Assembly: GCA_963575745.1 (NCBI GenBank)
Contig: CAUYUJ010017963.1
Coordinates: forward strand, 1-64,000
DNA length: 64,000 bases
Origin: Prorocentrum cordatum
Lineage: Eukaryota; Sar; Dinophyceae; Prorocentrales; Prorocentraceae
Direction: 5' to 3'
Shown: positions 1 through 64,000 of the stretch, in pieces
How positions within the stretch are numbered: the stretch's first letter is position 1
Layout of the letters: every line of letters starts with the position of its first letter
Made by a program: the position numbers and the translations under genes
The notes under the pieces: model-generated
What the model was told of the DNA's origin: nothing
The model's database searches: none
The model's input: only the letters and a program-made list of their open reading frames with translations

Positions 1-35
1 GGAGGAAGAGGAGGAGGAGGAGGAGGAGGAGGAGA
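1..35. repeat. GGA microsatellite
   Basis: Run of GGA/GAG triplets at the window edge, so its true length is unknown. It is the first of many strand-biased GGA/TCC tracts here. Confidence 0.9.
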
Positions 36-249
36 CCACAGCACGACGAGGGGCGCGAGTGGAGGAGAAGGCGGCTGCCGCGTGCGGGTGGCGAGAGCGC
101 CAGGGGGACAGCGCCGCCAAGGGCGGCCGGCCAAGCCGTGCGCGTTGGCGGGTAACATCGGAGCGGCAGGCTTGTAGGGCAGCGATGGGGGCAGAGGGCG
201 ACCGCCGAGAGAGGGGAGACGGGCACGGGTAGCGTTGTGTGCCGTTCAC

Positions 250-397
250 CAAGCGCGCTCCACTACTCGCAAAGTGCCTACTCGCAAATGTTCGAAGCAT
301 TTTTGTTCGCCTCGATGTACTACACGTATCGTGAATTCTCCGCGGCGGATCGAGGTCATTTGCGAGTAGTTGCTTTGCGAATAGTGGAGTGCGCTTG
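250..397. mobile_element. MITE-like element with ~41-bp terminal inverted repeats
   Basis: The left arm (250-290, starting CAAGCGCGCTCCACTA) and right arm (357-397, ending GTGGAGTGCGCTTG) are near-perfect reverse complements with a ~66-bp spacer. There is no coding capacity, so it is a non-autonomous element. I saw no second copy of this family in the window. Confidence 0.8.
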
Positions 398-1900
398 TGG
401 AGCCGTGCGGCCGCGTGCTGCAGGGGGCGCGGGGGAGGGGCTGCGCAGCGGCGGCCAGGGAGAGGAGGCGAGGGGCACGGCGCGGAGGGCGAGGGGATGG
501 AATGGGAGCTTGGGGCGCCGTGGAGCGCCGACGGTGCGGTGCGGCTGCCGCGGGAAGCGCGCGAGGGGGCGAACGGGTACGCGAGTCGAGCCGCCGGGCC
601 GAGCGCGAGCACGACAGGAGGCCCAGTCGATGCCAGCCAGGGGGAGCGTCGGGGGCGGATGGCTGTCAGGGGGGGGCAGCTGCACCGGCCCCGAAAAAAT
701 CGCCCACTCCTCGCCGAGGGGGGCCTGTCGGCCCACCCCGCCCGGGAGACGGGTGGGTCTCGCCCTCGGCGGCCCATCGCCGAGCCCCTCGGCGACGTGG
801 TGGAGCCACCCGCGGCGGCGGGGCGGGGCGGGCTCCACGGCAGCGCGAGGCCGCCAGGAGGCCGAGCTCTGCAGAGAGCTGGAGGCCAGGCGGCAGGCCG
901 GAGGAGGCGGGAGGGAGGGCTCAGGATCTCTGCGCCCGCCCGGCCACATGGCTCCTTACCGCATCGCCAGGTCGGTCTTTTTTGATGCCTGAACGCTTCG
1001 TGCTAGCACACCAAGTCCGATCAACGTCAAGAGCGGAGGGCGCCGGACTCGGGGCGCAGGTGCCCGCGAGAGGAGGAGAGGAGCGAGCTAGCCTGCCTGG
1101 GCACAGGAGCGTGCTCGCCCCATGCAACCAGCCGGCGGAACGGAATGCAGCGGATGGGCAAGAGATAAGCATGACAGAGTCGACTGGAGAGAACCGGCAC
1201 GGACACAGGGCGCAACCGCCCCCACGTGGTTAGACGATTCGATTCAGGCTCGCACGCGCTTCCACAACAGGGGTTGCGCCAGTTCGCTGCCGACGTGACC
1301 CGTAACACTTCTGGTTGCGACCGCGACATTATTGTCACATTGGAGCAGAACAGTGTGCAGGCACTTCAGGCGTCAACCGGCATTCGGCATCGAAGGGCCG
1401 CGTTTGCTCTCGCGGGCTCCACCTCTCCAGGCAGTGACGGTTGGGCTTTCCGCTTTCCCAGGTGACCCAGGCGTCCACGGGCTGTCGGCATCGGACGGCC
1501 ACGTCGCTTGGCCTCGTTTCTATTGCGTCTTGTTTTCCTGCCATGCTCGTGTGAGTGTGCTCCTCACCCAGCATCACACGGTTCTCGGCTGGAGCGCAAT
1601 CGTCACATGTGTATGTGTGCAGTTTTCGCGTCCGTGTCTCGGATGCGAACGACCATCTGTTGCTGCAACTGCACGGTGGAGGAAGCCGTGGCTTTGTGTA
1701 GAGAATTGGGATGTCTCATCAACTTGTGCCAACTAACAGTGTCGGGTATCGTAGCCGACGGCGGACGTTGCGAGAATTCCTGAGCCTTTGCATATCGCTC
1801 ATTGTTTGTCGTCGCTTGCTCTAGCGTTCATGCGGCCATGCCTGGTGGCGCGAGCCTGGCCGCCCGCGCCACTGCGGCTAATATAAAGCGGAGTAGAAGT
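398..1900. other. GC-rich spacer, nothing recognised
   Basis: Long open frames occur on both strands (for example 356-949 minus and 397-1233 plus), but they overlap in all phases, are Arg/Gly/Pro-rich and show no domain. I treat them as by-products of high GC content. Confidence 0.5.
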
Positions 1901-1924
1901 GTTGGTCAGCGTCTGCGCGCGTGC

Positions 1925-1949
1925 CCGTGCGTGTGTGTGTGTGTGTGTG

Positions 1950-2019
<70 letters not shown>

Positions 2020-2070
2020 CAGGGCCGCGACGCCAAAAAGTGTGTGTGTGTGTGTGTGTGTGTTTGGGTG
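1925..2070. repeat. (TG)n microsatellite, two blocks
   Basis: Almost uninterrupted TG dinucleotides at 1928-2016 and 2040-2064, separated by a short unique stretch. Confidence 0.95.
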
Positions 2071-2775
2071 ATACGTTCTCTATTTTGCAGCTTCGACGCG
2101 ACTCCGATGCACGCTCACCGTGCTTGTCTTCCTCGGTCGGCTGTCGCCATTCCCCGACGCCGCGGTGTCGCTGTCGCCGGTGTCGTCGGCCCCTGCGATG
2201 CTGCCCTGCTCCGCCGCTGCCCCTTAGAGGCTCGGCAAGCTCTCGCCCGCTAGGCGCTGCGGCCTTCTGCTCGCTGCCCGCCGCCCGCGGGCGCCGCCAG
2301 TGCCCGTCTGGCGCCGCCGCCAGCTGCTGCCCGCCACTGACCGCCGCCGGCGGACCCCGCCTCTGCCCCGTGAGGGGCTCGGCCCGTCGGCGCCCGTTGG
2401 GCGCCGCCGCCCGCTGCTCCTCGCCACTGCCCGCTGCCCGCCGCCCCCAGCCACTGGTGCCTGCGAGGGGCAGGCGCTTCCCCCGTTGCAGTTGCTGGCT
2501 GGCCAGGGTGGATTCCTGGGAGCCTCGCTCGGCCCAGGGTCAGCCCGTCTTAGCCAGACTGAGTGCCCGGAGCGCTTGAGCGGCTATTGCTCCAGCTGGC
2601 TGCGCCCGAAACAGTGTGTCTGTGTACACTGAGTCGTGCAGCGAGGTTCCCCGTGGGTGAACCCTGCATGCCCTGCTGCCGCTGAGCTTGGCCCGCCACG
2701 CGCGCCTGTCTCCACTCTGCAGCCTGCCTGACTCTGCCGCGTTGCTGCGCGCGTGGCCGCAACGCCAACACGCAC
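2071..2775. other. GC-rich degenerate repeat tract, no gene seen
   Basis: From about 2150 to 2460 the sequence is a degenerate mix of GCCGCC/CGCTGCCC words. Open frames exist in several phases without recognisable domains. Confidence 0.45.
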
Positions 2776-2785
2776 ATATACATAC

Positions 2786-2838
<53 letters not shown>

Positions 2839-2850
2839 TACATATAACGG
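2776..2850. repeat. (TA)n / (CATA)n microsatellite
   Basis: An alternating TA run with CATA interruptions, AT-rich against GC-rich flanks. Confidence 0.95.
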
Positions 2851-3074
2851 CGCACCGGGTCCGGGGGCCCCGGCCGGAACCCGCCGCAATGTGCACTCCC
2901 GGGGCCGAGAGCCGTCGGGGCTTGCCGGAGGCCTCCCCGGTCAGACAAGACGGCCCCAGGAGCGCCCAAGACGGCCCAATAAACTTCCAAGAGGCCTCCA
3001 AGAGGGCTCCGAGATGCTGAAGATGGCCTCCAGACGTCCAAGGACGCCCCCAAGAGGCCCCAAGAAGCCTCCAA

Positions 3075-4245
3075 TATGCGTCCCAAGAGGGCCCCTAGAC
3101 GCCAAAATTGGCCCATTCCCTTCGTAAAACGTACATTTTCAACAAAGTTGTCTTTTTGGCTTTCCGACGTTACAGGACGGCCCAAGAGGCGCCCAAGACC
3201 GCCCCAAGACGGCCCAAGAAGCTTCCCAGAGGGCCCCAGGACAGCCCAAGAGGGCCCCAAGACGGCCCGAGAGGCGCCCAAGATGGCCCAAGAGGGCCCC
3301 AAGACGGGCCCAAGAGGGGGCCCAGAGGGGGACCACGAACCGCAAGCTCGAGCCTTCCGCCCCAAGAGGCCGCCAGGAGGCCCCAAGGAGGCCCCTCAAG
3401 AGGAACCCAAAAAAAATGACGAGAAACCCCATAAACCTCCAAGGCAGCCCGCCCCCAAGAGGCCCCAAGAAGCCTCCAACATGCGTCCCAAGAGGGCCCC
3501 TAGGCGCAACAATTGGCCCATTCCGTTCGTAAAACGTACATTTTTCACAAAGTCGCCTTTTGGGCTTTCCGACGTTACAGGACGGCTCAAGAGGCGCCCA
3601 AGACCGCCCCAAGACGGCCCAAGAAGCTTCCAAGAGGGCCCCAGGACAGCCCAAGAGGGCCCCAAGACGGCCCAAGAGGCGCCCAAGATGGCCCAAGAGG
3701 GCCCCAAGACGGGCCCAAGAGGGGGCCCAGAGGGAGACCACGAACCGCAAGCTCGAGCCTTCCGCCCCAAGAGGCCGCCAGGAGGCCCCAAGGAGGCCCC
3801 TCAAGATGCCCCAGGACACCCCAGACGTCCAAGGACGCCCCCAAGACGCCCCAAGAAGCCTCCAACATGCGTCCCAAGAGGGCCCCTAGACGCAAAAATT
3901 GGCCCATTCCCTTCGTAAAACGTACAGTTTTAACAAAGTCGCCTTTTGGGCTTTCCGACGTTACAGGACGGCCCAAGAGGCGCCCAAGACCGCCCCAAGA
4001 CGGCCCAAGAAGCTTCCAAGAGGGCCCCAGGACAGCCCAAGAGGGCCCCAAAGCGGCCCAAGAGGTGCCCAAGATGGCCCAAGAGGGCCCCGAAACGGGC
4101 CCAAGAGGGGGCCCAGAGGGGGACCACGAACCGCAAGCTCGAGCCTTCCGCCCCAAGAGGCCGCCAGGAGGCCCCAAGGAGGCCCCTCAAGAGGCCCCAG
4201 GGGACCCCCAAGAGGCCCAAAGGAGGCCCCGAGAAGCCCCAAATC
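3075..4245. repeat. Three tandem copies of a ~400-bp repeat
   Basis: Units begin near 3075, 3481 and 3867 (spacing about 406 and 386 bp). Each starts with ATGCGTCCCAAGAGGGC, passes a short AT-richer box (GGCTTTCCGACGTTACAGGA) and continues with degenerate CCCAAGA/GGCCCC words. All frames read as Pro/Arg/Gly/Lys-rich protein, which is a compositional effect. Related CCAAGAGGCCCC sequence recurs at 27660-27985. Both the words and the AT-richer box recur at 52980-53480, so this is a dispersed satellite family. Confidence 0.85.
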
Positions 4246-4374
4246 GGCCCCAAAAATGCTTCGAACCTACTTCCAGGAGGCCCCCGACAGGTTCAGAGGC
4301 TCCCGAGAAGCTACGTCAAACTCCCAGCGAGCGGCCGGACGAGGCCCCCCAAAAAATCCCAAGAGGGTTCCAGT

Positions 4375-4445
4375 ATTTGTATCTTTCAGCGCTCTCTGGC
4401 CTTCTTCCCTCTCTTTCTCTCTATCTTTCTCTCTCTTCCTTTCAG
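4375..4445. repeat. CTTT/CTCT-rich simple tract
   Basis: A short pyrimidine-rich run (CTTTCTCTCTATCTTTC-type). Confidence 0.7.
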
Positions 4446-4634
4446 ATTCCGTGTCCTTGCGACCTTCTGCAGTCCCCGACGCCGCCATGGCTGGATCCGC
4501 TGGAGCGTGTCTTGTGATGTGCGGCGGTGCGAAGCCCGTCCCACTGATCAAGGCACAGTTACGACATGATGGGTCCATCATTTCTTGCCTTCCCATGTGC
4601 GTTTTCCCAATCGATTCCTGGGCCCGAGGTCGCA

Positions 4635-4800
4635 AAAAATACGACGTCGGAGGTCTGGGGAGGCGGGACGAACGACCTGGACCTCCGACGTCTTGGAAAA
4701 ATCACGACGGCGGTTTTTGTAAATTTTCGGCCTCCGGGGCCCCTCGCTGGGTCCCGGGACCGTCAGAAAACGACTCAGGATGAAAAAAATTATCCCGGCA
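4635..4800. repeat. Copy of dispersed GACGTCGTGA...GGTCTGG family
   Basis: Contains the recurring cassette GACGTC..., GAGGTCTGG, a ...TTTTTGTAAATTTTCGGCCTC stretch and GACTCAGGATGAAAA. Similar cassettes occur at 16165-16320, 18740-19020, 37150-37270, 42090-42500, 42930-43100, 54880-55140 and 56715-56910, in both orientations and mostly in introns. Confidence 0.6.
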
Positions 4801-4904
4801 AAGCAACCTAACAGCGATGTGTAGAAGCATATATGGAAGCATTCCCCTTAAGATTCAGATGAGAATCCAGTTGTAGAGTTCTGCTGTTCTCGCAGTCGCA
4901 GTCG

Positions 4905-5275
4905 CATTCGCGATGACAGTCGCAGTGGCAGCGGCAGTCGCAGTCACAGCCTCAGCCTGCCTCAGTATCAGCTGCCTCAGCCTCAGCCTCAGCCTGCCTC
5001 AGCCTCAGCCTCAGCCTGCTTCAGCCTCAGCCTCAGTCTGCCTTCAGCCTCAGCCTCTGTGCCTCAGCCTGCCTCAGCATCAGCCTGCATCCGCCTCAGC
5101 CTCAGCCTCAGCCTCAGTCTGCCTCAGCATCAGCCTGCCTCAGCGTCTGCCTCAGCCTGCCTCAGCCTCAGTCTGCCTTCAGCCTCAGCCTCAGCCTCAG
5201 CCTGCCTCAGCATCAGCCTGCCTCAGCCTCATCCTCAGCCTGCCTCAGCCTCAGCATCAGCTTGCCTCAGCATTC
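4905..5275. repeat. CAGCCT/CAGTCG hexamer-rich tract of unit 1
   Basis: Degenerate CAGCCT, CAGCAT and TGCCTCAG words fill the position held by the CCT tract in units 2 and 3. Confidence 0.85.
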
Positions 5276-6000
5276 AAAATGTGGCCCGGGAATGGAGTTC
5301 TGGGAACTCGAAGAACACGAAGTGGCCTACAGTTGGCTCCGGGCATTCAAAATCATGCCCAGGAATGGAGTTCTGGGAACTCGAAGACCACGAAATGGCC
5401 TACAGTTGGCTCCGGGCATTAAACATGTGGCCCGGGAATGGAGTTCTGGAACTCGAAGAGCACGAAGTGGCCTACAGTTGGCTCCGGGCATTCACAATGT
5501 GGCCCGGGAATGGAGTTCTGGGCACTCGAAGAGCACGAAGTGGCCTACAGTTGGCTCCGGGCATTCAAAATGTGGCCCGGGAGTGGAGTTCTGGGAACTC
5601 GAAGAGCACGAAGTGGCCTACAGTTGGCTCCGGGCATTCAAAATGTGTCCCGGGAATGGAGTTCTGGGAACTCGAAGAGCACGAAGTGGCCTACAGTTGG
5701 CTCCGGGCATCCAAAATGTGGCCCGGGAATGGAATTCTGGGAACTCGAAGAGCACGAAGTGTGTGACTGTTGCATCCGGCCCTCCAGAAGGTGGCCCGGG
5801 AATGGAGTTCTGGGAACTCGAAGAGCACGAAGTGTGTGACTGTTGCATCCGGCCCTCCAGAATGTGGCCCGGGAATGGAGTTCTGGGAACTCGAAGAGCA
5901 CGAAGTGTGTGACTGTTGCATCCGGTTATTCAGAATGAGCCTGTGAATGGAGTTCTGGGAAGTCGAAGAGCACGAAGTGTGTGACTGTTGGTGAAAAACG
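5276..6000. repeat. 73-bp monomer array, block 1
   Basis: About ten monomers with 72-73-bp spacing. Monomers share GGAGTTCTGGGAACTCGAAG. They fall into type A (CCTACAGTTGGCTCCGGGCA) followed by type B (GTGTGACTGTTGCATCCGG); all A copies precede all B copies. Confidence 0.95.
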
Positions 6001-6214
6001 AGTTCGGCACAGGCCCGCCCGGCAACTCCCAACACCTGCCCGGACCCCCCTGTGGAGTGATCTGTGAGCTCTTTTGACACTACTAGAAACCTATCAGTCT
6101 TCGCTGTTAGGTAAAATCCAGTTGTCGAATTCTGCTGTTCTCGCAGTCGTAGTCGCATTCGCGATGACAGTCGCAGCGGCAACGGCAGTCGCAGTCACAG
6201 CCTCAGCCTCAGCA

Positions 6215-6990
6215 TGCCTCCTCCTCCTCCTCCTCTTTCTCCGCTCCTCCTCCTCCTCCTCTCCTCACGCTCTCCTGTTGCTCGTCCTCGTTGCTCGTCC
6301 TCCTCGTCTTGCTCGTACTCCTCCTCCTGGGCTCTCTCCTCCTCCTCCTCCTCCTCCTCCGCCTCCCTCCTCCTCCTCCTGGTGTCCTCGTTCTCCTCCT
6401 CCTGGTGCCTCTCCCCCCCCCTCCTCCTCCTCCTCGTCCTCCTCCCTCCGTCCTCCTCGTCCTCCTCCTCCCTCTTTCCTCCTCCTCCTCCTCCTCCTCC
6501 TCCTCCTCAGTCCTCCCCCTACCCCTCTCATCCTCCTCCTCCTCCTCTCCTCACCTCTTCCTGTCGTCCTCGTTCTCGTCCATCCTCGTCTTGCTCGTCC
6601 TCCTCCTCCTGGTGTTCTCTCCTCCTCCTCCTCCTCCTCCTCCTCCTCCTCCTCCTGGTGGTCCTCGTTCTCCTCCTCCTGGTACTCTCCCCCCCCTCCT
6701 CCTCCTCCTCGTCCTCGTCCTCCTCCTCCTCCTCCTCCTCTTCCTCCTCCTCCTCCTCCTCCTCCTCCTCCTCCTCCTCCTCCTGGTACTCCTCCCCCTC
6801 CCCTCCCCCTCCCCTCCTCCTCCTCCTCCACTTCCTGGTCGTCCTCCTCCTCCTGGTCGTCCTCCTCCTCCTGCTCGTCCTCCTCCTCCTCCTGCTCGTC
6901 CTTCTTCTCCTGCTCCTCCTGCTCCTCGTCCTGCTCCTGCTCGTCCTCGTCCTCCTGGTCTTGCTCGTCCTCCTCCTCGTCGTGCTCTTG
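6215..6990. repeat. (CCT)n-rich tract of unit 2
   Basis: CTC/CCT triplets with CTGGTG and CTCGTC interruptions. Open in all frames as Ser, Leu or Pro polymers; not coding. Confidence 0.95.
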
Positions 6991-6994
6991 CCCG

Positions 6995-7500
6995 TGCTGA
7001 AAATGTGGCCCAGGAATGGGAGTTCTGGGAAGTCGAAGAGAACGAAGTTGCCTACAGTTGGCTACGGGCATTCAAAATGTGGCCCGGGAATGGAGTTCTG
7101 GGAACTCGAAGAGCACGAAGTGGCCTACAGTTGGCTCCGGGCATTCAAAATGTGGCCCGGGAATGGAGTTCTGGGAACTCGAAGAGCACGAAGTGGCCTA
7201 CAGTTGGCTCCGGGCATCCAAAATGTGGCCCGGGAATGGAATTCTGGGAACTCGAAGAGCACGAAGTGTGTGACTGTTGCATCCGGCCCTCCAGAATGTG
7301 GCCCGGGAATGGCGTTCTGGGAACTCGAAGAGCACGAAGTGTGTGACTGTTGCATCCGGCCCTCCAGAATGTGGCCCGGGAATGGCGTTCTGGGATCTCG
7401 AAGAGCACGAAGTGTGTGACTGTTGCATCCGGGTATTGAGAATGTGGCCTGGGAATGGAGTTCTGGGAAGTCGAAGAGCACGAAGTGTGTGACTGTTGGT
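6995..7500. repeat. 73-bp monomer array, block 2
   Basis: Monomer starts at 7074, 7147, 7220 and 7293 are exactly 73 bp apart. Type A monomers are followed by type B, as in block 1. Confidence 0.95.
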
Positions 7501-7764
7501 GAAAAACGAGCCCGGCACCTTGCCGCCCGGCAACTCCCCAACACCTGCCCGGACCCCCCTGTGGAGTGATCTGCTGCTCTCTTTTGATCCCATTATCCCG
7601 GCAAAGCAACCTAACAGCGATGTGTAGAAGCATATCTGAAAGCATTCCCCTTAAGATTCAGATGAAAATCCAGTTGTCGAATTCTGCTGTTCTCGCAGTC
7701 GTAGTCGCATTCGCGATGACAGTCGCAGCGGCAACGGCAGTCGCAGTCACAGCCTCAGCCTCAG

Positions 7765-8550
7765 CCTGCCTCCTCCTCCTCCTCCTTTCTCCTGCTCCTC
7801 CTCCTCCTCCTCCTCCTCCTCCTCCTCCTCCTCTTCTCCTGCTCGTCCTCGTTCTCGTCCTCCTCGTCTTGCTCGTCCTCCTCCTCCTGGTGCTCTCTCC
7901 TCCTCCTCCTCCTCCTCCTCCTCCTCCTCCTCCTCCTCCTGGTGGTCCTCGTTCTCCTCCTCCTGGTGCTCTCCCCCCCCCTCCTCCTCCTCGTCCTCCT
8001 CCTCCTCCTCCTCCTCCTCGTCCTCCTCCTCCTCTTCCTCCTCCTCCTCCTCCTCCTCCTCCTCCTCCTGGTAGTCCTCCCCCTCCCCTCCTCCTCCTCC
8101 TCCTCCTCCTCTTCCTGGTCGTCCTCGTTCTCGTCCTCCTCGTCTTGCTCGTCCTCCTCCTCCTGGTGTTTCTCTCCTCCTCCTCCTCCTCCTCCTCCTC
8201 CTCCTCCTCCTCCTGGTGGTCCTCGTTCTCCTCCTCCTGGTACTCTCCCCCCCCTCCTCCTCCTCCTCCTCGTCCCTCGTCCTCCTCTCCTCCTCCTCCT
8301 CTTCCTCCTTCCTCCTCCTCCTCTCTTCCTCCTCCTCCTCCTGGTACTCCTCCCCTCCCCTCCTCCTCCTCCTCCTCCTCCTCCTCTTCGGTCGTCCTCC
8401 TCCTCCTGGTCGTCCTCCTCCTCCTGCTCGTCCTCCTCCTCCTCCTGCTCGTCCTTCTTCTCCTGCTCCTCCTGCTCCTCGTCCTGCTCCTGCTCGTCCT
8501 CGTCCTCCTGGTCTTGCTCGTCCTCCTCCTCGTCGTGCTCTTGCCCCTGC
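7765..8550. repeat. (CCT)n-rich tract of unit 3
   Basis: Same composition and interruptions as the unit 2 tract; the two units are clear duplicates. Confidence 0.95.
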
Positions 8551-8554
8551 TGAA

Positions 8555-9055
8555 AATGTGGCCCAGGAATGGGAGTTCTGGGAAGTCGAAGAGCACGAAG
8601 TTGCCTACAGTTGGCTACGGGCATTCAAAATGTGGCCCGGGAATGGAGTTCTGGGAACTCGAAGAGCACGAAGTGGCCTACAGTTGGCTCCGGGCATTCA
8701 AAATGTGGCCCGGGAATGGAGTTCTGGGAAATAGAAAAGCACGAAGTGGCCTACAGTTGGCTCCGGGCATCAAAATGTGGCCCGGGAATGGAGTTCTGGG
8801 AACTCGAAGAGCACGAAGTGTGTGACTGTTGCATCCGGCCCTCCAGAATGTGGCCCGGGAATGGTTTCTGGGAACTCGAAGAGCACGAAGTGTGTGACTG
8901 TTGCATCCGGTTATTCTAAATGTGGCCCGGGAATGGCGTTCTGGGATCTCGAAGAGCACGAAGTGTGTGACTGTTGCATCCGGGTATTGAGAATGTGGCC
9001 TGGGAATGGAGTTCTGGGAAGTCGAAGAGCACGAAGTGTGTGACTGTTGGTGAAA
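8555..9055. repeat. 73-bp monomer array, block 3
   Basis: Same A-then-B order, with small indels at about 8770 and 8862 that break the register. Confidence 0.95.
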
Positions 9056-9203
9056 AACGAGCCCGGCACCTGCCGCCCGGCAACTCCCAACACCTGCCCG
9101 GACCCCCCTGTGGAGTGATCTGCTGCTCTCTTTTGATCCCACTAGAAACCTATCAGTCTTCGCTGTTAGGTAACTAGAAACCTATCAGTCTTCGCTGTTA
9201 GGT

Positions 9204-10520
9204 AAAATGCCTCCCAGGCGCCCTCGAACGGCTTCTGAAAAGACCCCAAGAAGCCTCCCAGAGAAGCATCTTGACGACGACCCTGTTTGGCCCCAAGAGC
9301 AACACAAGATGCCAACGAGAGGCTTCCTCCTCCGCCCCTTCCTCTTCCTCCTCCTCCTCCTACTTATCTTCATCCTCCTCATCTCCTTCTCATCCTCTCC
9401 TCCTCCTCCCCTCCCCTTCCCCATCCTCATCTTCTTCCTCCTCGGCGGCGCCACAATGGCCCCGGGCCCACGGCGAAGCAGTAGCGATCATGCAACATGG
9501 GCCGGCGGAGTGAGCGAAGCGATTGAATAATCACGTAAGGTTGTGGGGCGGGGGGACGAAGGGGAAACATAACCAGGCCTCCACACACCCACACACCATA
9601 CCACCTCCACAAAGAAACGCACAAACAAGAGACAGCCCCGGCTGCAAGGGCGTAAAGGCGGCTTTGACCTGCCCCACGAGGACACGGGCCTGGTCGGAAA
9701 AACTATAAGCCCGCCAGCCGCACCCGCGGATAACCATCCGAGGATCGCCGCCGGCTCGATCAAAACAGCCACCCGGCGACACACGACCGAGTGGAACACA
9801 TCTACCATGAGAGGGGATGCGTGAAGGACAACGGCAAAAACAAACTTTCCCCATTGATAAATGTGTTATCGAAAATTCATTGCTTTCCCCTCCACGAACT
9901 CACCCATCACGTGCGGCATCGCTCTGCAACACCACCTAAGCCGAAACCGAACAAAGTGGCGCCAAGAAAATGGCCGCACCAGCGGAGGCGCAAGGCGCTT
10001 ACTTGGTGCATTCCTACAAACCGACCCCGCTGGTGCCACCCGAGCACACGACAATGAGGCACAGAAACAACTTAAGGCGTCGCACGGTGAATCACACATA
10101 TTCGGACGTTTTTTTACTTTATTTTTTCTTTTTCCAAAATCCCATTAAGGAGCGCAAATCCGTGTAGACACACACACACACACACGCGCACACCGAGTTT
10201 TACCCGAGGGGAAACTTTGGGCCACCATTTTTTTATATAAAAAAACGCTCGCTGCAGCACGCGCAACGTGCGGCTCAAAACCCGACGCACGTTGGCTAAA
10301 CGAGTCGCCGGTCTGCACCCCTGGATCCACTGCTGGCACCGAAACCCCAGCCGGAGCCGAAACCGCCACGGAGGAAAGAGCCGAAACCCCAACCGCCTCC
10401 GAGACGTGATGATCCCAGGGTGGGTGTGCACTCCCGCCCTCAAAAAAACCTTATGGCACAGACGATGGCCGACCCGAGCATAATCAAGAGGACACAAACA
10501 CAGCAGCAGTGACCATGCCC
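9204..10520. other. Spacer with CTC tract, no gene recognised
   Basis: A CTC/CATC tract lies at 9325-9445 and a short CA run at 10165-10190. The rest is unique. Open frames up to 127 codons exist but none carries a motif I recognise. Confidence 0.45.
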
Positions 10521-10522
10521 TT

Positions 10523-11400
10523 TCAATTCAGCACAGAAGGGGGCACCCCGAATGGGGTACGTGTGAAGCGCGTCCATTGTGCAGTAAACACATCTCCGAC
10601 AGACACCCATCCCCGGCGGGGGAGTGAACCGCAGCGAAAAATGTGAACCTCAGGGGAGGACGAGGAACGGATGGGAAAGATAGGACGGAGAGGAGAAAAA
10701 CGGAACGAGGGAGAAGGAAGGGCACAGTCCCACCACAATCTCCCCCCCGCACTCTGGGGAGGCACAAGCCGGGGATTAAGAAGACGCGTCTCCGACGAGC
10801 GGCCACGAGGAGGCTGTGCAGCTTGCTCGTCGAAGATTCGTTCGGCCTCAGCAAGCTCCACCATGTTGTCGCTGATCTTGCGGAGCACGTCGTCTCGGTA
10901 CCCGGTGGCACGCTGCAGCTGCTTGGCCAACTTGTCCTGGCACTTCTGCACTATTGAAGTCGGCGATTGCCTGCTGGCGCCTGTCCCGTGGAGAGTACCA
11001 CTGGTCCAGCTGGTCCTAGTGGGAGGGCATCCAGACATGCGGCTGCGATCTCATCCATTCTAGCTTGGTCGCCGTTCTTTTTCGTCTGGAGGTACTCCTG
11101 CTTGAGGAGATCGACCATGGCGCTCCGGGTCGTGTTCTGCTTATCGCTCTCAGCACTGTCATGGAGCATGGTTGGCTTCCATTCGTGTCCACACGCCTTA
11201 TAGTTTGTCCAACCAGGCTTGCCAGCGCGATTGCAATCTACCCAGTTACCGCTGCCCGTCGGGCATGTCGTGCACACCATGTACTGCGTAGCCTTCTCGC
11301 CCTTGGTGTTAGGAGCTCTGGCTCCGCGGCTGGCTGGGCGCGATGTCTGCCGCCACGGCGGCGGCCACGTCTCTTCCTCATTCCAGCCTCGGCCTCTGAC
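10523..11400 (-). pseudogene. Retroelement ORF1 (gag-like) fragment, frameshifted
   Basis: Two overlapping minus-strand frames look protein-coding. The upstream one (11400 to 10951) has a Cys-rich segment (CTTCPTG, WVDC, KACGHEW) followed by a charged helical stretch (MVDLLKQEYLQTKKNGD). The downstream one (from about 10960) has a strong coiled coil (IVQKCQDKLAKQLQRATGYR). A Cys-rich knuckle plus coiled coil is usual for non-LTR retrotransposon ORF1 proteins, and decayed LINEs are abundant here. The upstream frame is continuous with the last DTWD1-like exon, so part of it could instead be that protein's C-terminal extension. The frame change near 10955 argues for a broken copy. Confidence 0.4.
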
Positions 11401-11454
11401 CATGTAGAGTTTGGGCCGCACGGACTTCAGCAGCGGCACGTATTGGCCGCCCCC
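11401..11454 (-). CDS. DTWD1: DTWD1-like exon 8 (3' end unresolved)
   Basis: Begins [19 protein letters not shown] after acceptor GCCTGAG, matching the family's C-terminal GQYDNLL helix. A GT follows at 11400, but the frame stays open to 10951, so either another exon follows or the protein has an extension running into the Cys-rich segment described separately. Confidence 0.6.
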
Positions 11455-11999
11455 CTCAGGCCGCGGGCCAACGTGCAGTGGGCGCCCCAGCGCCCGCCAC
11501 CGCCGACGGTTCGCACCGTGCCGCCTCAGCCGCGCGCGCGTGGCAGGCCACACTGCAAGCCGAAATGGCTTGAAGGAGGAGGAGGAGGAGGAGGAGGAGG
11601 AGGAGGAGGAGGAGGAGGAGGAGGAGGAGGAGGAGTGGGAGGAGGAGGGGGACAGCCTCTTCGAGCTTCGACCCTGGAGCCTCGATCCTCGGGGGGAACT
11701 GGCGGCCCCCCTCGTGGTGGCCCTCCCTTGTGCTTCCCCCAGGCCCACTCGGCGGCCGAGCGGTGTCAGAAAGGGCCCTGAGTGTGAGAGTGTGTGAATG
11801 CGTGTGGTATGTATGTCTACGTGTATGTGTGCATGCATGCATGCATGTATGCATGTATGTATGCATGCATGCATGCATGTATGTATGTATTTGCGTGTAT
11901 GTGTGTGTGTATGTGTGTGCGAGCGTGTGTGTGTGTGTGTGTTTGTTTGTGTGTGCTCGTGCGTTGTGTGTGCTCGTGCGTGCGTGCGTGCGCGCGCGC

Positions 12000-12040
<41 letters not shown>

Positions 12041-12048
12041 TGTGTTCG

Positions 12049-12100
<52 letters not shown>

Positions 12101-15100
12101 TGTGTGTGTGTGTGTGTGCGAATGTGTGTGTATGTGTGTTTGTCAGTGTCTGGGTGATTGTGTGTGCGTGTGGGAAAAGAGGGGGAGCCGCCCGGCCAAG
12201 CCCGGCCTCACGGGCCAGCTGCGCCAGCGCCTCCACCGTCGAGACCTGAGGCGCGCCGTGCAGCAGCCCGCGGCGTGCTCCTCCTCCTCCTCCTGCTGCT
12301 GCTGCTTGTGCTCCTCCTCCTCCTCCTTCTCCTTCTTCTTTTTCTTCTTCTCCTCCTCCTCCTCTTCTTCTCCTCTTCTCTCCTCTCTCCTCCCTACAAT
12401 TACACAATATGAACACTACTCTCCTCTCTCCCCTGACTCTGTCCGGAAAATCTCCCGTCGACTCCGCGTATTTTGTTACCCATCAGATTTCAGTACTTGG
12501 TTCTTCCTATGTGTTGTTTTCAATCCGGTCACTTTCGGTTCTTCCAAAATGGTGCTCCCGCCGCAGCGCCGCCCTCATTTTCCACGCTTCGGTCATTCAA
12601 GATCGTGCTCCCGCTTCACCGCTGGCCTTGTTCCCGCGCCTCCAGTGGTTCCAAATCGTGTTACCTCAGCAGCACTGGCGTGATCGGTCCTTCCAACTCG
12701 CGCTGTCGCTGAAGCGCTGGCCTCGTTCCAATGCTTCGGTCCTTCCGAAGCCTGCTCCCGCTGCAGCGGTGGCCTCATTCCCGTTTTCGGTCCTGGCCTC
12801 GTTCCCGCGCTCCAGTCCTTCTACATCGTGCTCCCGCTGCAGCACTGGTCTCATTTCTGTTGGTGCACCGCTGTTCTATGCCATGCTTTGCGTTGCTATG
12901 CTTTGTGATACAATGCTTCACTACGCAGTGCCACGCCGTGCTATGACATGCTATGCTCTGTCGTACTCTTCTAAGCCGTTCTTTTCCATCGATCGCGTAC
13001 CCTCTTGGGATCACTGCCCTGCTCGTCGACATCCGACTGTGCGAATAGACAGGTAATCTACGCCATGGTTCGGGATGGGAGGGAGGGGTAGGACGTCACA
13101 TTTGACGCTAGCGCACCAACCTCCCCTTTTCCTCTCTCCTCCCTCATCTCCTCTCCTCTCCTCTCCTCTCCTCTCCTCTCCTCTCCTCTCCTCTCCACTC
13201 TTCTCCTCTCCTGTCCTAGTCCTCTTCCTCCTTCTCCCCTTCCTCAACTACTCGCCATCAATGCTACTCTCCTGTCTGCCCAGAAATTGTCCAGGAGATC
13301 TCTTGCCTCCATCCGTGTCTTTGGTTGTTTTCGGTGTTTCAAACATGGTAATCTCGCTGCAGCGTGGGCCTCATTTTCGGATCGGCGCTGTGATCCCGTC
13401 GTTTAGAATGGCGCTCTCGTCCGAGCGTGGGTCACTTTTCTCTGGATCCAACAGGTCTCGCAGGCCCCACAAGTCTCGCAGGCCCCACAGGTCCCAGCCC
13501 AGCCAGAACCCACAAGTGTCGCAAGTCGTCCGACAGGTCTGCAAGATGTCGCAGGTCTCACAGGTCCCGCAAGCGTCGCAAGTCTCGCAGGTCCCACTGC
13601 TACCACAGGTCCCGCAAGTCCCACAGGTCTCATAGATGTCGCATGCCCCACAGGTCCCACAAACGGTCCCACAAAGGTCCCTCAGGTCCCACAAGTCTCA
13701 CAAGTCTCGCAGTTTGTACAGGTCTCACAAGTCCCATAGCTCCCGCAGGTCCCACAAGTCCCATATGTGTCGCAGGTCTCGCAGTCCCCACAGCCCACAG
13801 AGGTCCCGCAAATCCCAACCAGATCCCACAGCTCCCACAGGTCCCACAAGTCCCACATGCCCCACACGTCCCACCAGTCCCGCAGGTCCCACATATCCGC
13901 AGTTGCCACAGGCCCCACACGTCCCACACGTCCTACAGGCGGTAGAAGTCCCACAGGTTCCGCAGGTCCCGCAGTGCCCACCTGCCCCACAGGTGGACAC
14001 TGTGGGACTGGACTTCCGTGCTGCATGTGACACACGTCCGCGGATAGAGAAACATTCAGCGCAATGGCAGGGAAGGGATTGCAGAAGGAGGTTGGATGTC
14101 AGATGTGAGGCGAGCGCACCTAGCTTGTCCTCCTCCTCCTCCTCCTCCTCCTCTCTCCTTTCTCATGTTCCTCCTCCTTCTCCTCTTTCCTTCTCTTCTC
14201 TTCCTCTCTCCTTCCTCCTCCTCCTCGTCCTCCTCCACCTCCTTCTCTTCTCCTCATCTCCCCTCTTCCCTCTCCTCCCTTCTCCTCATCTCCCTCTCCT
14301 CCCCTCCTTCTCCTCCTCCCTCCTCTCCTGATAACTAACTTCTTCCTGTCGCACCCCGAGGCCGACTTTTAGGGCGGGCCGGGCGTTTTGCTTGAGACTT
14401 CCTCACCATTCATGACACTGTGTCTTCACAGTTGACAGCACTTTCACAGATGGAGGGCGGGCCGTTTTCAAAATGTGGCTCTCGCTTTAGCACCGCGCAT
14501 ATTCGTTTTCAAACATTGCAAGAGCTTCACGGGTTGAGGGCAGGTCGTTTTCAAAATGTGGCTCTCGCCTTAGCGCCGCGCACATTCGTTTTCAAACGTT
14601 TCAAGCGTTTCACGGATCGAGAGCGGGTGGTTTTCAACATGTGGACGGATTCGCGATTTTGAGGGCGCAGCGGTTACGATGATTCGCGGAGTTGAGGTCC
14701 CAGGAGTGGCGTTCTGGTACGATTCAGGATCGTCAAGACGCAACAGTCAGGCTAATCCGTGGCGCTGGAATGCAGAGAATACTGCTTTGGCATGCTTCAG
14801 GGTCTTCAAGCAGTTGTCTTCCAACGAGGCAGGTCCCTCTGAGGACATGAGCCGCTGTAGGGGCCTATGAAGAGGGAGCTCGGGGGTAGGGTTTGTTCCA
14901 ACGTCGTTGGTGACTCTTGGGTTTACACTTGTCCTCCTCCTCCTCCTCCTCGTCCTCCAGCTCCTCCTTCTCCTCCTCCTCCTACTCCTCCTCCTTTTCC
15001 CTCCCTCCCTCCCTCCCTCCCTCCCTCCTCCTCTCTCCTACTCTCGCCTCTCCTCCTGGCCCTCCTGGACCTCCTCCTCATCCTCCTCCTGACGCTGACG

Positions 15101-15173
15101 CTGCTGGCATGGGTTCCCTCCTCCGCCTCCCTCCTCCTCTTCCTCCTCCTCGCCGCCGCCGCCGCCGTCGTCG

Positions 15174-15215
<42 letters not shown>

Positions 15216-18200
15216 TCGCCGCCGTCGTCGTCGTCGTCGTCGTCGACGTCGATTTCGTCGATTTCGTCGTCGTTGTCGTCGTCGTCGTCGTCGTCCCCCG
15301 TTTCTTTATCCCTTGGCTGATGCACGACCTGCTGCTGGCTTCAACTGTGTGCCTGTGATGCACTTCGAAACTCCCTCGGGCCAACTCGGCCGAGTCTATG
15401 TCTATTTTCCTCTCGTGCAGGGCGTCACGAGGGAGGACCAACGACGTGCGCAGTCGCCTCAGTCTTGGGCCCCAAGAGCCCTGCGGATGAATCTGGCTAG
15501 AGAAGTTGAAGGGCATTGACAAGGGGCGGGAGGGATAGGCAAAGGGTGGAATGCATCGACCTCGAGTGGCCGATACATCGCCCATGCATCGTCGATGCTG
15601 ACCGCCCCATGTATCATCTATATATCGCCGATGCATCGCCCTGATGCCTTGTCGATGTAGCAACCATTCGAGATCGATGCCTCCCCCCCTTTGCCTATCC
15701 TCCCCTATCGCCGCCCCCAAGAAGGGCCGCATACAATCGGAATGTCGGGGGAGGGGGGTAGCCGTCGAAGCGAGGCCCCCCTCTCCCCTTGGCCTCCAGG
15801 CTTTCCAGGACCCCGCAGTGATGCAGTAACGCAGCCTATGACCCCCGGGAGGAGAGGCGAAAGGAAGCAACCACAACCACATCAACGACGCACCGTGCAA
15901 TCGTCAGTACACCAAAGTTTGGTACTGGTCGTGGTCGATGTGGGCGTCCCAGATCGCCGAACCGACCACAATCACAACTGAAGCGATCATGTCGATGTCG
16001 GTGGGTTCTCCTCCGAGGGGTCCTGCAGACAAATCCATTCAGTTGTGGTTATGGTTCTTTGTTGTGCCCGGAGGGAGGGAGGGAGGGAGGGGAGGAGGAG
16101 CCATCAGAGGTCGGCCTGTAGGGTTTTCGCGGGGACGCTCTGGCGAAGGGCCCTTGGGGGCCAGACCCCCGACGTTGACTGTTTCATGACGTGGCTCACC
16201 AAAGGTCTGGACCCCTTCCCGGGGACCAATTTTTCATCCTGAATCGTTTTGACTTTCCTGAGGCCCGGTGAAGGCCCCTCGAGGCCGAAAAGGGCCAACC
16301 GCCCGTCGTGATACCGCACAACGCGAGGGCCCCTGGAGTCAGGAGGCAACTACTGGGAGGTCTTCCTCGGAAGGATTAAGGAGAATTGAGCCCCATTGGG
16401 GGGCTACTACGCAAGATTAGGCCGCGGATTAAGCGGGATTAAACCGGAATAAGCCAGATTACGCAGGATTGAGCGGGATTCAGACGGATGTCGGACCAGG
16501 GCAACATCAGAATCATACCTCCCATGACTTGAGGGGCCGGTCGGAACGAGCTTGGGAAGCCACCAGCCTGGACCCCCACAGGTAACCCTCGGAGGGCGCC
16601 GGCTCTCCGGGCAGGCTCCGCACGGCCAGGCTTCCGTGGGAGGAGGAGTGCCGCGCTTCGCTTCCGGGGCAACCTTGCACCTCCGACGCCGCACGCTTCT
16701 GCTGCACACGCAAGAATCAGAACGCGAGCCGCCCATGAGGAGCTCTCCCGGCCCCGTTCCGAGGACCGACTTCTCGCGGCGTCGCGCCTTTTGCTTGTCT
16801 TTGCTGTTTTGTGTGTGTGTCCGCGCAGCGCTTGCACTCAGGGGTTCCTGCATGTTCTCCCTAAGGAATTGGCTGGGCACGGCGGGGATGCTCCACGTTG
16901 CCGCCCGATTGCCGCCTCGTTGCCGCCTCGTGCCCTGGGTGGTCCGACGAGGTTTCACCACGCCGCCGCCACAATGCCGCCTCGTGCGCTGGGTGGGTCC
17001 GGCGAGGTTTCGCCACGTTGCCGCCCGTTGCCGCCTCCTTGCGACCTCTTTGTCGCCTCGTCATCCGCCTCGTGCGCTGGGCGGGTCCGGCGAGGTTTCG
17101 CCCGGTTGCCTCCCGTTGCCGCCTCGCTGCCGCCACGTGCGCTGGGTGGGTCCGGCGAGGTTTCGCCACGTTGCCGCCCGTTCCCGCTTCGTTGCCGCCT
17201 CTAGCTTGCACCACGCATACTGCACCGCATAGCTTACACCACATAGCTTGCACCACACAGCGCACACATCCACAGTGCAACGACTTCCTGTTTCGGGTCC
17301 ACCCTGGCTAACATCTGCTTTTTGTAGGTTTTATCTGCTGCTAGCGGGCCACGTGGCCCGCCAACACCCGATGTCGCCGAGATTGTGGAGCGACAGCGCC
17401 CTTGCAGCTGGCTCGGGGCCACGAGAGAGCGGGGATCAAGAGCATTGGCCCCCTTGCCGAAGGCCCAGGGCCCAACGGAGGTGGCTGAAGCGACGAGCAC
17501 GCCGAGGTGGAGAACCCAAGCATGGAGAACACGAGGGCGCCCTTCTCAGGCCCAGGTTTTGGAAGGGGAACGACACGGGGGGGAATCGGCGATACGTCGC
17601 CGATGGGTCGGCGATGGGCCCCCGATGGCGAAGCGCCGTGCGTTCCTGGGCGCGGCGGGCCATCGGGCCCCGATCGGTGAGGCAGGGGCGATTGGGGGTC
17701 GATGCGCCGCCCCCCCCTCCCCCACCCTGAGCCCATCCCTGCCAAATGACTCGGTCGCGAGTTCATGTGGGGGATGCATGGGCGGGGAGCAAGGTGCCCT
17801 TTTTGGGGGCCCTACACAGAGGCCTCCTAGATGGGGTCCGAGAAGATGGGGTCGGAGGATCGCGGTGCATCTCTGATGCATCGGCCATGCATCAGCGATG
17901 CATTGGCGATGCACCGGCGACGTCGGCGATGCATCGGCGCCGTCGGCGTGGAGGAAATCGAGCTCCGCATCGAGCCGCATCGGCGATGCATCGGCGATGC
18001 GACGCAATCCTCCAACCCCATCTACGCGGACCCCATCTAGGAGGCCTAAACTAAAGGCCCCCTCTTGGGCCCTGAAGGGCCCCTTTAAGGGCCTGAAAGG
18101 GCTCATGTCTGCAGCCCTCGCTGCCCCCATTTCTCGCCCCCCCATTGCGCGTCCTCCGAATGATCCTCGTCGTCTGGTTTCCAAGTCATCTCTCAGGTCT

Positions 18201-20475
18201 CTGGCGGGCATTCGGGACGATCCGGGCAGCCCAAGACGCCCCTCCGCGAAACGCAGCTGCTGGAAAGGACCCCGGGAAACTGCAGACGAATTACGAGAAC
18301 GGGCGAAAGCCTCGAACCTCGAACCAGAAAGAAGGCAAGGGCTGCTCGATGTATCCCCCGCCCCCCTATGAGCACATCCCCACCTGATGTTGCCCCTGAA
18401 GGCTGCTCCGAACCCTCGTGCAAGCTGCGGTGCCTTTTCCGCGACGTCAGAGATCGCCGACACCGACTCCTCCGACCTGAACTAAATCAAGATGACCCGA
18501 ATTCGAATCGGAAAATCGAATCGGCCATCGAAATATGTAGAGTCGGCACGAGCAGATCGGAAAGCATCGGATTGACGTCCGCTGGCCCGTGCCGAGGCAT
18601 ACACGAGGAAATCCAAACCGAAGTCGGACTCCTCCTCAATCCTCGAAGCCCGATCCTCTTTGATGCTCCTCTATCCTTCTCGATCCTCGATCCTTCTTGG
18701 ATCCCTCCTGGCTCCTCGATCCCCCTCGGTCCTTCTTCGATCCCCAGAACCCCCCGACGTCATGATTCTTCACGACATATACTCCCAGAAGTTTGGACCC
18801 CATCCTGGGGACAGGGTTTTCATCTTCGGTAGTTTTGTTGACGGTCTGGAGGCCCCGCAAGGATCGTGAAACACGACCCGTCTATTTTTCGCGACGCGAG
18901 GGGGTCTGGGTCCGCGACCTTCCTTGGTCCTCGGTCCTCGACCCTTCCTCGATCCCGACGTCGTGATTTTTCATGACGCGGACCATCAGAGGTCTGGACC
19001 CCAGGTCTCGTGGGACCCGACGTCGCAACAAAAATTGAGACATGGTGACAAAACAACACTTTGAGCAGGGACCGACCGTCCCAGCATTCCTATAGTCCTA
19101 CCACGAAATGTTCTTAGAACCCAAAAATGTTCCAATGACAAAAACAATATTCTTCGAACATAAACCCCATGTGTTAAAACAAAACAATCTCCGCCAGAAA
19201 TGTTCTAAGAACAATTCGTGGGAACCACACAAGGTTCTTAGAACATTGTTTGGTAGAGCTATAGGCGAGCCAGGACGCTTCGCCACTGCTTGAGCACTGG
19301 AGCCCTAGACCGCATCTTCCGCGGCATCTGTCGAACGGGATCGATCTGTGCCGGTGCCAGGGCCCAGCACTGGCCGAACTTCTTCCGTCGCGGCGCGGCA
19401 GAGGCGATCCGCTCGCGCGTCCAAGCAACCCGGGCCTCGGCAACTGGCACTGGCCGAACACGCCCTGTGTGATTTGGACGCCCGAAGTGGGTACGGAACA
19501 CATGGGTACAATGCCCAACAAACAGGTGTTGTCCAAAACCGACAGCCGCCGCTGTAGGGCAGGCGGCTGCTTTTTGGCTTCAATGAACAACGTCCGCGGC
19601 GGCGCTGACAGCGAGTCCTGCTCACAATGAGCGGGCACTGCTCTTGGACATCGCACCCAATCTTTCCGTACCCACTTCGATCGTCCCGATGCGAGAACAC
19701 ATTGCGACGCCCGGATCTCAGGGCCGGCCCTCCTCTCGGGCCGGGCGAAAGGGGGGGATAGAAAAGGGGGGGTTTGAGAATCAGCTCACGTAGCTGATTT
19801 TCCCGAGGCCTCCCAGCGCCCGAGGCGCCCATGTATCGAGGAATGGGCCCGGCGGCGGGGCCGAAACCAGCTGCATGCAGCAGGTTTCGTAACCCCCCCT
19901 TTCCCTCTCCCCCCCTTTCGTTCGGCCCGATCCTCGTTCCCCCACCCCCTCCGAGGCCAGGACGCAGCCCTCGCCCTCCGCGTGGTAGCGCCAGAAGTTC
20001 GACGGCGGCGGGCGCGCCAGGCGCACCGAGCGGAGGCGGGCGACGTCCGGGCCGGCCGGAGGGCTCGCCGGCCCCCTCTCCCGGCGGGGCGGTTTCGGAG
20101 GAAGCGGGGGATGTGTGCAGGGGGGGAGGAGGAGGAGGAGGAGGAGGAGGAGGAGGAGGAGGAGGAGGAGGAGGAGGAGGAGGAGGAGGAGGAGGAGGAG
20201 GAGGAGGAGGAGGAGGAGGAGGAGCGGCAGCAGCGGTGAGATAGGTTGATGACAACGATGATGATGATGATGCTGCTGCTGATGATGATGATGATGCTGA
20301 TGCTCATGCTGATGATGATGCTGACGATGATGATGATGCTGCTGCTGATGATGATGATGATGGTGAAGATGCGGATGCTGATGCTGATGCTGATTGTGAT
20401 GATGTTGATGATGATGATAAAGATGGTGATGATGATGATTCTTAGGATGCTGACGGCGATGACGATGACGATTGA

Positions 20476-20522
<47 letters not shown>

Positions 20523-21241
20523 GGATGAGGATGTCGATGATGATGGTGATGATGATGCTGATGCTGATGCTGCTGATGATGCGGATGATAATGATGATGC
20601 TGATGATGATGATGAATGTGCCGACGATGCTGATGATGTCGAAGCAGATGAATATGACGATGAAGGTGATGCTGACAATGATGGTGGTGGTGGTGGTGAA
20701 CAGGATGAGAACGATGACGATGACGATTGTGCTGATGGTGGTGACGACAATGACGTTGATGAGAACGAGTGTGATGATGGTGATCAGATTGACTGGTGGT
20801 GCTGATAGTGATGATGTTGTTGGCGACGGTGACGGTGACGATGACCATGATGACGATGATGCTGACGATGACGATGCTGATGATGATGATCATGATCATG
20901 ATGACGAGGATGATGATGCTGTTTGTGATGATGGTGATGACGATGGCATGATGACGATTACGATGATGATGCTGCTGATGATGCTGCTGTTGGTGATGTT
21001 GATGGTGATGCTTACGATGATGGTGACTATGATGAAGCTTGTGCTGACGAGTATAATGATGATGATGAGGATGATGATGAAGATTATGGTGATGATGATG
21101 ATCATGGTGATGATGATGCTGATGATGATACTGGTGATGATGCTGATGATGATGCTGATTATGATGCTGTTGATGATTACGATTATGATGGTGATGGTGA
21201 TGGTGATGCTAGTAATGCTGATGATGAGGACAATGATGATA

Positions 21242-21333
<92 letters not shown>

Positions 21334-24300
21334 CACGAGGAGGAGGTAGAGGAGGAGCAGGACGACGAGAGGAGGAGGAGGAGGCTGAAACTATAGTTAA
21401 TAGGAGGGGCATGGAGAGGAATAGGAGACCCAATGCCCTCTCCCCCTGGCCCCCTCGCGGGGCATTGCCCCTGGGCTCTTCGGCCGGCCCGGGGATGTTC
21501 GGGTGCTGCCGCAGCGTCTTCGCCCGCCGCCACGGGGAGTCGATGGCCACGATGGTCACCTCCGGACGCAGAACCAGCGGCATCTGCACAATCGGCTGGC
21601 GGTCCGCGCGGACGGCTTGGATCGGCGCTGGGCCCCCCTGCTCCCCGCGGCGCCAGGGGCCGAACCAAGATGTCCGCGCAGAGACCTCCGACAACTTTTG
21701 TGTTCGGGGGCGTCCAGTGTCCCAGAGGGGGGCTCGCGAATCGTGGCCCGAGGCGTGTGCGCGGGAACTTTGGGGGGGGGGGCAGGGGGCCGTTCTGAAA
21801 GAAGACGTTGAGCAGGGACCGACCGTCCCGGCATTCCTATAGTCCTATCACGAAGCGTTCTTAGAACCCAAAAATGTTCTAAGAACAACAACCATGTTCT
21901 CAGAACATGAGCCCGATGTGATAAAACAAGACAGTCCCAACCAGACATGTCCTAAGAATATTTCGTGGAAGCCACACAAAGGTCTCAGAGCACTGCTTGG
22001 TAGGCCTATAGGCGAGCCAGGACGCTTCGCCCCTGCTTGAAGAGGAGGGCGCCACGACATCCGAGGAGGCTGCGTGGCCCCGGCCACGAGGCGCCGCCCA
22101 TATCACCTCAAACCCCACTCTGACGCCTTGTGTGAAGGGGCCCCAGGACACCCAAATAAATACACACAAATAAAAGTATTCCCAATATTTTCACATATTC
22201 ACATATTTCATGGGTTTCTGTCCTCCCCCCCACTTCCCATATTTTCCTATATTTTCTGGGGTATCGAGGGTTAATTGTGTCTGTGTTTTTTCCCTCCTGA
22301 TTGTGGCAAGGCTCGAGTTAAACGGTGTTTTCCGTTCTCGTTTTGTTTTCGTCATCCCTAACTCGGTCTTCGTTCCACATTTGCTGCAGAACGAGGTCAA
22401 AACAAAGACGGTCCACGAAATTGCCAAAACACCGTTTAGCTCGAGCTCTGCCTTGTGGCCTTCAAGCCCATGGCTCGGGCCTCTGGCGGCCGTTCGGGTG
22501 GACCCGGGGCATCCCGGAAAAAGCTCTCGTCCAGGGCGCTGCTGCCAGACAGCACCCCGAGGCGAGAAGAAACCTCCAGCAGCCGACGAGCACACGCCAG
22601 AACGAGCTCAAACGTGGAACCCGAGGGGAGATGCCCACCCACCCCTCGTCCCTCTCTTGGACGCCCGAAATGGGTACGGAAAAAATCGGTACAATGCCCA
22701 ACAGCACATGTTGTCCCAGACCAACAGCGGCCGCTGTCGGGCAGGCGGCCTCCTGTCTCGAGTGGACACGGGCCGTGGCGGCGGGGACAGCGACTCCGGT
22801 TCAAAATAAACAAGAACTGCTGTTGGGCATTGTACTCCAGATTTCGTAATATAAGGGAGGGGGTCTGGACCCTCCAAGACAAGCCATTTCAGACCTCCCC
22901 CGTGGGAGAACCCTCCAAAACATCGTCCCCAGACCCCCCCCAGGCCCTCCAAGATAGCCTGGAAAAGACCCCCACCCCCGAACTGAGACCCCCCTCCCTT
23001 TATTACGACATCTGGAGTGCCCCTTTCGGGCGTCCAGACCTCGCCCTGGGCGCCGCCGATCTCCACGCCGCTTTTCTCCCCTCGGACCTCGCCCGGGCCC
23101 TGCAGGCCCTCGGCCGCCAGCGCCTCCGCGAAGGTGGAGCTCCCCTCGTCCTCGGCGGGCGGGCAGGGCGGGGCCCGAGCACCGACCCCGCGACGGGCTC
23201 CTGCGGCGGCGGCGCAGGCGCCAACCGGAAGTCGGGCACGTCCATCTACAGACGGGATGTTCAGAACGAGTCCAAACATCGTCTGGGGACAATGTTTCTA
23301 TTGTTTTTGAGTGCTCTTGGAAAAAACATGTTGCTCTGTTTCCAGAATCTGCTCGTAGGAAGACGTGCCCGAAAAAAAGATGGGGTCCGGGGCTCTGGTT
23401 ATGTTGTTCCCATCCTACTCAAAGACCACATCCCAGAAAGAATTTCGAGCACCCAGAAAAGTGTCAAAGGAGTGTCGAAAGAGTGTCGAAACAGTGTCGG
23501 ACGAGTGTCCCCCAGGCCCCGTCACGTGAAAACCCTGGAGTTTCGGTACTTTTTGGGGCGCTCGAAATTCTTCCTGGCGGTCAAGGCTAAAAGTAGGTTG
23601 GAACATCATAAGGCTCCGGCCGAGTTTTTCGACCATGCTGCGGCATGCTCGTGGCGTCGGATCCGCGGGCTCTGGCAGCGCAGGTCGCGCGAGATCGGCC
23701 GATTCCCGCACCGCTGGCGGCGTTCCGCCTCGAGAGCGCCCACGCCGAAGTCGCCGCCGCGTCGACACGGCACGAGCCCAACGAAGCTTCGCGCACTTCG
23801 CGTGCCGTGGTGCGCGACGTGTGGTCATCTTCGCGCCCTCGCGAGCCCACTGGAGACAAGACAGGTGCGCCCAATTTCGCGAGCAGCGCTGCGCGATGCG
23901 CGAAGCGCGAACAACTTTACGCTCTCGTGCCGACCCCCGGGGCTGAAGATGAGGATGAGGGGGGTGAGGAGACGATCCGTGATGCGCGAATAACTTCGCG
24001 CTCTCGCGCCGCCCCTACAAGGCAGAGGAGGAGAGCCGAAGCGCGACGCGTGAAGAACTTCGCGCATTCGAGGACGCCCTTGAGGAGAGCAGCTCCCTAG
24101 CCCAAGGCGCGCCGCGCGACGCGCGGCCTTTTGCAACGGCAAGATTGAGGTCGGGGGTCTACTGGCTCGGGTCAATGCAAGCCCGGGTCAGTCAGGCCTT
24201 GCAAACTCCTGCAACATCCTTAGGCAACTACTGGGAGTTCATCGTCGGAAAGAGTAAGGAAGATTAAGGGGGCTACTACGCCAGAATAGGCTGCGGATTC

Positions 24301-27300
24301 AGAGGGATTAAGCCGGATTAAGCGGGATTCGCCAGATTAAGCGGGAATGAACCAAATCAAGCCGGATTCCGGATCACACCACAATCAGAATTTGACCTCC
24401 CAAGAATTGCATCCGAATGCAAAATCCTGCAGGATCGTGCAAGCAAACCCGGGTCAGAACGCCTCTGGCTCTGCAACATCCTGCAAGATCCGACGCTCTG
24501 TCTGAACACCATTTGCATTTTGACCCCCCGTCTCAAGGCTCCCGATAAGGGTTCTTGGGGAACGGGATCGGCCCTGGAAATTAGCAGGACGCCAACTATA
24601 CTGCACCGATCCTGGCCAGGTCTATCCTGAGCCAAGGGTTCGTCCAAGTGTATAGCTGGCGCCCTCTGATGAGATGACCATGCTCCCACCCCCGTACCTT
24701 GTGGGAGGCGAGGGGGGAGGGCGTCTCAGCTGGATGCTCCTTGATTTTCCTGTATGTGCGCGATTCAAGCTATGCGCTGCAGCGAATTGGCGTACAGAGT
24801 GGCAACCAGACATCGCGACATTGACAGACTTCAGGGCACCATAAGGCATCATGGGGCAGCAACTAAGTGGCACCACCCATCGGGCAGCAGGGCGGTAGCT
24901 GGGACTCGAAACCAAGCGTGGCACCAGCCATACGAAAACGTGGGGTATCATTGGGCACCAGCCACACGGCATTACCCATGGAGCACCAGCACGGCAACGA
25001 GAAACCGCGACGAAGGCGGCAACCAGGAATCGCGACAAATGAGGCACCATGCTCCACAAACCACCGGGCAACACCCACAAGGCAGATCGGCAGCAACCAT
25101 GATCCACGACAGTTGGCAAACCATGAGGCACCAGCCACATGGCGCCGAGCGGTAACCATAGATCGCGACAGCTGGGCCATCAGAAAAGCGCCCGCCACGT
25201 GGAGCCAGCCACAAGGTACCACGGTGGCAACCAGAAGCCGCGACAATTGGGAAATCAAAAGGGGTAGGGCAACCAATACTCGCGACAAGTGGGGCATCAT
25301 ACTCCACCAGCCACTGGGCAACCACCAGAAAGTCGCGACAACTGGGGCATTGAAAAAGCGCCAGCCATTTAGAAACACCCGCAAGGCACCAGGGTGGCAA
25401 CCAGAAGCCGAAGCAACTGTGAAACCATCGGGCCCTGGCCGTAGGCACCAAGCGGCAACCAGAGATCGCGACAATTCGGGCACCAAAACAGCGCCAACCA
25501 TTCATAACCACCCATCAAGCACCAAGACGGCAGCCAGAATCCGTGACAGTTGAGGGTTCACAGAACCCTAGCCATGGGACGCCAGGGCTGCAGCCAGAAA
25601 CAGCGACAGTTTGGGCCATCAAGCAAGCGCCAGCCACAGGGCACCAGCCATGCGACCCCAGGTCGGCAGCCAGAACTCGCGACAATTCCACCATCGCGAC
25701 AGGGCATCCGCCACGGGACACCACTATTGGGGCGCTAGGGCGGCGGCCAGAGATCGCGGCAATCAGCTCCAACCTCGCTACAAGCAAGAAACCACCTCGC
25801 AAGTGCAAGCCTTGTTTTGGTGAACTCTTGCTCCAAACCGCAGGCCCGCATGCAGTTCGCAAATCCCCCCCTCGTCGATCTGGGGCGTCGGGTCTAGGCC
25901 AAGAAGGGCTCGTGGGGCCGCAAGATCGCAGTGTCGATGCTTGATGGCATGGAGCACCCCTTCCAATGATCCTCAAGACGTGTGTTTAGAGCAGGGACCA
26001 ACCGTCCCGGCAATCCTATAGGCCTACCACTACATGCTCCTAGAATCCCCAAATGTTCGAATAACAAAACAAGGTTCTCAGAACATACGCCCGATGAATT
26101 AAAAAACAGTGTCAGCCAGAAATGTTCTGAGAACATTTCGTGCAGACAACAACAGGTTATTCGAGCATTCTTTGGTGGGCCTATATCAAGCCAGGCCGCT
26201 TCGCCACTGCTCGAGCGTTGGCGCCAACGTGTGCCTGCCCACCGACGCCCTTCCACATTGTCGCAGGCAGTGCAGCGAGGGCAGACGCGGGCTGCGTGCT
26301 GCCGGCGGAGCAGAGTGGGGTGACGCACGCGCACACACATTGGGCTAACACCAGGGGGCTCGACCACGAGAAGCCTTCCAGAAGAAACCCAACCCTGGAA
26401 CATCAGGACGTACAGTGAGTTTTGGTGTGGAAACGTCACGCACTCCATAGAAAAACCATCAACACCCAGGGAACCTGGGGCACCCTGGAGGCAAGCAGGG
26501 TGTTACTTCGCATGAGTTCCCACTGTAACGCACTTCCTGAGGATCATCGGCCCATGGAAAACATATAACGAGGACAATGACAACGACTGAACGCGGAAAC
26601 GTCGGCGTCCTCCTCAATAATCGCCCATCTGAATCATCGTCGATTCCGGGATCGTCCTCGCGAATCGGCGACGGCTGGCATGGACCATGACGAAGATCGG
26701 CATCGACAAGATCCCGGGACATCTTGGTCATGGTCATCGTGTTTCTTCCCTCGAACCCTTCCCTAAGATTCGACGTTGCGACAAAAACGCAACATCGTAA
26801 AACAAATCACGGCCAGAGCCCTAGACCCCACCTTTCTGCAACGTTTTCCGAACCAGATCAACATGTGATGCTGGCGCGGCCCGAAACCGGCCGAAACCGC
26901 CTGATGTGAAACAAATGCAAAGCCCAGATCATGGAATTACCTTTTCCTTCGGAGGTGCATGGACAGACACCTCTCTATCTAGCGAACCGCCCTTCAGCGA
27001 GAACTCCACGTGCGCACGGCACCGCATTCCAAGTGCACCCCAGCGGGGTAGCTAATCGACCTCCCCAAACGAATGAGTGTATCCAGCGAAACGCACACCG
27101 ATTAGCGAAACCGACTGGAGACTGCACCGGTATACTCGAATGCCAATGTCAAGTGAACCAGTGCAGATTTACTTATCGACTTGTCTGGATGTTGGGTGAG
27201 CCTTCTTGGGGGCCTCTGTGGACGTCCGGGCCCTATCATAAACGTAATCCCACCAGCCCTTTGGGCGTGAGTGGTTTAGGGAGCTCTCTCTGTTCTCAAC

Positions 27301-29876
27301 CCCCCTTCTTCCCCTTCGGGGAGGGGTTTACCCCTCCCCCTACCCCTCCCCCTGGCCCTGGAGAGGTCCTTTCGCGGGTGGCCGGAGGGGTCTTTTTCGA
27401 CTCCTGGGAGGGCTAAAAAACGACACCCCTCACGAGGATTCTGGCCCCGACGGGGGGAGGCAGAAAAAACCCTCTCCTCTTCTTTGAAGCCAGAATCATT
27501 GATTTTACTACGGTTTTGGCCCCATTTTCCCCTTCTGAGGGGGCAGCGCTCATTAAAGCTCCCCTCTTCTTTCCAGGCAAAATCATTGATGTTACGAAGG
27601 TTTTGGCCTCATTTTGCCCTTCTGAGGGGGCAGCGCTCATTCAAGCTCCCCTCTTCTTTGATCGATTCCCTCCAAGATGGCCCAAGAAGCGCCCAGGAGG
27701 CACCAAGAGGCCCCAAGATGGCCCCAAGAGGCCCCCAGGAGGCCCCCAAGAGGCCTCCAAGAGGCCCCCAAGATGCCCCCAAGAGGCCCCCAAGAGGCCC
27801 CAAGAGGCTCCCCCGAGGCACCCAAGACGCTCCTGGAAGCCCCTGGGGCCGCCAAGAGGCCCCCAAGACGCCCCAAACGGCCTCCAAGAGGCTCCCAAGA
27901 GGCCCGAAGAGGCTCCCCCAAGGCACCCAAGACGCTCCTAGAAGCCCCTGGGGCCGCCAAGAGGCCCCCAAGACGCCCCAAAAGGGGACGAGGTGCCCGA
28001 ACGCCTCACGCCACGAGAAGCCCGAACGACTCACACCAGGACGAGGGGCCCGAACGACTCACACCACGAAGAGCCCGAACGACTCACACCAGAAGGAGGG
28101 GCCCGAACGACTCACACCAGGACGAGGCGCCCGAACGACTCACACCACGAGGAGCCCGAACGACTCACACCACGACGAGGGCCCCGAACGACTCACACCA
28201 CGAGGAGCCCGAACGAGTCACACCAGGAGGAGGGGCCCGAACGACTCACACCAGGACGAGGGGCCCGAACAACTCACACCACGAGAAGCCCGAACGACTC
28301 ACACCAGGACGAAGAGCCCGAACGACTCACACCACGAAGAGCCCGAACGACTCACACCAGGAAGAAGGGCCCGAACGACTCACACCAGGACGAGAAACCC
28401 CAAACGACTCAAACCACGAGGAGCGCTTTCTCTCCCTCCTCCTCCGCCTCGTCCTTCTCCCGCTCCCCCCACAAGGAGGATGTACAAGGAGGCGGGAGGA
28501 AGGAGGAACAGGGGAGATATGCGGGGGCAAGCGGACACACGCCTGCAAAACACAACAGTCGGCATGCTTCGCAAGAGTTGCTGTTGTGAGATGGGCTGGT
28601 GGGGATACGCGAAGCGTAAAGAATTCCGTCCCGATTTCTACTACCCCTCTTCACCCCTTCGTCCAGATTTCGTTCAGACGTCAACCGAATCCGACGAAAC
28701 CCCCCAAACCAAAAGGAATTTTGGGACCCTCTGAGGCTCCCAAGAAAGACCACACAATGGCTGGGCGTTCTCTCAACGCCCGACTCTTGCTCGCCACCAG
28801 CATCCGGGAACAACACCCAGTGTGGCCTGAGGTGCAGCTCCCCGTGGGGCCACGAGACGTGTGAGGGGTGTGCCAGAATGACCACGCGGAGAGGCAGAGG
28901 GACGAGGCAGGGACGGGAGGAGAAGGGGGGAGGAGGAGGGTGTGGTGGAGCGCGGCAACGCTGCGGACTTCAAACGAGGACCGAACACAACAGGATGGTG
29001 GGGAACAAATTCAACGCCCTGATCTCAGAATTCATCCCTCTTTGCTCGCCGCCGGCGTCCGGGAACAAGACCCACGTGGTCCTCGGGTCGTAGGCCGGCA
29101 CCTCGCGCACGACGCTGGCGCCAGTGCCCTCGGCGTTCGGGGCGCAGCGGCTGAGGGTGCGGTTCGTGGACCCGTCGCTGGTGTAGAGGTCGACGAGGCG
29201 CACCTGAGCGACGAAAAGAAGCGGGTCGTCAACCTTGCGCGGTGGCTTACGCGGGCCGCCAGCGAGGCACGCTGCACTGGAAACGAGGGCGCTTACTCGT
29301 GACCTTCCGCGGGCAACTTATGCGACAATGTCGGCAACAACGACCCCGCTTTCTTGCGTCGCTTACCTGGTCGGGCGCGAGCACCCTCGCGTGCATGCTG
29401 GTGGCCTCAGAGGAAGAACAAGTAGCACAGACAGAAACTGCTTGAGGTCCGCGCGGATTTCTTGGATCTGCGCTGGCGGCGACTCCAGTGCTGCCCCCGG
29501 CGCGCTCCAAGGTAGGGGGTCCATCGCCGATCCAAGAAATCCGCGCGGAGCTCCGACAATTTTTGATTATGCGATTTTTCTTCTTTGAGGCCTTCTTGGC
29601 CGCGTCATCAAAAATGACGTCGCAACGGCCAAAGGGCAGCTCCACGCGGGGGACCTCGACACCCTCCGGCACGCCGAGCGGGACGCAGCAGAACGGGCAA
29701 TAGAACATCCCGCTGTGCTTGCAGCCCGGGCATGCGGCTCGGCTCCACCGCACCACCTCGCCAGCGAGTGCGTCGAGCGCCGCTGTGGGCTGCGGCGGAG
29801 CATCTGCCGAGGAACACTGTGCCGCAGGACATGGCGGCGCCAACGCCAGTTCTGGCGCCTTGCTGGGTGACGCCAT
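11401..29876 (-). CDS. DTWD1: DTWD1-type tRNA-uridine aminocarboxypropyltransferase (8 exons)
   Basis: DTWD enzymes transfer the 3-amino-3-carboxypropyl group of S-adenosylmethionine to uridine in the tRNA D-loop (acp3U; human DTWD1 acts at position 20). The model joins 29876-29592, 29405-29367, 29203-29060, 23150-23088, 21583-21489, 20063-19964, 12245-12207 and 11454-~11401. Exons 1-7 total 765 nt, an open 255-codon frame. Family landmarks appear in order: zinc pair CPGC...[31 protein letters not shown]...WVLFP, the signature helix [35 protein letters not shown] and GGQYVPLL. Human DTWD1 is about 300 residues, so the length fits. Donors are GT, GC or GA; every acceptor is AG. Introns are 163 bp to 7.7 kb and packed with repeats. 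Uncertain points are the exon 3 donor (GA or GC, 3 nt apart), exon 4, and where exon 8 ends. Confidence 0.75.
11578..11640. repeat. (GGA)n microsatellite
   Basis: Uninterrupted GGA triplets, reading (TCC)n on the gene strand 120 bp upstream of DTWD1-like exon 8. Confidence 0.95.
11800..12170. repeat. Mixed TGCA/TGTA, TG and TGCG microsatellite
   Basis: ATGCATGC words, then TG runs, then TGCGTGCG (12049-12102), then TG again. It lies in DTWD1-like intron 7. Confidence 0.95.
12207..12245 (-). CDS. DTWD1: DTWD1-like exon 7 (39-nt micro-exon)
   Basis: [13 protein letters not shown], the near-invariant C-LSTxEA helix of DTWD proteins. Acceptor CGCCTCAG, GC donor, phase 0 on both sides. It follows a 7.7-kb intron, the largest in the gene. 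Confidence 0.75.
12280..12400. repeat. CTCCTCC / CTGCTG tract
   Basis: Pyrimidine-rich CTC/CTG/CTT words close to DTWD1-like exon 7. Confidence 0.9.
12410..13450. repeat. Dispersed block family (also at 14040-14130 and 63160-64000)
   Basis: Shares ordered landmarks with the window's right end: CTCTGTCCGGAA(G/A)AT, GCTCCCGCTGCAGCG, GTGGGCCTC, GGATCGGCGCTGTG, TCTGGATCC and a TCAGCGCAATGG(G)CAGGGA box. The region 12590-12860 holds internal duplications of the CTGCAGCG...CTCGTTCCCGC phrase. No coding function seen. Confidence 0.7.
13140..13215. repeat. (CTCTC)n / CCTCT pentamer tract
   Basis: Tandem TCCTC/CTCTC pentamers. Confidence 0.9.
13450..13990. repeat. 9-bp minisatellite (CACAGGTCC / CGCAAGTCT)
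   Basis: About 60 degenerate 9-mers of the form (CCA/CGC)(CAGGTC/AAGTCT). Nine is a multiple of three, so each frame gives periodic peptides; no independent sign of translation. Confidence 0.9.
14430..14650. repeat. ~90-bp tandem repeat (two and a half copies)
   Basis: TTTTCAAAATGTGGCTCTCG plus ATTCGTTTTCAAAC recurs near 14465 and 14550, with a truncated third at 14630. Confidence 0.8.
14930..15075. repeat. CTC/CCT tract
   Basis: Pyrimidine tract including CCCTCCCTCCC. Confidence 0.9.
15150..15300. repeat. (GTC)n / (CGT)n microsatellite
   Basis: CGTCGTCGT triplets with CGCCGC and CGATTT interruptions. Confidence 0.95.
15301..16165. other. Intronic sequence, remnant GATGCATCG words
   Basis: GATGCATCGCC-type words at 15570-15670 resemble the core of the element at 17819-18047. 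Otherwise nothing recognised. Lies in DTWD1-like intron 6. Confidence 0.5.
16335..16560. repeat. Dispersed GGATTAAGCGGGATTAA element, copy 1
   Basis: GGCAACTACTGGGAG, then GGGGGCTACTACGC, then GATTAAGC/GGGATT words, then a ...CATCAGAAT...ACCTCCCA end. Copy 2 at 24223-24410 keeps the same order of landmarks. Confidence 0.75.
16905..17215. repeat. ~60-70-bp minisatellite
   Basis: CGTGCGCTGGGTGGGTCCGG then CGAGGTTTCGCC then ACGTTGCCGCCC repeats about five times with variable spacers. Confidence 0.85.
17819..18047. mobile_element. TIR element family C, copy 1
   Basis: About 52-bp inverted ends (AGGCCTCCTAGATGGGGTCC at left, its complement at right) around a core of GATGCATCGGC palindromic words. 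Related copies are at 39892-40096 and 40700-40918. No coding capacity. Confidence 0.85.
19063..19295. mobile_element. TIR element family B, copy 1
   Basis: About 233 bp with imperfect ~55-bp inverted ends (outer GAGCAGGGACCG and CCACTGCTTGAG; inner CCTATAG...CTACCA and ATGTTCTTAGAAC). Same orientation as copies at 21810-22041 and 25989-26215. All three lie in DTWD1-like introns. Confidence 0.85.
19474..19690. mobile_element. TIR element family M, copy 1
   Basis: Ends GGACGCCCGAAGTGGGTACG and CGTACCCACTTCGATCGTCC are inverted. The interior has TACAATGCCCAACA and GGGCAGGCGGC. A second, diverged copy begins at about 22657. Confidence 0.75.
19964..20063 (-). CDS. DTWD1: DTWD1-like exon 6
   Basis: Thirty-three codons plus one base, from [15 protein letters not shown] to [13 protein letters not shown], equivalent to the conserved FWRH...G block of DTWD1. 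Its phase (entry 2, exit 0) fits both neighbours. A long (TCC)n tract (minus strand) lies upstream of its acceptor. Confidence 0.75.
20124..20225. repeat. (GGA)n microsatellite
   Basis: About 100 bp of pure GGA; (TCC)n on the gene strand just upstream of DTWD1-like exon 6. Confidence 0.95.
20246..21335. repeat. 1.09-kb degenerate (GAT)n array
   Basis: GATGAT with GCTGAT, GACGAT and GGTGAT variants, ending in about 90 bp of pure GAT. It fills most of DTWD1-like intron 5. The apparent Met-rich (plus) and Ile/His-rich (minus) open frames are artefacts. Confidence 0.95.
21489..21583 (-). CDS. DTWD1: DTWD1-like exon 5 with the DxTW-region motif
   Basis: Encodes [18 protein letters not shown] then [14 protein letters not shown]. 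This aligns with the family signature (hydrophobic strand, D-x-T-W, basic helix), but Pro replaces Thr. Acceptor GATTGTGCAG sits directly beside a family A TIR element; the donor is GC. Confidence 0.75.
21600..21698. mobile_element. Family A introner-like element A1
   Basis: GGTCCGCGCGGACGGCTTGG with ATCGGCGCTGGG at one end, and an inverted partner (AACCAAGATGTCCGCGCAGA) at the other. It lies directly beside the acceptor of DTWD1-like exon 5. Confidence 0.75.
21810..22041. mobile_element. TIR element family B, copy 2
   Basis: Same ends and internal AGAACA-type palindromes as copy 1 (19063-19295), in DTWD1-like intron 4. Confidence 0.85.
22149..22305. repeat. AT-rich dispersed repeat, copy 1
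   Basis: AATACACACAAATAAAA, CCCCCCCACTTCCCATATTT and TTAATTGTGTCTGTGT occur in the same order at 46842-46985. Confidence 0.8.
22311..22446. mobile_element. TIR element family L
   Basis: Ends GCTCGAGTTAAACGGTGTTTT-type and AAAACACCGTTTAGCTCGAG are inverted (one mismatch in ~21). Total 136 bp. Confidence 0.85.
23088..23150 (-). CDS. DTWD1: DTWD1-like exon 4 (candidate)
   Basis: Twenty-one codons, [20 protein letters not shown] plus Glu, between a CCGAG acceptor and a GTCCGAGG donor. It is placed here because VLFP-D-E-G resembles the family's FPS-ED-A turn and because the phases fit. Sequence conservation is weak, so this is the least certain internal exon. Confidence 0.45.
23855..24085. repeat. 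GCGCGAA-rich tandem repeat
   Basis: About three ~100-bp units carrying GATGCGCGAA...CTT(T/C)(A/G)CGCTCTCG in DTWD1-like intron 3. Confidence 0.65.
24166..24560. repeat. CCCGGGTCA / CTGCAAGATCC element and GGATTAAGCGGG element copy 2
   Basis: CCCGGGTCAGTCAGGCCT and GATCC...CGCTCTG...CCCCCGTCTCAAGGCTCCC recur at 43345-43575. Between them, 24223-24410 matches the element at 16335-16560. Confidence 0.7.
24770..25780. repeat. 1-kb degenerate minisatellite (GGCAACCAGAA...CGCGACAA)
   Basis: Repeated phrase GGCAACCAGAAGCCGCGACA...TGGGGCA(T/C)CA...GCGCCAGCCA with variable spacing. Lies in DTWD1-like intron 3. Confidence 0.85.
25989..26215. mobile_element. TIR element family B, copy 3
   Basis: Same ends as copies 1 and 2 but more diverged on the right arm. 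Confidence 0.8.
26370..26542. mobile_element. Hairpin element family E, copy 1
   Basis: Shares AGCCTTCCA..., CACCCTGGAGGCAAGCAGGG and TTCCCACTGTA with copy 2 at 38541-38716. The CACCCT...AGGGTG arms form a short hairpin. Both copies are in introns. Confidence 0.75.
27660..27985. repeat. CCCAAGAGGCCCC-type tandem repeat
   Basis: Short degenerate (CCCCCAAGAGG)n words with a 112-bp internal duplication (GGCACCCAAGACGCTCCT at 27816 and 27928). Related to 3075-4245. Confidence 0.85.
27990..28430. repeat. 27/30-bp minisatellite (CCCGAACGACTCACACCA)
   Basis: About 15 units of CCCGAACGACTCACACCA followed by GGACGAGGGG, CGAGGAG or CGAAGAG. Confidence 0.95.
29060..29203 (-). CDS. DTWD1: DTWD1-like exon 3
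   Basis: Forty-eight codons from VRLVDLYT to TTWVLFP, matching the family's IYTYP...ALIFP region. The acceptor is TCGCTCAG. The donor is inferred: ending at CCG before GAC (GA donor) gives VLFP-DEGSS; ending three bases later (GC donor) adds one Asp. About 45 bp of this exon end is repeated near 28780-28826. Confidence 0.7.
29367..29405 (-). CDS. DTWD1: DTWD1-like exon 2 (39-nt micro-exon)
   Basis: Encodes [13 protein letters not shown], the family's KSTAIHAKLLAPE-type block. Boundaries are clean: acceptor CTTCCTCTGAG and the only GTAAGC-type donor in this gene. Phase 0 on both sides. Confidence 0.8.
29444..29569. mobile_element. Family A introner-like element A2 (DTWD1-like intron 1)
   Basis: GAGGTCCGCGCGGATTTCTT and AAGAAATCCGCGCGGAGCTC are inverted ends around ~65 bp. 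The 186-bp intron (29591-29406) is this element plus short flanks; its acceptor side ends CTTGTTCTTCCTCTGAG. Confidence 0.85.
29592..29876 (-). CDS. DTWD1: DTWD1-like exon 1
   Basis: Ninety-five codons from ATG at 29876. It carries the two-knuckle zinc motif (CPGC, x8, CPFCC) and [15 protein letters not shown], matching the family's conserved Cys-rich start and LP...DII segment. The ATG lies 36 nt after a strong predicted spliced-leader acceptor. The exon ends GCCAAGAAG before a GC donor. Joined to exon 2 it reads [19 protein letters not shown]. Confidence 0.8.
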
Positions 29877-29935
29877 ACGGGGCCCTGAGCAGCCTCGGGC
29901 TCAAGAGCTGGCCTGAACAAAAGTGCAACGGAGGA
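29877..29935 (-). promoter_or_regulatory. Predicted spliced-leader trans-splice acceptor and 5'UTR of DTWD1-like gene
   Basis: On the minus strand a pyrimidine-rich stretch (CCTTTTCCTCCGTTGCACTT) runs into TTTTGTTCAG at 29922-29913, 36 nt before the ATG. Dinoflagellate mRNAs are trans-spliced at AG with a 22-nt leader, so 29912-29877 is the likely genomic part of the 5'UTR. Confidence 0.6.
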
Positions 29936-30075
29936 AAAGGAGGAGGAGGAGGAGGAGGAGGAGGAGGAGGAGGAGGAACAGGAGGAGGAGGAGGAGGAGG
30001 AGGAGGAGGAGGAAAAGGGGGAGGAGGACGGGGAGGAGGGGGAAGAGGAGGAGAAGGAGGATGTGGTGGGTGGGT
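29936..30075. repeat. (GGA)n tract upstream of DTWD1-like gene
   Basis: GGA/GGGGA triplets; (TCC)n on the gene strand immediately upstream of the predicted trans-splice acceptor. Confidence 0.9.
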
Positions 30076-30164
30076 CATCAGTAGGGGGCCACTGGTCTCT
30101 CGTCAGCAGCAAAACCAAGCTCATACGCTTCCCCGTATGATATGGAAACTGGGCGTTTTTGATG

Positions 30165-30285
30165 GCGATGATGATGAGGAGGATGAGGAGGATGGGGCGG
30201 AGGAAGAGGAGGAGGAGTGGAGGATGAGGAGGAGGAGGAGGAGGAGGAGGAGGAGGAGGAGGAGGAGGAGGAAGAGGAGTGAACG
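30165..30285. repeat. GAT/GGA tract
   Basis: GATGATGAGGAGGAT words grading into pure GGA. Confidence 0.9.
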
Positions 30286-30561
30286 TCCCCGGAGGAGTCC
30301 CAGCCCACCTACCCTTCGCGCAACCGCTGAATAGCGAGACCACGGAAGCGCACGGCCGCCGAGGCAGAAGTGTCAACGTGAGGGGGAGCGCCGATCTCTC
30401 CCTTCATGGCGTGATATATGTAGAAGGTGATGGCGAGAGAGCGGATGACTTGAGCCAGCGTGAACTGACTCACGTGCCCCTCCATACCCCCAAGGCCCAA
30501 CCGAACTAAAACCTCCGAACTCATTGGCATTTGCTGGTCAGCTACGCGCCCCAGGACTTTG

Positions 30562-31162
30562 TCACAAACTAACTAATGCTGTACATAGTCGAGACAGCGT
30601 GGACATCCTAGCAAGCACATCTTGGACCCAGGGATCACGTGCTGTACGATTGCTGGTGGTCCATGCTCCGCACAGCGTCTGTAGAAAACACCACCTGATC
30701 GCGGGCTTGCATTTACTGAGGAAGAAGCGGAGGTGGAGCCAGCGGGCAAGGATATCAGGGGGGAGGGCGAGGTCAGGATACAATTTACGCAAACGCATCC
30801 TAATCGTGCCAACAAGCTGCTCTGGACACACCTGCTGCGAATGTGGGGCACACACGACGCGCTGCACCTTGGGGCGCCCAGTCCCCTCCGACGCCACCCG
30901 CTCCACCTCCCTCCGCCCCGCGCGCGCAGCCGTGCGCAAGACTGCTGACGTCATCTTGCATGTGCGATACAGACTCATGGCCTGGCACAAGCGTATGTCC
31001 TCGAAGCGCTGCGCGGTCGCTGAGGGTTCTTGCCACCATTCTGAAGACCACATCAGAGCAACACAGCGCGGCAGCGGAGCGAAGCGATCGGCGGCCTCCT
31101 GAAGGCGCCGTAGGTGCACGCTCCATCCAGACAAGGTGGTGGTGCACGTCCGCCACAGCGAC

Positions 31163-31196
<34 letters not shown>

Positions 31197-33425
31197 ACGT
31201 GGCAGTGGGCCCTCCTCCTCTGCACTACTCTGTCAGCGACAAAGGACCCGAACGTTTCATGGCATTGGGGGGGAATCCGCACGACTTGTGAAGAGCGTGG
31301 ATTTCTCTTGTCAGAAGCCTCGGGATGGGCAAGAAGAGCTGCGCGACATAGCTAAGAGTGGGGAGGGTGGCAGAGGCGTACAAAAGAGGGAGGGCGGATG
31401 GTGGGGCACGAGTGCCGCTGGCGAGATGAATGCGCTTCCACTACTTTTCCGAGGGGGGCGTTCTGCTGCAACTCAGCGGTAGCTCCTGGGCCGAGCCAAA
31501 CCCCAAGTATTCCACCACATCAGAAACCTGAAATGCACCCCACCTGCCACAGGCCCCCTCACAGAGGGGTCCAAAGAGGGACTGCTACATACTTCGCTGG
31601 TTGCAACTCTGGGACAGCGATTTTTTTCGTGAAGCAAAACGTTTCACCGATCATGACAAATTGAATGACGCATAGCATGATGAGACCGATGTCATTGGCG
31701 CATGCGCGCAACACTCCGTGATCGAGAGATGGAAAAGGACGTTGCAAGTTGCGCGGCAGTGGGTCCATGCACAAGGCCCAGAGATTCCCCGAAAGCGCGA
31801 ATCCCTGGAGCACTCCACTGGTAAGCTCGCACATTGGCGTGAGAGGCATGTCACCAAACCAGGCGAACGCAACATGAGCATTGCAGAGGGCAACAATCGC
31901 CCAGGGAACACCTTGAGGCACGCCGTAATGTGCAAGAGTGAGCTCCAGCCATCTTCTTTTCAGGTTTGGGAACGCGGCTTTAAAATCGAAGGGGAGGAGG
32001 AGCGGTCTCTTGCGTGAGCCATGCTCACGCCACCCCACTCTCCGGCCTCCGCGTCCAACAAGGGTCTGTTTCCAACGAAGTTGCGACCCGTGGTGTGCCC
32101 TTGTTGGCTCTCATGCGCGCGCTGGTTCACCAGCGGCTTCAAAGTGAAATTCACCGCAGAGCTGATGGCTTTCACATCACTGTTTTTTGAAACTTAATGG
32201 GCGGAGATCCTGGCACCGACGAGTGACCCGAGCCGCGTCCAGTTCGTCCTGGCCCTTGGGGAGGAAAGCAAACGATGAGTGGTTGGCCTCATATGGCAAA
32301 AAGTTGCCGGAGTAAATGTGCTCGAAGACCCGATGCAGAGTGCTGGTGGCGAGAGGGTGGGAGAGCAAGGCTGAGTGAGGGAGACGGTCAGGATCAGGAG
32401 CACTTGGCTTAGCACGTTGGAGCGCCGACGTCAGTGCTTCCACGCAGGGCAAGGGGGCGTCGAAGGTGGGAGCAGGAGGGATACCAGAGGAAAGAAAGCA
32501 TTGATCTCTGCGTCCGATGATTCGCGCGCCGCGAAGACTGGCTGCCAATGCGCCTGCGCAGCATTGAACATCCCCTGATCGTTCATCGCAACAGCACTCG
32601 CACCCTCCGAACCCTCGTCGCGCCCGTGCACGCGCACACCCTCGAGACAAAGCTGACGGGACCAGGGAGTCCACAAGCGTGCTCTACGTGCTGCTTTGCG
32701 CTCAATCTTACGCTGAAAGCCTCATCCTTGTGTCGACCGAATTCATCATAAGACGAGGCACGCATGCTGGCCTGCAATGCGAGACGCTGGTGCCACTCAT
32801 CGTTGGCTGCGTCGCATTGTGAGTGAAAGGAAGCAGGAGAGATGAGGTCGACCCGACCGTCAACGACGACGAGGCGAGAGGAGACGAGGGGAGACGTAGC
32901 TATAAGACGTGAGACTGTGCGCGCGTCATGTCTCCACAGCGCTCGAGCCATGGATCGAAACATGTACGCGCGGGTGATGGGAGCGCCAGGATGCACAGTG
33001 TGAAGATACTCAGGGCCTTGGAGCTCATCACGTGTGAGCGCGGCAGCTTCATGAGTGGCAGATTTGATGCCCCCCCGCGCTGCTACTGCGTGCAATTGCA
33101 AAAAGTCTGTGCGAGACAACGTGCTGTCAAAGATGCGCTGAAACTCGGGAGTGCGAAACAAGTAGGGAGGAATCGCACGCTCTTGCTGCGGGCGCTCGGC
33201 AGACTGGGGGATCTTGAGGAGGCCGGGTGGCGGGTGGGTGGTGGAGGGAGGAGGAAGAGGAGGAGGCGGGGCGTGGCCCGAGGGGGGCCCCGGTTCGGCG
33301 CCGCGACGGCCAGGCCCCGCGGGGCCCGCAAGAGACCTACAGGGGCTGGCGGCGACAGCTGTAGAGATGCTCGGACTGTGGGCCCCCGGCGGGCAACGCC
33401 GGCGGCGGTGTGGCCTCATCATCAT
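30562..33425 (-). pseudogene. Decayed non-LTR retrotransposon (LINE) copy 1
   Basis: Reverse transcriptase landmarks occur in order on the minus strand but in shifting frames. 33425-32583 is a linker. 32674-32177 holds AKPSAPDPDRLPHSALL, FLPKGQDELDAAR and QDLRPLS. 32175-31960 holds AISSAVNFTLKPLVNQRA and TGRNFVGN. 32038-31559 holds PFDFKAAFP, TSGVLQGFALSG and ACANDIGL. 31197-30562 is C-terminal. The catalytic box reads A-N-D where active enzymes have A-D-D, so with the frameshifts this copy is dead. It lies upstream of the DTWD1-like gene in the same orientation. Confidence 0.8.
31158..31194. repeat. (GA)n microsatellite inside LINE copy 1
   Basis: GAGAGA run interrupting the C-terminal reading frame. 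Confidence 0.9.
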
Positions 33426-33429
33426 CCCT

Positions 33430-33560
33430 CAACGTCCTCCTCCTCCTCCTCCTCCTCCTCCTCCTCTTCCTCCTCCTCCTCCCCCTCCCCCTCCTCCTCC
33501 TCCTCCTCCTCCTCCTCCTCCTCCTCCTCCTCCTCCTCCTCCTCTTCCTCCTCATCGGTG
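33430..33560. repeat. (CCT)n microsatellite
   Basis: CTC triplets at the 5' edge of LINE copy 1. Confidence 0.95.
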
Positions 33561-33717
33561 GAAGCCAGGCGGTGTCTCTCACCGCCTGGCGGCGGTGAGA
33601 GACAGTGCGATACGCATGCGCAGGAGCCACAACATCTGGGAGACCCCGAGCAGCGCTCGGAAGCCTAAGGAAAACCCGCGACGCTCAAAGGGCGCCCCAG
33701 GAACGATACACCCTGCG

Positions 33718-33864
33718 AAATGCTTAAGAAATCATGGGTTAAGAAATTCATAGTCTCAGAACTTGAATAAAACCCAGAACTTCTATCCAAATCTTGGGAT
33801 TTACATTGAAAAGTTAAGAATAATCGAGACTCTGGACGAAAACTTAGGTTTTCTTAAGCATCGC
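33718..33864. mobile_element. AT-rich TIR element
   Basis: Ends AATGCTTAAGAAATCATG and TTAGGTTTTCTTAAGCATC are inverted over ~15 bp. The ~147-bp AT-rich body contrasts with GC-rich flanks. Confidence 0.7.
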
Positions 33865-34144
33865 CTAAGGTGTAGATCCAGCTCGAAAGCACCCCTATAA
33901 ACACAGTCAGCGAGGTGGTCGGGGGCCCCGCGCCCGAGCGCGCCATCTACATCCAGGGAGAATGCACGCGGCCGTGCGTGGTCCACCCGCGGAGCCAAGT
34001 CTGGAGAGCGCTCAGACCCTTCCGACCCTCCCCCCCCCGCTCCGCCCGGCCCGGGCTGCCGGGGCCCCCGAGACATTTCTGGGGCCCGACGACCGCCAGA
34101 GCTCACGTATAGAGACGAGGGGAGACGAAAGGCCATGGTAGTAC

Positions 34145-36634
34145 TCAGGAATGCACCTCGCCGCTTCGGCCGCCCCTGGGAAGGGGTGGGGGTGGGGGGG
34201 CGCGGCGCGCGGCGGCGCGCCGGGCGCCTGGGCGCTCCGACTCTGGTCGGATCTGAGGGCCGCCGGGGGGGGGCGAGGCTCGAGAAGAAGGGCAACCACC
34301 TTCGGAACCGACTGCGCGCCTCAACCGCCGCAGGCTGGGCCTCCAGGGTTTCATTGTGCAGCGCGTGTTCTTCACGAGCGCAGCGCCGCCCAGGTCCGCG
34401 CAACTGACGGTCCTGGGGCCGCTGTGAGCTCCGATGCCAAACAAGACGGAATGGGGCAGCGCGCTACCAGAAGTTCGCCGCGCGGGCGCAATCATAAACC
34501 GAGCAGACATGAAGATGGTTCTAGGGGGAGAGAACGCTGCATCTTATACGAGAGAATCGGCAAACGCTTCTCTTGAGAGAGATCGCAAGACAGACGAAGC
34601 GACGACGCGCGATCGGGCGAAGGCTGTCGCCTGCTCCGCTACGAGCACGGGTCCTGCTCTTGGGGCTCAAGCGTGGCGGCGCGCCCAAGCTCGCGGCCCA
34701 AGTGGGTGGAGCTCTCGGCGATGCATAAGCCGCCCCAGCCGACCTGAGCCAGGACTGCGCGCATCTCCTCCGCCGCCGCCTGGGGGACCTGCTCGCGCAG
34801 CGGAAACACCATGCATGTCGCCACTTTCAAAAACCAATTCCTCCAACCCTTGGGCCGGCCCGAGGACCCTCTTGGCAACCCTGGGCGCGTCCGCGTCATT
34901 CAGCGCAGCGCCCGCGTCGTCGGCGCAGGCGAAGGCCGCTCCCCGCCGCCTGCCTGCGATGCTGCGCTTCGTGCCGATGTAGAAGCAGCTGGGGGCCATC
35001 GCGTACATCGCGCTGCTGAGCGAGCATCCTTGCAACGCGCCGCTCAACGTCCAATGGGCGGGGTGAAGAGCGCCACCAACTGCAAGCCAACGCAAGTTTT
35101 AGACATCGGACTGACTGATGGCCTCCAGCAGCCTATCAGGCAGCCTGCTCAGACCGGCGCGCAGCGGGGCCCTCTACTGGCTCGCGCTGTAGCAGTGGAC
35201 CTCCAGGGCCAAAGAACGTGCTAGGACAACCGCGCGGTGGAAGGCTTCTGGGCGAGGTTGCTGACCAAACGGTCCATCTCCCTGCGCGACGCGCCCAAGT
35301 CTACCAGCGCTGCATGGTTCTGCTGCGCCCGTGCAGGGTCGGAGGGTGAGGCGATGACCTTTGCCCGCTGGATTGAACGGACTCCTGCGTCGCGACCGGC
35401 ATGCGCCACCTCGCCGAGACGGGGGGCGAGGGCTACCCGCGCCTCGCTTCTTGTCGACTGACATGCGCGCGTCGATGCCCCTCCCGCCAGGAGAAGAGAC
35501 TGAGAAGGACCTACGCGCACCATTGTGATCACACATCGCGTTGTGAGCCACAGCCACCGTACTTGCCGAGGTGCCCGTGACGCGCGCGAGCTTGACCGAG
35601 GATCGCCTCCCAGGGCGACGCCTTCGGTGTTGTAGTGCTCGCCGTGCTCGAAGCCTGCCGACGAGAGCCTGGGCTGCGCCATCCCGAAGATATCCCTCTT
35701 GGAGACGCCCTCTTTGGCTCGTGCGCTGAAGATGGCGGCGTCGACTTGGCGGCCCCAATCTGCCGAAAGGGTGACGGGGCGACTTTCCGTGGTCTCGTCT
35801 TCCAACTTGCGCGCCCGACCCTGCATGTCTGCCGAAATCTTTTCCACGTTCTCCATCTGGCGCCCAAAGCTAGCGATGCTTCTGACGTCCGCTTCGAATC
35901 GCGTGTGTTTGTCTTTCTCATGGCGCTCGAGAAAGGGCTGCAACGTGGTCGCGATGATGTCAGGAAGCTACTGGGAGTTCGACTAATTGACACCCGTCGT
36001 GATGAACGTCTGCGCGGCCTGCACGACCTGATCGGTGATAGCGTGATTGAGAGCCTCGTAGTTCAAGCCCCCGCATCCTTCGTCCTCCGTCGCACGCGGG
36101 TCCCTCTGTCCACCACATTTGCCAGCAGCACCAGCCAAAGGGCCGAAAGGAGGCTCAATATAGTTTTTAGGGATTGCGCCATGAACTGGAAGAGAGACCC
36201 AGCACCACGGTGACCACCAGCACTCCGAGCACTCGCAGGAGGATCACCTTCGCCATCAGGGAAGGTGGGGGCTGCGTCAAAATCCCGCAGCAGCCTCTCG
36301 CGCTCAGGTGGTGACGTATGGCTCGGTGTTACGGGGATGTCAGGCGCAGCCCTGCTGCCATGAGTCCCAGCTGGCGTTGGGTGATCTTGAAGCGGTTCAC
36401 TGCCACGGCTGGTCCGAGAGCGTCCGCTGCCCTCGCTGCCCTGTCCGCGACGTGGCAGCCGACTAGGGGAACCACGACGGGAGTAAGCTTCGAAACGATC
36501 GGAGGCACACTATACTTCAGACACATTTCAGAGTCTTGCCGTCGACGACCATGGCTCCCTTTCTTGTTGACATCTTTAGCTGCGCCATCCTTCTTTTTGC
36601 GGCGCTCCTTCTCTGGCACGTCTTGTCTTGGCAC
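34145..36634 (-). pseudogene. Decayed non-LTR retrotransposon (LINE) copy 2
   Basis: An ATG-initiated lysine-rich frame at 36634-36329 (MPRQDVPEKERRKKKDGAAK) follows a spliced-leader-like sequence 167 nt upstream. 35943-35221 reads as a coiled-coil ORF1-like segment (LERHEKDKHTRFEADVRSIA). 35095-34667 is reverse transcriptase with SGALQGCSLSSAMYA (motif B) and GAAFACADDAGAAL (motif C, catalytic D-D kept). 34899-34639 has EEMRAVLAQVGWGGLCI, a downstream RT segment. Frames shift between segments and motifs 0-2 and A are not visible, so this is a truncated or decayed copy. Whether the ATG frame belongs to the LINE or to an independent retrocopy is unresolved. Confidence 0.65.
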
Positions 36635-36800
36635 TGTCGCACCTCAGGAACTCGAAATTCCAGTGTACCCAAGGAAGACAAGGCCCAATGGAACAGAGTT
36701 CACGGCTGTCACATGCATGCCGTGAGGATCGGGTCGAAGGCAGGCGATGATCTGGCCTCGGGTCAGATGTATTCGAATGGACCCCGTGGGAATCGAATAT

Positions 36801-36821
36801 CTTGAGCCAAAACGGGGACGG
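36801..36821 (-). other. Relict dinoflagellate spliced-leader sequence
   Basis: On the minus strand this reads CCGTccccgTTTTGGCTCAAG, matching the conserved leader at 18 of 21 positions, including the 12-nt 3' end TTTTGGCTCAAG exactly. It is not followed by a GT donor as in an SL RNA gene; the following bases are ATATTCGATT. This is expected where a trans-spliced mRNA was reverse transcribed and reinserted. Confidence 0.7.
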
Positions 36822-37020
36822 TGGAGGAGGAGGACGAGGATAATACCAGGAGGGCGGACGAGCGGGAGGAAGGTGACACGCATGAGCACTAGGAACATCA
36901 TGATGGTGCTGGTGGTGGTGGTAATGGTGGTGGTGGTGGTGATGGTGATGATGAGGCGGAGGAGGAGGAGGAGGAGGAGGAGGACGATGCTGCTGATGGT
37001 GATGATGACGAGGAGGATGA
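36820..37020. repeat. GGAGGA / GGTGGT / GATGAT tract
   Basis: Mixed GGA, GGT and GAT triplets upstream of the relict leader. Confidence 0.9.
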
Positions 37021-37149
37021 GGAGGAGCGTAAGGAACAGGAACAAGGAACAAGAGAAAGAGAAGAGAGAGAGAGAGAGATCAGGACTGACTGGGGCGGCT
37101 GCCTTCCTGCTCCAGACCTGCGACGCCCTGCTCTTCCCAATGCGCGATC

Positions 37150-37275
37150 CCCCGAAATTCCGACCCTTCCTCGGGACCGGCTTTTCGTCCTGAGTAGTTT
37201 TTGGAGGGTCCGGGGGCCTCGGGAGGGCCTCGGGAGGCCGAGAACGAAGAATAACCTGCCGTGAAGATTTTTCGC
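37150..37275. repeat. Copy of the GACC...CCTCGGGACCGG...TTTTCGTCC family
   Basis: CCTCGGGACCGGCTTTTCGT, CCTGAGTAGTTTTTGG and GGCCTCGGGAGG match the cassette of 16165-16320 and 56715-56910. It begins 63 bp beyond the USP stop codon. Confidence 0.6.
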
Positions 37276-37337
37276 GGCGTGAGCATGCCCGGGCTCCTCC
37301 TCGGGCTTCGCGAGGAGGTGCCCGCCCCACTGGCGCC

Positions 37338-37460
37338 CTACGTGGCGCGCCGCCCGAAGAAGAGGAGGTACGCCCTCTCGCTCGGGACCCGGGCCGGCTC
37401 CAGGGGCTCCACCTCCTCGTCGTCGAAGAGATGCCAGCGCTGCGTGAGCCCGTGGCGGAC
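37338..37460 (-). CDS. USP exon 8: Asp box and C-terminus
   Basis: VRHGLTQRWHLFDDEEVEPL and SERAYLLFFGRRAT then TAG. With exon 7 it reads HYTSA-VRHGLTQRWHLFDD, the usual spacing between His and Asp/Asn boxes. The C-terminus ends with the core domain. Confidence 0.85.
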   Translation of the reverse strand, partial: VRHGLTQRWHLFDDEEVEPLEPARVPSERAYLLFFGRRAT

Positions 37461-40400
37461 CTCGAATCCCAGGGAAGAGTTCCCCCCCCCCCCCCAAGGC
37501 CATATAACGCGCGCGCCCCCCAAGGCTTTTTCAATCCGTGGGTTCGGCCTCCAAGGCCTGTTCTCGGGCCTGGGGGCCATCAGAAATGCGCCCCCCCGGC
37601 CCCCCCTCGTCTCCCTCCCCGTAGCGCCTGCTTTCGCCGCGAATTGCCAAATCCACTCCAGGGCGAGCTGAGATAACGGCGGCCCAGGATCGGTCCCCGG
37701 ACTCCTCCCGGGGTCCAAACTGGTCAGGGCTCGGGTTGCGCACAGGCAGCCCCCCAGGTGGTCCCCGCTGGCTTCCACAGGCCCCCCAGAGGGTCTCCAT
37801 AGGCCCCCCGAGAAGCCCGGGGCGGCGCCCCTGGGACGCTCCGACCGCCCTGGACCACTGGGGGGGCCTCTTGAGGCCAGCTGGATCTAATGCGGGATGA
37901 CGATTAGTAAAAAAAATGCGAGAGAACGATACAACAAATAGTTTTCTGCTATTTCTGCATAATTTTCTGACTGGAGGAAAACGATAAAAAATAGTTTTCC
38001 AGCCCGCGGCCGGTTTTTTCTAATCGTCATCCCGGGCGCCGCCGCGTGAACACGACCCCCGGCCATTTATCAATCGTCATCCTCCATTACTCGGGGGGCC
38101 TGTTGAGGCCAGCTGGGACGACCTGGGGGGGCGGGGCTGCCTGTGCGCAGCCGGAGGCCTTACCGATGTAATATAAGCGCACCAGCTTTCCGAGTGGCGC
38201 TCCGCCGTGGCGGCGAAGGGCCCCCCCGAAGCCACCGTGGCCTCGGCTCGCCCTCGTCGGACGACCGCGGAGGTGTAGTGCCCGAAGCCGCAGGACCCGG
38301 CGTGGTAGGTGACGGCGAAGAGGTCGAAGGCGGCCTGCGCGTCGGGGCCGCGCGCGGCGACCACGCCCAGGGGGCCGAGCCGCAGGTCCCGCAGCGCAAA
38401 GTCGACGTGGTGGCCCAGCTTCCTGGCCCGGTAGGCGAGCAGGGAGGGGCCGTCGCCCCCCGGGGACGGGACGGCGTCGAAGCGGAAGCGCTTCAGGTGG
38501 ACAATCATGGAGGGAGGAAGGACGGCATGCAGCAGGAGCTCGACCACAGGAGGCCTTCCACGTGAAACCCAACTCCGAGACCCCGGGACGTCCATGAATT
38601 TTTGGGGTGGGAGCGTCACGTTTTCCAGCGCAGAACTAGGGACATCCAAAAAAAAACGGGACACCCTGGAGGCAAGCAGGGTGTTTCTTGGCCTGGCCTT
38701 CCACTGTATAAGTAAGCGTTCGGAGCTCCGCGCGGACTTCTTGGGATCGGCGCTGGGGCGCGCGGAGCGCGCCCTGAGGCGGCGCCGGTGGCGGCGCCAA
38801 GGGAGGCCCAGCGCCGATACGAGAAATCAGCGCGGAGCACCGACAGTTGATGCTCAATCATGTCACGTTTCCTCCCTCGAGATCAGCACCCGGGGCAGCC
38901 TCCACAGCGTGATGACCTTGGCGGCGTCCACGCGGTCGCGGCAGCGCGGGCAGTTCCAGCGCTCGCCGCCCGACAGTTTCTCCTCGCGGGAGAACTCCCC
39001 GAAACACTGCTCGAGGGTACTCAGGGGTGCCCCCGCGGCGTCGACGACCGGGAGCGACAGGCAGGTGAAGGTCTCGAACTTGCGAGAGACAAGGCCGCAG
39101 CGGAGGCACTGGATCTGCGACCTCAACTGCCCCTGGAAGACGTCCGTGACTATCGACGCTTCCTGCTGAAGAAGCGAAGCTCGGCATAACTATAAGTTTT
39201 CGGAGGTCCGCGCGGACTTCTCAAGATCAGCGCTGGGCCCCCCTCCCTGGCGCAGGGGCGGCGCGGGAGGAGGCAATTTACGTCTCATACGGGCGCCCCT
39301 CCCCGAAGCTGCACCAGAGACGGTCCGACACATCTGAGAGGGGCTCCGGGAATTCATGTTTCTGCAATTTTCTCTCCCTCGACTCCTGCTGCAGAGAGTG
39401 CGCCCACTGCTCCTCTGCCGCTCTCTCCTCCTGCTCGGCGCTCATGGCTCCCTCCAGGCGCCCAACGTGCCCGCCGCCACGCTGCCCGCCGCGTACCCGG
39501 TTGAGCTGCTCGTGCAGGCAGGTCAGCAGGTAGTCCGCGAACTCCTGGGCGTCCTGCTGGTCCACGCCGTCGAACTGCTCCTCCTTCAGAGGACAACAAG
39601 AAAAACGGCATGAACATAACTTTCGGAGGTCCGCGCGGATGTCTGGGATCGGCGCTGACATTTACGGTCAGGAGCTGTTGCCTAGCATGTCACGGCGGCG
39701 GCCCTGGCGTCACGCCATGCCTTGCAAGCGGACAGCGTGTCGCTCCGCCCCGTAGGGCGGGAGGCTGGGAAGTGCTCGGGATGCCGAGGCTTGGGAATGT
39801 GGATGTAGATAATTAGCATGTCGAGCTGAAGCGTGGTGTGCCAGAACCGGCGCAGCGACGCGCCCAAACACAAATCCCTGACCGCGTGCAAAGGCCTCCA
39901 GGATGGAGTCCGAGCAGGTGGGGTAAGAGCATCGCGCCGCACCTCCGATGCGTCGGGGATGCAGAGGCGACGTCAGCGGTGCATCATCGACGCCAGCGCG
40001 GAGAACATCGGGCTCCGCATCGAGCCGCACCGCCGATGCCCTGGCGATGCGGCGCGATGCTCCGACCCCACGTGCTGGGGCCCCACCGGAGAGGCCCAGA
40101 CCTTGCTCCCGCCGCCTCTTCTTCCCCGATCCTTGGCCGCGAGCGCATCCCTGAACCTTCGAGCAGGGGATCGACTACAGAATGAATGGATTCACCACAT
40201 ATTTGTTTTTTCCGTCGAATCTACGAGCAGTGCGTAGACTGCTCCGAAAATCTATGGGGCATTCTACGTTTTTCTGTGATCAATTCTGCAGCCGACCCTG
40301 AGATCCGACGTTGCGAAACAATTGCAGCATTGCAAGAACCACGACCGGAACCCAAACCCATCTTTCTGCGCATTTTTTCAGGGCCGGATCGATCTCTGAG

Positions 40401-43400
40401 GGTCCACGGGCCCGGAACTGGGCGAAAGCGCCCGTCGCGAAAAACTGCAACGTCAGGATCTCAGGGGATCCCCTGCTCGAAACCTCGAGATCCGGTGGGG
40501 CCCCGACTGCCCCGCGCCCCGGGCCCAGATCGCCGCGATCACGGCCGCGAACTCCCGCGCGACGGCGCCCTGCGCCGCTCCCGCGATGGCGAGGTCTCTC
40601 GGGCCGGGCGGCGGGGGCGGGTGTGTGTGGCGGCCCAGCTCGCGCAGCTGGCTTCCCAGTGGGGGAGCTCACGAACGGCCACGGGGGTCTGGGTCGAAAA
40701 GCCTCCCAGATGGGGTAGGAGTAAACCGGGTCGGAGGATCGCGCCGCATCGCCGAGACATCGGCGATGCATCGGCGATGATACATCGGCGACGTCGGGGA
40801 TGCATCGGCGACTTCGATGTAAAGCAAGTCGGGCTCCACATCGAGCCGCTTCGGCGATGCAGCGGCGATGCGGCGCGATCCTCCGACCCAATCTACTCCG
40901 GCCCCATCTAGAAGGCCTACAGGGTCCCATATCCCCCCCCCTTCGCGGGGCCTGGGTCTCTCCGCCGGGCGGCGAGCATGCTGTCACGGTGCGGGAGACC
41001 CTGAGATCCTGGCGCTGCATTTTTGGTTCGCAACGAGCGCTTTCGCTACATTTCGGGCCCCAGGGGACCCTCACAGATCGATGCGGCTCGAAAAATGACG
41101 CATACACATGGGTCCGGGGCTGCGGCCGCGATGTTGCGATGTTGCATGTTGTTTCGCAACGCCGGATCTCAAAGCATCCATATCCACACCCTCGCAGTCT
41201 GGATTCCGGGTGCGCGATCCCGCGGGATCGCGGCCGCACGGGTGCGCTGCGCGCGGGGCCTCCGCGAGAAAGCGCCCCGGATCCGCCAGGCGAACCAGCT
41301 CACGCAGCTGGCTTCCCTGAGATCCGACGTTGCGAACGAACATGCAACATCACAGAAATTCACGACCGGAGCCCAAGACCCCATCCTTCTGCGTCATTCT
41401 TCGAGCCGGACCGATCTGTGAGGGTCCCGGGGCCTGACACTGGGCGAGTATGGCCGCTGTGAGACAGTTGCCACAACAGAATCTCAATGTTGCCAAGCAT
41501 GCTTGCGGCCGCCGGAGGCCCGGACCGGGCCCCAGGAGCGTCCCCCAAAATATGAGCCAGGACAAAAAAACCGGGCCCCAGGAGACGGGCCCAGACCGCT
41601 GGTGGACCACGCCAGGAACAATCACGACGCCAGAGGTTTCCATGGACCTTGAGATCCTGGCGTTGCAATTTTTTCACAGCGGGCGTTTTCGCCCAGTTTC
41701 GGGCCCTGGGACCCTCACAGATCGGTCCGGCTCGAAAAATGACGCAGATGGTGTCTGGGGCTCTGGTCGTGGATTTCTGCGATGTTGCTTTTTTTTCGCA
41801 ACGACTTCGGATCTCAGAGGAGGAGCAAACAACTGAGGTCCGCGCGGATTTCTTGGACCGACGCTGAACCCCATGGCGGCGACTCTGACGTCGCCCCTGG
41901 CGCGCTCCGCGCGCCAGGAAAGGAGCCCCAGTGCCGATCCAAGAAATCCGCGTGGAACTCCGACACTTTATGTTCATGCTGTTATTTGACTTTCGATTCC
42001 AGGCGCCTCCCGGCGCAGGAGGCGACCATGTGTACATCGAGGAGAAAGCCCCGCGGGCCCGAAGCCAGCTGCGTGCGGCACTCTCTGGAACCGCCCCTGT
42101 CCCCATCCCCAGACGTCCGACGTCGTGACTTTTCCATGACGTGGGCCCCCACAGGACTCTGGACCCCTCCCCTCTAGGACCGGCACGGTGAGGTCCCGAG
42201 GCCCGTGGGGGGCCCCCAGAGGCCTGGCTCCGAGGCTAGGTGAGGAGGACCCCCAGGAGCCGACACCCGTCAGAAAAACCGCCCGTCGTGACTTCTTCGC
42301 AGCGGGAGCTGGACCACGACTCGGACCCGTGGCGTCCGCTCGGGACGAGCCGGGCCCCCCAGGGAGGCCCTCGGCGAGACCCAGACTGCCAATCGCCTTC
42401 CGTCGTTCCCAGACCCCCGACGCCGCATCTCTTCCACGACGTCGAGCCCCAGAGGTCTGGACCCCGTCCCCGGGACCAGCTCTTCATCCTGGACTTGTTC
42501 CTTGATGGTCCCGCAGCCCAGCGAAGGCCCCCACTGGCCATCGCTCGGACGTCCATTCCCTGTGTTTTTTTCGGCTTCGTGCGTGGTTTTTTCGGCAAAT
42601 GGTCAAGGATGCTCCTCGATGGTCCCCGCCGAGGAAAAAACGCACACGTCCGAGCGATGCCAGGCCCAGAGGCCGAAGATAGCGAAACACCTGCCGCCCC
42701 TGATTCTTCCACAACGCGAGGGCGTCCGGGGCCGTCGTATAACGTTTGCGAGGCCCGGTCTGTGTCCCCATGCCCAGACCCACTCGCGTGAAGGGGCAAA
42801 GTCACGACGGGAGGTTTCTCGCTGTGTTTTCGGCCTCTGGGAGCCCTTACACCCTCGCCTTCCAAAGAAAGGTGCAACATAGCCCTCCAGGCCTATAGAC
42901 CTGCCTGGACTGCCTGAAACCACGACAGGAATCTAGATGTCGAGATCCTGGTGCTATTTTGTAGCCCCCTGGGAAGGTCTGGGCAGGGCCTCGGGACTGT
43001 CAGCAAACCACGCGGGAGGAAACACCAGTTCCGGGGAAGGGGTCCAGACTTCGTGGGGTCGACGTTGTGAAACAATCACAACGTCGGGGGTCAGGTGAGG
43101 AGCCGAACTTTATACACCGACGCCTTTGTCTGGCATCACACTGAATCTCGCACAGGAAAGCGGATCCCGGTGTATACGGGATCCTGGTTTATACATTCTT
43201 CGTTGTTTCCCCGGGAAAACCGGGAAACAAGTATACACCACGCCACCCCGACGTCGTCCCCGACCCTCAAGAAAGTCCTGGGATTGAAAAACCGCCCGCC
43301 ACTGGTAATGTATATGCCTCAATTTCCGATCAGGGCCCCCCTCGGGGATCTTCTGACCCGGGTCAATCCAGACCCGGGTCAGTCAGGCCTGCAGGATCCT

Positions 43401-45536
43401 GCAAGCTCCTGCAAGATTTGACCCAAACCCGGGTCAATGCGAAGGATCCTGCATGATCCTGCAGAATCCTGCACCCAAACCCGGGTCAATGCGACCCTGG
43501 CCCTGCAGGATCCTGCAAGATCAGGCGCTCTGGCTGACACCCGCTTGCATTGACCCCCGTCTCAAGGCTCCCGACCCCCCCCCTCTTCGCCCGGCCCGGG
43601 TCTCGCTGCAGCGGGCCGTCCGCCCGGCAGTACCCCACGAGCGGCTCGGCGCCAGCCAGGCACTGCAGCAGGGAGTTCACGCACAGAGGGACAGAAGACG
43701 GCAGGCCCTGGCGTGGAAGATGTTGTCGACTGCACGCAATGAGTGGCGCTGGGCAAGAGTGACCTTTGGTGCGCGTTTTCTTCGGGGCGGGAGGTAAAGG
43801 GCAGAAAATCCACCCCGATAATAACCACCTCGACACGCGAAGCCGTTTAGTAAACGCACCCAAAGAAGGAATCAAACAGGGCAGGGCTGTTTAGTAAACG
43901 CCCAGGGCCGTTCAATAAACGCCAATTGTCCGATCAGGGTGGTCTTTCCTCCCTTGAGGAGGGGGCCAAACCTGAGCGCGCAGGCCGCCGCCATCGCATC
44001 GCGCTCAGCGGTCGGGGGAATCCCAATGAGCCCGCACCAAAGGACCATCCGGCGAAAGGGCACTCGTAGCAGATTGTTCGCAGCGGGATAGGTCGGACCC
44101 CAGGACCATCACGGATCGAACTGGCTCGAAGCATGCCGCAGAAAGATGGGGGCCGGGGCTCCGGCCGAGTGTTTGTTCCGAAACTGCAACGTTGGATTCA
44201 AGGGTTAAAAACATAAGTTTTCGGAGGTCCGTGTGGACTTCTTGGGCTGGCGCTGGGCCCCTCCTCCCTGGCGGCAGGGGCGCGCCAGAGGCGGCGGCGG
44301 CGGAGGCGCCGCCAAGGGGCCAGCGCCGACACAAGAGATCCGCGCGGTCCTCTGAACGTTACGGTAGACAAAAATCACGACCGCAGCCCCTGGACCCCAT
44401 CTTGCCGCTCCACTTTCTCGAGCCGGACCGCGAGCTCTGTGAGGGTCCCGCGGCCCGAAGCGAGGCGACAATGTGTGAAACCAACTGCAACCGCAGGCTC
44501 TCTGGGCACGCCGTTCTCTGCCCCCTCGGCTGTAACAGGAGTTGCCCAGGTTCTGCAGGCCGACCAGGCCCCGGCCGGCCTCGGCGGGCGCCAACGCCCG
44601 AGTGGCCGCCGGCGGGGGCGCCCGCTGGCCGCTGTCGCGCGGGGCCTCGGGCGCCGCGGGCTGCGGCGCGCGGCCCACCTCGGCGCGCGGGCCCGGCGAG
44701 GCCGCGGGGGGGGCCGCGGAGGCCGCGGGCTGCAGCACCCGGTCCACCCAGGCGGCGGGGATCTGCTGCTTCACGCCGCTCCGGAACACGACGCTGATCA
44801 GGCCCCCGGGCAGCCTCTCCGCCACCCTCGCCTCCACCGGCTTCGTGCTCCAGCGCTCGGCGAGGCGGAAGTAGGTGGAGACCATGGCGCCCACGGGCGG
44901 CTCGCAAGGCGCCCGGCCGCGGGCAGCCTGGCCGAGGCCCACCAGCCGCTCGAACTCGGCCTCGCCGATCATGCCGCCCGTCGGGCGCGCGAGGGCCCAC
45001 GCCTTCGCACACGCCTCGTGGCGCGCGGCGGGCGCGTACGCCGGTTCGGGGAAGTAGAAGCCCATGATCCGCATGAAGTCCTCCCGGCCGATGCCTGGGC
45101 GCTGCCGCCCGAGGATCTGGAAGGCGCGGCGGGCCGAGAAGCCGTGGCGCTCGATGTCCTCCGCCAGCGGCACCAGCACGCCGTGGTCGGGCGCCGAGCC
45201 GCCCGCCGCGCCACGCACCGCGCCGAGGACCGGGGTGCGCAGGTCGGGCGCCGTGCTGGTTGGCGGGTGGCGCGCCGCGCCGGGGGCCGCGGGGCGCAGG
45301 TCGGGCGCAGTGTGGGTTGGCGGGCCGCGCATCGCGCCGGGGGCCGCGGGGCGCAGGTCGGGCGCCGTGTGGGTTGGCGGGACGCGCACCGCGCCGGGGG
45401 CCGCGGGGCGCAGGTCGGGCGCCGCGCAAGGGGCCGCGGGGCGCAGGTCGGCCGCCGTGTGGGTTGGCGGGCCGCGCACCGCGCCGGGGGCCGCGGGGCG
45501 CAGGTCGGGCGCCGTGTGGGTTGGCGGGCCGCGCAT
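37338..45536 (-). CDS. Ubiquitin-specific protease (USP family, 8 exons)
   Basis: USPs are cysteine proteases that remove ubiquitin from proteins. Model: exon 1 ~45536-44532; 2 43680-~43589; 3 ~40599-40508; 4 40174-40132; 5 39583-39386; 6 39162-38917; 7 38538-38266; 8 37460-37338 (stop). Landmarks in order: Cys box GLQNLGNSC, VNSLLQCLAG, FAAVIAAIW, FRDALAAKEEQFDGVDQQ then DAQEF, VFQGQLRSQIQC with paired CxxC fingers (CLRC, CPRC), MIVHLKRF, His box GFGHYTSA and RWHLFDDEEV with AYLLFFGRR. Exons 3-8 join in phase with exact codon counts (exons 5-8 give 66, 82, 91 and 40 residues). An N-terminal 19-residue repeat and an EF-hand-like region precede the protease. All catalytic residues are present. 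Uncertain: the start codon and the exon 1/2 and 2/3 junctions. Confidence 0.85.
37890..38036. mobile_element. TIR element family H (USP intron 7)
   Basis: GGGATGACGATTAGTAAAAA and TTTTTTCTAATCGTCATCCC are inverted ends. The AT-rich core has two ATAGTTTTC words. A third ATCGTCATCC lies at 38071. Confidence 0.8.
38266..38538 (-). CDS. USP exon 7: His box
   Basis: Ninety-one codons: LLLHAVLPPSMIVHLKRFRF to CGFGHYTSA, with the catalytic His. The insert between the LKRF and His boxes is short, so this is a compact catalytic core. GT donor. Confidence 0.85.
38541..38716. mobile_element. Hairpin element family E, copy 2 (USP intron 6)
   Basis: Matches 26370-26542 in AGGCCTTCCA, GAAACCCAAC, CACCCTGGAGGCAAGCAGGG and CTTCCACTGTA. 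It abuts USP exon 7 on one side and element A3 on the other. Confidence 0.75.
38716..38850. mobile_element. Family A introner-like element A3 (USP intron 6)
   Basis: TTCGGAGCTCCGCGCGGACT with TTCTTGGGATCGGCGCTGGG, inverted at GCGCCGATACGAGAAATCAG. With family E it makes up most of the 378-bp intron 38916-38539. Confidence 0.8.
38917..39162 (-). CDS. USP exon 6: zinc-ribbon subdomain
   Basis: Eighty-two codons: EASIVTDVFQGQLRSQIQC, CLRCGLVSRKFETFTCLSLP, then WNCPRCRDRVDAAK. The two CxxC pairs form the USP fingers subdomain. The GT donor follows AAG. Confidence 0.85.
39188..39275. mobile_element. Family A element A4, one arm (USP intron 5)
   Basis: AAGTTTTCGGAGGTCCGCGC, GGACTTCTCAAGATCAGCGC and the GGCGCAGGGGCGGCGC core. 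The far arm is missing. It lies in the 223-bp intron 39385-39163. Confidence 0.75.
39386..39583 (-). CDS. USP exon 5: QQDAQEF box
   Basis: Exactly 66 codons from EEQFDGVDQQDAQEFADYLL to EEQWAHSLQQ. Acceptor TCCTCTGAAG; the GA donor lies inside a CAGCAGGA direct repeat shared with the next acceptor. Confidence 0.85.
39608..39664. mobile_element. Family A element A5, one arm (USP intron 4)
   Basis: AACATAACTTTCGGAGGTCC and GATGTCTGGGATCGGCGCTG, beginning about 25 bp from USP exon 5. Read towards the exon, the acceptor side ends CTTGTTGTCCTCTGAAG. Confidence 0.75.
39690..39875 (-). pseudogene. Possible reverse-transcriptase fragment in USP intron 4
   Basis: The minus-strand frame reads LDMLIIYIHIPKPRHPEHFP then ASRPTGR, resembling the IPKP...RPI region of non-LTR reverse transcriptases. 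It is short and unsupported by other motifs. Confidence 0.3.
39892..40096. mobile_element. TIR element family C, copy 2 (USP intron 4)
   Basis: AGGCCTCCAGGATGGAGTCC and GGGGCCCCACCGGAGAGGCC ends with the GATGCGTCGG core; more diverged than copy 1. Confidence 0.75.
40132..40174 (-). CDS. USP exon 4 (43-nt micro-exon)
   Basis: One base plus 14 codons, RSPARRFRDALAAK, equivalent to the vSPxxFkxaL segment. Acceptor TTCTGTAG; GA donor (GCCAAG then GATCGG). Phases fit both neighbours. Confidence 0.65.
40297..40465. mobile_element. TIR element family G, copy 1 (USP intron 3)
   Basis: CCTGAGATCCGACGTTGCGA and GCAACGTCAGGATCTCAGG are inverted ends. It occupies half of the 333-bp intron 40507-40175. 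Confidence 0.85.
40508..40599 (-). CDS. USP exon 3
   Basis: RDLAIAGAAQGAVAREFAAV and IAAIWARGAG match the USP helix before the Trp. The GT donor (GGGGCA then GTCGGG) leaves two bases that exon 4 completes. Confidence 0.7.
40700..40918. mobile_element. TIR element family C, copy 3 (USP intron 2)
   Basis: AGCCTCCCAGATGGGGTAGG and CCCCATCTAGAAGGCCT ends, GATGCATCGGCGA core. Confidence 0.8.
41000..41172. mobile_element. TIR element family G, copy 2
   Basis: CCTGAGATCCTGGCGCTGCA and CGCAACGCCGGATCTCAAAG ends, with CCCTCACAGATCGATGCGGC inside. Opposite orientation to copy 1. Confidence 0.8.
41316..41487. mobile_element. TIR element family G, copy 3
   Basis: CCTGAGATCCGACGTTGCGA start and ACAACAGAATCTCAATG end; same orientation as copy 1. 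Confidence 0.8.
41648..41818. mobile_element. TIR element family G, copy 4
   Basis: CTTGAGATCCTGGCGTTGCA start and CAACGACTTCGGATCTCAG end; same orientation as copy 2. Confidence 0.8.
41834..41975. mobile_element. Family A introner-like element A6 (USP intron 2)
   Basis: GAGGTCCGCGCGGATTTCTT and AAGAAATCCGCGTGGAACTC inverted ends. On the gene strand the downstream side ends GCTCCTCCTCTGAG, like the acceptors next to A2 and A5, and it directly abuts family G copy 4. Confidence 0.85.
42090..42500. repeat. Tandem copies of the GACGTCGTGA...GGTCTGGACCCC family
   Basis: Cassettes near 42110-42320 and 42410-42500 (CCAGACGTCCGACGTCGTGA, GAGGTCTGGACCCCGTCCCC). Confidence 0.6.
42537..42662. mobile_element. 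TIR element family K, copy 1 (USP intron 2)
   Basis: GGCCATCGCTCGGACGTCCA and ACACGTCCGAGCGATGCC inverted ends. Nearly identical to 47099-47224. Confidence 0.85.
43100..43250. repeat. GTATACA-rich short inverted-repeat region
   Basis: TTATACACCG, GTGTATACGGGATCC, TTTATACATTC and AAGTATACACC words plus GTTTCCCCGGGAAAACCGGGAAAC form several small palindromes. No second copy seen. Confidence 0.45.
43345..43575. repeat. CCCGGGTCA / CTGCAGGATCCTGCA element, copy 2
   Basis: GACCCGGGTCA repeated four times with CTGCAGGATCCTGCAAG words and a CCCCCGTCTCAAGGCTCCC end shared with 24166-24560. Confidence 0.75.
43589..43680 (-). CDS. USP exon 2
   Basis: VNSLLQCLAGAEPLVGYCRA and DGPLQRDPGRA continue the Cys-box helix (canonical N-T-C-[YF]-x-N-S-x-L-Q-C-L). 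No AG sits exactly at the expected start, so the 5' junction is unresolved; a GC-GAAG donor would give phase 2 into exon 3. Confidence 0.65.
44090..44206. mobile_element. Partial family G element, copy 5 (USP intron 1)
   Basis: AACTGGCTCGAAGCATGCCG, GGGGCCGGGGCTCCGG and AACTGCAACGTTGGATTCA resemble family G ends and interior. Confidence 0.55.
44206..44355. mobile_element. Family A introner-like element A7 (USP intron 1)
   Basis: AACATAAGTTTTCGGAGGTC start, CGACACAAGAGATCCGCGCG inverted end and a GGCGGCGGCGG core. Confidence 0.8.
44357..44508. mobile_element. Diverged family G element, copy 6 (USP intron 1)
   Basis: ATCACGACCGCAGCCCCTGG, TCGAGCCGGACCGCGAGC and GTGAGGGTCCCGCGGCCC match the family G interior in order. 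Confidence 0.55.
44532..45536 (-). CDS. USP exon 1: N-terminal repeats, EF-hand-like region, Cys box
   Basis: The frame opens with repeats of RGPPTHTAPDLRPAAPGA, then a region with ARRAFQILGRQRPGIGREDF (loosely EF-hand-like) and VKQQIPAAWVDRVL, a Pro/Ala linker, and finally GLVGLQNLGNSCY with the catalytic Cys. The ATG at 45536 is in frame, but a TGA lies 15 codons upstream. The first ATG after the predicted trans-splice site (45613) is in another frame, so a small intron or an internal start is implied. Confidence 0.6.
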
Positions 45537-45555
45537 CGCGCCGGGGGCCAGGGCG
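45240..45555. repeat. 57-bp coding minisatellite in USP exon 1
   Basis: Five to six units of GGGGCCGCGGGGCGCAGGTC plus GGGCGCCGTGTGGGTTGGCG. The unit is 19 codons (RGPPTHTAPDLRPAAPGA type). One unit is shortened to 30 bp, keeping frame. Confidence 0.9.
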
Positions 45556-45699
45556 CGCCGCCCGCTCTGGCGGCGCCGTCAGGCGAGGCCCCGCGCGTCC
45601 GGGCGGGTGCCATCGCGGAGGCGCTCGGGTCCCGCGGGGGGCGCTGGCGGCTCGCCGCCGCCCTCCGCCAGCCGTGGGCGCGGGGCCCGGCTGCTCGAG

Positions 45700-45745
45700 C
45701 CAGGCTCGGCCTCGGGCCAAGCGCGGCCTGCGGACGAGGAGGGAC
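45700..45745 (-). promoter_or_regulatory. Predicted trans-splice acceptor of the USP gene
   Basis: On the minus strand a long (TCC)n tract is followed by TTGCCGTCTTCGTCCCTCCT and CGTCCGCAG, giving an acceptor at 45728. This resembles the DTWD1-like 5' end. Confidence 0.45.
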
Positions 45746-45764
45746 GAAGACGGCAACGAGCACC

Positions 45765-45875
45765 AAAAGGAGGAGGAGGAGGAGGAGGAGGAGGAGGAGG
45801 AGGAGGAAGAGGAGGAGGAGGAGGAGGAGGAGGAGGAGGAGGAGGAGGAGGAGGAGGGGGAGGAGGAGGAGGATA
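45765..45875. repeat. (GGA)n microsatellite
   Basis: GGA triplets; (TCC)n on the USP sense strand, directly upstream of the predicted acceptor. Confidence 0.95.
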
Positions 45876-46840
45876 ATTATATAAGAGCATCGTTGACGCC
45901 AAGTGTCTCTCTGTCTTCGCAGGTCCTGGCATCGGTGAGGCACGAACTCGTGCCAACGGAAGACGCCGACAGGCACCCTGCGCTGGGAATTCAGCGACTG
46001 GCCTGCGAACGCCACGGCTCATGGATGGCCCGCGCGTGGGCTCGATAGCATACGCCGCCAGCCTCAGTGCAATCCCCCCCCCCGCCCCCGCCCACTCCCA
46101 GCCGTGCCCCGCCCCCGTCCCATTCTTCTGCTGACGGCTTGCGACCTTAAAAGGGCCTTCTTCTATCTTTTCAAAAATGAAAACAGAACCAGGAGTGATA
46201 CTCCCGTTCAAAAACAAACCAACCAGTCTCACAGAAAGCGCATCGAGCCGAGCTGCAACTCTCATCACCTCGGTCTCAGTGCTGCCAAGCTCTCGTCTGT
46301 CTGGTCTCGCAATCTTGCGAGCTCTTCCCGCTCGAGAGACCCCCGCGGCGGGAGCCCCGCCTGCAGGATGCCCTGCTCCTTTTTCTCAAGGGCGTACAAC
46401 ACGCCCCTACCCTGGTTTACCAGGCGCTGTGCGCTGAATCTCCTGTGGGCTGACAGGGTAAACCCTGCGTGATGTGCGGCGTCCTGGCGGCTCTCTAGGC
46501 TGGGAAGGTTCCCAGGAGGTTTACAGACCCATTTATTTGTAACTCAGGGCAGGGTCGTTTTTTTCTCCTCCCTTGATTTTCAGCGCCTCCACTGCTGCCT
46601 CCTGCAACTCCGTCCACTGGGCACCGAAACAAATCGTGATGTGCGCCGCCTCTGTCTAGCTCTCCTTTTTTGCGGGTATCCTTGATGCGACAGTGACGAA
46701 TCTGCTCGGCCAGGTCCTAATGGTCCCTCTGGAGGACCTGCTCCGTCCAACAGTTCTCGGTGACTGTGCGGCTCCTCTCGGGCAGTCCCGCGCCGCCGTG
46801 CGCCGCCTTGATCGTGGCCTTGATGAAGAGGCCCTGGGAC
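45876..46840. other. Spacer upstream of USP gene, nothing recognised
   Basis: A CCCCCCCCCGCCCCCGCCC run at 46073-46091. No convincing gene or repeat otherwise. Confidence 0.5.
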
Positions 46841-46841
46841 A

Positions 46842-46985
46842 CACAAATGAATACACACAAATAAAACTATCCCCAATGTTTTCATATATTTTCTTGGTTT
46901 TTGTCTTCCCCCCCACTTCCCATATTTTCCCATATTCCCCTGGGAATCGACGATTAATTGTGTCTGTGTGTTTTTACCCTCCTGA
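46842..46985. repeat. AT-rich dispersed repeat, copy 2
   Basis: AATACACACAAATAAAA, CCCCCCCACTTCCCATATTT and TTAATTGTGTCTGTGT as in 22149-22305, same orientation. Confidence 0.8.
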
Positions 46986-47098
46986 CTTGAGCGCGTGTAA
47001 AAAAAGGTGGGCCCATCGTGTCGTAGCCTCCAGACCTGCTTCCGGCGCCCCCTTCCTCGCCGCGCTTGGCCCGCGCGCGGCGGTCGCGGCCCGCCTCC

Positions 47099-47224
47099 TG
47101 GCCATCGCTCGGACGTCCATTTCCTGTGTTTTTTTCCGTTTCGTGCGTAGTTTTTTCGGCAAATGATCAAGGATGCTCCTACATGGTCCTCGCCGAAGGA
47201 AAAATGCACACGTCCGAGCGATGC
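47099..47224. mobile_element. TIR element family K, copy 2
   Basis: GGCCATCGCTCGGACGTCCA and ACACGTCCGAGCGATGCC inverted ends; only about a dozen differences from copy 1 over 126 bp. Confidence 0.85.
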
Positions 47225-47648
47225 CAAGCCTCTTTCATCGCTTTCGCGATGGACGCGGCGGCGGGGATGGGGGAGGTGAGGTGCACGACCGCGATTGGAT
47301 CGCGAAGCTCCGCGGCCTGCGTCGGCGCCGAGGCCGCCGGCGCCTTGGTCGTGCTCTCGAGCAACTGTGCCTTGGGGCCTGCTCCGGCATTGGCGCCGAA
47401 GTCCGTCGGCAGCCTCTTGAGCCCTCCCTCCCGCTGGCCGTCCGCGCCTCGTTTGAATGCCCTCTTCGGCCCCTCGAGAGGCATGTGCGCGCAAAGGGGC
47501 GTGAGAAACAATATGGATATTAATGTCAAGTAAGTCTGGTGCCGAGTTCTCGCGCGACGGACAATCACGCGACGCAAGCTGCACAGCGTGACCATAATGC
47601 CGCGCTCTCGTAACTCTGTCAGGTCGAGCTCGCTTCGACACCGCATGG

Positions 47649-50600
47649 CTATAAGCAGCTTAGCCGCGCGAAACATATCACTGCAATGCGGACAATGGTT
47701 AGTCGGTTAGTCACCGCGATCGAAGCGTGCACATCCGTCATGCGATGTACACGTCGGATATGACTCGATAAGCCTCTACTCGAATCGAACGACGCAGAAC
47801 GGCTCTCTCCTGGAATATCCTCTGAATTGGAACTTCCAGAGACCATCCCCTCCCCCTCCTTTACCATGTCTTTTCTCATCCCTATCCACGGGCAACTTTT
47901 GAACATCTTGAGCCCTCAAAAGCCCCGCATCCACCTGGATGAAATCCTGTCTCGCCTCCGGCTCACATCGTAGATCACTGAGATAAGCGCGCGTATCATG
48001 CGCGGGATCTGTTTCAGCCGTACTCCGAAGCTCTGACAAAACCCTCCGAGCCCGCGGGTTCGCGTTCTCAATGAGCCTCCCTCCCTCCGTCATTGTCTCC
48101 CCCCCTTCCAGTTCGTGGCCCCGAAGTGTGACGCTATCCATTGTCTGTCTGTGCCTTTTCGGGTCGTTTCGCGAAGGCTTGCGATCTCCTCTGGCACCTA
48201 ATCCTCAGTTCAACCTCGAACGAGCAAAACGCCTGGTGATTTCTGACGCGCTCATTCGATAGCGACGAGTGAGTGCAATCGAGCTGGGTGCGCGCCAGTC
48301 TGCACAGAACCTTCCTCGCCAACGTATCTACAACATGCTGAAGCTCCGAAAGCCGCCGATCAGACGGTAGATGGGCCTCGAAATGCTGAGCAGGCGTGCC
48401 GACGAATAAAGACAAAGGCATGGGGCGTTTCAGCCGAATCGGGGCCCCTGTCAAATGCCGGAAGCTTCCCAGGGAATGGGGGGCCTTGAAAGCAGCCGCC
48501 TTGCGGGCCTGCAGCTCTGGAGGAAAAGGCTGGGCCGGCCTGGGCCCTGCCGCTAATTGGCCGCCGAGGTATCTAACCAGATGGCGCGCGTCTCCTGGGG
48601 CCCGCAGTCTACCGAGACGGATGTCGCGCAAATCAAGATCGGCGCCTGGGCCGAGCAGGCGCATCAAACTCATCTGCTTCTTGGTATTCTGAGCGCAGTT
48701 ATCCTCGGCCAGCGCCTCCGATGGGAGATCAGAAGCCCTTCGCGCTCTCGCCGCAAGAGAAGGAGCACGCTCGCTGGGCTTTCCCAGATGAGAAAACACA
48801 AGATCGTCAGCGCACAGGCACACCGCAAGATCGACCGGGGAGGGATCGCAGGGGCTCATCGTCACCGGCTGCCCCTCCGTCGCTCCCTCCGCGGCCATGG
48901 CACTACACTGCCGTGCTACGCTGGGCTGAGAGGCCCTCGCCCACGCCGCCGCCATGGAAGGGCCCCCCCATCGCCCCGCCGCGTGCAGGCCGCAAAAGCT
49001 TGGACCCGAATTCGCGCGGCACTGAGATGGTGGCTTGCTCCACCCTCTGGAATCCCATGGGAACATTGCCCCCGTTAAACGCTCTGCTGCTGCCAGGTCA
49101 AGCCTACTCTGCAACATTTTCCCGAACGCGCTAGTCGCATCGAAATATTGCCTACAAAAAAGAACACCCGCCCCGCTGGGCTCTCCAACGCCAAGACCGC
49201 AGCAACGGGCATGGGGGTCTCCTTGCTTCTACCAGGTTGGTAGCCGTGCACATCTGGAGCCATGATGGATCTGTTCATGATGGGCGAATGCCAGACCACG
49301 CCGAACGACGGCAACATATGCGCCCATCTCTTACCGGCAAGGCACTCCACTCCCGACTTCTTAAAACCACCCACCTGACTACAGCGCCCAACTCTCGGCG
49401 CGTGCAACGACGATCTGATTCTCCACGGTCATGGATGCATCTCGCGCGTGGAAAAAAGTGAGCCTCGCTGGGCTCGGGCCCCCCGCCCCTCCAACTTGCT
49501 TCTTCGCGGTGGTTCCCGGCCCGGGGCTCAAGGCCATGTCCCGCAGCTCGATGGGGGCAAACCGCTTAGGTGTGACTCTACGCTTGTTCGTCCTGCGCGA
49601 CTTCCTACAAGCACGCTTTAAATCCTCTTGTGCTTCCCCAGAATTGCGTCAGCAATGTGGCGTGTTATGGCCCTGCAACTCAGGCAAGCCCCCCCGCTCC
49701 TCCAGCTCAATCGCCCCCGTCTCACCCCGAGGCCCAGGCCCCGCCCAGAACGCCGCCTGCTCTTCTCTCGTTGGCTGGAGAGTGCGAACCTCCAGCAATG
49801 TCCTGTTCTTGGGGCCGATCCGCGCTCCCGCCGCCGTCCGAGCGCGCAGAGAGCGTTGCGGAGGTCTCTGGATCCCCAGGAATCTCTTAGACACCAAGGT
49901 GCTCCCCTCTGCGCTGCTCGAAGGCCTCCAGGGTCATGTTCCATAGAATTTTGGCGACAAGCACGGGAGCGCGCAAGGTCATGCAATGCCTGCTCAAGGA
50001 AACGAAACACGCGATCAAGGGAGTCTTGCGATGCCGAACGCATCCGCTCCTCCCGCTGCACCTCCATCTTCCCGTCCATCCCGTCCAAAAAGTCCCTCAA
50101 TCCCACCCGTCCCCTCAAAGCCGCCATCGTCGCATCGGGGTGCAATCTCTGATTGCCCAGATGCGGTGGCTGCTGGCTGGTCTGCTGCTCATGGCGTGCA
50201 AACGAAGGGCGGGTCACTTTTAAAAACAACAAGCACATGATCTCTAGTGCCTGCAACGCTGATGAGCTGGAGCCTGCGCCCCTTGCCCATGAGTGCGCCT
50301 GTCACTCGCATTGTCCACCCATAGACGGCAGCACGCACACATAATCCACAACATAATCCGGCGTATCACTGAAGTGGGGAGGTCACACATCGCAGACACC
50401 GCTGGCATGAAATGATTATGCAATACTTCTCGAAACGCAGCTCCGGCAAAATGCTCGCGACCAGTCCCAAGGAACAAGCAACACCCTCGTCCACAACCTT
50501 CGTATGGGCCCCCACACAGTTTCCTCCCGCCCCCTTTTGGCGGTGCTGTGCGCGCTGATTCTCCGTATCATCGTTGGGCTTCAAAGCGGGTCCATGATTC

Positions 50601-51177
50601 ACTTCGCACGTCGCAGCTGTGACAGACCTGGACGGGCAAACTGCAATCTCACGATATTGCCACTGCGTCATGGCCTGCGCCGTCCTCTGGTAGGCCACCT
50701 GCTTCTTCGATTCTGTCATCTTGGGCGGAAGACGATGTGCCAAGATCGCGAAATCCTCCGTCAACGTTCGTACGCGTACTACCATGCGCCGTCCAGCCAA
50801 GCCTTTTACACTCCGAGCCGCACGAACATGTTCATCTCGAAAACGTTGAACAGCACGGGCACCCCGAAAGCCTTATTGGAATTAGGCTCACGCGTCCACC
50901 CTGCTTCAATCAAAACACGGCCATGCACGCGTCGACGCTGAACGTCCGGCTCCTTGGCCTTCACATACATGGGTGCCCGTGGTCGCCACCACTTCCACAT
51001 CTGCGAAGGCATGCACATGTCATCGATACGATCTGCACGCGTACACGCCAAAGGATTGTACACAAGCTTCCATGAAAATCCAGCGGCACTCTGATGGGTA
51101 CGCCAGAGAGGCATCAGCGCAAGGAGGAAACAACAGAGGCGGCGGATCATGGTACCTGTCTTATCTCCCAGTGACAC
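47649..51177 (-). pseudogene. Decayed non-LTR retrotransposon (LINE) copy 3
   Basis: 50256-49618 has an ORF1-like charged helix (VQREERMRSASQDSLDRVFR). 49407-49075 has HGYQPGRSKETPMPVAAVLA, resembling the QxGFxxGRS region, but the following FFFVGNISMRLA lacks a convincing catalytic Asp box. 49117-48134 (327 codons) has LAVCLCADDLVFSH (motif C), RHLVRYLGGQL and a long C-terminal part ending near FAKRPEKAQTDNG. The C-A-D-D box is intact, but the frames shift around 49100 and upstream. Segments 51177-50366 are assigned by position only. Confidence 0.65.
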
Positions 51178-51270
51178 CCGATGGCCGACGGTTCGGTAAG
51201 GGGAACCTGGCGATCATGTGCTCAAAACCGCCCCGTTGCTGAAGCCAGGACGGCGGCTGGGAGGAGGGGG

Positions 51271-51315
<45 letters not shown>

Positions 51316-52500
51316 CGAGGAGCAGAGGCTCAGGGGTGCATTAGCTCCGTTAGTGCGCCCAGCCTCCCGGTGTCACCATCTCTGAGAGCACGGAGGACGC
51401 GAGAGCCCGTCGTGGTTGGCGCTCGAATTCAAGGCAATCCTTGGGCAACGCGGGGGCGAGCACGGGTGGCTTTCAAGTAACGCCGCGGCTCAATCCACGT
51501 ACCACAGTGTGACAGCGTGGCTTGCACCTAGGTAGACGAACAACGCACGCACAGAAAGCCATAAGTGAGAAGAATGGGGAAGGGCAAGGCGATGAAACCG
51601 CTATAGGTATGGGTGCGAATTGTCGGACCTCGAAGGGGAATCTCGTTCGAGCGGGAATCCCCTATCCGACAACATATGCCCACAGCCCCCCTTCGAATTC
51701 TACCCCGAGAGATCCTGGGGTCGCTTGGGTATGGGTGCTAGTTGTCAACTCATGGAACGTAGTGCCCACTGGGGCAACGTTGCAACTGAGGGCTGAACTT
51801 GTAGCCCCCGGTGGGGCGCGAGCCAGACAGTGCCGCCATACCGTGGCCCTGGCATACTTCATCGACCAGGCCAATAGTATTGCGGTCGACGCCAGCAAAG
51901 CATGGACATGCACCTCTACATGCGTAGTTTGGGCTGCACTGCAGACGCTGAGTTTGGCGGGTGCGACCCCGTCGCGCAACGTCTGCAACGTGCGTTCCCA
52001 AGGGGGACGCGCAATATCCATGACGCTTCGAGTCTAACCTGCCCCCTGGAAATTTCACGGTCGAAGCCAGAACGCGCATCACTCGAATCTGGAGTCCAGA
52101 GTCGCATGCATGGCCTTGCGAAGAAGGCGAGCAGGAATGATAGGGATCACGCTCAGCCACTCTTACCCAGGAGCTGGAACCTGGAATAGAGGCATATGGA
52201 ACACATCTTGAAGTCGAAGCCCGGAGAGGACATCAGTCCTGGAATCTCAATGATAAGCCTTCATGCTCATCATTCTCACCTTTGCAGTCGTGCCCATTAC
52301 CATCCTCATTCCAACCATTACTCGTACCATCACCCGCACCCGATCCCCCGTACATGGTTTGTCGTCACCCTCACCCTGAATGATCACACGCGCGCTCACT
52401 CGCAATATCTCGTACGTGCCTCTCAGCAAACTCCCGAGAGACCCACCCGTCCTCTCGCGACCTCCTGAAATCCTCACATCATGTTCGTACAGGCCCCATC
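51178..52500. other. Spacer with GGA/GAA tract, nothing recognised
   Basis: A GGAGGAAGA tract lies at 51260-51325. Frames at 51522-52037 (plus) and 52160-51750 (minus) are moderately long but carry no motif I recognise. Confidence 0.45.
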
Positions 52501-52539
52501 GAGGCCTCTTTTCCAAACGCGCCTGCATGCCTCTGAAAT

Positions 52540-52740
52540 TCCCCCCAAGAGCCTCCAGAGGCTCCTGCAGGCCTGTCAAGGCCTGTCTGGGCTCACCGAA
52601 GCTCCCGCAGGCCTCTCACGGTGTTTGTAAAGTTTCCCAGAGCTCCCGCCAAGCGTCTTTCAGCCTGCCAGAGCTTCCCCCTGGCTCTCCAAACATGCCA
52701 GGCCCCCCAAGAGCTTCCATCAAACTCACAAAGGTCTTTG
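52540..52740. repeat. Degenerate minisatellite (GCCTCCAGAGGCTCC type)
   Basis: AGAGCCTCC, AGGCTCCTGCAGGCCT and AGAGCTTCC words at irregular ~25-bp spacing. Confidence 0.55.
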
Positions 52741-52979
52741 ACACACATCTTGCCGACTTCCCCCCCCTACCATCAAGGCCCTTCTCCGCCACCGTGTCTG
52801 CACGATGTGGGCGTGGTGTTGAAATGCTAAGTGCTGCTCCGCTGGGTGATCGCCTTCTAATAAGGCCTGGTGCATGCATCGCCCCCCCCCCCCCCACCTG
52901 GGGCCGCCACGATTTCTGGTTTCAATGCGATAGGTCCGCGCTCACGAGGCTACGACCCCCGGTTTACATCCCGAGCTTC

Positions 52980-53480
52980 CAGGACTGCCCACGCAAGCAA
53001 CCAAGGACACCAAGATGGCCCAATCTGTATCGAAAACAAGCCAAGATGCCCACAAGGGGGCCGATTATGGCCTCAAGGCGGCCCAAGATGCCTCCACGAG
53101 GGCCCGAAAGGGCCACACGAGGACTTCGTACAGGGCCCGAAGAAACAACACCAATGATTTCCTTGTTGGTCTTCTTCACTGATTTTCGCATTCTCGCCTT
53201 TTCGGGTTTCCGTCAGCTCAAGACGGCCCAATAAAGTGTCCACGATGTCTTTAAAAGGGCCTGAGAGGCCTCCACGATGGTCAAAAAATCGCCCAAGAGG
53301 CCCACGAAGCCCGAGAGGCATCCAAGACGGCCCTCAGGTGGCCCATGAGGGCATCCTGTGTGACCCAAGACGGCCTTAGAAGGCCCTCCGACTGCGAAGA
53401 CGGCGCTCAGACGGCCCCACGACGGCCCCCCGACGGCCCCAAAGGGATCCCCAAGACGGCCAAGAAAGCCCCACGATGGC
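52980..53480. repeat. Diverged copy of the 3075-4245 satellite
   Basis: CCAAGATGGCCC/CAAGACGGCC words and the AT-richer box (TTTCGGGTTTCCGTCAGCTC with AAGACGGCCCAATAA) parallel the box at 3149-3190. Confidence 0.65.
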
Positions 53481-54109
53481 CCAACCGAGTTCAATGAGAG
53501 CCTCTCAGATAGTGAAGACATAAAGGTGGCACAATTGACGGCCTTCCTCTTCCTCTTCCTCCTCCTCCGCATCCTTGTCGTCGTCACCATCATCATCACA
53601 TCACTACCATCATGTCTCTCCCAAGCCTGGCGACACGAAGTGGCACATGTGACGGTCTCCCATGCCCCATCGAACAGTCGCCATCCACAATGTTGGGCTG
53701 GCACGATAGTGGGACTTGCCGCAGACAGCTGGATCCAATAACAAATACTTCGATCTTACGTGGGACGCATACCGAAGTACTGGTACTACGTGCCTATGTT
53801 GGCGACGCACGCCCGATCCACACATGTATTACAAAACCTTGTTCTATACAGTTTCCTGGGCGGTATGTCTAGAAAGCGCCCGACACAATGCCCATACTGT
53901 AAGATTTTTGATCGTGCCTTGCCCTTGCTTGCGAAACGCACATGTAGTTCTCCAATCAGTGCTTGCACCGACGGGGTCCGAGCAGATGTTGGCAGATTTG
54001 GCGACAGACAATTCCTGGCCGATTTCGGTGGGCGGCCATGTTCCTGGGTTCCCTATCACAAATTCCCCGGTTCCCGGTTGCTGGTTCGGGCCGATTTCGA
54101 TGGGCGGCG

Positions 54110-54330
54110 GGGTTTTCGGGTTTCCATTACTCAGCTCTCTATCGATCTCACTAGCGATCTCACAACCGATCGCACTACCGATCTCACAATTGATCTCACC
54201 ATCGACCATAGAGCGCACGATCGATCCCACGAGCGATCGATTTCACTATCGGTTTCACGATGTGCCTTACTATTGTCCTCACCATCGATCCCATTATCGA
54301 TCTCACTATCGATCTCAGTATCCATATCAC
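54110..54330. repeat. 16-bp ATCTCACTATCG minisatellite
   Basis: About 14 units of CGATCTCACTATCGAT type. Palindromic CGATCG words make both strands similar. Confidence 0.85.
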
Positions 54331-54880
54331 TTTTTTCAAGCCAACCACTGATTGGGTTTATTCTAAGGTGCAATATAGATGTAGTCAGGTTGAGCCGAGT
54401 CTGTTCACCGTTCTTCAAAATGATGTCCAAACGCATCTTGGATTAAGTACTGTCGTCGAATATAGATGTCTGTGCGCAAAAAGAAATGGAGGTCCATCTT
54501 ATATCAAACAACTAAGTGCCTGAATCGTGTTTCCGGCCCACATTGATGTTTCAGCACGACGGGGAAGAACAAATGGAGGATCAGAACGAGGAGGAATCAT
54601 ATAACTTGCGCGCCTGACATGATTACGAACGAAAGTGAATACGATGGCCACTAGCAAGTGTCGTTCAAAACCAGCCGCAGTTGGGTGGGCGACTTTCTGC
54701 CTCAGATGCACAACGCCCGCGGCGGCACCGACAGCGAGCCCTGTTCAAAACGGGCAGGGGGCTGTCAACTTCTCGTCCCCACTCTTTCCGCCCCCGTCCC
54801 CAGACATCCGGCGCCACGCTTGCTTCGCGACACGGGCCCCCGACCTCTCGGCCTCGGCCGGGATTTTTTCGTCCCGGATT
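54331..54880. other. Spacer, partial family M sequence
   Basis: CGCCCGCGGCGGCACCGACA, GCGAGCCCTGTTCAAAACGG near 54710-54760 resemble the interior of the family M elements. Nothing else recognised. Confidence 0.4.
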
Positions 54881-55140
54881 GCTTTTTGACGGTCATGGGT
54901 CCAGAACCGGCCACCGGAGGCCGAAAGCAGCAGCGAAAAACCGGCGGCCTCGACTTTTGACAGCTAGGCTTCCTGGTCGTAGCTCAAGTCTCTCCGGCGT
55001 CCGCTTGGGACGATCCGGGCGCCCCTGGAACGCCCTCGGCGAGATGCGGCTGCTGGAGGGCATTCCGAGGCTGTCAAACCTCAGCGAGCTGACAAAACCT
55101 GGCGAAAACCTTCCGTCTCGGTTTTTATCAAAACGCCGGA
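54880..55140. repeat. Copy of the GACGATCCGGGCG.. / GGTTTTTATCAAAACG family
   Basis: CGTCCGCTTGGGACGATCCG, CCTCGGCGAGATGCGGCTGC and CTGACAAAACC resemble 18195-18345, 22480-22620 and 42325-42395. Confidence 0.55.
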
Positions 55141-55155
55141 TGTCTGGGTTTCGAC

Positions 55156-55306
55156 CGTGCCGAGAGCAGGCCAGGGCCAGGGAAGCGGCGGCGCGCTGCT
55201 GGCCCTTGGCGCCGAGGCCCCCGCCCGCCAGGGCGCCGTACTGCACCCGGGGGCCCGCCAGCTCGGCGAGCGAGCTGCCGCCGGCCTCGTGCCCGAAGAA
55301 GGCGGC
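55156..55306 (-). CDS. Candidate GH92-like downstream exon
   Basis: AAFFGHEAGGSSLAELAGPR, VQYGALAGGGLGAKGQQRAA then ASLALACSRH in an open frame between acceptor CACTGCTCGAG and a GTCGAAAC donor. Good coding character, no diagnostic motif; a repeat copy follows in the presumed intron. Confidence 0.3.
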
Positions 55307-55979
55307 CTCGAGCAGTGGAACAGCAGGGGCGGCAGATGATGGTGATGATGGTGGTCATCATGGCGATAAGGTGATAATCATGATGCTGATGCTGATGCTC
55401 ATGATGATGATGATGACGATGACGATGATGATGATGACGATGATGATGACAATGATGAGGATGACGACGACGATGGCGAAGATGCTGATGATAACGATGA
55501 TGGTGACGATGACGATGATGGTGGTGCTGCTGATGATGATCGTGATGATGGCAATGATGATGACGATGACGAATCTAATGATGACGATGATGATGACGAT
55601 GATGATGACGACGGTGACGATGATGATGGCGACGATGATGACGACGGTGATGGCGATGATGACGGTAACGATGACGATGACGATACTGATGATGCTCAAT
55701 ATGATGAGGATGATGGTGATGCTGATGATGCTGATGATGATGACGATGACGATGCTGATGCTGATGAGGATACTGATGAGGATGATGATGACTATGGCGA
55801 TGACAAGGATGAAGGTACTGATACCGATGACGGCGATGCTGATGATCATGCTGATGGTGATGATGCTGATGACGATGATGATGACGACGATGCTGATGCT
55901 GATGATGATGCTGCTGACGATGATGACGATGATGCTTATGATGATGATGATGAGGATGAATATGAGGATGATGATGATA

Positions 55980-56010
<31 letters not shown>

Positions 56011-56045
56011 CGACGAATATTATCATAATGATGATGATGACGATG

Positions 56046-56077
<32 letters not shown>

Positions 56078-56099
56078 GATGATGATGATGGTGAATCAT

Positions 56100-56130
<31 letters not shown>

Positions 56131-56137
56131 CGATGAC

Positions 56138-56180
<43 letters not shown>

Positions 56181-59100
56181 CTGATGATGATGATAATGAT
56201 GATGATGGTAATGATGATGCTGCTGATGATGATGCCAATGACCATGACGATGATGACTGTGATGGCGATTGCGATGGTGATGCTGTTGATGATGGAGGTT
56301 TCTGGTGCTGTGCTGCTGCGCGTCAGCCTGACGCAAAAGCGGGCGGCCTGGCCAAGGGTCTCGTGGAGCCTGCCTCCAGGACCCGTGCCCGAGCAGGGGC
56401 GGCCGCGGGCAGCGGCTGCAGACGCCCGCGCCCTCGGCAAGCTGCGGGCGGGACGGGCATGAGCTCGGGCAAACGCTTTTTACGTCAGCGGCAAGGCAGA
56501 AGTGCTGCTCCAGCGGGCGGCCATCGGGGCGACCGATGCGCGAATTGGCCGGCGTGCAGGAGAAGGGAAAGGGGGGACAGGGCGGCCGCGGAGGACAGGA
56601 GGACGAGGAGGAGGGAACTCAGACGTGGAAGAAGAATTCCATGGGGCTCGGGCAAGCGCCACGCTGGAGTTCCCGGGACGGGGCCCGGAGACCGAACCTC
56701 AAGGAATCCAGTCTTCGGATGTTCCCCAGACCCCGCGCGTTGTGACAAAAATCGCGACGAGAGGTTTTTCGCTGTCTTCGGCCTCTGGGAGCCCTTACAG
56801 GGCCTCGGGGCCGCCGAAAAACGGCTCGGGATGAAAAACCAGTCCCCGGGAAGGGGTCCAGACCTCATGGGGTCGACGTTGTGGAGAAGTCACGACCTTC
56901 CGAGGGCCTTCCAGAACCTTCCGAGAGCCTCAGGGGTGGACCTCTGGCGGAAGGGGGCGAGGGGAGGAGGGGACAACACGACGCTCCACATAAAAAGCTG
57001 CATCCGATTGGCTTCTTCCCCCGCGAGGGGCGTTACAGGGTAGGTCAGTATCCAGGTGCGGTCAAGAACTGTTTGTTTTTGGCGCAGCTCTGGAGAAGGG
57101 GGAGACAACCGAGGGGAATACGACTGCGAAGCATCAGATGAGACCTTCTGTCCTCAACGTTGGGTTCCGGTCGACTCCACGGAAGAACCATCAGCAAACC
57201 TGACAAGCAGTGCGACACCTGCAGCGCTGAGCCATGCAGCAGCACCACCGCTGAGCCATGCAAGCGGCGCGTCGCGGCGGATCCGTCGACACGCCACGCC
57301 CTGCCAGCGTTATGTCGGGCCTGTCCCCCCACAGGGGAATTTTCGACGAAAAAAATACCCCCAGAAACAATAAAAAGAATAGTCCAAAAATAGTCTGGGG
57401 ACTATCTTTTGAATATTATCTGACCCTTTTCGGGGTACTTTTCTTTTCCCGTCGAAAATCCCCCTGTAGGGGGACAGGCCCGACTTGATGCCAGCGGAAG
57501 GCGCGCTTCGCGGGGCGGGGCGCCGGGAGAGACGCTCGGGACGCCGCATCTCGGGGACCGCGGTGTGGTTGGCGTTTCGCGCCGCAGCGTGGTGGGCCAG
57601 CGCCGGCGGCGCGGCCCGCTAAGCAGAAGTTCTCGATCGTACAGTTGGGGCCCTGAAGAAAGAACCCTTTTGGTTGGGGAGGGGCTCCGTGTTCCTTAAT
57701 TGTTTCGCAGCTTGCCTCAGGGTTTCCTTGTGTTTTCGATGGGGAATCGAAGTTTAACTTATGGAAAAAAGGGGCCTCGTTCCTTATTTAGGGTTCCTTA
57801 TGTCAACGCCCCGACGGTACATCGAGGAGCTCTGAGAGTTGGCGGGCCCGCAGAACGTGTCGGGCGCCGCTGCCGTTCCAGGACGTGCTGCGAGCGTCTC
57901 GGACCGATTTGGAGCGACTCATCTCCTCATCCTATGCCCGCTTCCCTCAGGCCCCAACACCCAGAGACCCCATCCACCAGCCGACGAAGCGAAATCGTAA
58001 AACAGCATGGCCATCGCATAGGGAGGCATGTCCGGCGCGGCTGGGAACTTTCTGGGCGCGTGCATCGCCATGGGCACGTCACGACGTCAGTCGAGCCAGG
58101 GCGGGCTTTCCCCTGCAGCGGAATTCTTGCATTTTCTGGTGTCATTCGTCCGCTGACTCCTGGCTGAGAGGATCCGGTAACGGCATACGCATGAACCTTC
58201 AGTGGTCTGCTGCGCGGATTTCTTGGATTTTCGCTGGAGCCCCCTGGCGGCGCTTCCAGCGTCGCCCCCGGTGCGCTCCGCGCGCCAGGGAGGGGGGTCC
58301 CCGCGCCGATCCCAGAAATCCGCCTGAGCCCCCGAAAGGTTATGTTTGTGCTGTTCTTCTTCTCCAATGGCGGGACCTGGTGGGACTGGGGGTGCATGTG
58401 TCCATGCCCACACGGCAGTGGAAGCCATCACCGATCCAAGCGCCATCGACCCTGGGCCCCCTCATGTGGGGCCCGCTGGGCCAGGCTGGAGGAGGGGGCA
58501 TTGCACGGAGGACGAGATCATGCTGATGCTGGTGATGATGATGCTGCTGCTGAGGCCGATGACGACGACCATGATGATGAACCTGATGCTGATGCTGATG
58601 CTGCTGCTGATGATGGTGATGGTGGAGGGATGGTGATGATAATAATGATGATGATGACGGCGATGAAAACGATGATGACAATGGTGATGATGACGCTGCT
58701 GCTGATGATGATGCCAATGTCGGTACCGATGCCAATGACGACGACGATGATGATGATGATGGTGATGATGATGATGATGGTGGTCATGATAATGATGACA
58801 CTGACGACGATGGCGATGCTGCTGATGATGATGATGCTGATGATGATGATGATGATGCTGGCGGTGATGAAGGTGCTGATTATAACGATGCTGATACTGC
58901 TGATGATGATGAAACTGAGGATCATGATGGTGATGCTGATTAAGCCCGTGGCGATGACAGCGGTGAGACGATGATGACCAATACATGTGATGTCGATCCA
59001 TATGAACATTACAATTTCAGCTATTAGGACAATGCCGATGCCGATTCCGATGATAATGCTGATGATGATGAGGATGAATCTGAAGATGATGATGCTGCTG

Positions 59101-59389
59101 CTGGTGATGATGGGTATGATAATGATAGTGCTGCTGCTGCTGCTAATTCTGATGATGCTGATGATGCGGCTGATGACGATGCTGATGCTGATGATGATGC
59201 TGCTGATGATGATGCTGCTGATGATGATGGCGCTGACGATGACGATCATGATGCTGCTGTTGACGATGATGATAATGGTGATGATACTGATGACGACGAT
59301 GATGATGGTGATGATGATGACGATGCTGATGATGCTGCTGATGCTGATGCTGTTGATGATGATCTTGCTGATGATGATGTTGATGATGC

Positions 59390-59443
<54 letters not shown>

Positions 59444-59931
59444 CAAGGATAAGGATGGTGACGATGATGAGGAGGAGGAGGAGGAGGAAGAAGATGGTGG
59501 GGATGACGAGGATAACCAGCCTCGACGTAGGGATTGTCCCTCGAGTTACCCTCGGCGACTATCTGAAGCTCCTTGCGGCCCTGCGGCCTGAGCACGACCC
59601 GCCCGAAGAGCGGGCTGCCGAGGGCGTAGCTCGGACTCCCGGGCTCCAGCAGGTAGAGGCCCAGCGCTGACAGGACGAACCTCGAGGGCGGCCGCTCCTG
59701 CTACTGCTGTTGCTGCTGCTGCTCCCCCTCCTCTCTCCTGCTGCTGCTGCTGCTGCTGCTCCTCCTCCTCCTCCTCCTCCTCCTCCTCCTCCTCCTCCAC
59801 ATCCTGTCTCGCATCTTGGAGCAGCTCGGATCCGTCTCCGAGCCGTTCCAGGTGACGCACTCGGGGAAACAGGGGCTCAGGAACGGCACGAGGCCCGCCA
59901 AGTGCCCCACAGTCCTCGTATGCCGCCGACC
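55156..59931 (-). CDS. Glycoside hydrolase family 92-like gene (partial; one clear and three candidate exons)
   Basis: GH92 enzymes are mostly calcium-dependent exo-alpha-mannosidases. The diagnostic exon is 59680-59521: FVLSALGLYLLEPGSPSYAL, GSPLFGRVVLRPQGRKELQI and AEGNSRDNPYVE match the conserved C-terminal block (W-YvLSALGxYPv-PGs-Y-lGsPLF...I-A-NNS-N-YI) at full spacing. Candidate neighbours with compatible phases are 59931-59895 (SAAYEDCGALGG, cf. GNxDCGxMSAW), 56441-56370 and 55306-55156. The N-terminal catalytic part is not visible up to the window's end; intron growth, truncation or decay are all possible. Confidence 0.55.
55322..56300. repeat. ~1-kb degenerate (GAT)n array 2
   Basis: GATGAT with GACGAT/GCTGAT/GGTGAT variants; (ATC)n on the gene strand. 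It starts 16 bp from the candidate exon at 55306. Confidence 0.95.
56370..56441 (-). CDS. Candidate GH92-like downstream exon
   Basis: Twenty-four codons (LAEGAGVCSRCPRPPLLGHG then SWRQ) between acceptor CCGCCCGCAG and a CAG-GC donor, phase 0 on both sides. Assignment is by phase, strand and position only. Confidence 0.25.
56715..56910. repeat. Copy of the ...GGGAAGGGGTCCAGACCTC family
   Basis: GTTGTGACAAAAATCGCGAC, TTTTTCGCTGTCTTCGGCC and CCGGGAAGGGGTCCAGACCT with GTCGACGTTGTG; in the same order, partly, at 42930-43100. Confidence 0.65.
57314..57484. mobile_element. TIR element family I, ~50-bp inverted ends
   Basis: GTCGGGCCTGTCCCCCCACA and TAGGGGGACAGGCCCGAC ends, continuing inward through AATTTTCGACG / CGTCGAAAATC and ATACCCCC / GGGGTACTTT. 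Total 171 bp, AT-rich core. Confidence 0.9.
57485..58200. other. Intronic or intergenic sequence, nothing recognised
   Basis: No motif-bearing frame or repeat seen; GGTTCCTT(A/G)T words recur at 57690-57800. Confidence 0.45.
58201..58341. mobile_element. Family A introner-like element A8
   Basis: CTGCGCGGATTTCTTGGATT and CGCCGATCCCAGAAATCCGC inverted ends, GGCGGCGCTTCCAGCGTCGC core as in A2 and A6. Confidence 0.8.
58510..59470. repeat. ~0.96-kb degenerate (GAT)n array 3
   Basis: Same composition as arrays 1 and 2, ending in pure GAT. It begins about 30 bp into the intron after the GH92-like exon. Confidence 0.95.
59521..59680 (-). CDS. GH92-like exon (clear)
   Basis: One base plus 53 codons, FVLSALGLY to NPYVE. 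Acceptor GCCCTCGAG; GC donor (GTCGAG then GCTGGT). The incoming phase expects the last two bases of a codon from the previous exon; the family has Trp there. Confidence 0.7.
59700..59802. repeat. CTG / CTC microsatellite
   Basis: CTGCTG runs then CTCCTC runs, between the GH92-like exon and the upstream candidate exon. Confidence 0.9.
59895..59931 (-). CDS. GH92-like upstream micro-exon (candidate)
   Basis: A 37-nt segment coding SAAYEDCGALG. Acceptor CTTCTCGCAG; GC donor in the right phase for the next exon. D-C-G agrees with the family's GNEDCG, but the usual S-A-W is replaced by Gly-Gly. Confidence 0.35.
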
Positions 59932-60980
59932 CTGCGAGAAGCACGGCACCCTCACGGAACGGATCTGGACTTACGACCGCTCGCAGCGGGTGGCAGGTTC
60001 CAGACGGCATGTACGAACAACCCTGGTCCGCGGGATAGTCTCCACAACGGCGGAGTTCAAGAGGCTCCACCCCGGCACCGCCGAGAAGAATGCCACCACG
60101 TGCTCGCAGCACGGCGGCGAGGTGGCCGTCTGGGCGTGGACTCGAGTGGCGGGCAACGGCACGAGCGAACCACGGTCAGGCAGTGGGGCCTCAAGTCAGG
60201 CAGGGTGCACGCCAGACAACGGTGCTTCGCTCAGGCCGCTTGTCGGCGGCGAACGTCCGCCAAACCTCAGGGAGCAAGCCCACAAGCTGCAGCAGTGTAC
60301 GGGCATCGCGTGCACGGTCGATTCTGGTCGGTGATGCTGGCACAGCGTCGTCGATTAGGGGCGGTAGCTGGATCGTCGAAGCGAGGGCGATGTCTCACTA
60401 CGTTAGCTTCTCTTCGACTATCCGGGTGAGCTACAGGTCCCCTTCTTCCTCAGCAGTGCGTTTCACAATTGCTTTCGGTTTGGTTGCCGAAGGTTCGGCT
60501 ACGACGGCCGATCAAGAACGCATGGACATCGGCAGTGGCACATCTTAGCAATATGCCAGAGGGACTGCGAGCTCCCCATGTACGCGAGCCCATGACGACA
60601 GTGATCTTGTACATGCTCGGAGATGGTTGGGCTCCGAACTCTCCCACGGACTGCTCCTCGGACATCAATGTATCGCAATTCGATGGCAGCGACTTCCAGG
60701 CGTTGGATCAGGCTAGTTGCCCTCGCTTGGGTGCGCTTGAGACGACATTCGAGCTCAACCAATGGAAAGGTGCATCTAGCCTTTTCTATAATCTCTATTT
60801 GTTTGTTAAAAATTGCAACAGTGGGAAACTACATGTTTGTCGGGTGGCCTGATTGACGGACTGAGGCCCCGACAACAATGGAAACTATGTTTTCCCGCCG
60901 CCGCCGCTGACGACAACGCCGACGACGACGAGGAAGGGGAGGAGGAGGGGGGGGGGAGAAGGAGGAGGAGAAGGATGATG
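59932..60980. other. Unique sequence, no confident gene
   Basis: Contains frames of 172 codons (59816-60334 plus) and 128 codons (60469-60852 plus) of normal composition and a canonical GTAAGT on the minus strand at 59974. Upstream GH92-like exons could lie here, but I could not assign any. Confidence 0.35.
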
Positions 60981-60984
60981 CTCT

Positions 60985-61325
60985 GAGGCTCTCAAAGGCT
61001 GAATGCTCTGAAACTCATTGCTCTGAAACTCTCACGGCTCTGAAACTCATCGTTCTGAAGCTCATTGCTCTGAAACTCATTACTCTGAAAATCGTTGCTC
61101 GGGAACTTTCTCAAAGGCTCATTGCTCTGGAACTCCCAAAGGCTCATCGCTCTGAAGCTCATTGCTCTGAAACTCTCACTGTTCGGAAACTCATAGCTCT
61201 GAAGCCCATTGCCCTGAAACCCATTGATCTGAAACTCATTGCTCTGAAGCTCATTAGTCTGAAACCCATTGATCGAAAACTTTCTCAGAGGCTCGTTGCT
61301 GTGAGCCTCTCACCCTGAAAGCTCA
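60985..61325. repeat. 17-bp minisatellite (CTCATTGCTCTGAAACT)
   Basis: About 18 degenerate units of GCTCTGAAACTCATT type. Confidence 0.9.
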
Positions 61326-61379
61326 AGGGCTCACAACACTCTCGCGAATCACATGCCAAAGAGCTCGGTTAATTCCTTC

Positions 61380-62492
61380 TCCTCTTTCTCCTCCTCCTCC
61401 TCCTTCTCCGATACTTCAGTTCTTATTGCAAACCTTCGTACGAACAAGCTCGACATTCCTGTCGCGTGGAGGTAGCCCCGGAGGCATTGTCCGATGGGCG
61501 GGATGACCGCCCACCAGTATCCAGCGCGGCGCGCATCAGTGGGAAACCGAATCATCTACCTCCTCCTCCTCCTCCTCCTCCTCCTCCTCCTACCCCTCCC
61601 CCCCTCCTCCTCCTCCTCCTCCTCCTCCTCCTCCTCCTCCTCCTCCTCCTCCTCCTCCTCCTCCTTAGCTCCTCCTCCTCCTACTCCTCCACCTTCTCCT
61701 TCCCCTCCCGCTCGTCCTCCGATGCATCGGTCCTCATTGCCAACCTTCCTACGAACAAGCTCGAAATCCCATTCGCGTGGAGGGTAGCCCAGGAGGCCTT
61801 GTCCTATGAGAGAAACAACCGTCCACCATGATTCAGCACGGCGCGCAATAGTGGGAAACTAATTCCTCGTCCTCTTCATCCTCCTCACCCTCCTCCTCCC
61901 CCCTCTCCTCCTCCTTCCCCTCCTCCTCCTCCTCCTCCGATGCATCGATTCTTCTTGCAAGCCTTCCTACGAACAAGCTCGGAATTCCTTTCGCGTGGAA
62001 GGTCGCCCAAGAGGCATTGTCCGATGGGAGAAACAACCGTCCACCATTATTCAGCACGCCGCGCATTAGCGGGAAACTAATTCCTCCTCCTCCTCCTTCT
62101 CCTCCTCCTGCCCCCTTGCTTCTCTTCCTCTTCCACCTCAACCTCCTCCTCCTCCTCCTCCTCCTCCTCCCTCTTCTCCTCCTCCTCTCCTCCTCCTCCT
62201 CCTCCTCCTCCTCCCTCCTCCTTCTCCTCCGCCTCGTCCTTCTCCTCTTCATCCTCCCCCTTCTCCTCCTCCTCCTCCCTCCTGCTTCTCCTCTCCTCCT
62301 CCTCCTCCCCCTTGCTTCTCTTCCTCTTCCACCTCAACCCCTCCTCCTTCTCCTCCTCCTCCTCCTCCTCCTCCTCCTCCTCCTCCTCCTCTTCTCCTCC
62401 TTCTCCTCCGCCTCGTCCTTCTCCTCTTCATCCTCCTCTCCTTCTCCTCCTCCTCCTCCTCCTCCTCTCCCCTCCTCCTCCTCCTCCTCCTC

Positions 62493-62537
<45 letters not shown>

Positions 62538-62580
62538 CCTCCTCCTCCTCCTCCTCCTCCTCCTCCTCCTCTCAGCTAAG
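61380..62580. repeat. CTC tract / ~145-bp unit higher-order repeat
   Basis: A unit with CTACGAACAAGCTCG, TTCGCGTGGA, GCATTGTCCGATGGG and CGCGCAT(T/C)AGTGGGAAAC occurs at about 61411, 61721 and 61939, each followed by a CTC-rich tract. Direct orientation throughout; the last CTC tract is over 450 bp. Confidence 0.9.
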
Positions 62581-62651
62581 GTAACGGGGTTGTCATTAAG
62601 TTAGGCCTCGCCAATGCTTGCAAGACAGCTTCTTGACCTTAACAAGAGGAG

Positions 62652-62722
62652 AAGCAGGAGGAGGAGGAGGAGGAGGAGGAGGAGGAGGAGGGAAGGAGGA
62701 GGGAGGGAGGAGAGAGGGAAGG
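62652..62722. repeat. (GGA)n microsatellite
   Basis: GGA triplets grading into GGGA; opposite strand bias to the CTC tracts just before it. Confidence 0.95.
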
Positions 62723-62859
62723 TTTATTCACCGCCGAGAGCTCCAGGGGGGGGGGTCAAAACTACAGACTTCTAGAGGTTAGTGCTGGGCTCGCGTTCGG
62801 CGCAGACATGTTGTCCCTCAGAAATATGGTGTCGGATCTGACGCGAGTTCGCAACACAT

Positions 62860-63020
62860 GCCACTCCTCCTCCTCCTCCTCCTCCTCCTCCTCCTCCTCC
62901 TCTTCATGTGCCTGTTCCTTTCCCTTCTTCGTCCCTCCTCCCCCTCCCCCCTTTCCCTGCTCCTCTTCCTCCTCTCGCTCCTCTCCCGATTCCTCCTCCA
63001 TCCTCCTCCTCTTGGGGCAC
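62860..63020. repeat. CTC tract
   Basis: CTC triplets with CCCTTTC interruptions. Confidence 0.9.
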
Positions 63021-63159
63021 GATGTTTTACCCAGCCCTTTATTCCACTGCATTCTCCGCCGCATCCCTGATCGGGGCAACTCGTCTGGGCATCGTTTCTG
63101 GATGGGTTGGGCGGCTTACGCGAAGCGTCTAGACTATTAGGATTGCCTGAATTCGTAGC

Positions 63160-64000
63160 GGCTTCTGTCTTTGGAAAGACTGCTCCCGCTGCAGCGTGGG
63201 CCTCGATTTAGGATCGGCGCTGTGCTCCCGTCGTTGAGATTGGCGGTCCCGCCCAAACGCGGCCCACTGTTCTGGATCCGAGTCCTTCCTCGCCGTTGTC
63301 GCCCGCTCTTTTCCACTCCTCCGCCTTCCCCAGGTCCTCCTGCTCCTACCGCTCCTCCTGCTCCTGCTCTAGCTGCTGCTGTTTCTCCTCCTCCTTCTTC
63401 CTCCTCTTCCTGCCCATCCTCCTGCTCATCCGCCACCTCCTCCTCCCCCTCCAAATGTATAGCTCCCATCATTTCCCGATTGCGCGCAACACGATCATGT
63501 CCTTCTGACTGCTCCAGGTCCGCTGTGATACCCGTCGGCGCATGACCGAGTAGAGGAGCAATTCAGCGCAATGGGCAGGGACGGGTGGGAGGGATACGAT
63601 GTCAGATCTGGTGCCAGCGCAGTTAACTCGTTCTCCCCCCTCTCTCATCTCCTCTGCTCTGCTCTGCTCTCATATCATCTCATCCCATCTCATCCCATCT
63701 CGTCTCATCTCATCGCATTTCTCCTCCTCCTCCTCCACTACTACACTTGTTGAAGATTATTTTCCTCTCCCCTGGCTCTGTCCGGAAGATGTCTCACCCT
63801 CTCCGCGTACTGCTTTTACACACAAGATTGGACAGACGTGTGTTTTACAATGCTGTTTTTGAACTCCGAATGCTTTCGGTGGTTCAAAATGCTGCTCCTG
63901 CTGCAGCGTGGGAATCATGTTAGGATCGGCGCTTTGCTCCCGTCGTGCAGAATGGCGCTCTCGCCCCAGCGCGGGCTATTTTTCTGGATCCGAATCCTTC
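63160..64000. repeat. Dispersed block family (copies of 12410-13450)
   Basis: GCTCCCGCTGCAGCGTGGGC, GGATCGGCGCTGTGCTCCCG and TCTGGATCCGAGTCCTTC at 63180-63295 recur at 63888-64000. The interval 63545-63790 matches 13060-13160 and 12420-12470. Runs off the window. Confidence 0.75.

Follow-up and report, generated by a model that had tools for sequence, protein, structure and literature searches.

Most introns of a ubiquitin-specific protease (USP) gene in Prorocentrum cordatum, together with several introns in neighboring genes, very probably arose by insertion of short, nonautonomous, MITE-like transposons with terminal inverted repeats (TIRs), as judged from the DNA sequence. Direct repeats lie at the intron junctions, inverted repeats lie at the intron termini, element arms stand at a fixed spacing from junctions, one element family (A) occurs in two genes, and paralogs of the USP gene are uninterrupted. 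The locus provides a base-resolution view, within one gene, of the traces that intron-creating transposons probably left; putative intron-making elements can be separated there from later passengers, and a testable class of introns without AG is indicated. The window analyzed covers bases 1-64,000 of contig C17114, and the genome searched comprises 4.13 Gb of P. cordatum, for which 59.7% GC, introner-rich introns, and donors of the GT, GC, and GA types have been reported (PMC10666404).

The USP gene, its published model, and its neighbors

Placed by homology, eight exons on the minus strand (45536-44532, 43680-43605, 40598-40484, 40156-40132, 39583-39386, 39162-38882, 38503-38266, and 37460-37338) join in frame from an ATG at 45536 to a stop at 37338. 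The seven-intron gene that a first-pass annotation had drawn at 37338..45536 is therefore exact in its limits, with a frame open across all eight exons. The translated product has a Pfam UCH domain (E = 1.5e-47) and matches USP8 and USP2 best among PDB entries, which identifies it as a ubiquitin-specific protease; the Cys and His boxes are kept, and GC3 is 0.946. At its N-terminus, the USP has a proline-rich repeat (RGPPTHTAPDLRPAAPGA and variants), encoded by a tandem repeat at 45185-45558. Six homologs, probably from dinoflagellates (P0002-P0007), align across the exon joins; relative to them, no extra residues were found at introns 1 (four homologs covering), 4, 5, and 6, small length differences occur close to introns 2, 3, and 7, and the homologs fit intron 7 best with its junction moved one codon upstream from the initial placement. 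Paralogs within this genome read on without interruption at the positions of intron 6 (U6; four loci) and of introns 1, 5, and 7 (U1, U5, and U7; two loci each). Compared with paralogs rather than with orthologous sites, U1, U5, U6, and U7 may be insertions into formerly uninterrupted coding sequence; paralog identity is 37-50%, so intron loss in the paralogs is possible.

The public model for the locus, P0001 ("unnamed protein product [Prorocentrum cordatum]", on a 218,928-base contig), spans 37338-59679 and joins a GH92 and a USP domain in a single protein, the GH92 part coming from the upstream gene. Over the parts shared with the eight-exon model, 485 of 581 columns are identical, with 93 gaps and 3 mismatches. 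P0001 departs from the homologs at introns 1, 2, and 6 of USP. It has 14 additional residues at intron 1, omits exons 3 and 4 together with the second half of exon 5, and stops inside intron 6, whereby exons 7-8, including the His box, are lost. If general, errors of this type could contribute to the modest completeness of the P. cordatum genome, given as 61.4 in the alveolata_odb10 row of PMC10666404.

A second minus-strand gene is DTWD1-like: PF03942 is present in its public model, P0058, and in relatives, and the partial model built here gave no Pfam hit itself. For GH92, the junctions of introns G1-G3 were taken from P0001, which is also the sole support for the exon downstream of G3. GH92 was the only domain above the curated cut-off in Pfam scans of stop-masked minus-strand frames covering 46501-60500 and 24001-36600 (three frames), 10001-13000 (three frames), and 19000-21998 (one frame), and an Rfam search of the window returned no match. 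Three further sequence features were recorded. Within DTWD1-like intron D3, 28780-28900 on the minus strand reads HWVLFPD.. and by eye is close to the sequence that ends the DTWD1-like exon upstream; this stretch was absent from the matches listed in a BLAST search with that exon. Long stretches of low complexity, rich in isoleucine (ATT/ATC-type codons), occur at 20245-21369, 55370-56299, and 58629-59513 and match one another, and a large tandem repeat block of period ~73 bp at 5261-9049 is itself duplicated (5496-7595 vs. 7002-9144, 92%).

Element ends at intron ends

Sixteen anchored introns were compared: U1-U7 of USP, D1-D6 of the DTWD1-like gene, and G1-G3 of GH92. The junctions of U1, U2, U6, and D5 were set by homology, frame, and repeats, splice signals not being used. 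Direct repeats at the junctions averaged 4.88 nt, compared with 2.22 nt for swapped ends (0/100,000 permutations). This excess was retained in the 12 introns with ordinary signals (5.42 vs. 3.45; 1/100,000) and in the eight ordinary-signal introns outside USP (5.38 vs. 3.27; 1/100,000), and a repeat of at least 4 nt was present in 13 of the 16 introns, the exceptions being U1, D5, and D6. Terminal inverted repeats scored 19.2 vs. 13.6 for swapped ends (2/100,000), an effect that was modest in the 12 ordinary introns alone (1087/100,000) and in the eight outside USP (1563/100,000). For the four non-AG introns alone, neither the repeat nor the inverted-repeat test was strong (4171 and 4056 of 100,000, respectively).

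The share of 132 swapped pairs with an equally high inverted-repeat score was 0 for U2, U3, D2, and D5, 0.02 for D1, 0.03 for U6, 0.08 for U1, 0.17 for D4, 0.21 for D3, 0.55 for U4, 0.76 for U5, and 0.94 for U7; inverted repeats were absent or weak in U7, D6, and G1, G2, and G3, and close to the chance level in U4 and U5. Among the eight introns folded in silico (U1, U3-U7, D1, and D2), end-to-end pairing exceeded every end-shuffle in U4, U5, U6, D1, and D2. Predicted pairing in U1 and U3 lay above the mean and below the best shuffle, and U7 had nearly none. When duplex energies of own and swapped ends were compared across introns, 92 of 100,000 permutations reached the observed value, and the ends of D5 formed the second strongest predicted duplex among the 16.

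Family A links a repeated element to intron ends. In the window, a 16-base piece of the A arm matched 14 times at up to 3 mismatches (1.89 expected; 0/100 shuffles reached 14) and the 35-base A core matched 16 times at 22 or more matching bases (0-3 in six Markov resamples). Six of the 16 core matches end 36-40 nt from a splice junction (P = 3e-13), namely the 3' junction of D4, both junctions of D1, the 5' junctions of U6 and U5, and the 3' junction of U4. A seventh such arm, 38 nt from the 3' junction of U5, was missed by the core scan and found from self-comparison coordinates. These seven core-bearing ends are mutually alike, with only 0-0.3% of random 40-mers scoring as high. The terminal-motif test is unspecific, the core-less ends of U3 and D2 (0.5% and 0.3%) scoring like those ends of U1, U4, and D4 that are tentatively assigned to A (1-4%).

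Two introns consist of an A element from splice site to splice site: D1 (29406..29591, minus strand; 186 nt, GC-AG, repeat AGGCC), with arm cores 36 nt from both junctions, and U5 (39163..39385, minus strand; 223 nt, GA-AG, repeat CAGCAGGA), with arm cores 37 and 38 nt away. The earlier assignment of copy A4 to intron 5 holds for a whole element, though one whose 5' arm is decayed (24/35 matches); its arms align from an equal offset, though at low identity. In U4 (39584..40131, minus strand; 548 nt, GA-AG, repeat AAGGA), the A5 arm core lies 40 nt from the 3' splice site and a family C element is nested; in U6 (38504..38881, minus strand; 378 nt, inverted repeat GAGGGAGGAA, repeat TGAT), the A3 arm core lies 39 nt from the 5' junction and a family E element is nested; and in D4 (21560..23087, minus strand; 1528 nt, GT-AG, repeat GAGGT), an A arm core lies 37 nt from the 3' junction. 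We firmly interpret family A as intron-defining in introns 4, 5, and 6 of USP. The same firm interpretation is given to a second family in intron 3, U3 (40157..40483, minus strand; 327 nt, GT-AG, repeat AGGTT), which is bounded by the perfect 15-nt TIR TTCGAGCAGGGGATC; this sequence had 339 matches in the genome vs. 4 for the control. Ends of a repeated element hence coincide with intron ends for A in U4, U5, U6, D1, and D4 and for the TIR in U3, and such coincidence was not found for U7, D3, D6, or G1-G3. D2 (29204..29366, minus strand; 163 nt, GT-AG, repeat CAGGT) has a TIR of ~24 nt of its own (AGCGACG..GGGTCGT).

Family A is common to the USP and DTWD1-like genes, at unrelated positions. 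Six of its eight loci in the window interrupt coding sequence, which makes up 4.5% of the window (P = 2e-7, counting U1). The proportion is 5/8 without U1 (P = 9e-6) and 2/3 outside USP (P = 0.006); the eight-locus count drops two chance-level single matches (2497 and 57245), with which it becomes 6/10 (P = 1.5e-6). The remaining two loci are A6, inside U2, and a copy at 58203..58334, which is not at a known coding exon and has a 4-bp flanking repeat, GCCA (by eye).

Across the genome, the A core had 64,376 matches vs. 1,252 for the control, i.e., ~63,000 arms above control, and two-arm copies measure ~200 bp (core spacing plus the 34-nt outer TIR). Being short, bounded by TIRs, and of high copy number, A fits a MITE. 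Termini of 190 sampled genome arms were of TAGGGG type in 81, of CAGAGG type in 57, and undecided in 52, while among 11 window arms, seven leaned toward CAGAGG by >2 points, four were undecided, and none leaned toward TAGGGG. A discrete, intron-competent CAGAGG subfamily was considered and rejected, its consensus having only 27 genome matches at up to 3 mismatches (0 in the control). A search for proteins retaining A read-through in one frame found nothing. One genomic locus (C22:65566-68566) holds three A copies within 1.8 kb and may mark a gene with several A introns.

The genome-wide coding context of A was assessed in 70 distinct two-arm copies from 85 loci, nearly all of the first 100 matches listed, a sample of exact core matches that favors young copies. 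Canonical splice sites, a repeat, and coding flanks were found together for 3/70 copies vs. 17/840 displaced controls (Fisher P = 0.19), and a looser flank test gave 8/70 vs. 76/1031 (P = 0.24), both being weak tests. The known introns D1 and U5 score 2.4 and 8.3 for flank coding-likelihood in the stricter test and 4.7 and 5.6 in the looser one, where both fall below the threshold of 6, and flank coding-likelihood was rejected as too weak for a genome-wide test. There is no sign that most A copies adjoin exons; only some of them are introns. That copies are as frequent outside genes, a refuting outcome named in the first-pass annotation, may hold for A genome-wide, where the sampled copies show no significant coding excess; in the window, 6/8 loci interrupt coding sequence.

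The other named families behave differently from A in the USP gene. Self-BLAST and an inverted-repeat search of the window placed A in introns 1, 2, 4, 5, and 6, G in introns 1, 2, and 3, C in introns 2 and 4, E in intron 6, K in intron 2, and H arms in intron 7, so all seven USP introns hold at least one element, as the first-pass annotation had claimed. Its contents for introns 4 (C and A5), 6 (A3 and E), and 7 (H) were recovered. In intron 1, where it had listed A7 and two G relics, A and G were found and the second relic was seen by eye only; its single G in intron 3 is present, but nested inside the TTCGAGCAGGGGATC element, which was absent from its list. The size range of 70-235 bp fails for K (42409-43095) and H (37722-38164), both much longer than 235 bp. 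Copies outside USP were located at 21.6k, 29.4k, and 58.2k for A, 17.8k for C, 26.8k for G, 26.4k for E, and 16.2k and 56.8k for K. As introners in USP, C, G, E, K, and H were rejected: they are internal, define no USP intron, and are best described as passengers. The proposal that many TIR families serve as introners in this gene is accordingly sustained to the extent that several introns look like short TIR insertions from more than one family, and not for C, G, E, K, and H.

Introns 2 and 7 are less readily assigned. U2 (40599..43604, minus strand; 3006 nt), with K, A6, G, and C inside, has a strong terminal inverted repeat, CGGGCCGGGCG, and the 6-bp repeat GAGACC; the best of 86 in-frame canonical choices within 60 nt is 2.2 bits better than its homology junction. 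Its ends resemble those of D5, a likeness that only 0.05% of random window 40-mers equal in score. A candidate family "Z" (CCCGGGCCGGGCGAAGAG) common to both introns was rejected, with 62 genome matches vs. 32 in the control and no clear repeat. U7 (37461..38265, minus strand; 805 nt, GT-AG) has only a short direct repeat of 4 bp, no terminal inverted repeat having been found, and contains H and a nested element, J (37888-38089). In a USP paralog (L090, on C20229), a GT-AG intron with the 8-bp repeat AGGTTCGC (junctions by eye) contains a 203-nt match to 37888-38089, 90% identical over 204 columns and ending 2 nt before the acceptor; an element that is a passenger here therefore adjoins a splice site elsewhere.

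These patterns suggest a mechanism in which a MITE-like element would insert into a coding exon and duplicate ~4-8 bp of target, and splicing would remove the element with one copy of the duplication, restoring the protein. The outer TIR of family A is rich in purines and at the 3' end would be read as a pyrimidine tract, and the duplication may supply the GT, GC, or GA donor and the G of the acceptor, or the whole AG. Later insertions of C, G, E, K, and H/J would have lengthened the introns, with C in intron 4 and E in intron 6 presumably landing between terminal motif and core. Transposition would then be the cause of the junction structures and the source of the splice signals, and the introns would be spliced in vivo. 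An alternative is that the introns are older than the elements and that MITEs accumulate in introns because exon insertions are lost. The positions of C, G, E, K, H, and A6, inside introns and away from junctions, agree with this, as does the lack of a significant coding excess among sampled genome A copies; it leaves unexplained, however, the constant spacing of 36-40 nt between A arms and seven junctions, the junction repeats, and the one-element introns D1 and U5, and we consider it improbable as an account of these introns.

Introns without AG at the homology junction

Three introns lack an AG acceptor at the junction indicated by homology. Besides U6, these are U1 (43681..44531, minus strand; 851 nt), which has a terminal inverted repeat with the A7 core and G relic material inside, and D5 (20042..21493, minus strand; 1452 nt), which has the TIR CCGGGCCGGCCG and a junction repeat of 2 nt. 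At D5, the public model P0058 likewise differs from its relatives. U6 alone among the non-AG introns combines an inverted repeat with a 4-bp repeat (TGAT), U1 and D5 having inverted repeats and junction repeats of just 1 and 2 nt. The A cores in U1 lie 177-309 nt from the junction; its ends are probably A-type, on a weak test in which 1% and 4% of random 40-mers score equally high.

Scored against the homolog profile, the placed junction was itself the best canonical choice in U3 (within 0.3 bits), U4, U5, U7, and D1-D4. For U1, U6, and D5, the best in-frame canonical choice within 60 nt fell 20.3, 15.2, and 11.7 bits below the homology junction and added 14, 9, and 5 residues, respectively. 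Excision at the homology junction without AG is suggested by these profiles for all three. The introns might instead be spliced at nearby ordinary GT/GC/GA-AG sites, partly inside the TIRs, with few residues added, a reading we rate at somewhat below an even chance. In-frame canonical alternatives within 60 nt are numerous (27 for U1, 27 for U6, and 38 for D5), P0001 shows the very 14 residues that the best canonical U1 choice gives, and some Aureococcus introners are comparably spliced, changing the protein by few residues (PMC9860276). Against this stand the lower scores and the residues gained; the additions at U1 and U6 would strike the conserved motifs CY|xNS and VLI|VHLKRF, and extra residues occur in none of the homologs covering the sites (four for U1, six for U6) and in none of the paralogs (two and four).

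The USP copy could also be a dying gene, killed by recent non-AG insertions and yielding nonfunctional RNA, as two USP insertions without canonical signals at the homology junction and the truncation of P0001 at U6 might indicate. We regard this as unlikely, given the open frame over eight exons, the intact Cys and His boxes, the GC3 of 0.946, and the fact that the DTWD1-like gene has such an intron too (D5). More tentatively than for splicing at ordinary sites, we suggest that P. cordatum may remove a class of AG-less introns marked only by TIRs, with or without a surviving target duplication. If so, the gene finding used on this genome, adapted to GT/GC/GA donors only, would let such introns silently truncate or scramble many of its published models. 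The literature searched, from which subscription journals were mostly absent, reports no non-AG introns in P. cordatum.

Comparison with known introner systems

Introners with TIRs and target site duplications (TSDs), several families per genome, and dinoflagellate cases have already been published. Introners of Symbiodinium microadriaticum have a 4-bp TSD and TIRs; their 5' splice site comes from the TSD, and the 3' site lies on the element or at its edge (Gozashti et al. 2022, PMC9860276). The putative insertions described here share the TSD, the TIRs, and the presumed source of both splice sites. Unlike that system, family A is very large with only some copies shown at exons, and some introns are without AG. 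For P. cordatum itself, introner elements have been described that carry, close to their ends, inverted repeats 8-20 nt long and direct repeats 3-5 nt long (Dougan et al. 2023, PMC10666404), matching our introns in species and end anatomy. The description of that search, made in annotated introns with tools adapted to GC and GA donors, names no families; AG-less introns probably lie outside the set. Polarella glacialis has 12,253 introner introns in 15 large families (Roy et al. 2023, cited in PMC11453091), a likeness in the many families active in one dinoflagellate genome, and use of several families is accordingly not in itself new for dinoflagellates.

U6 has a parallel in Amoebophrya, a parasitic relative of the free-living dinoflagellate P. 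cordatum. The noncanonical introners of Amoebophrya combine inverted repeats (8-20 nt) with direct repeats (3-5 nt), are without GT-AG, and are supported by RNA-seq (Farhat et al. 2021, PMC7789003); U6, known from sequence alone, fits this type with its inverted repeat and TGAT direct repeat. Nonconventional introns of euglenids and diplonemids, an unrelated lineage, have no conserved borders, pairing ends, and direct repeats, and a MITE origin has been proposed for them (PMC4770533, PMC12621601); in P. cordatum, the pairing of intron ends is a prediction. An AG-less class in P. cordatum would resemble the nonconventional introns of Amoebophrya or of euglenids.
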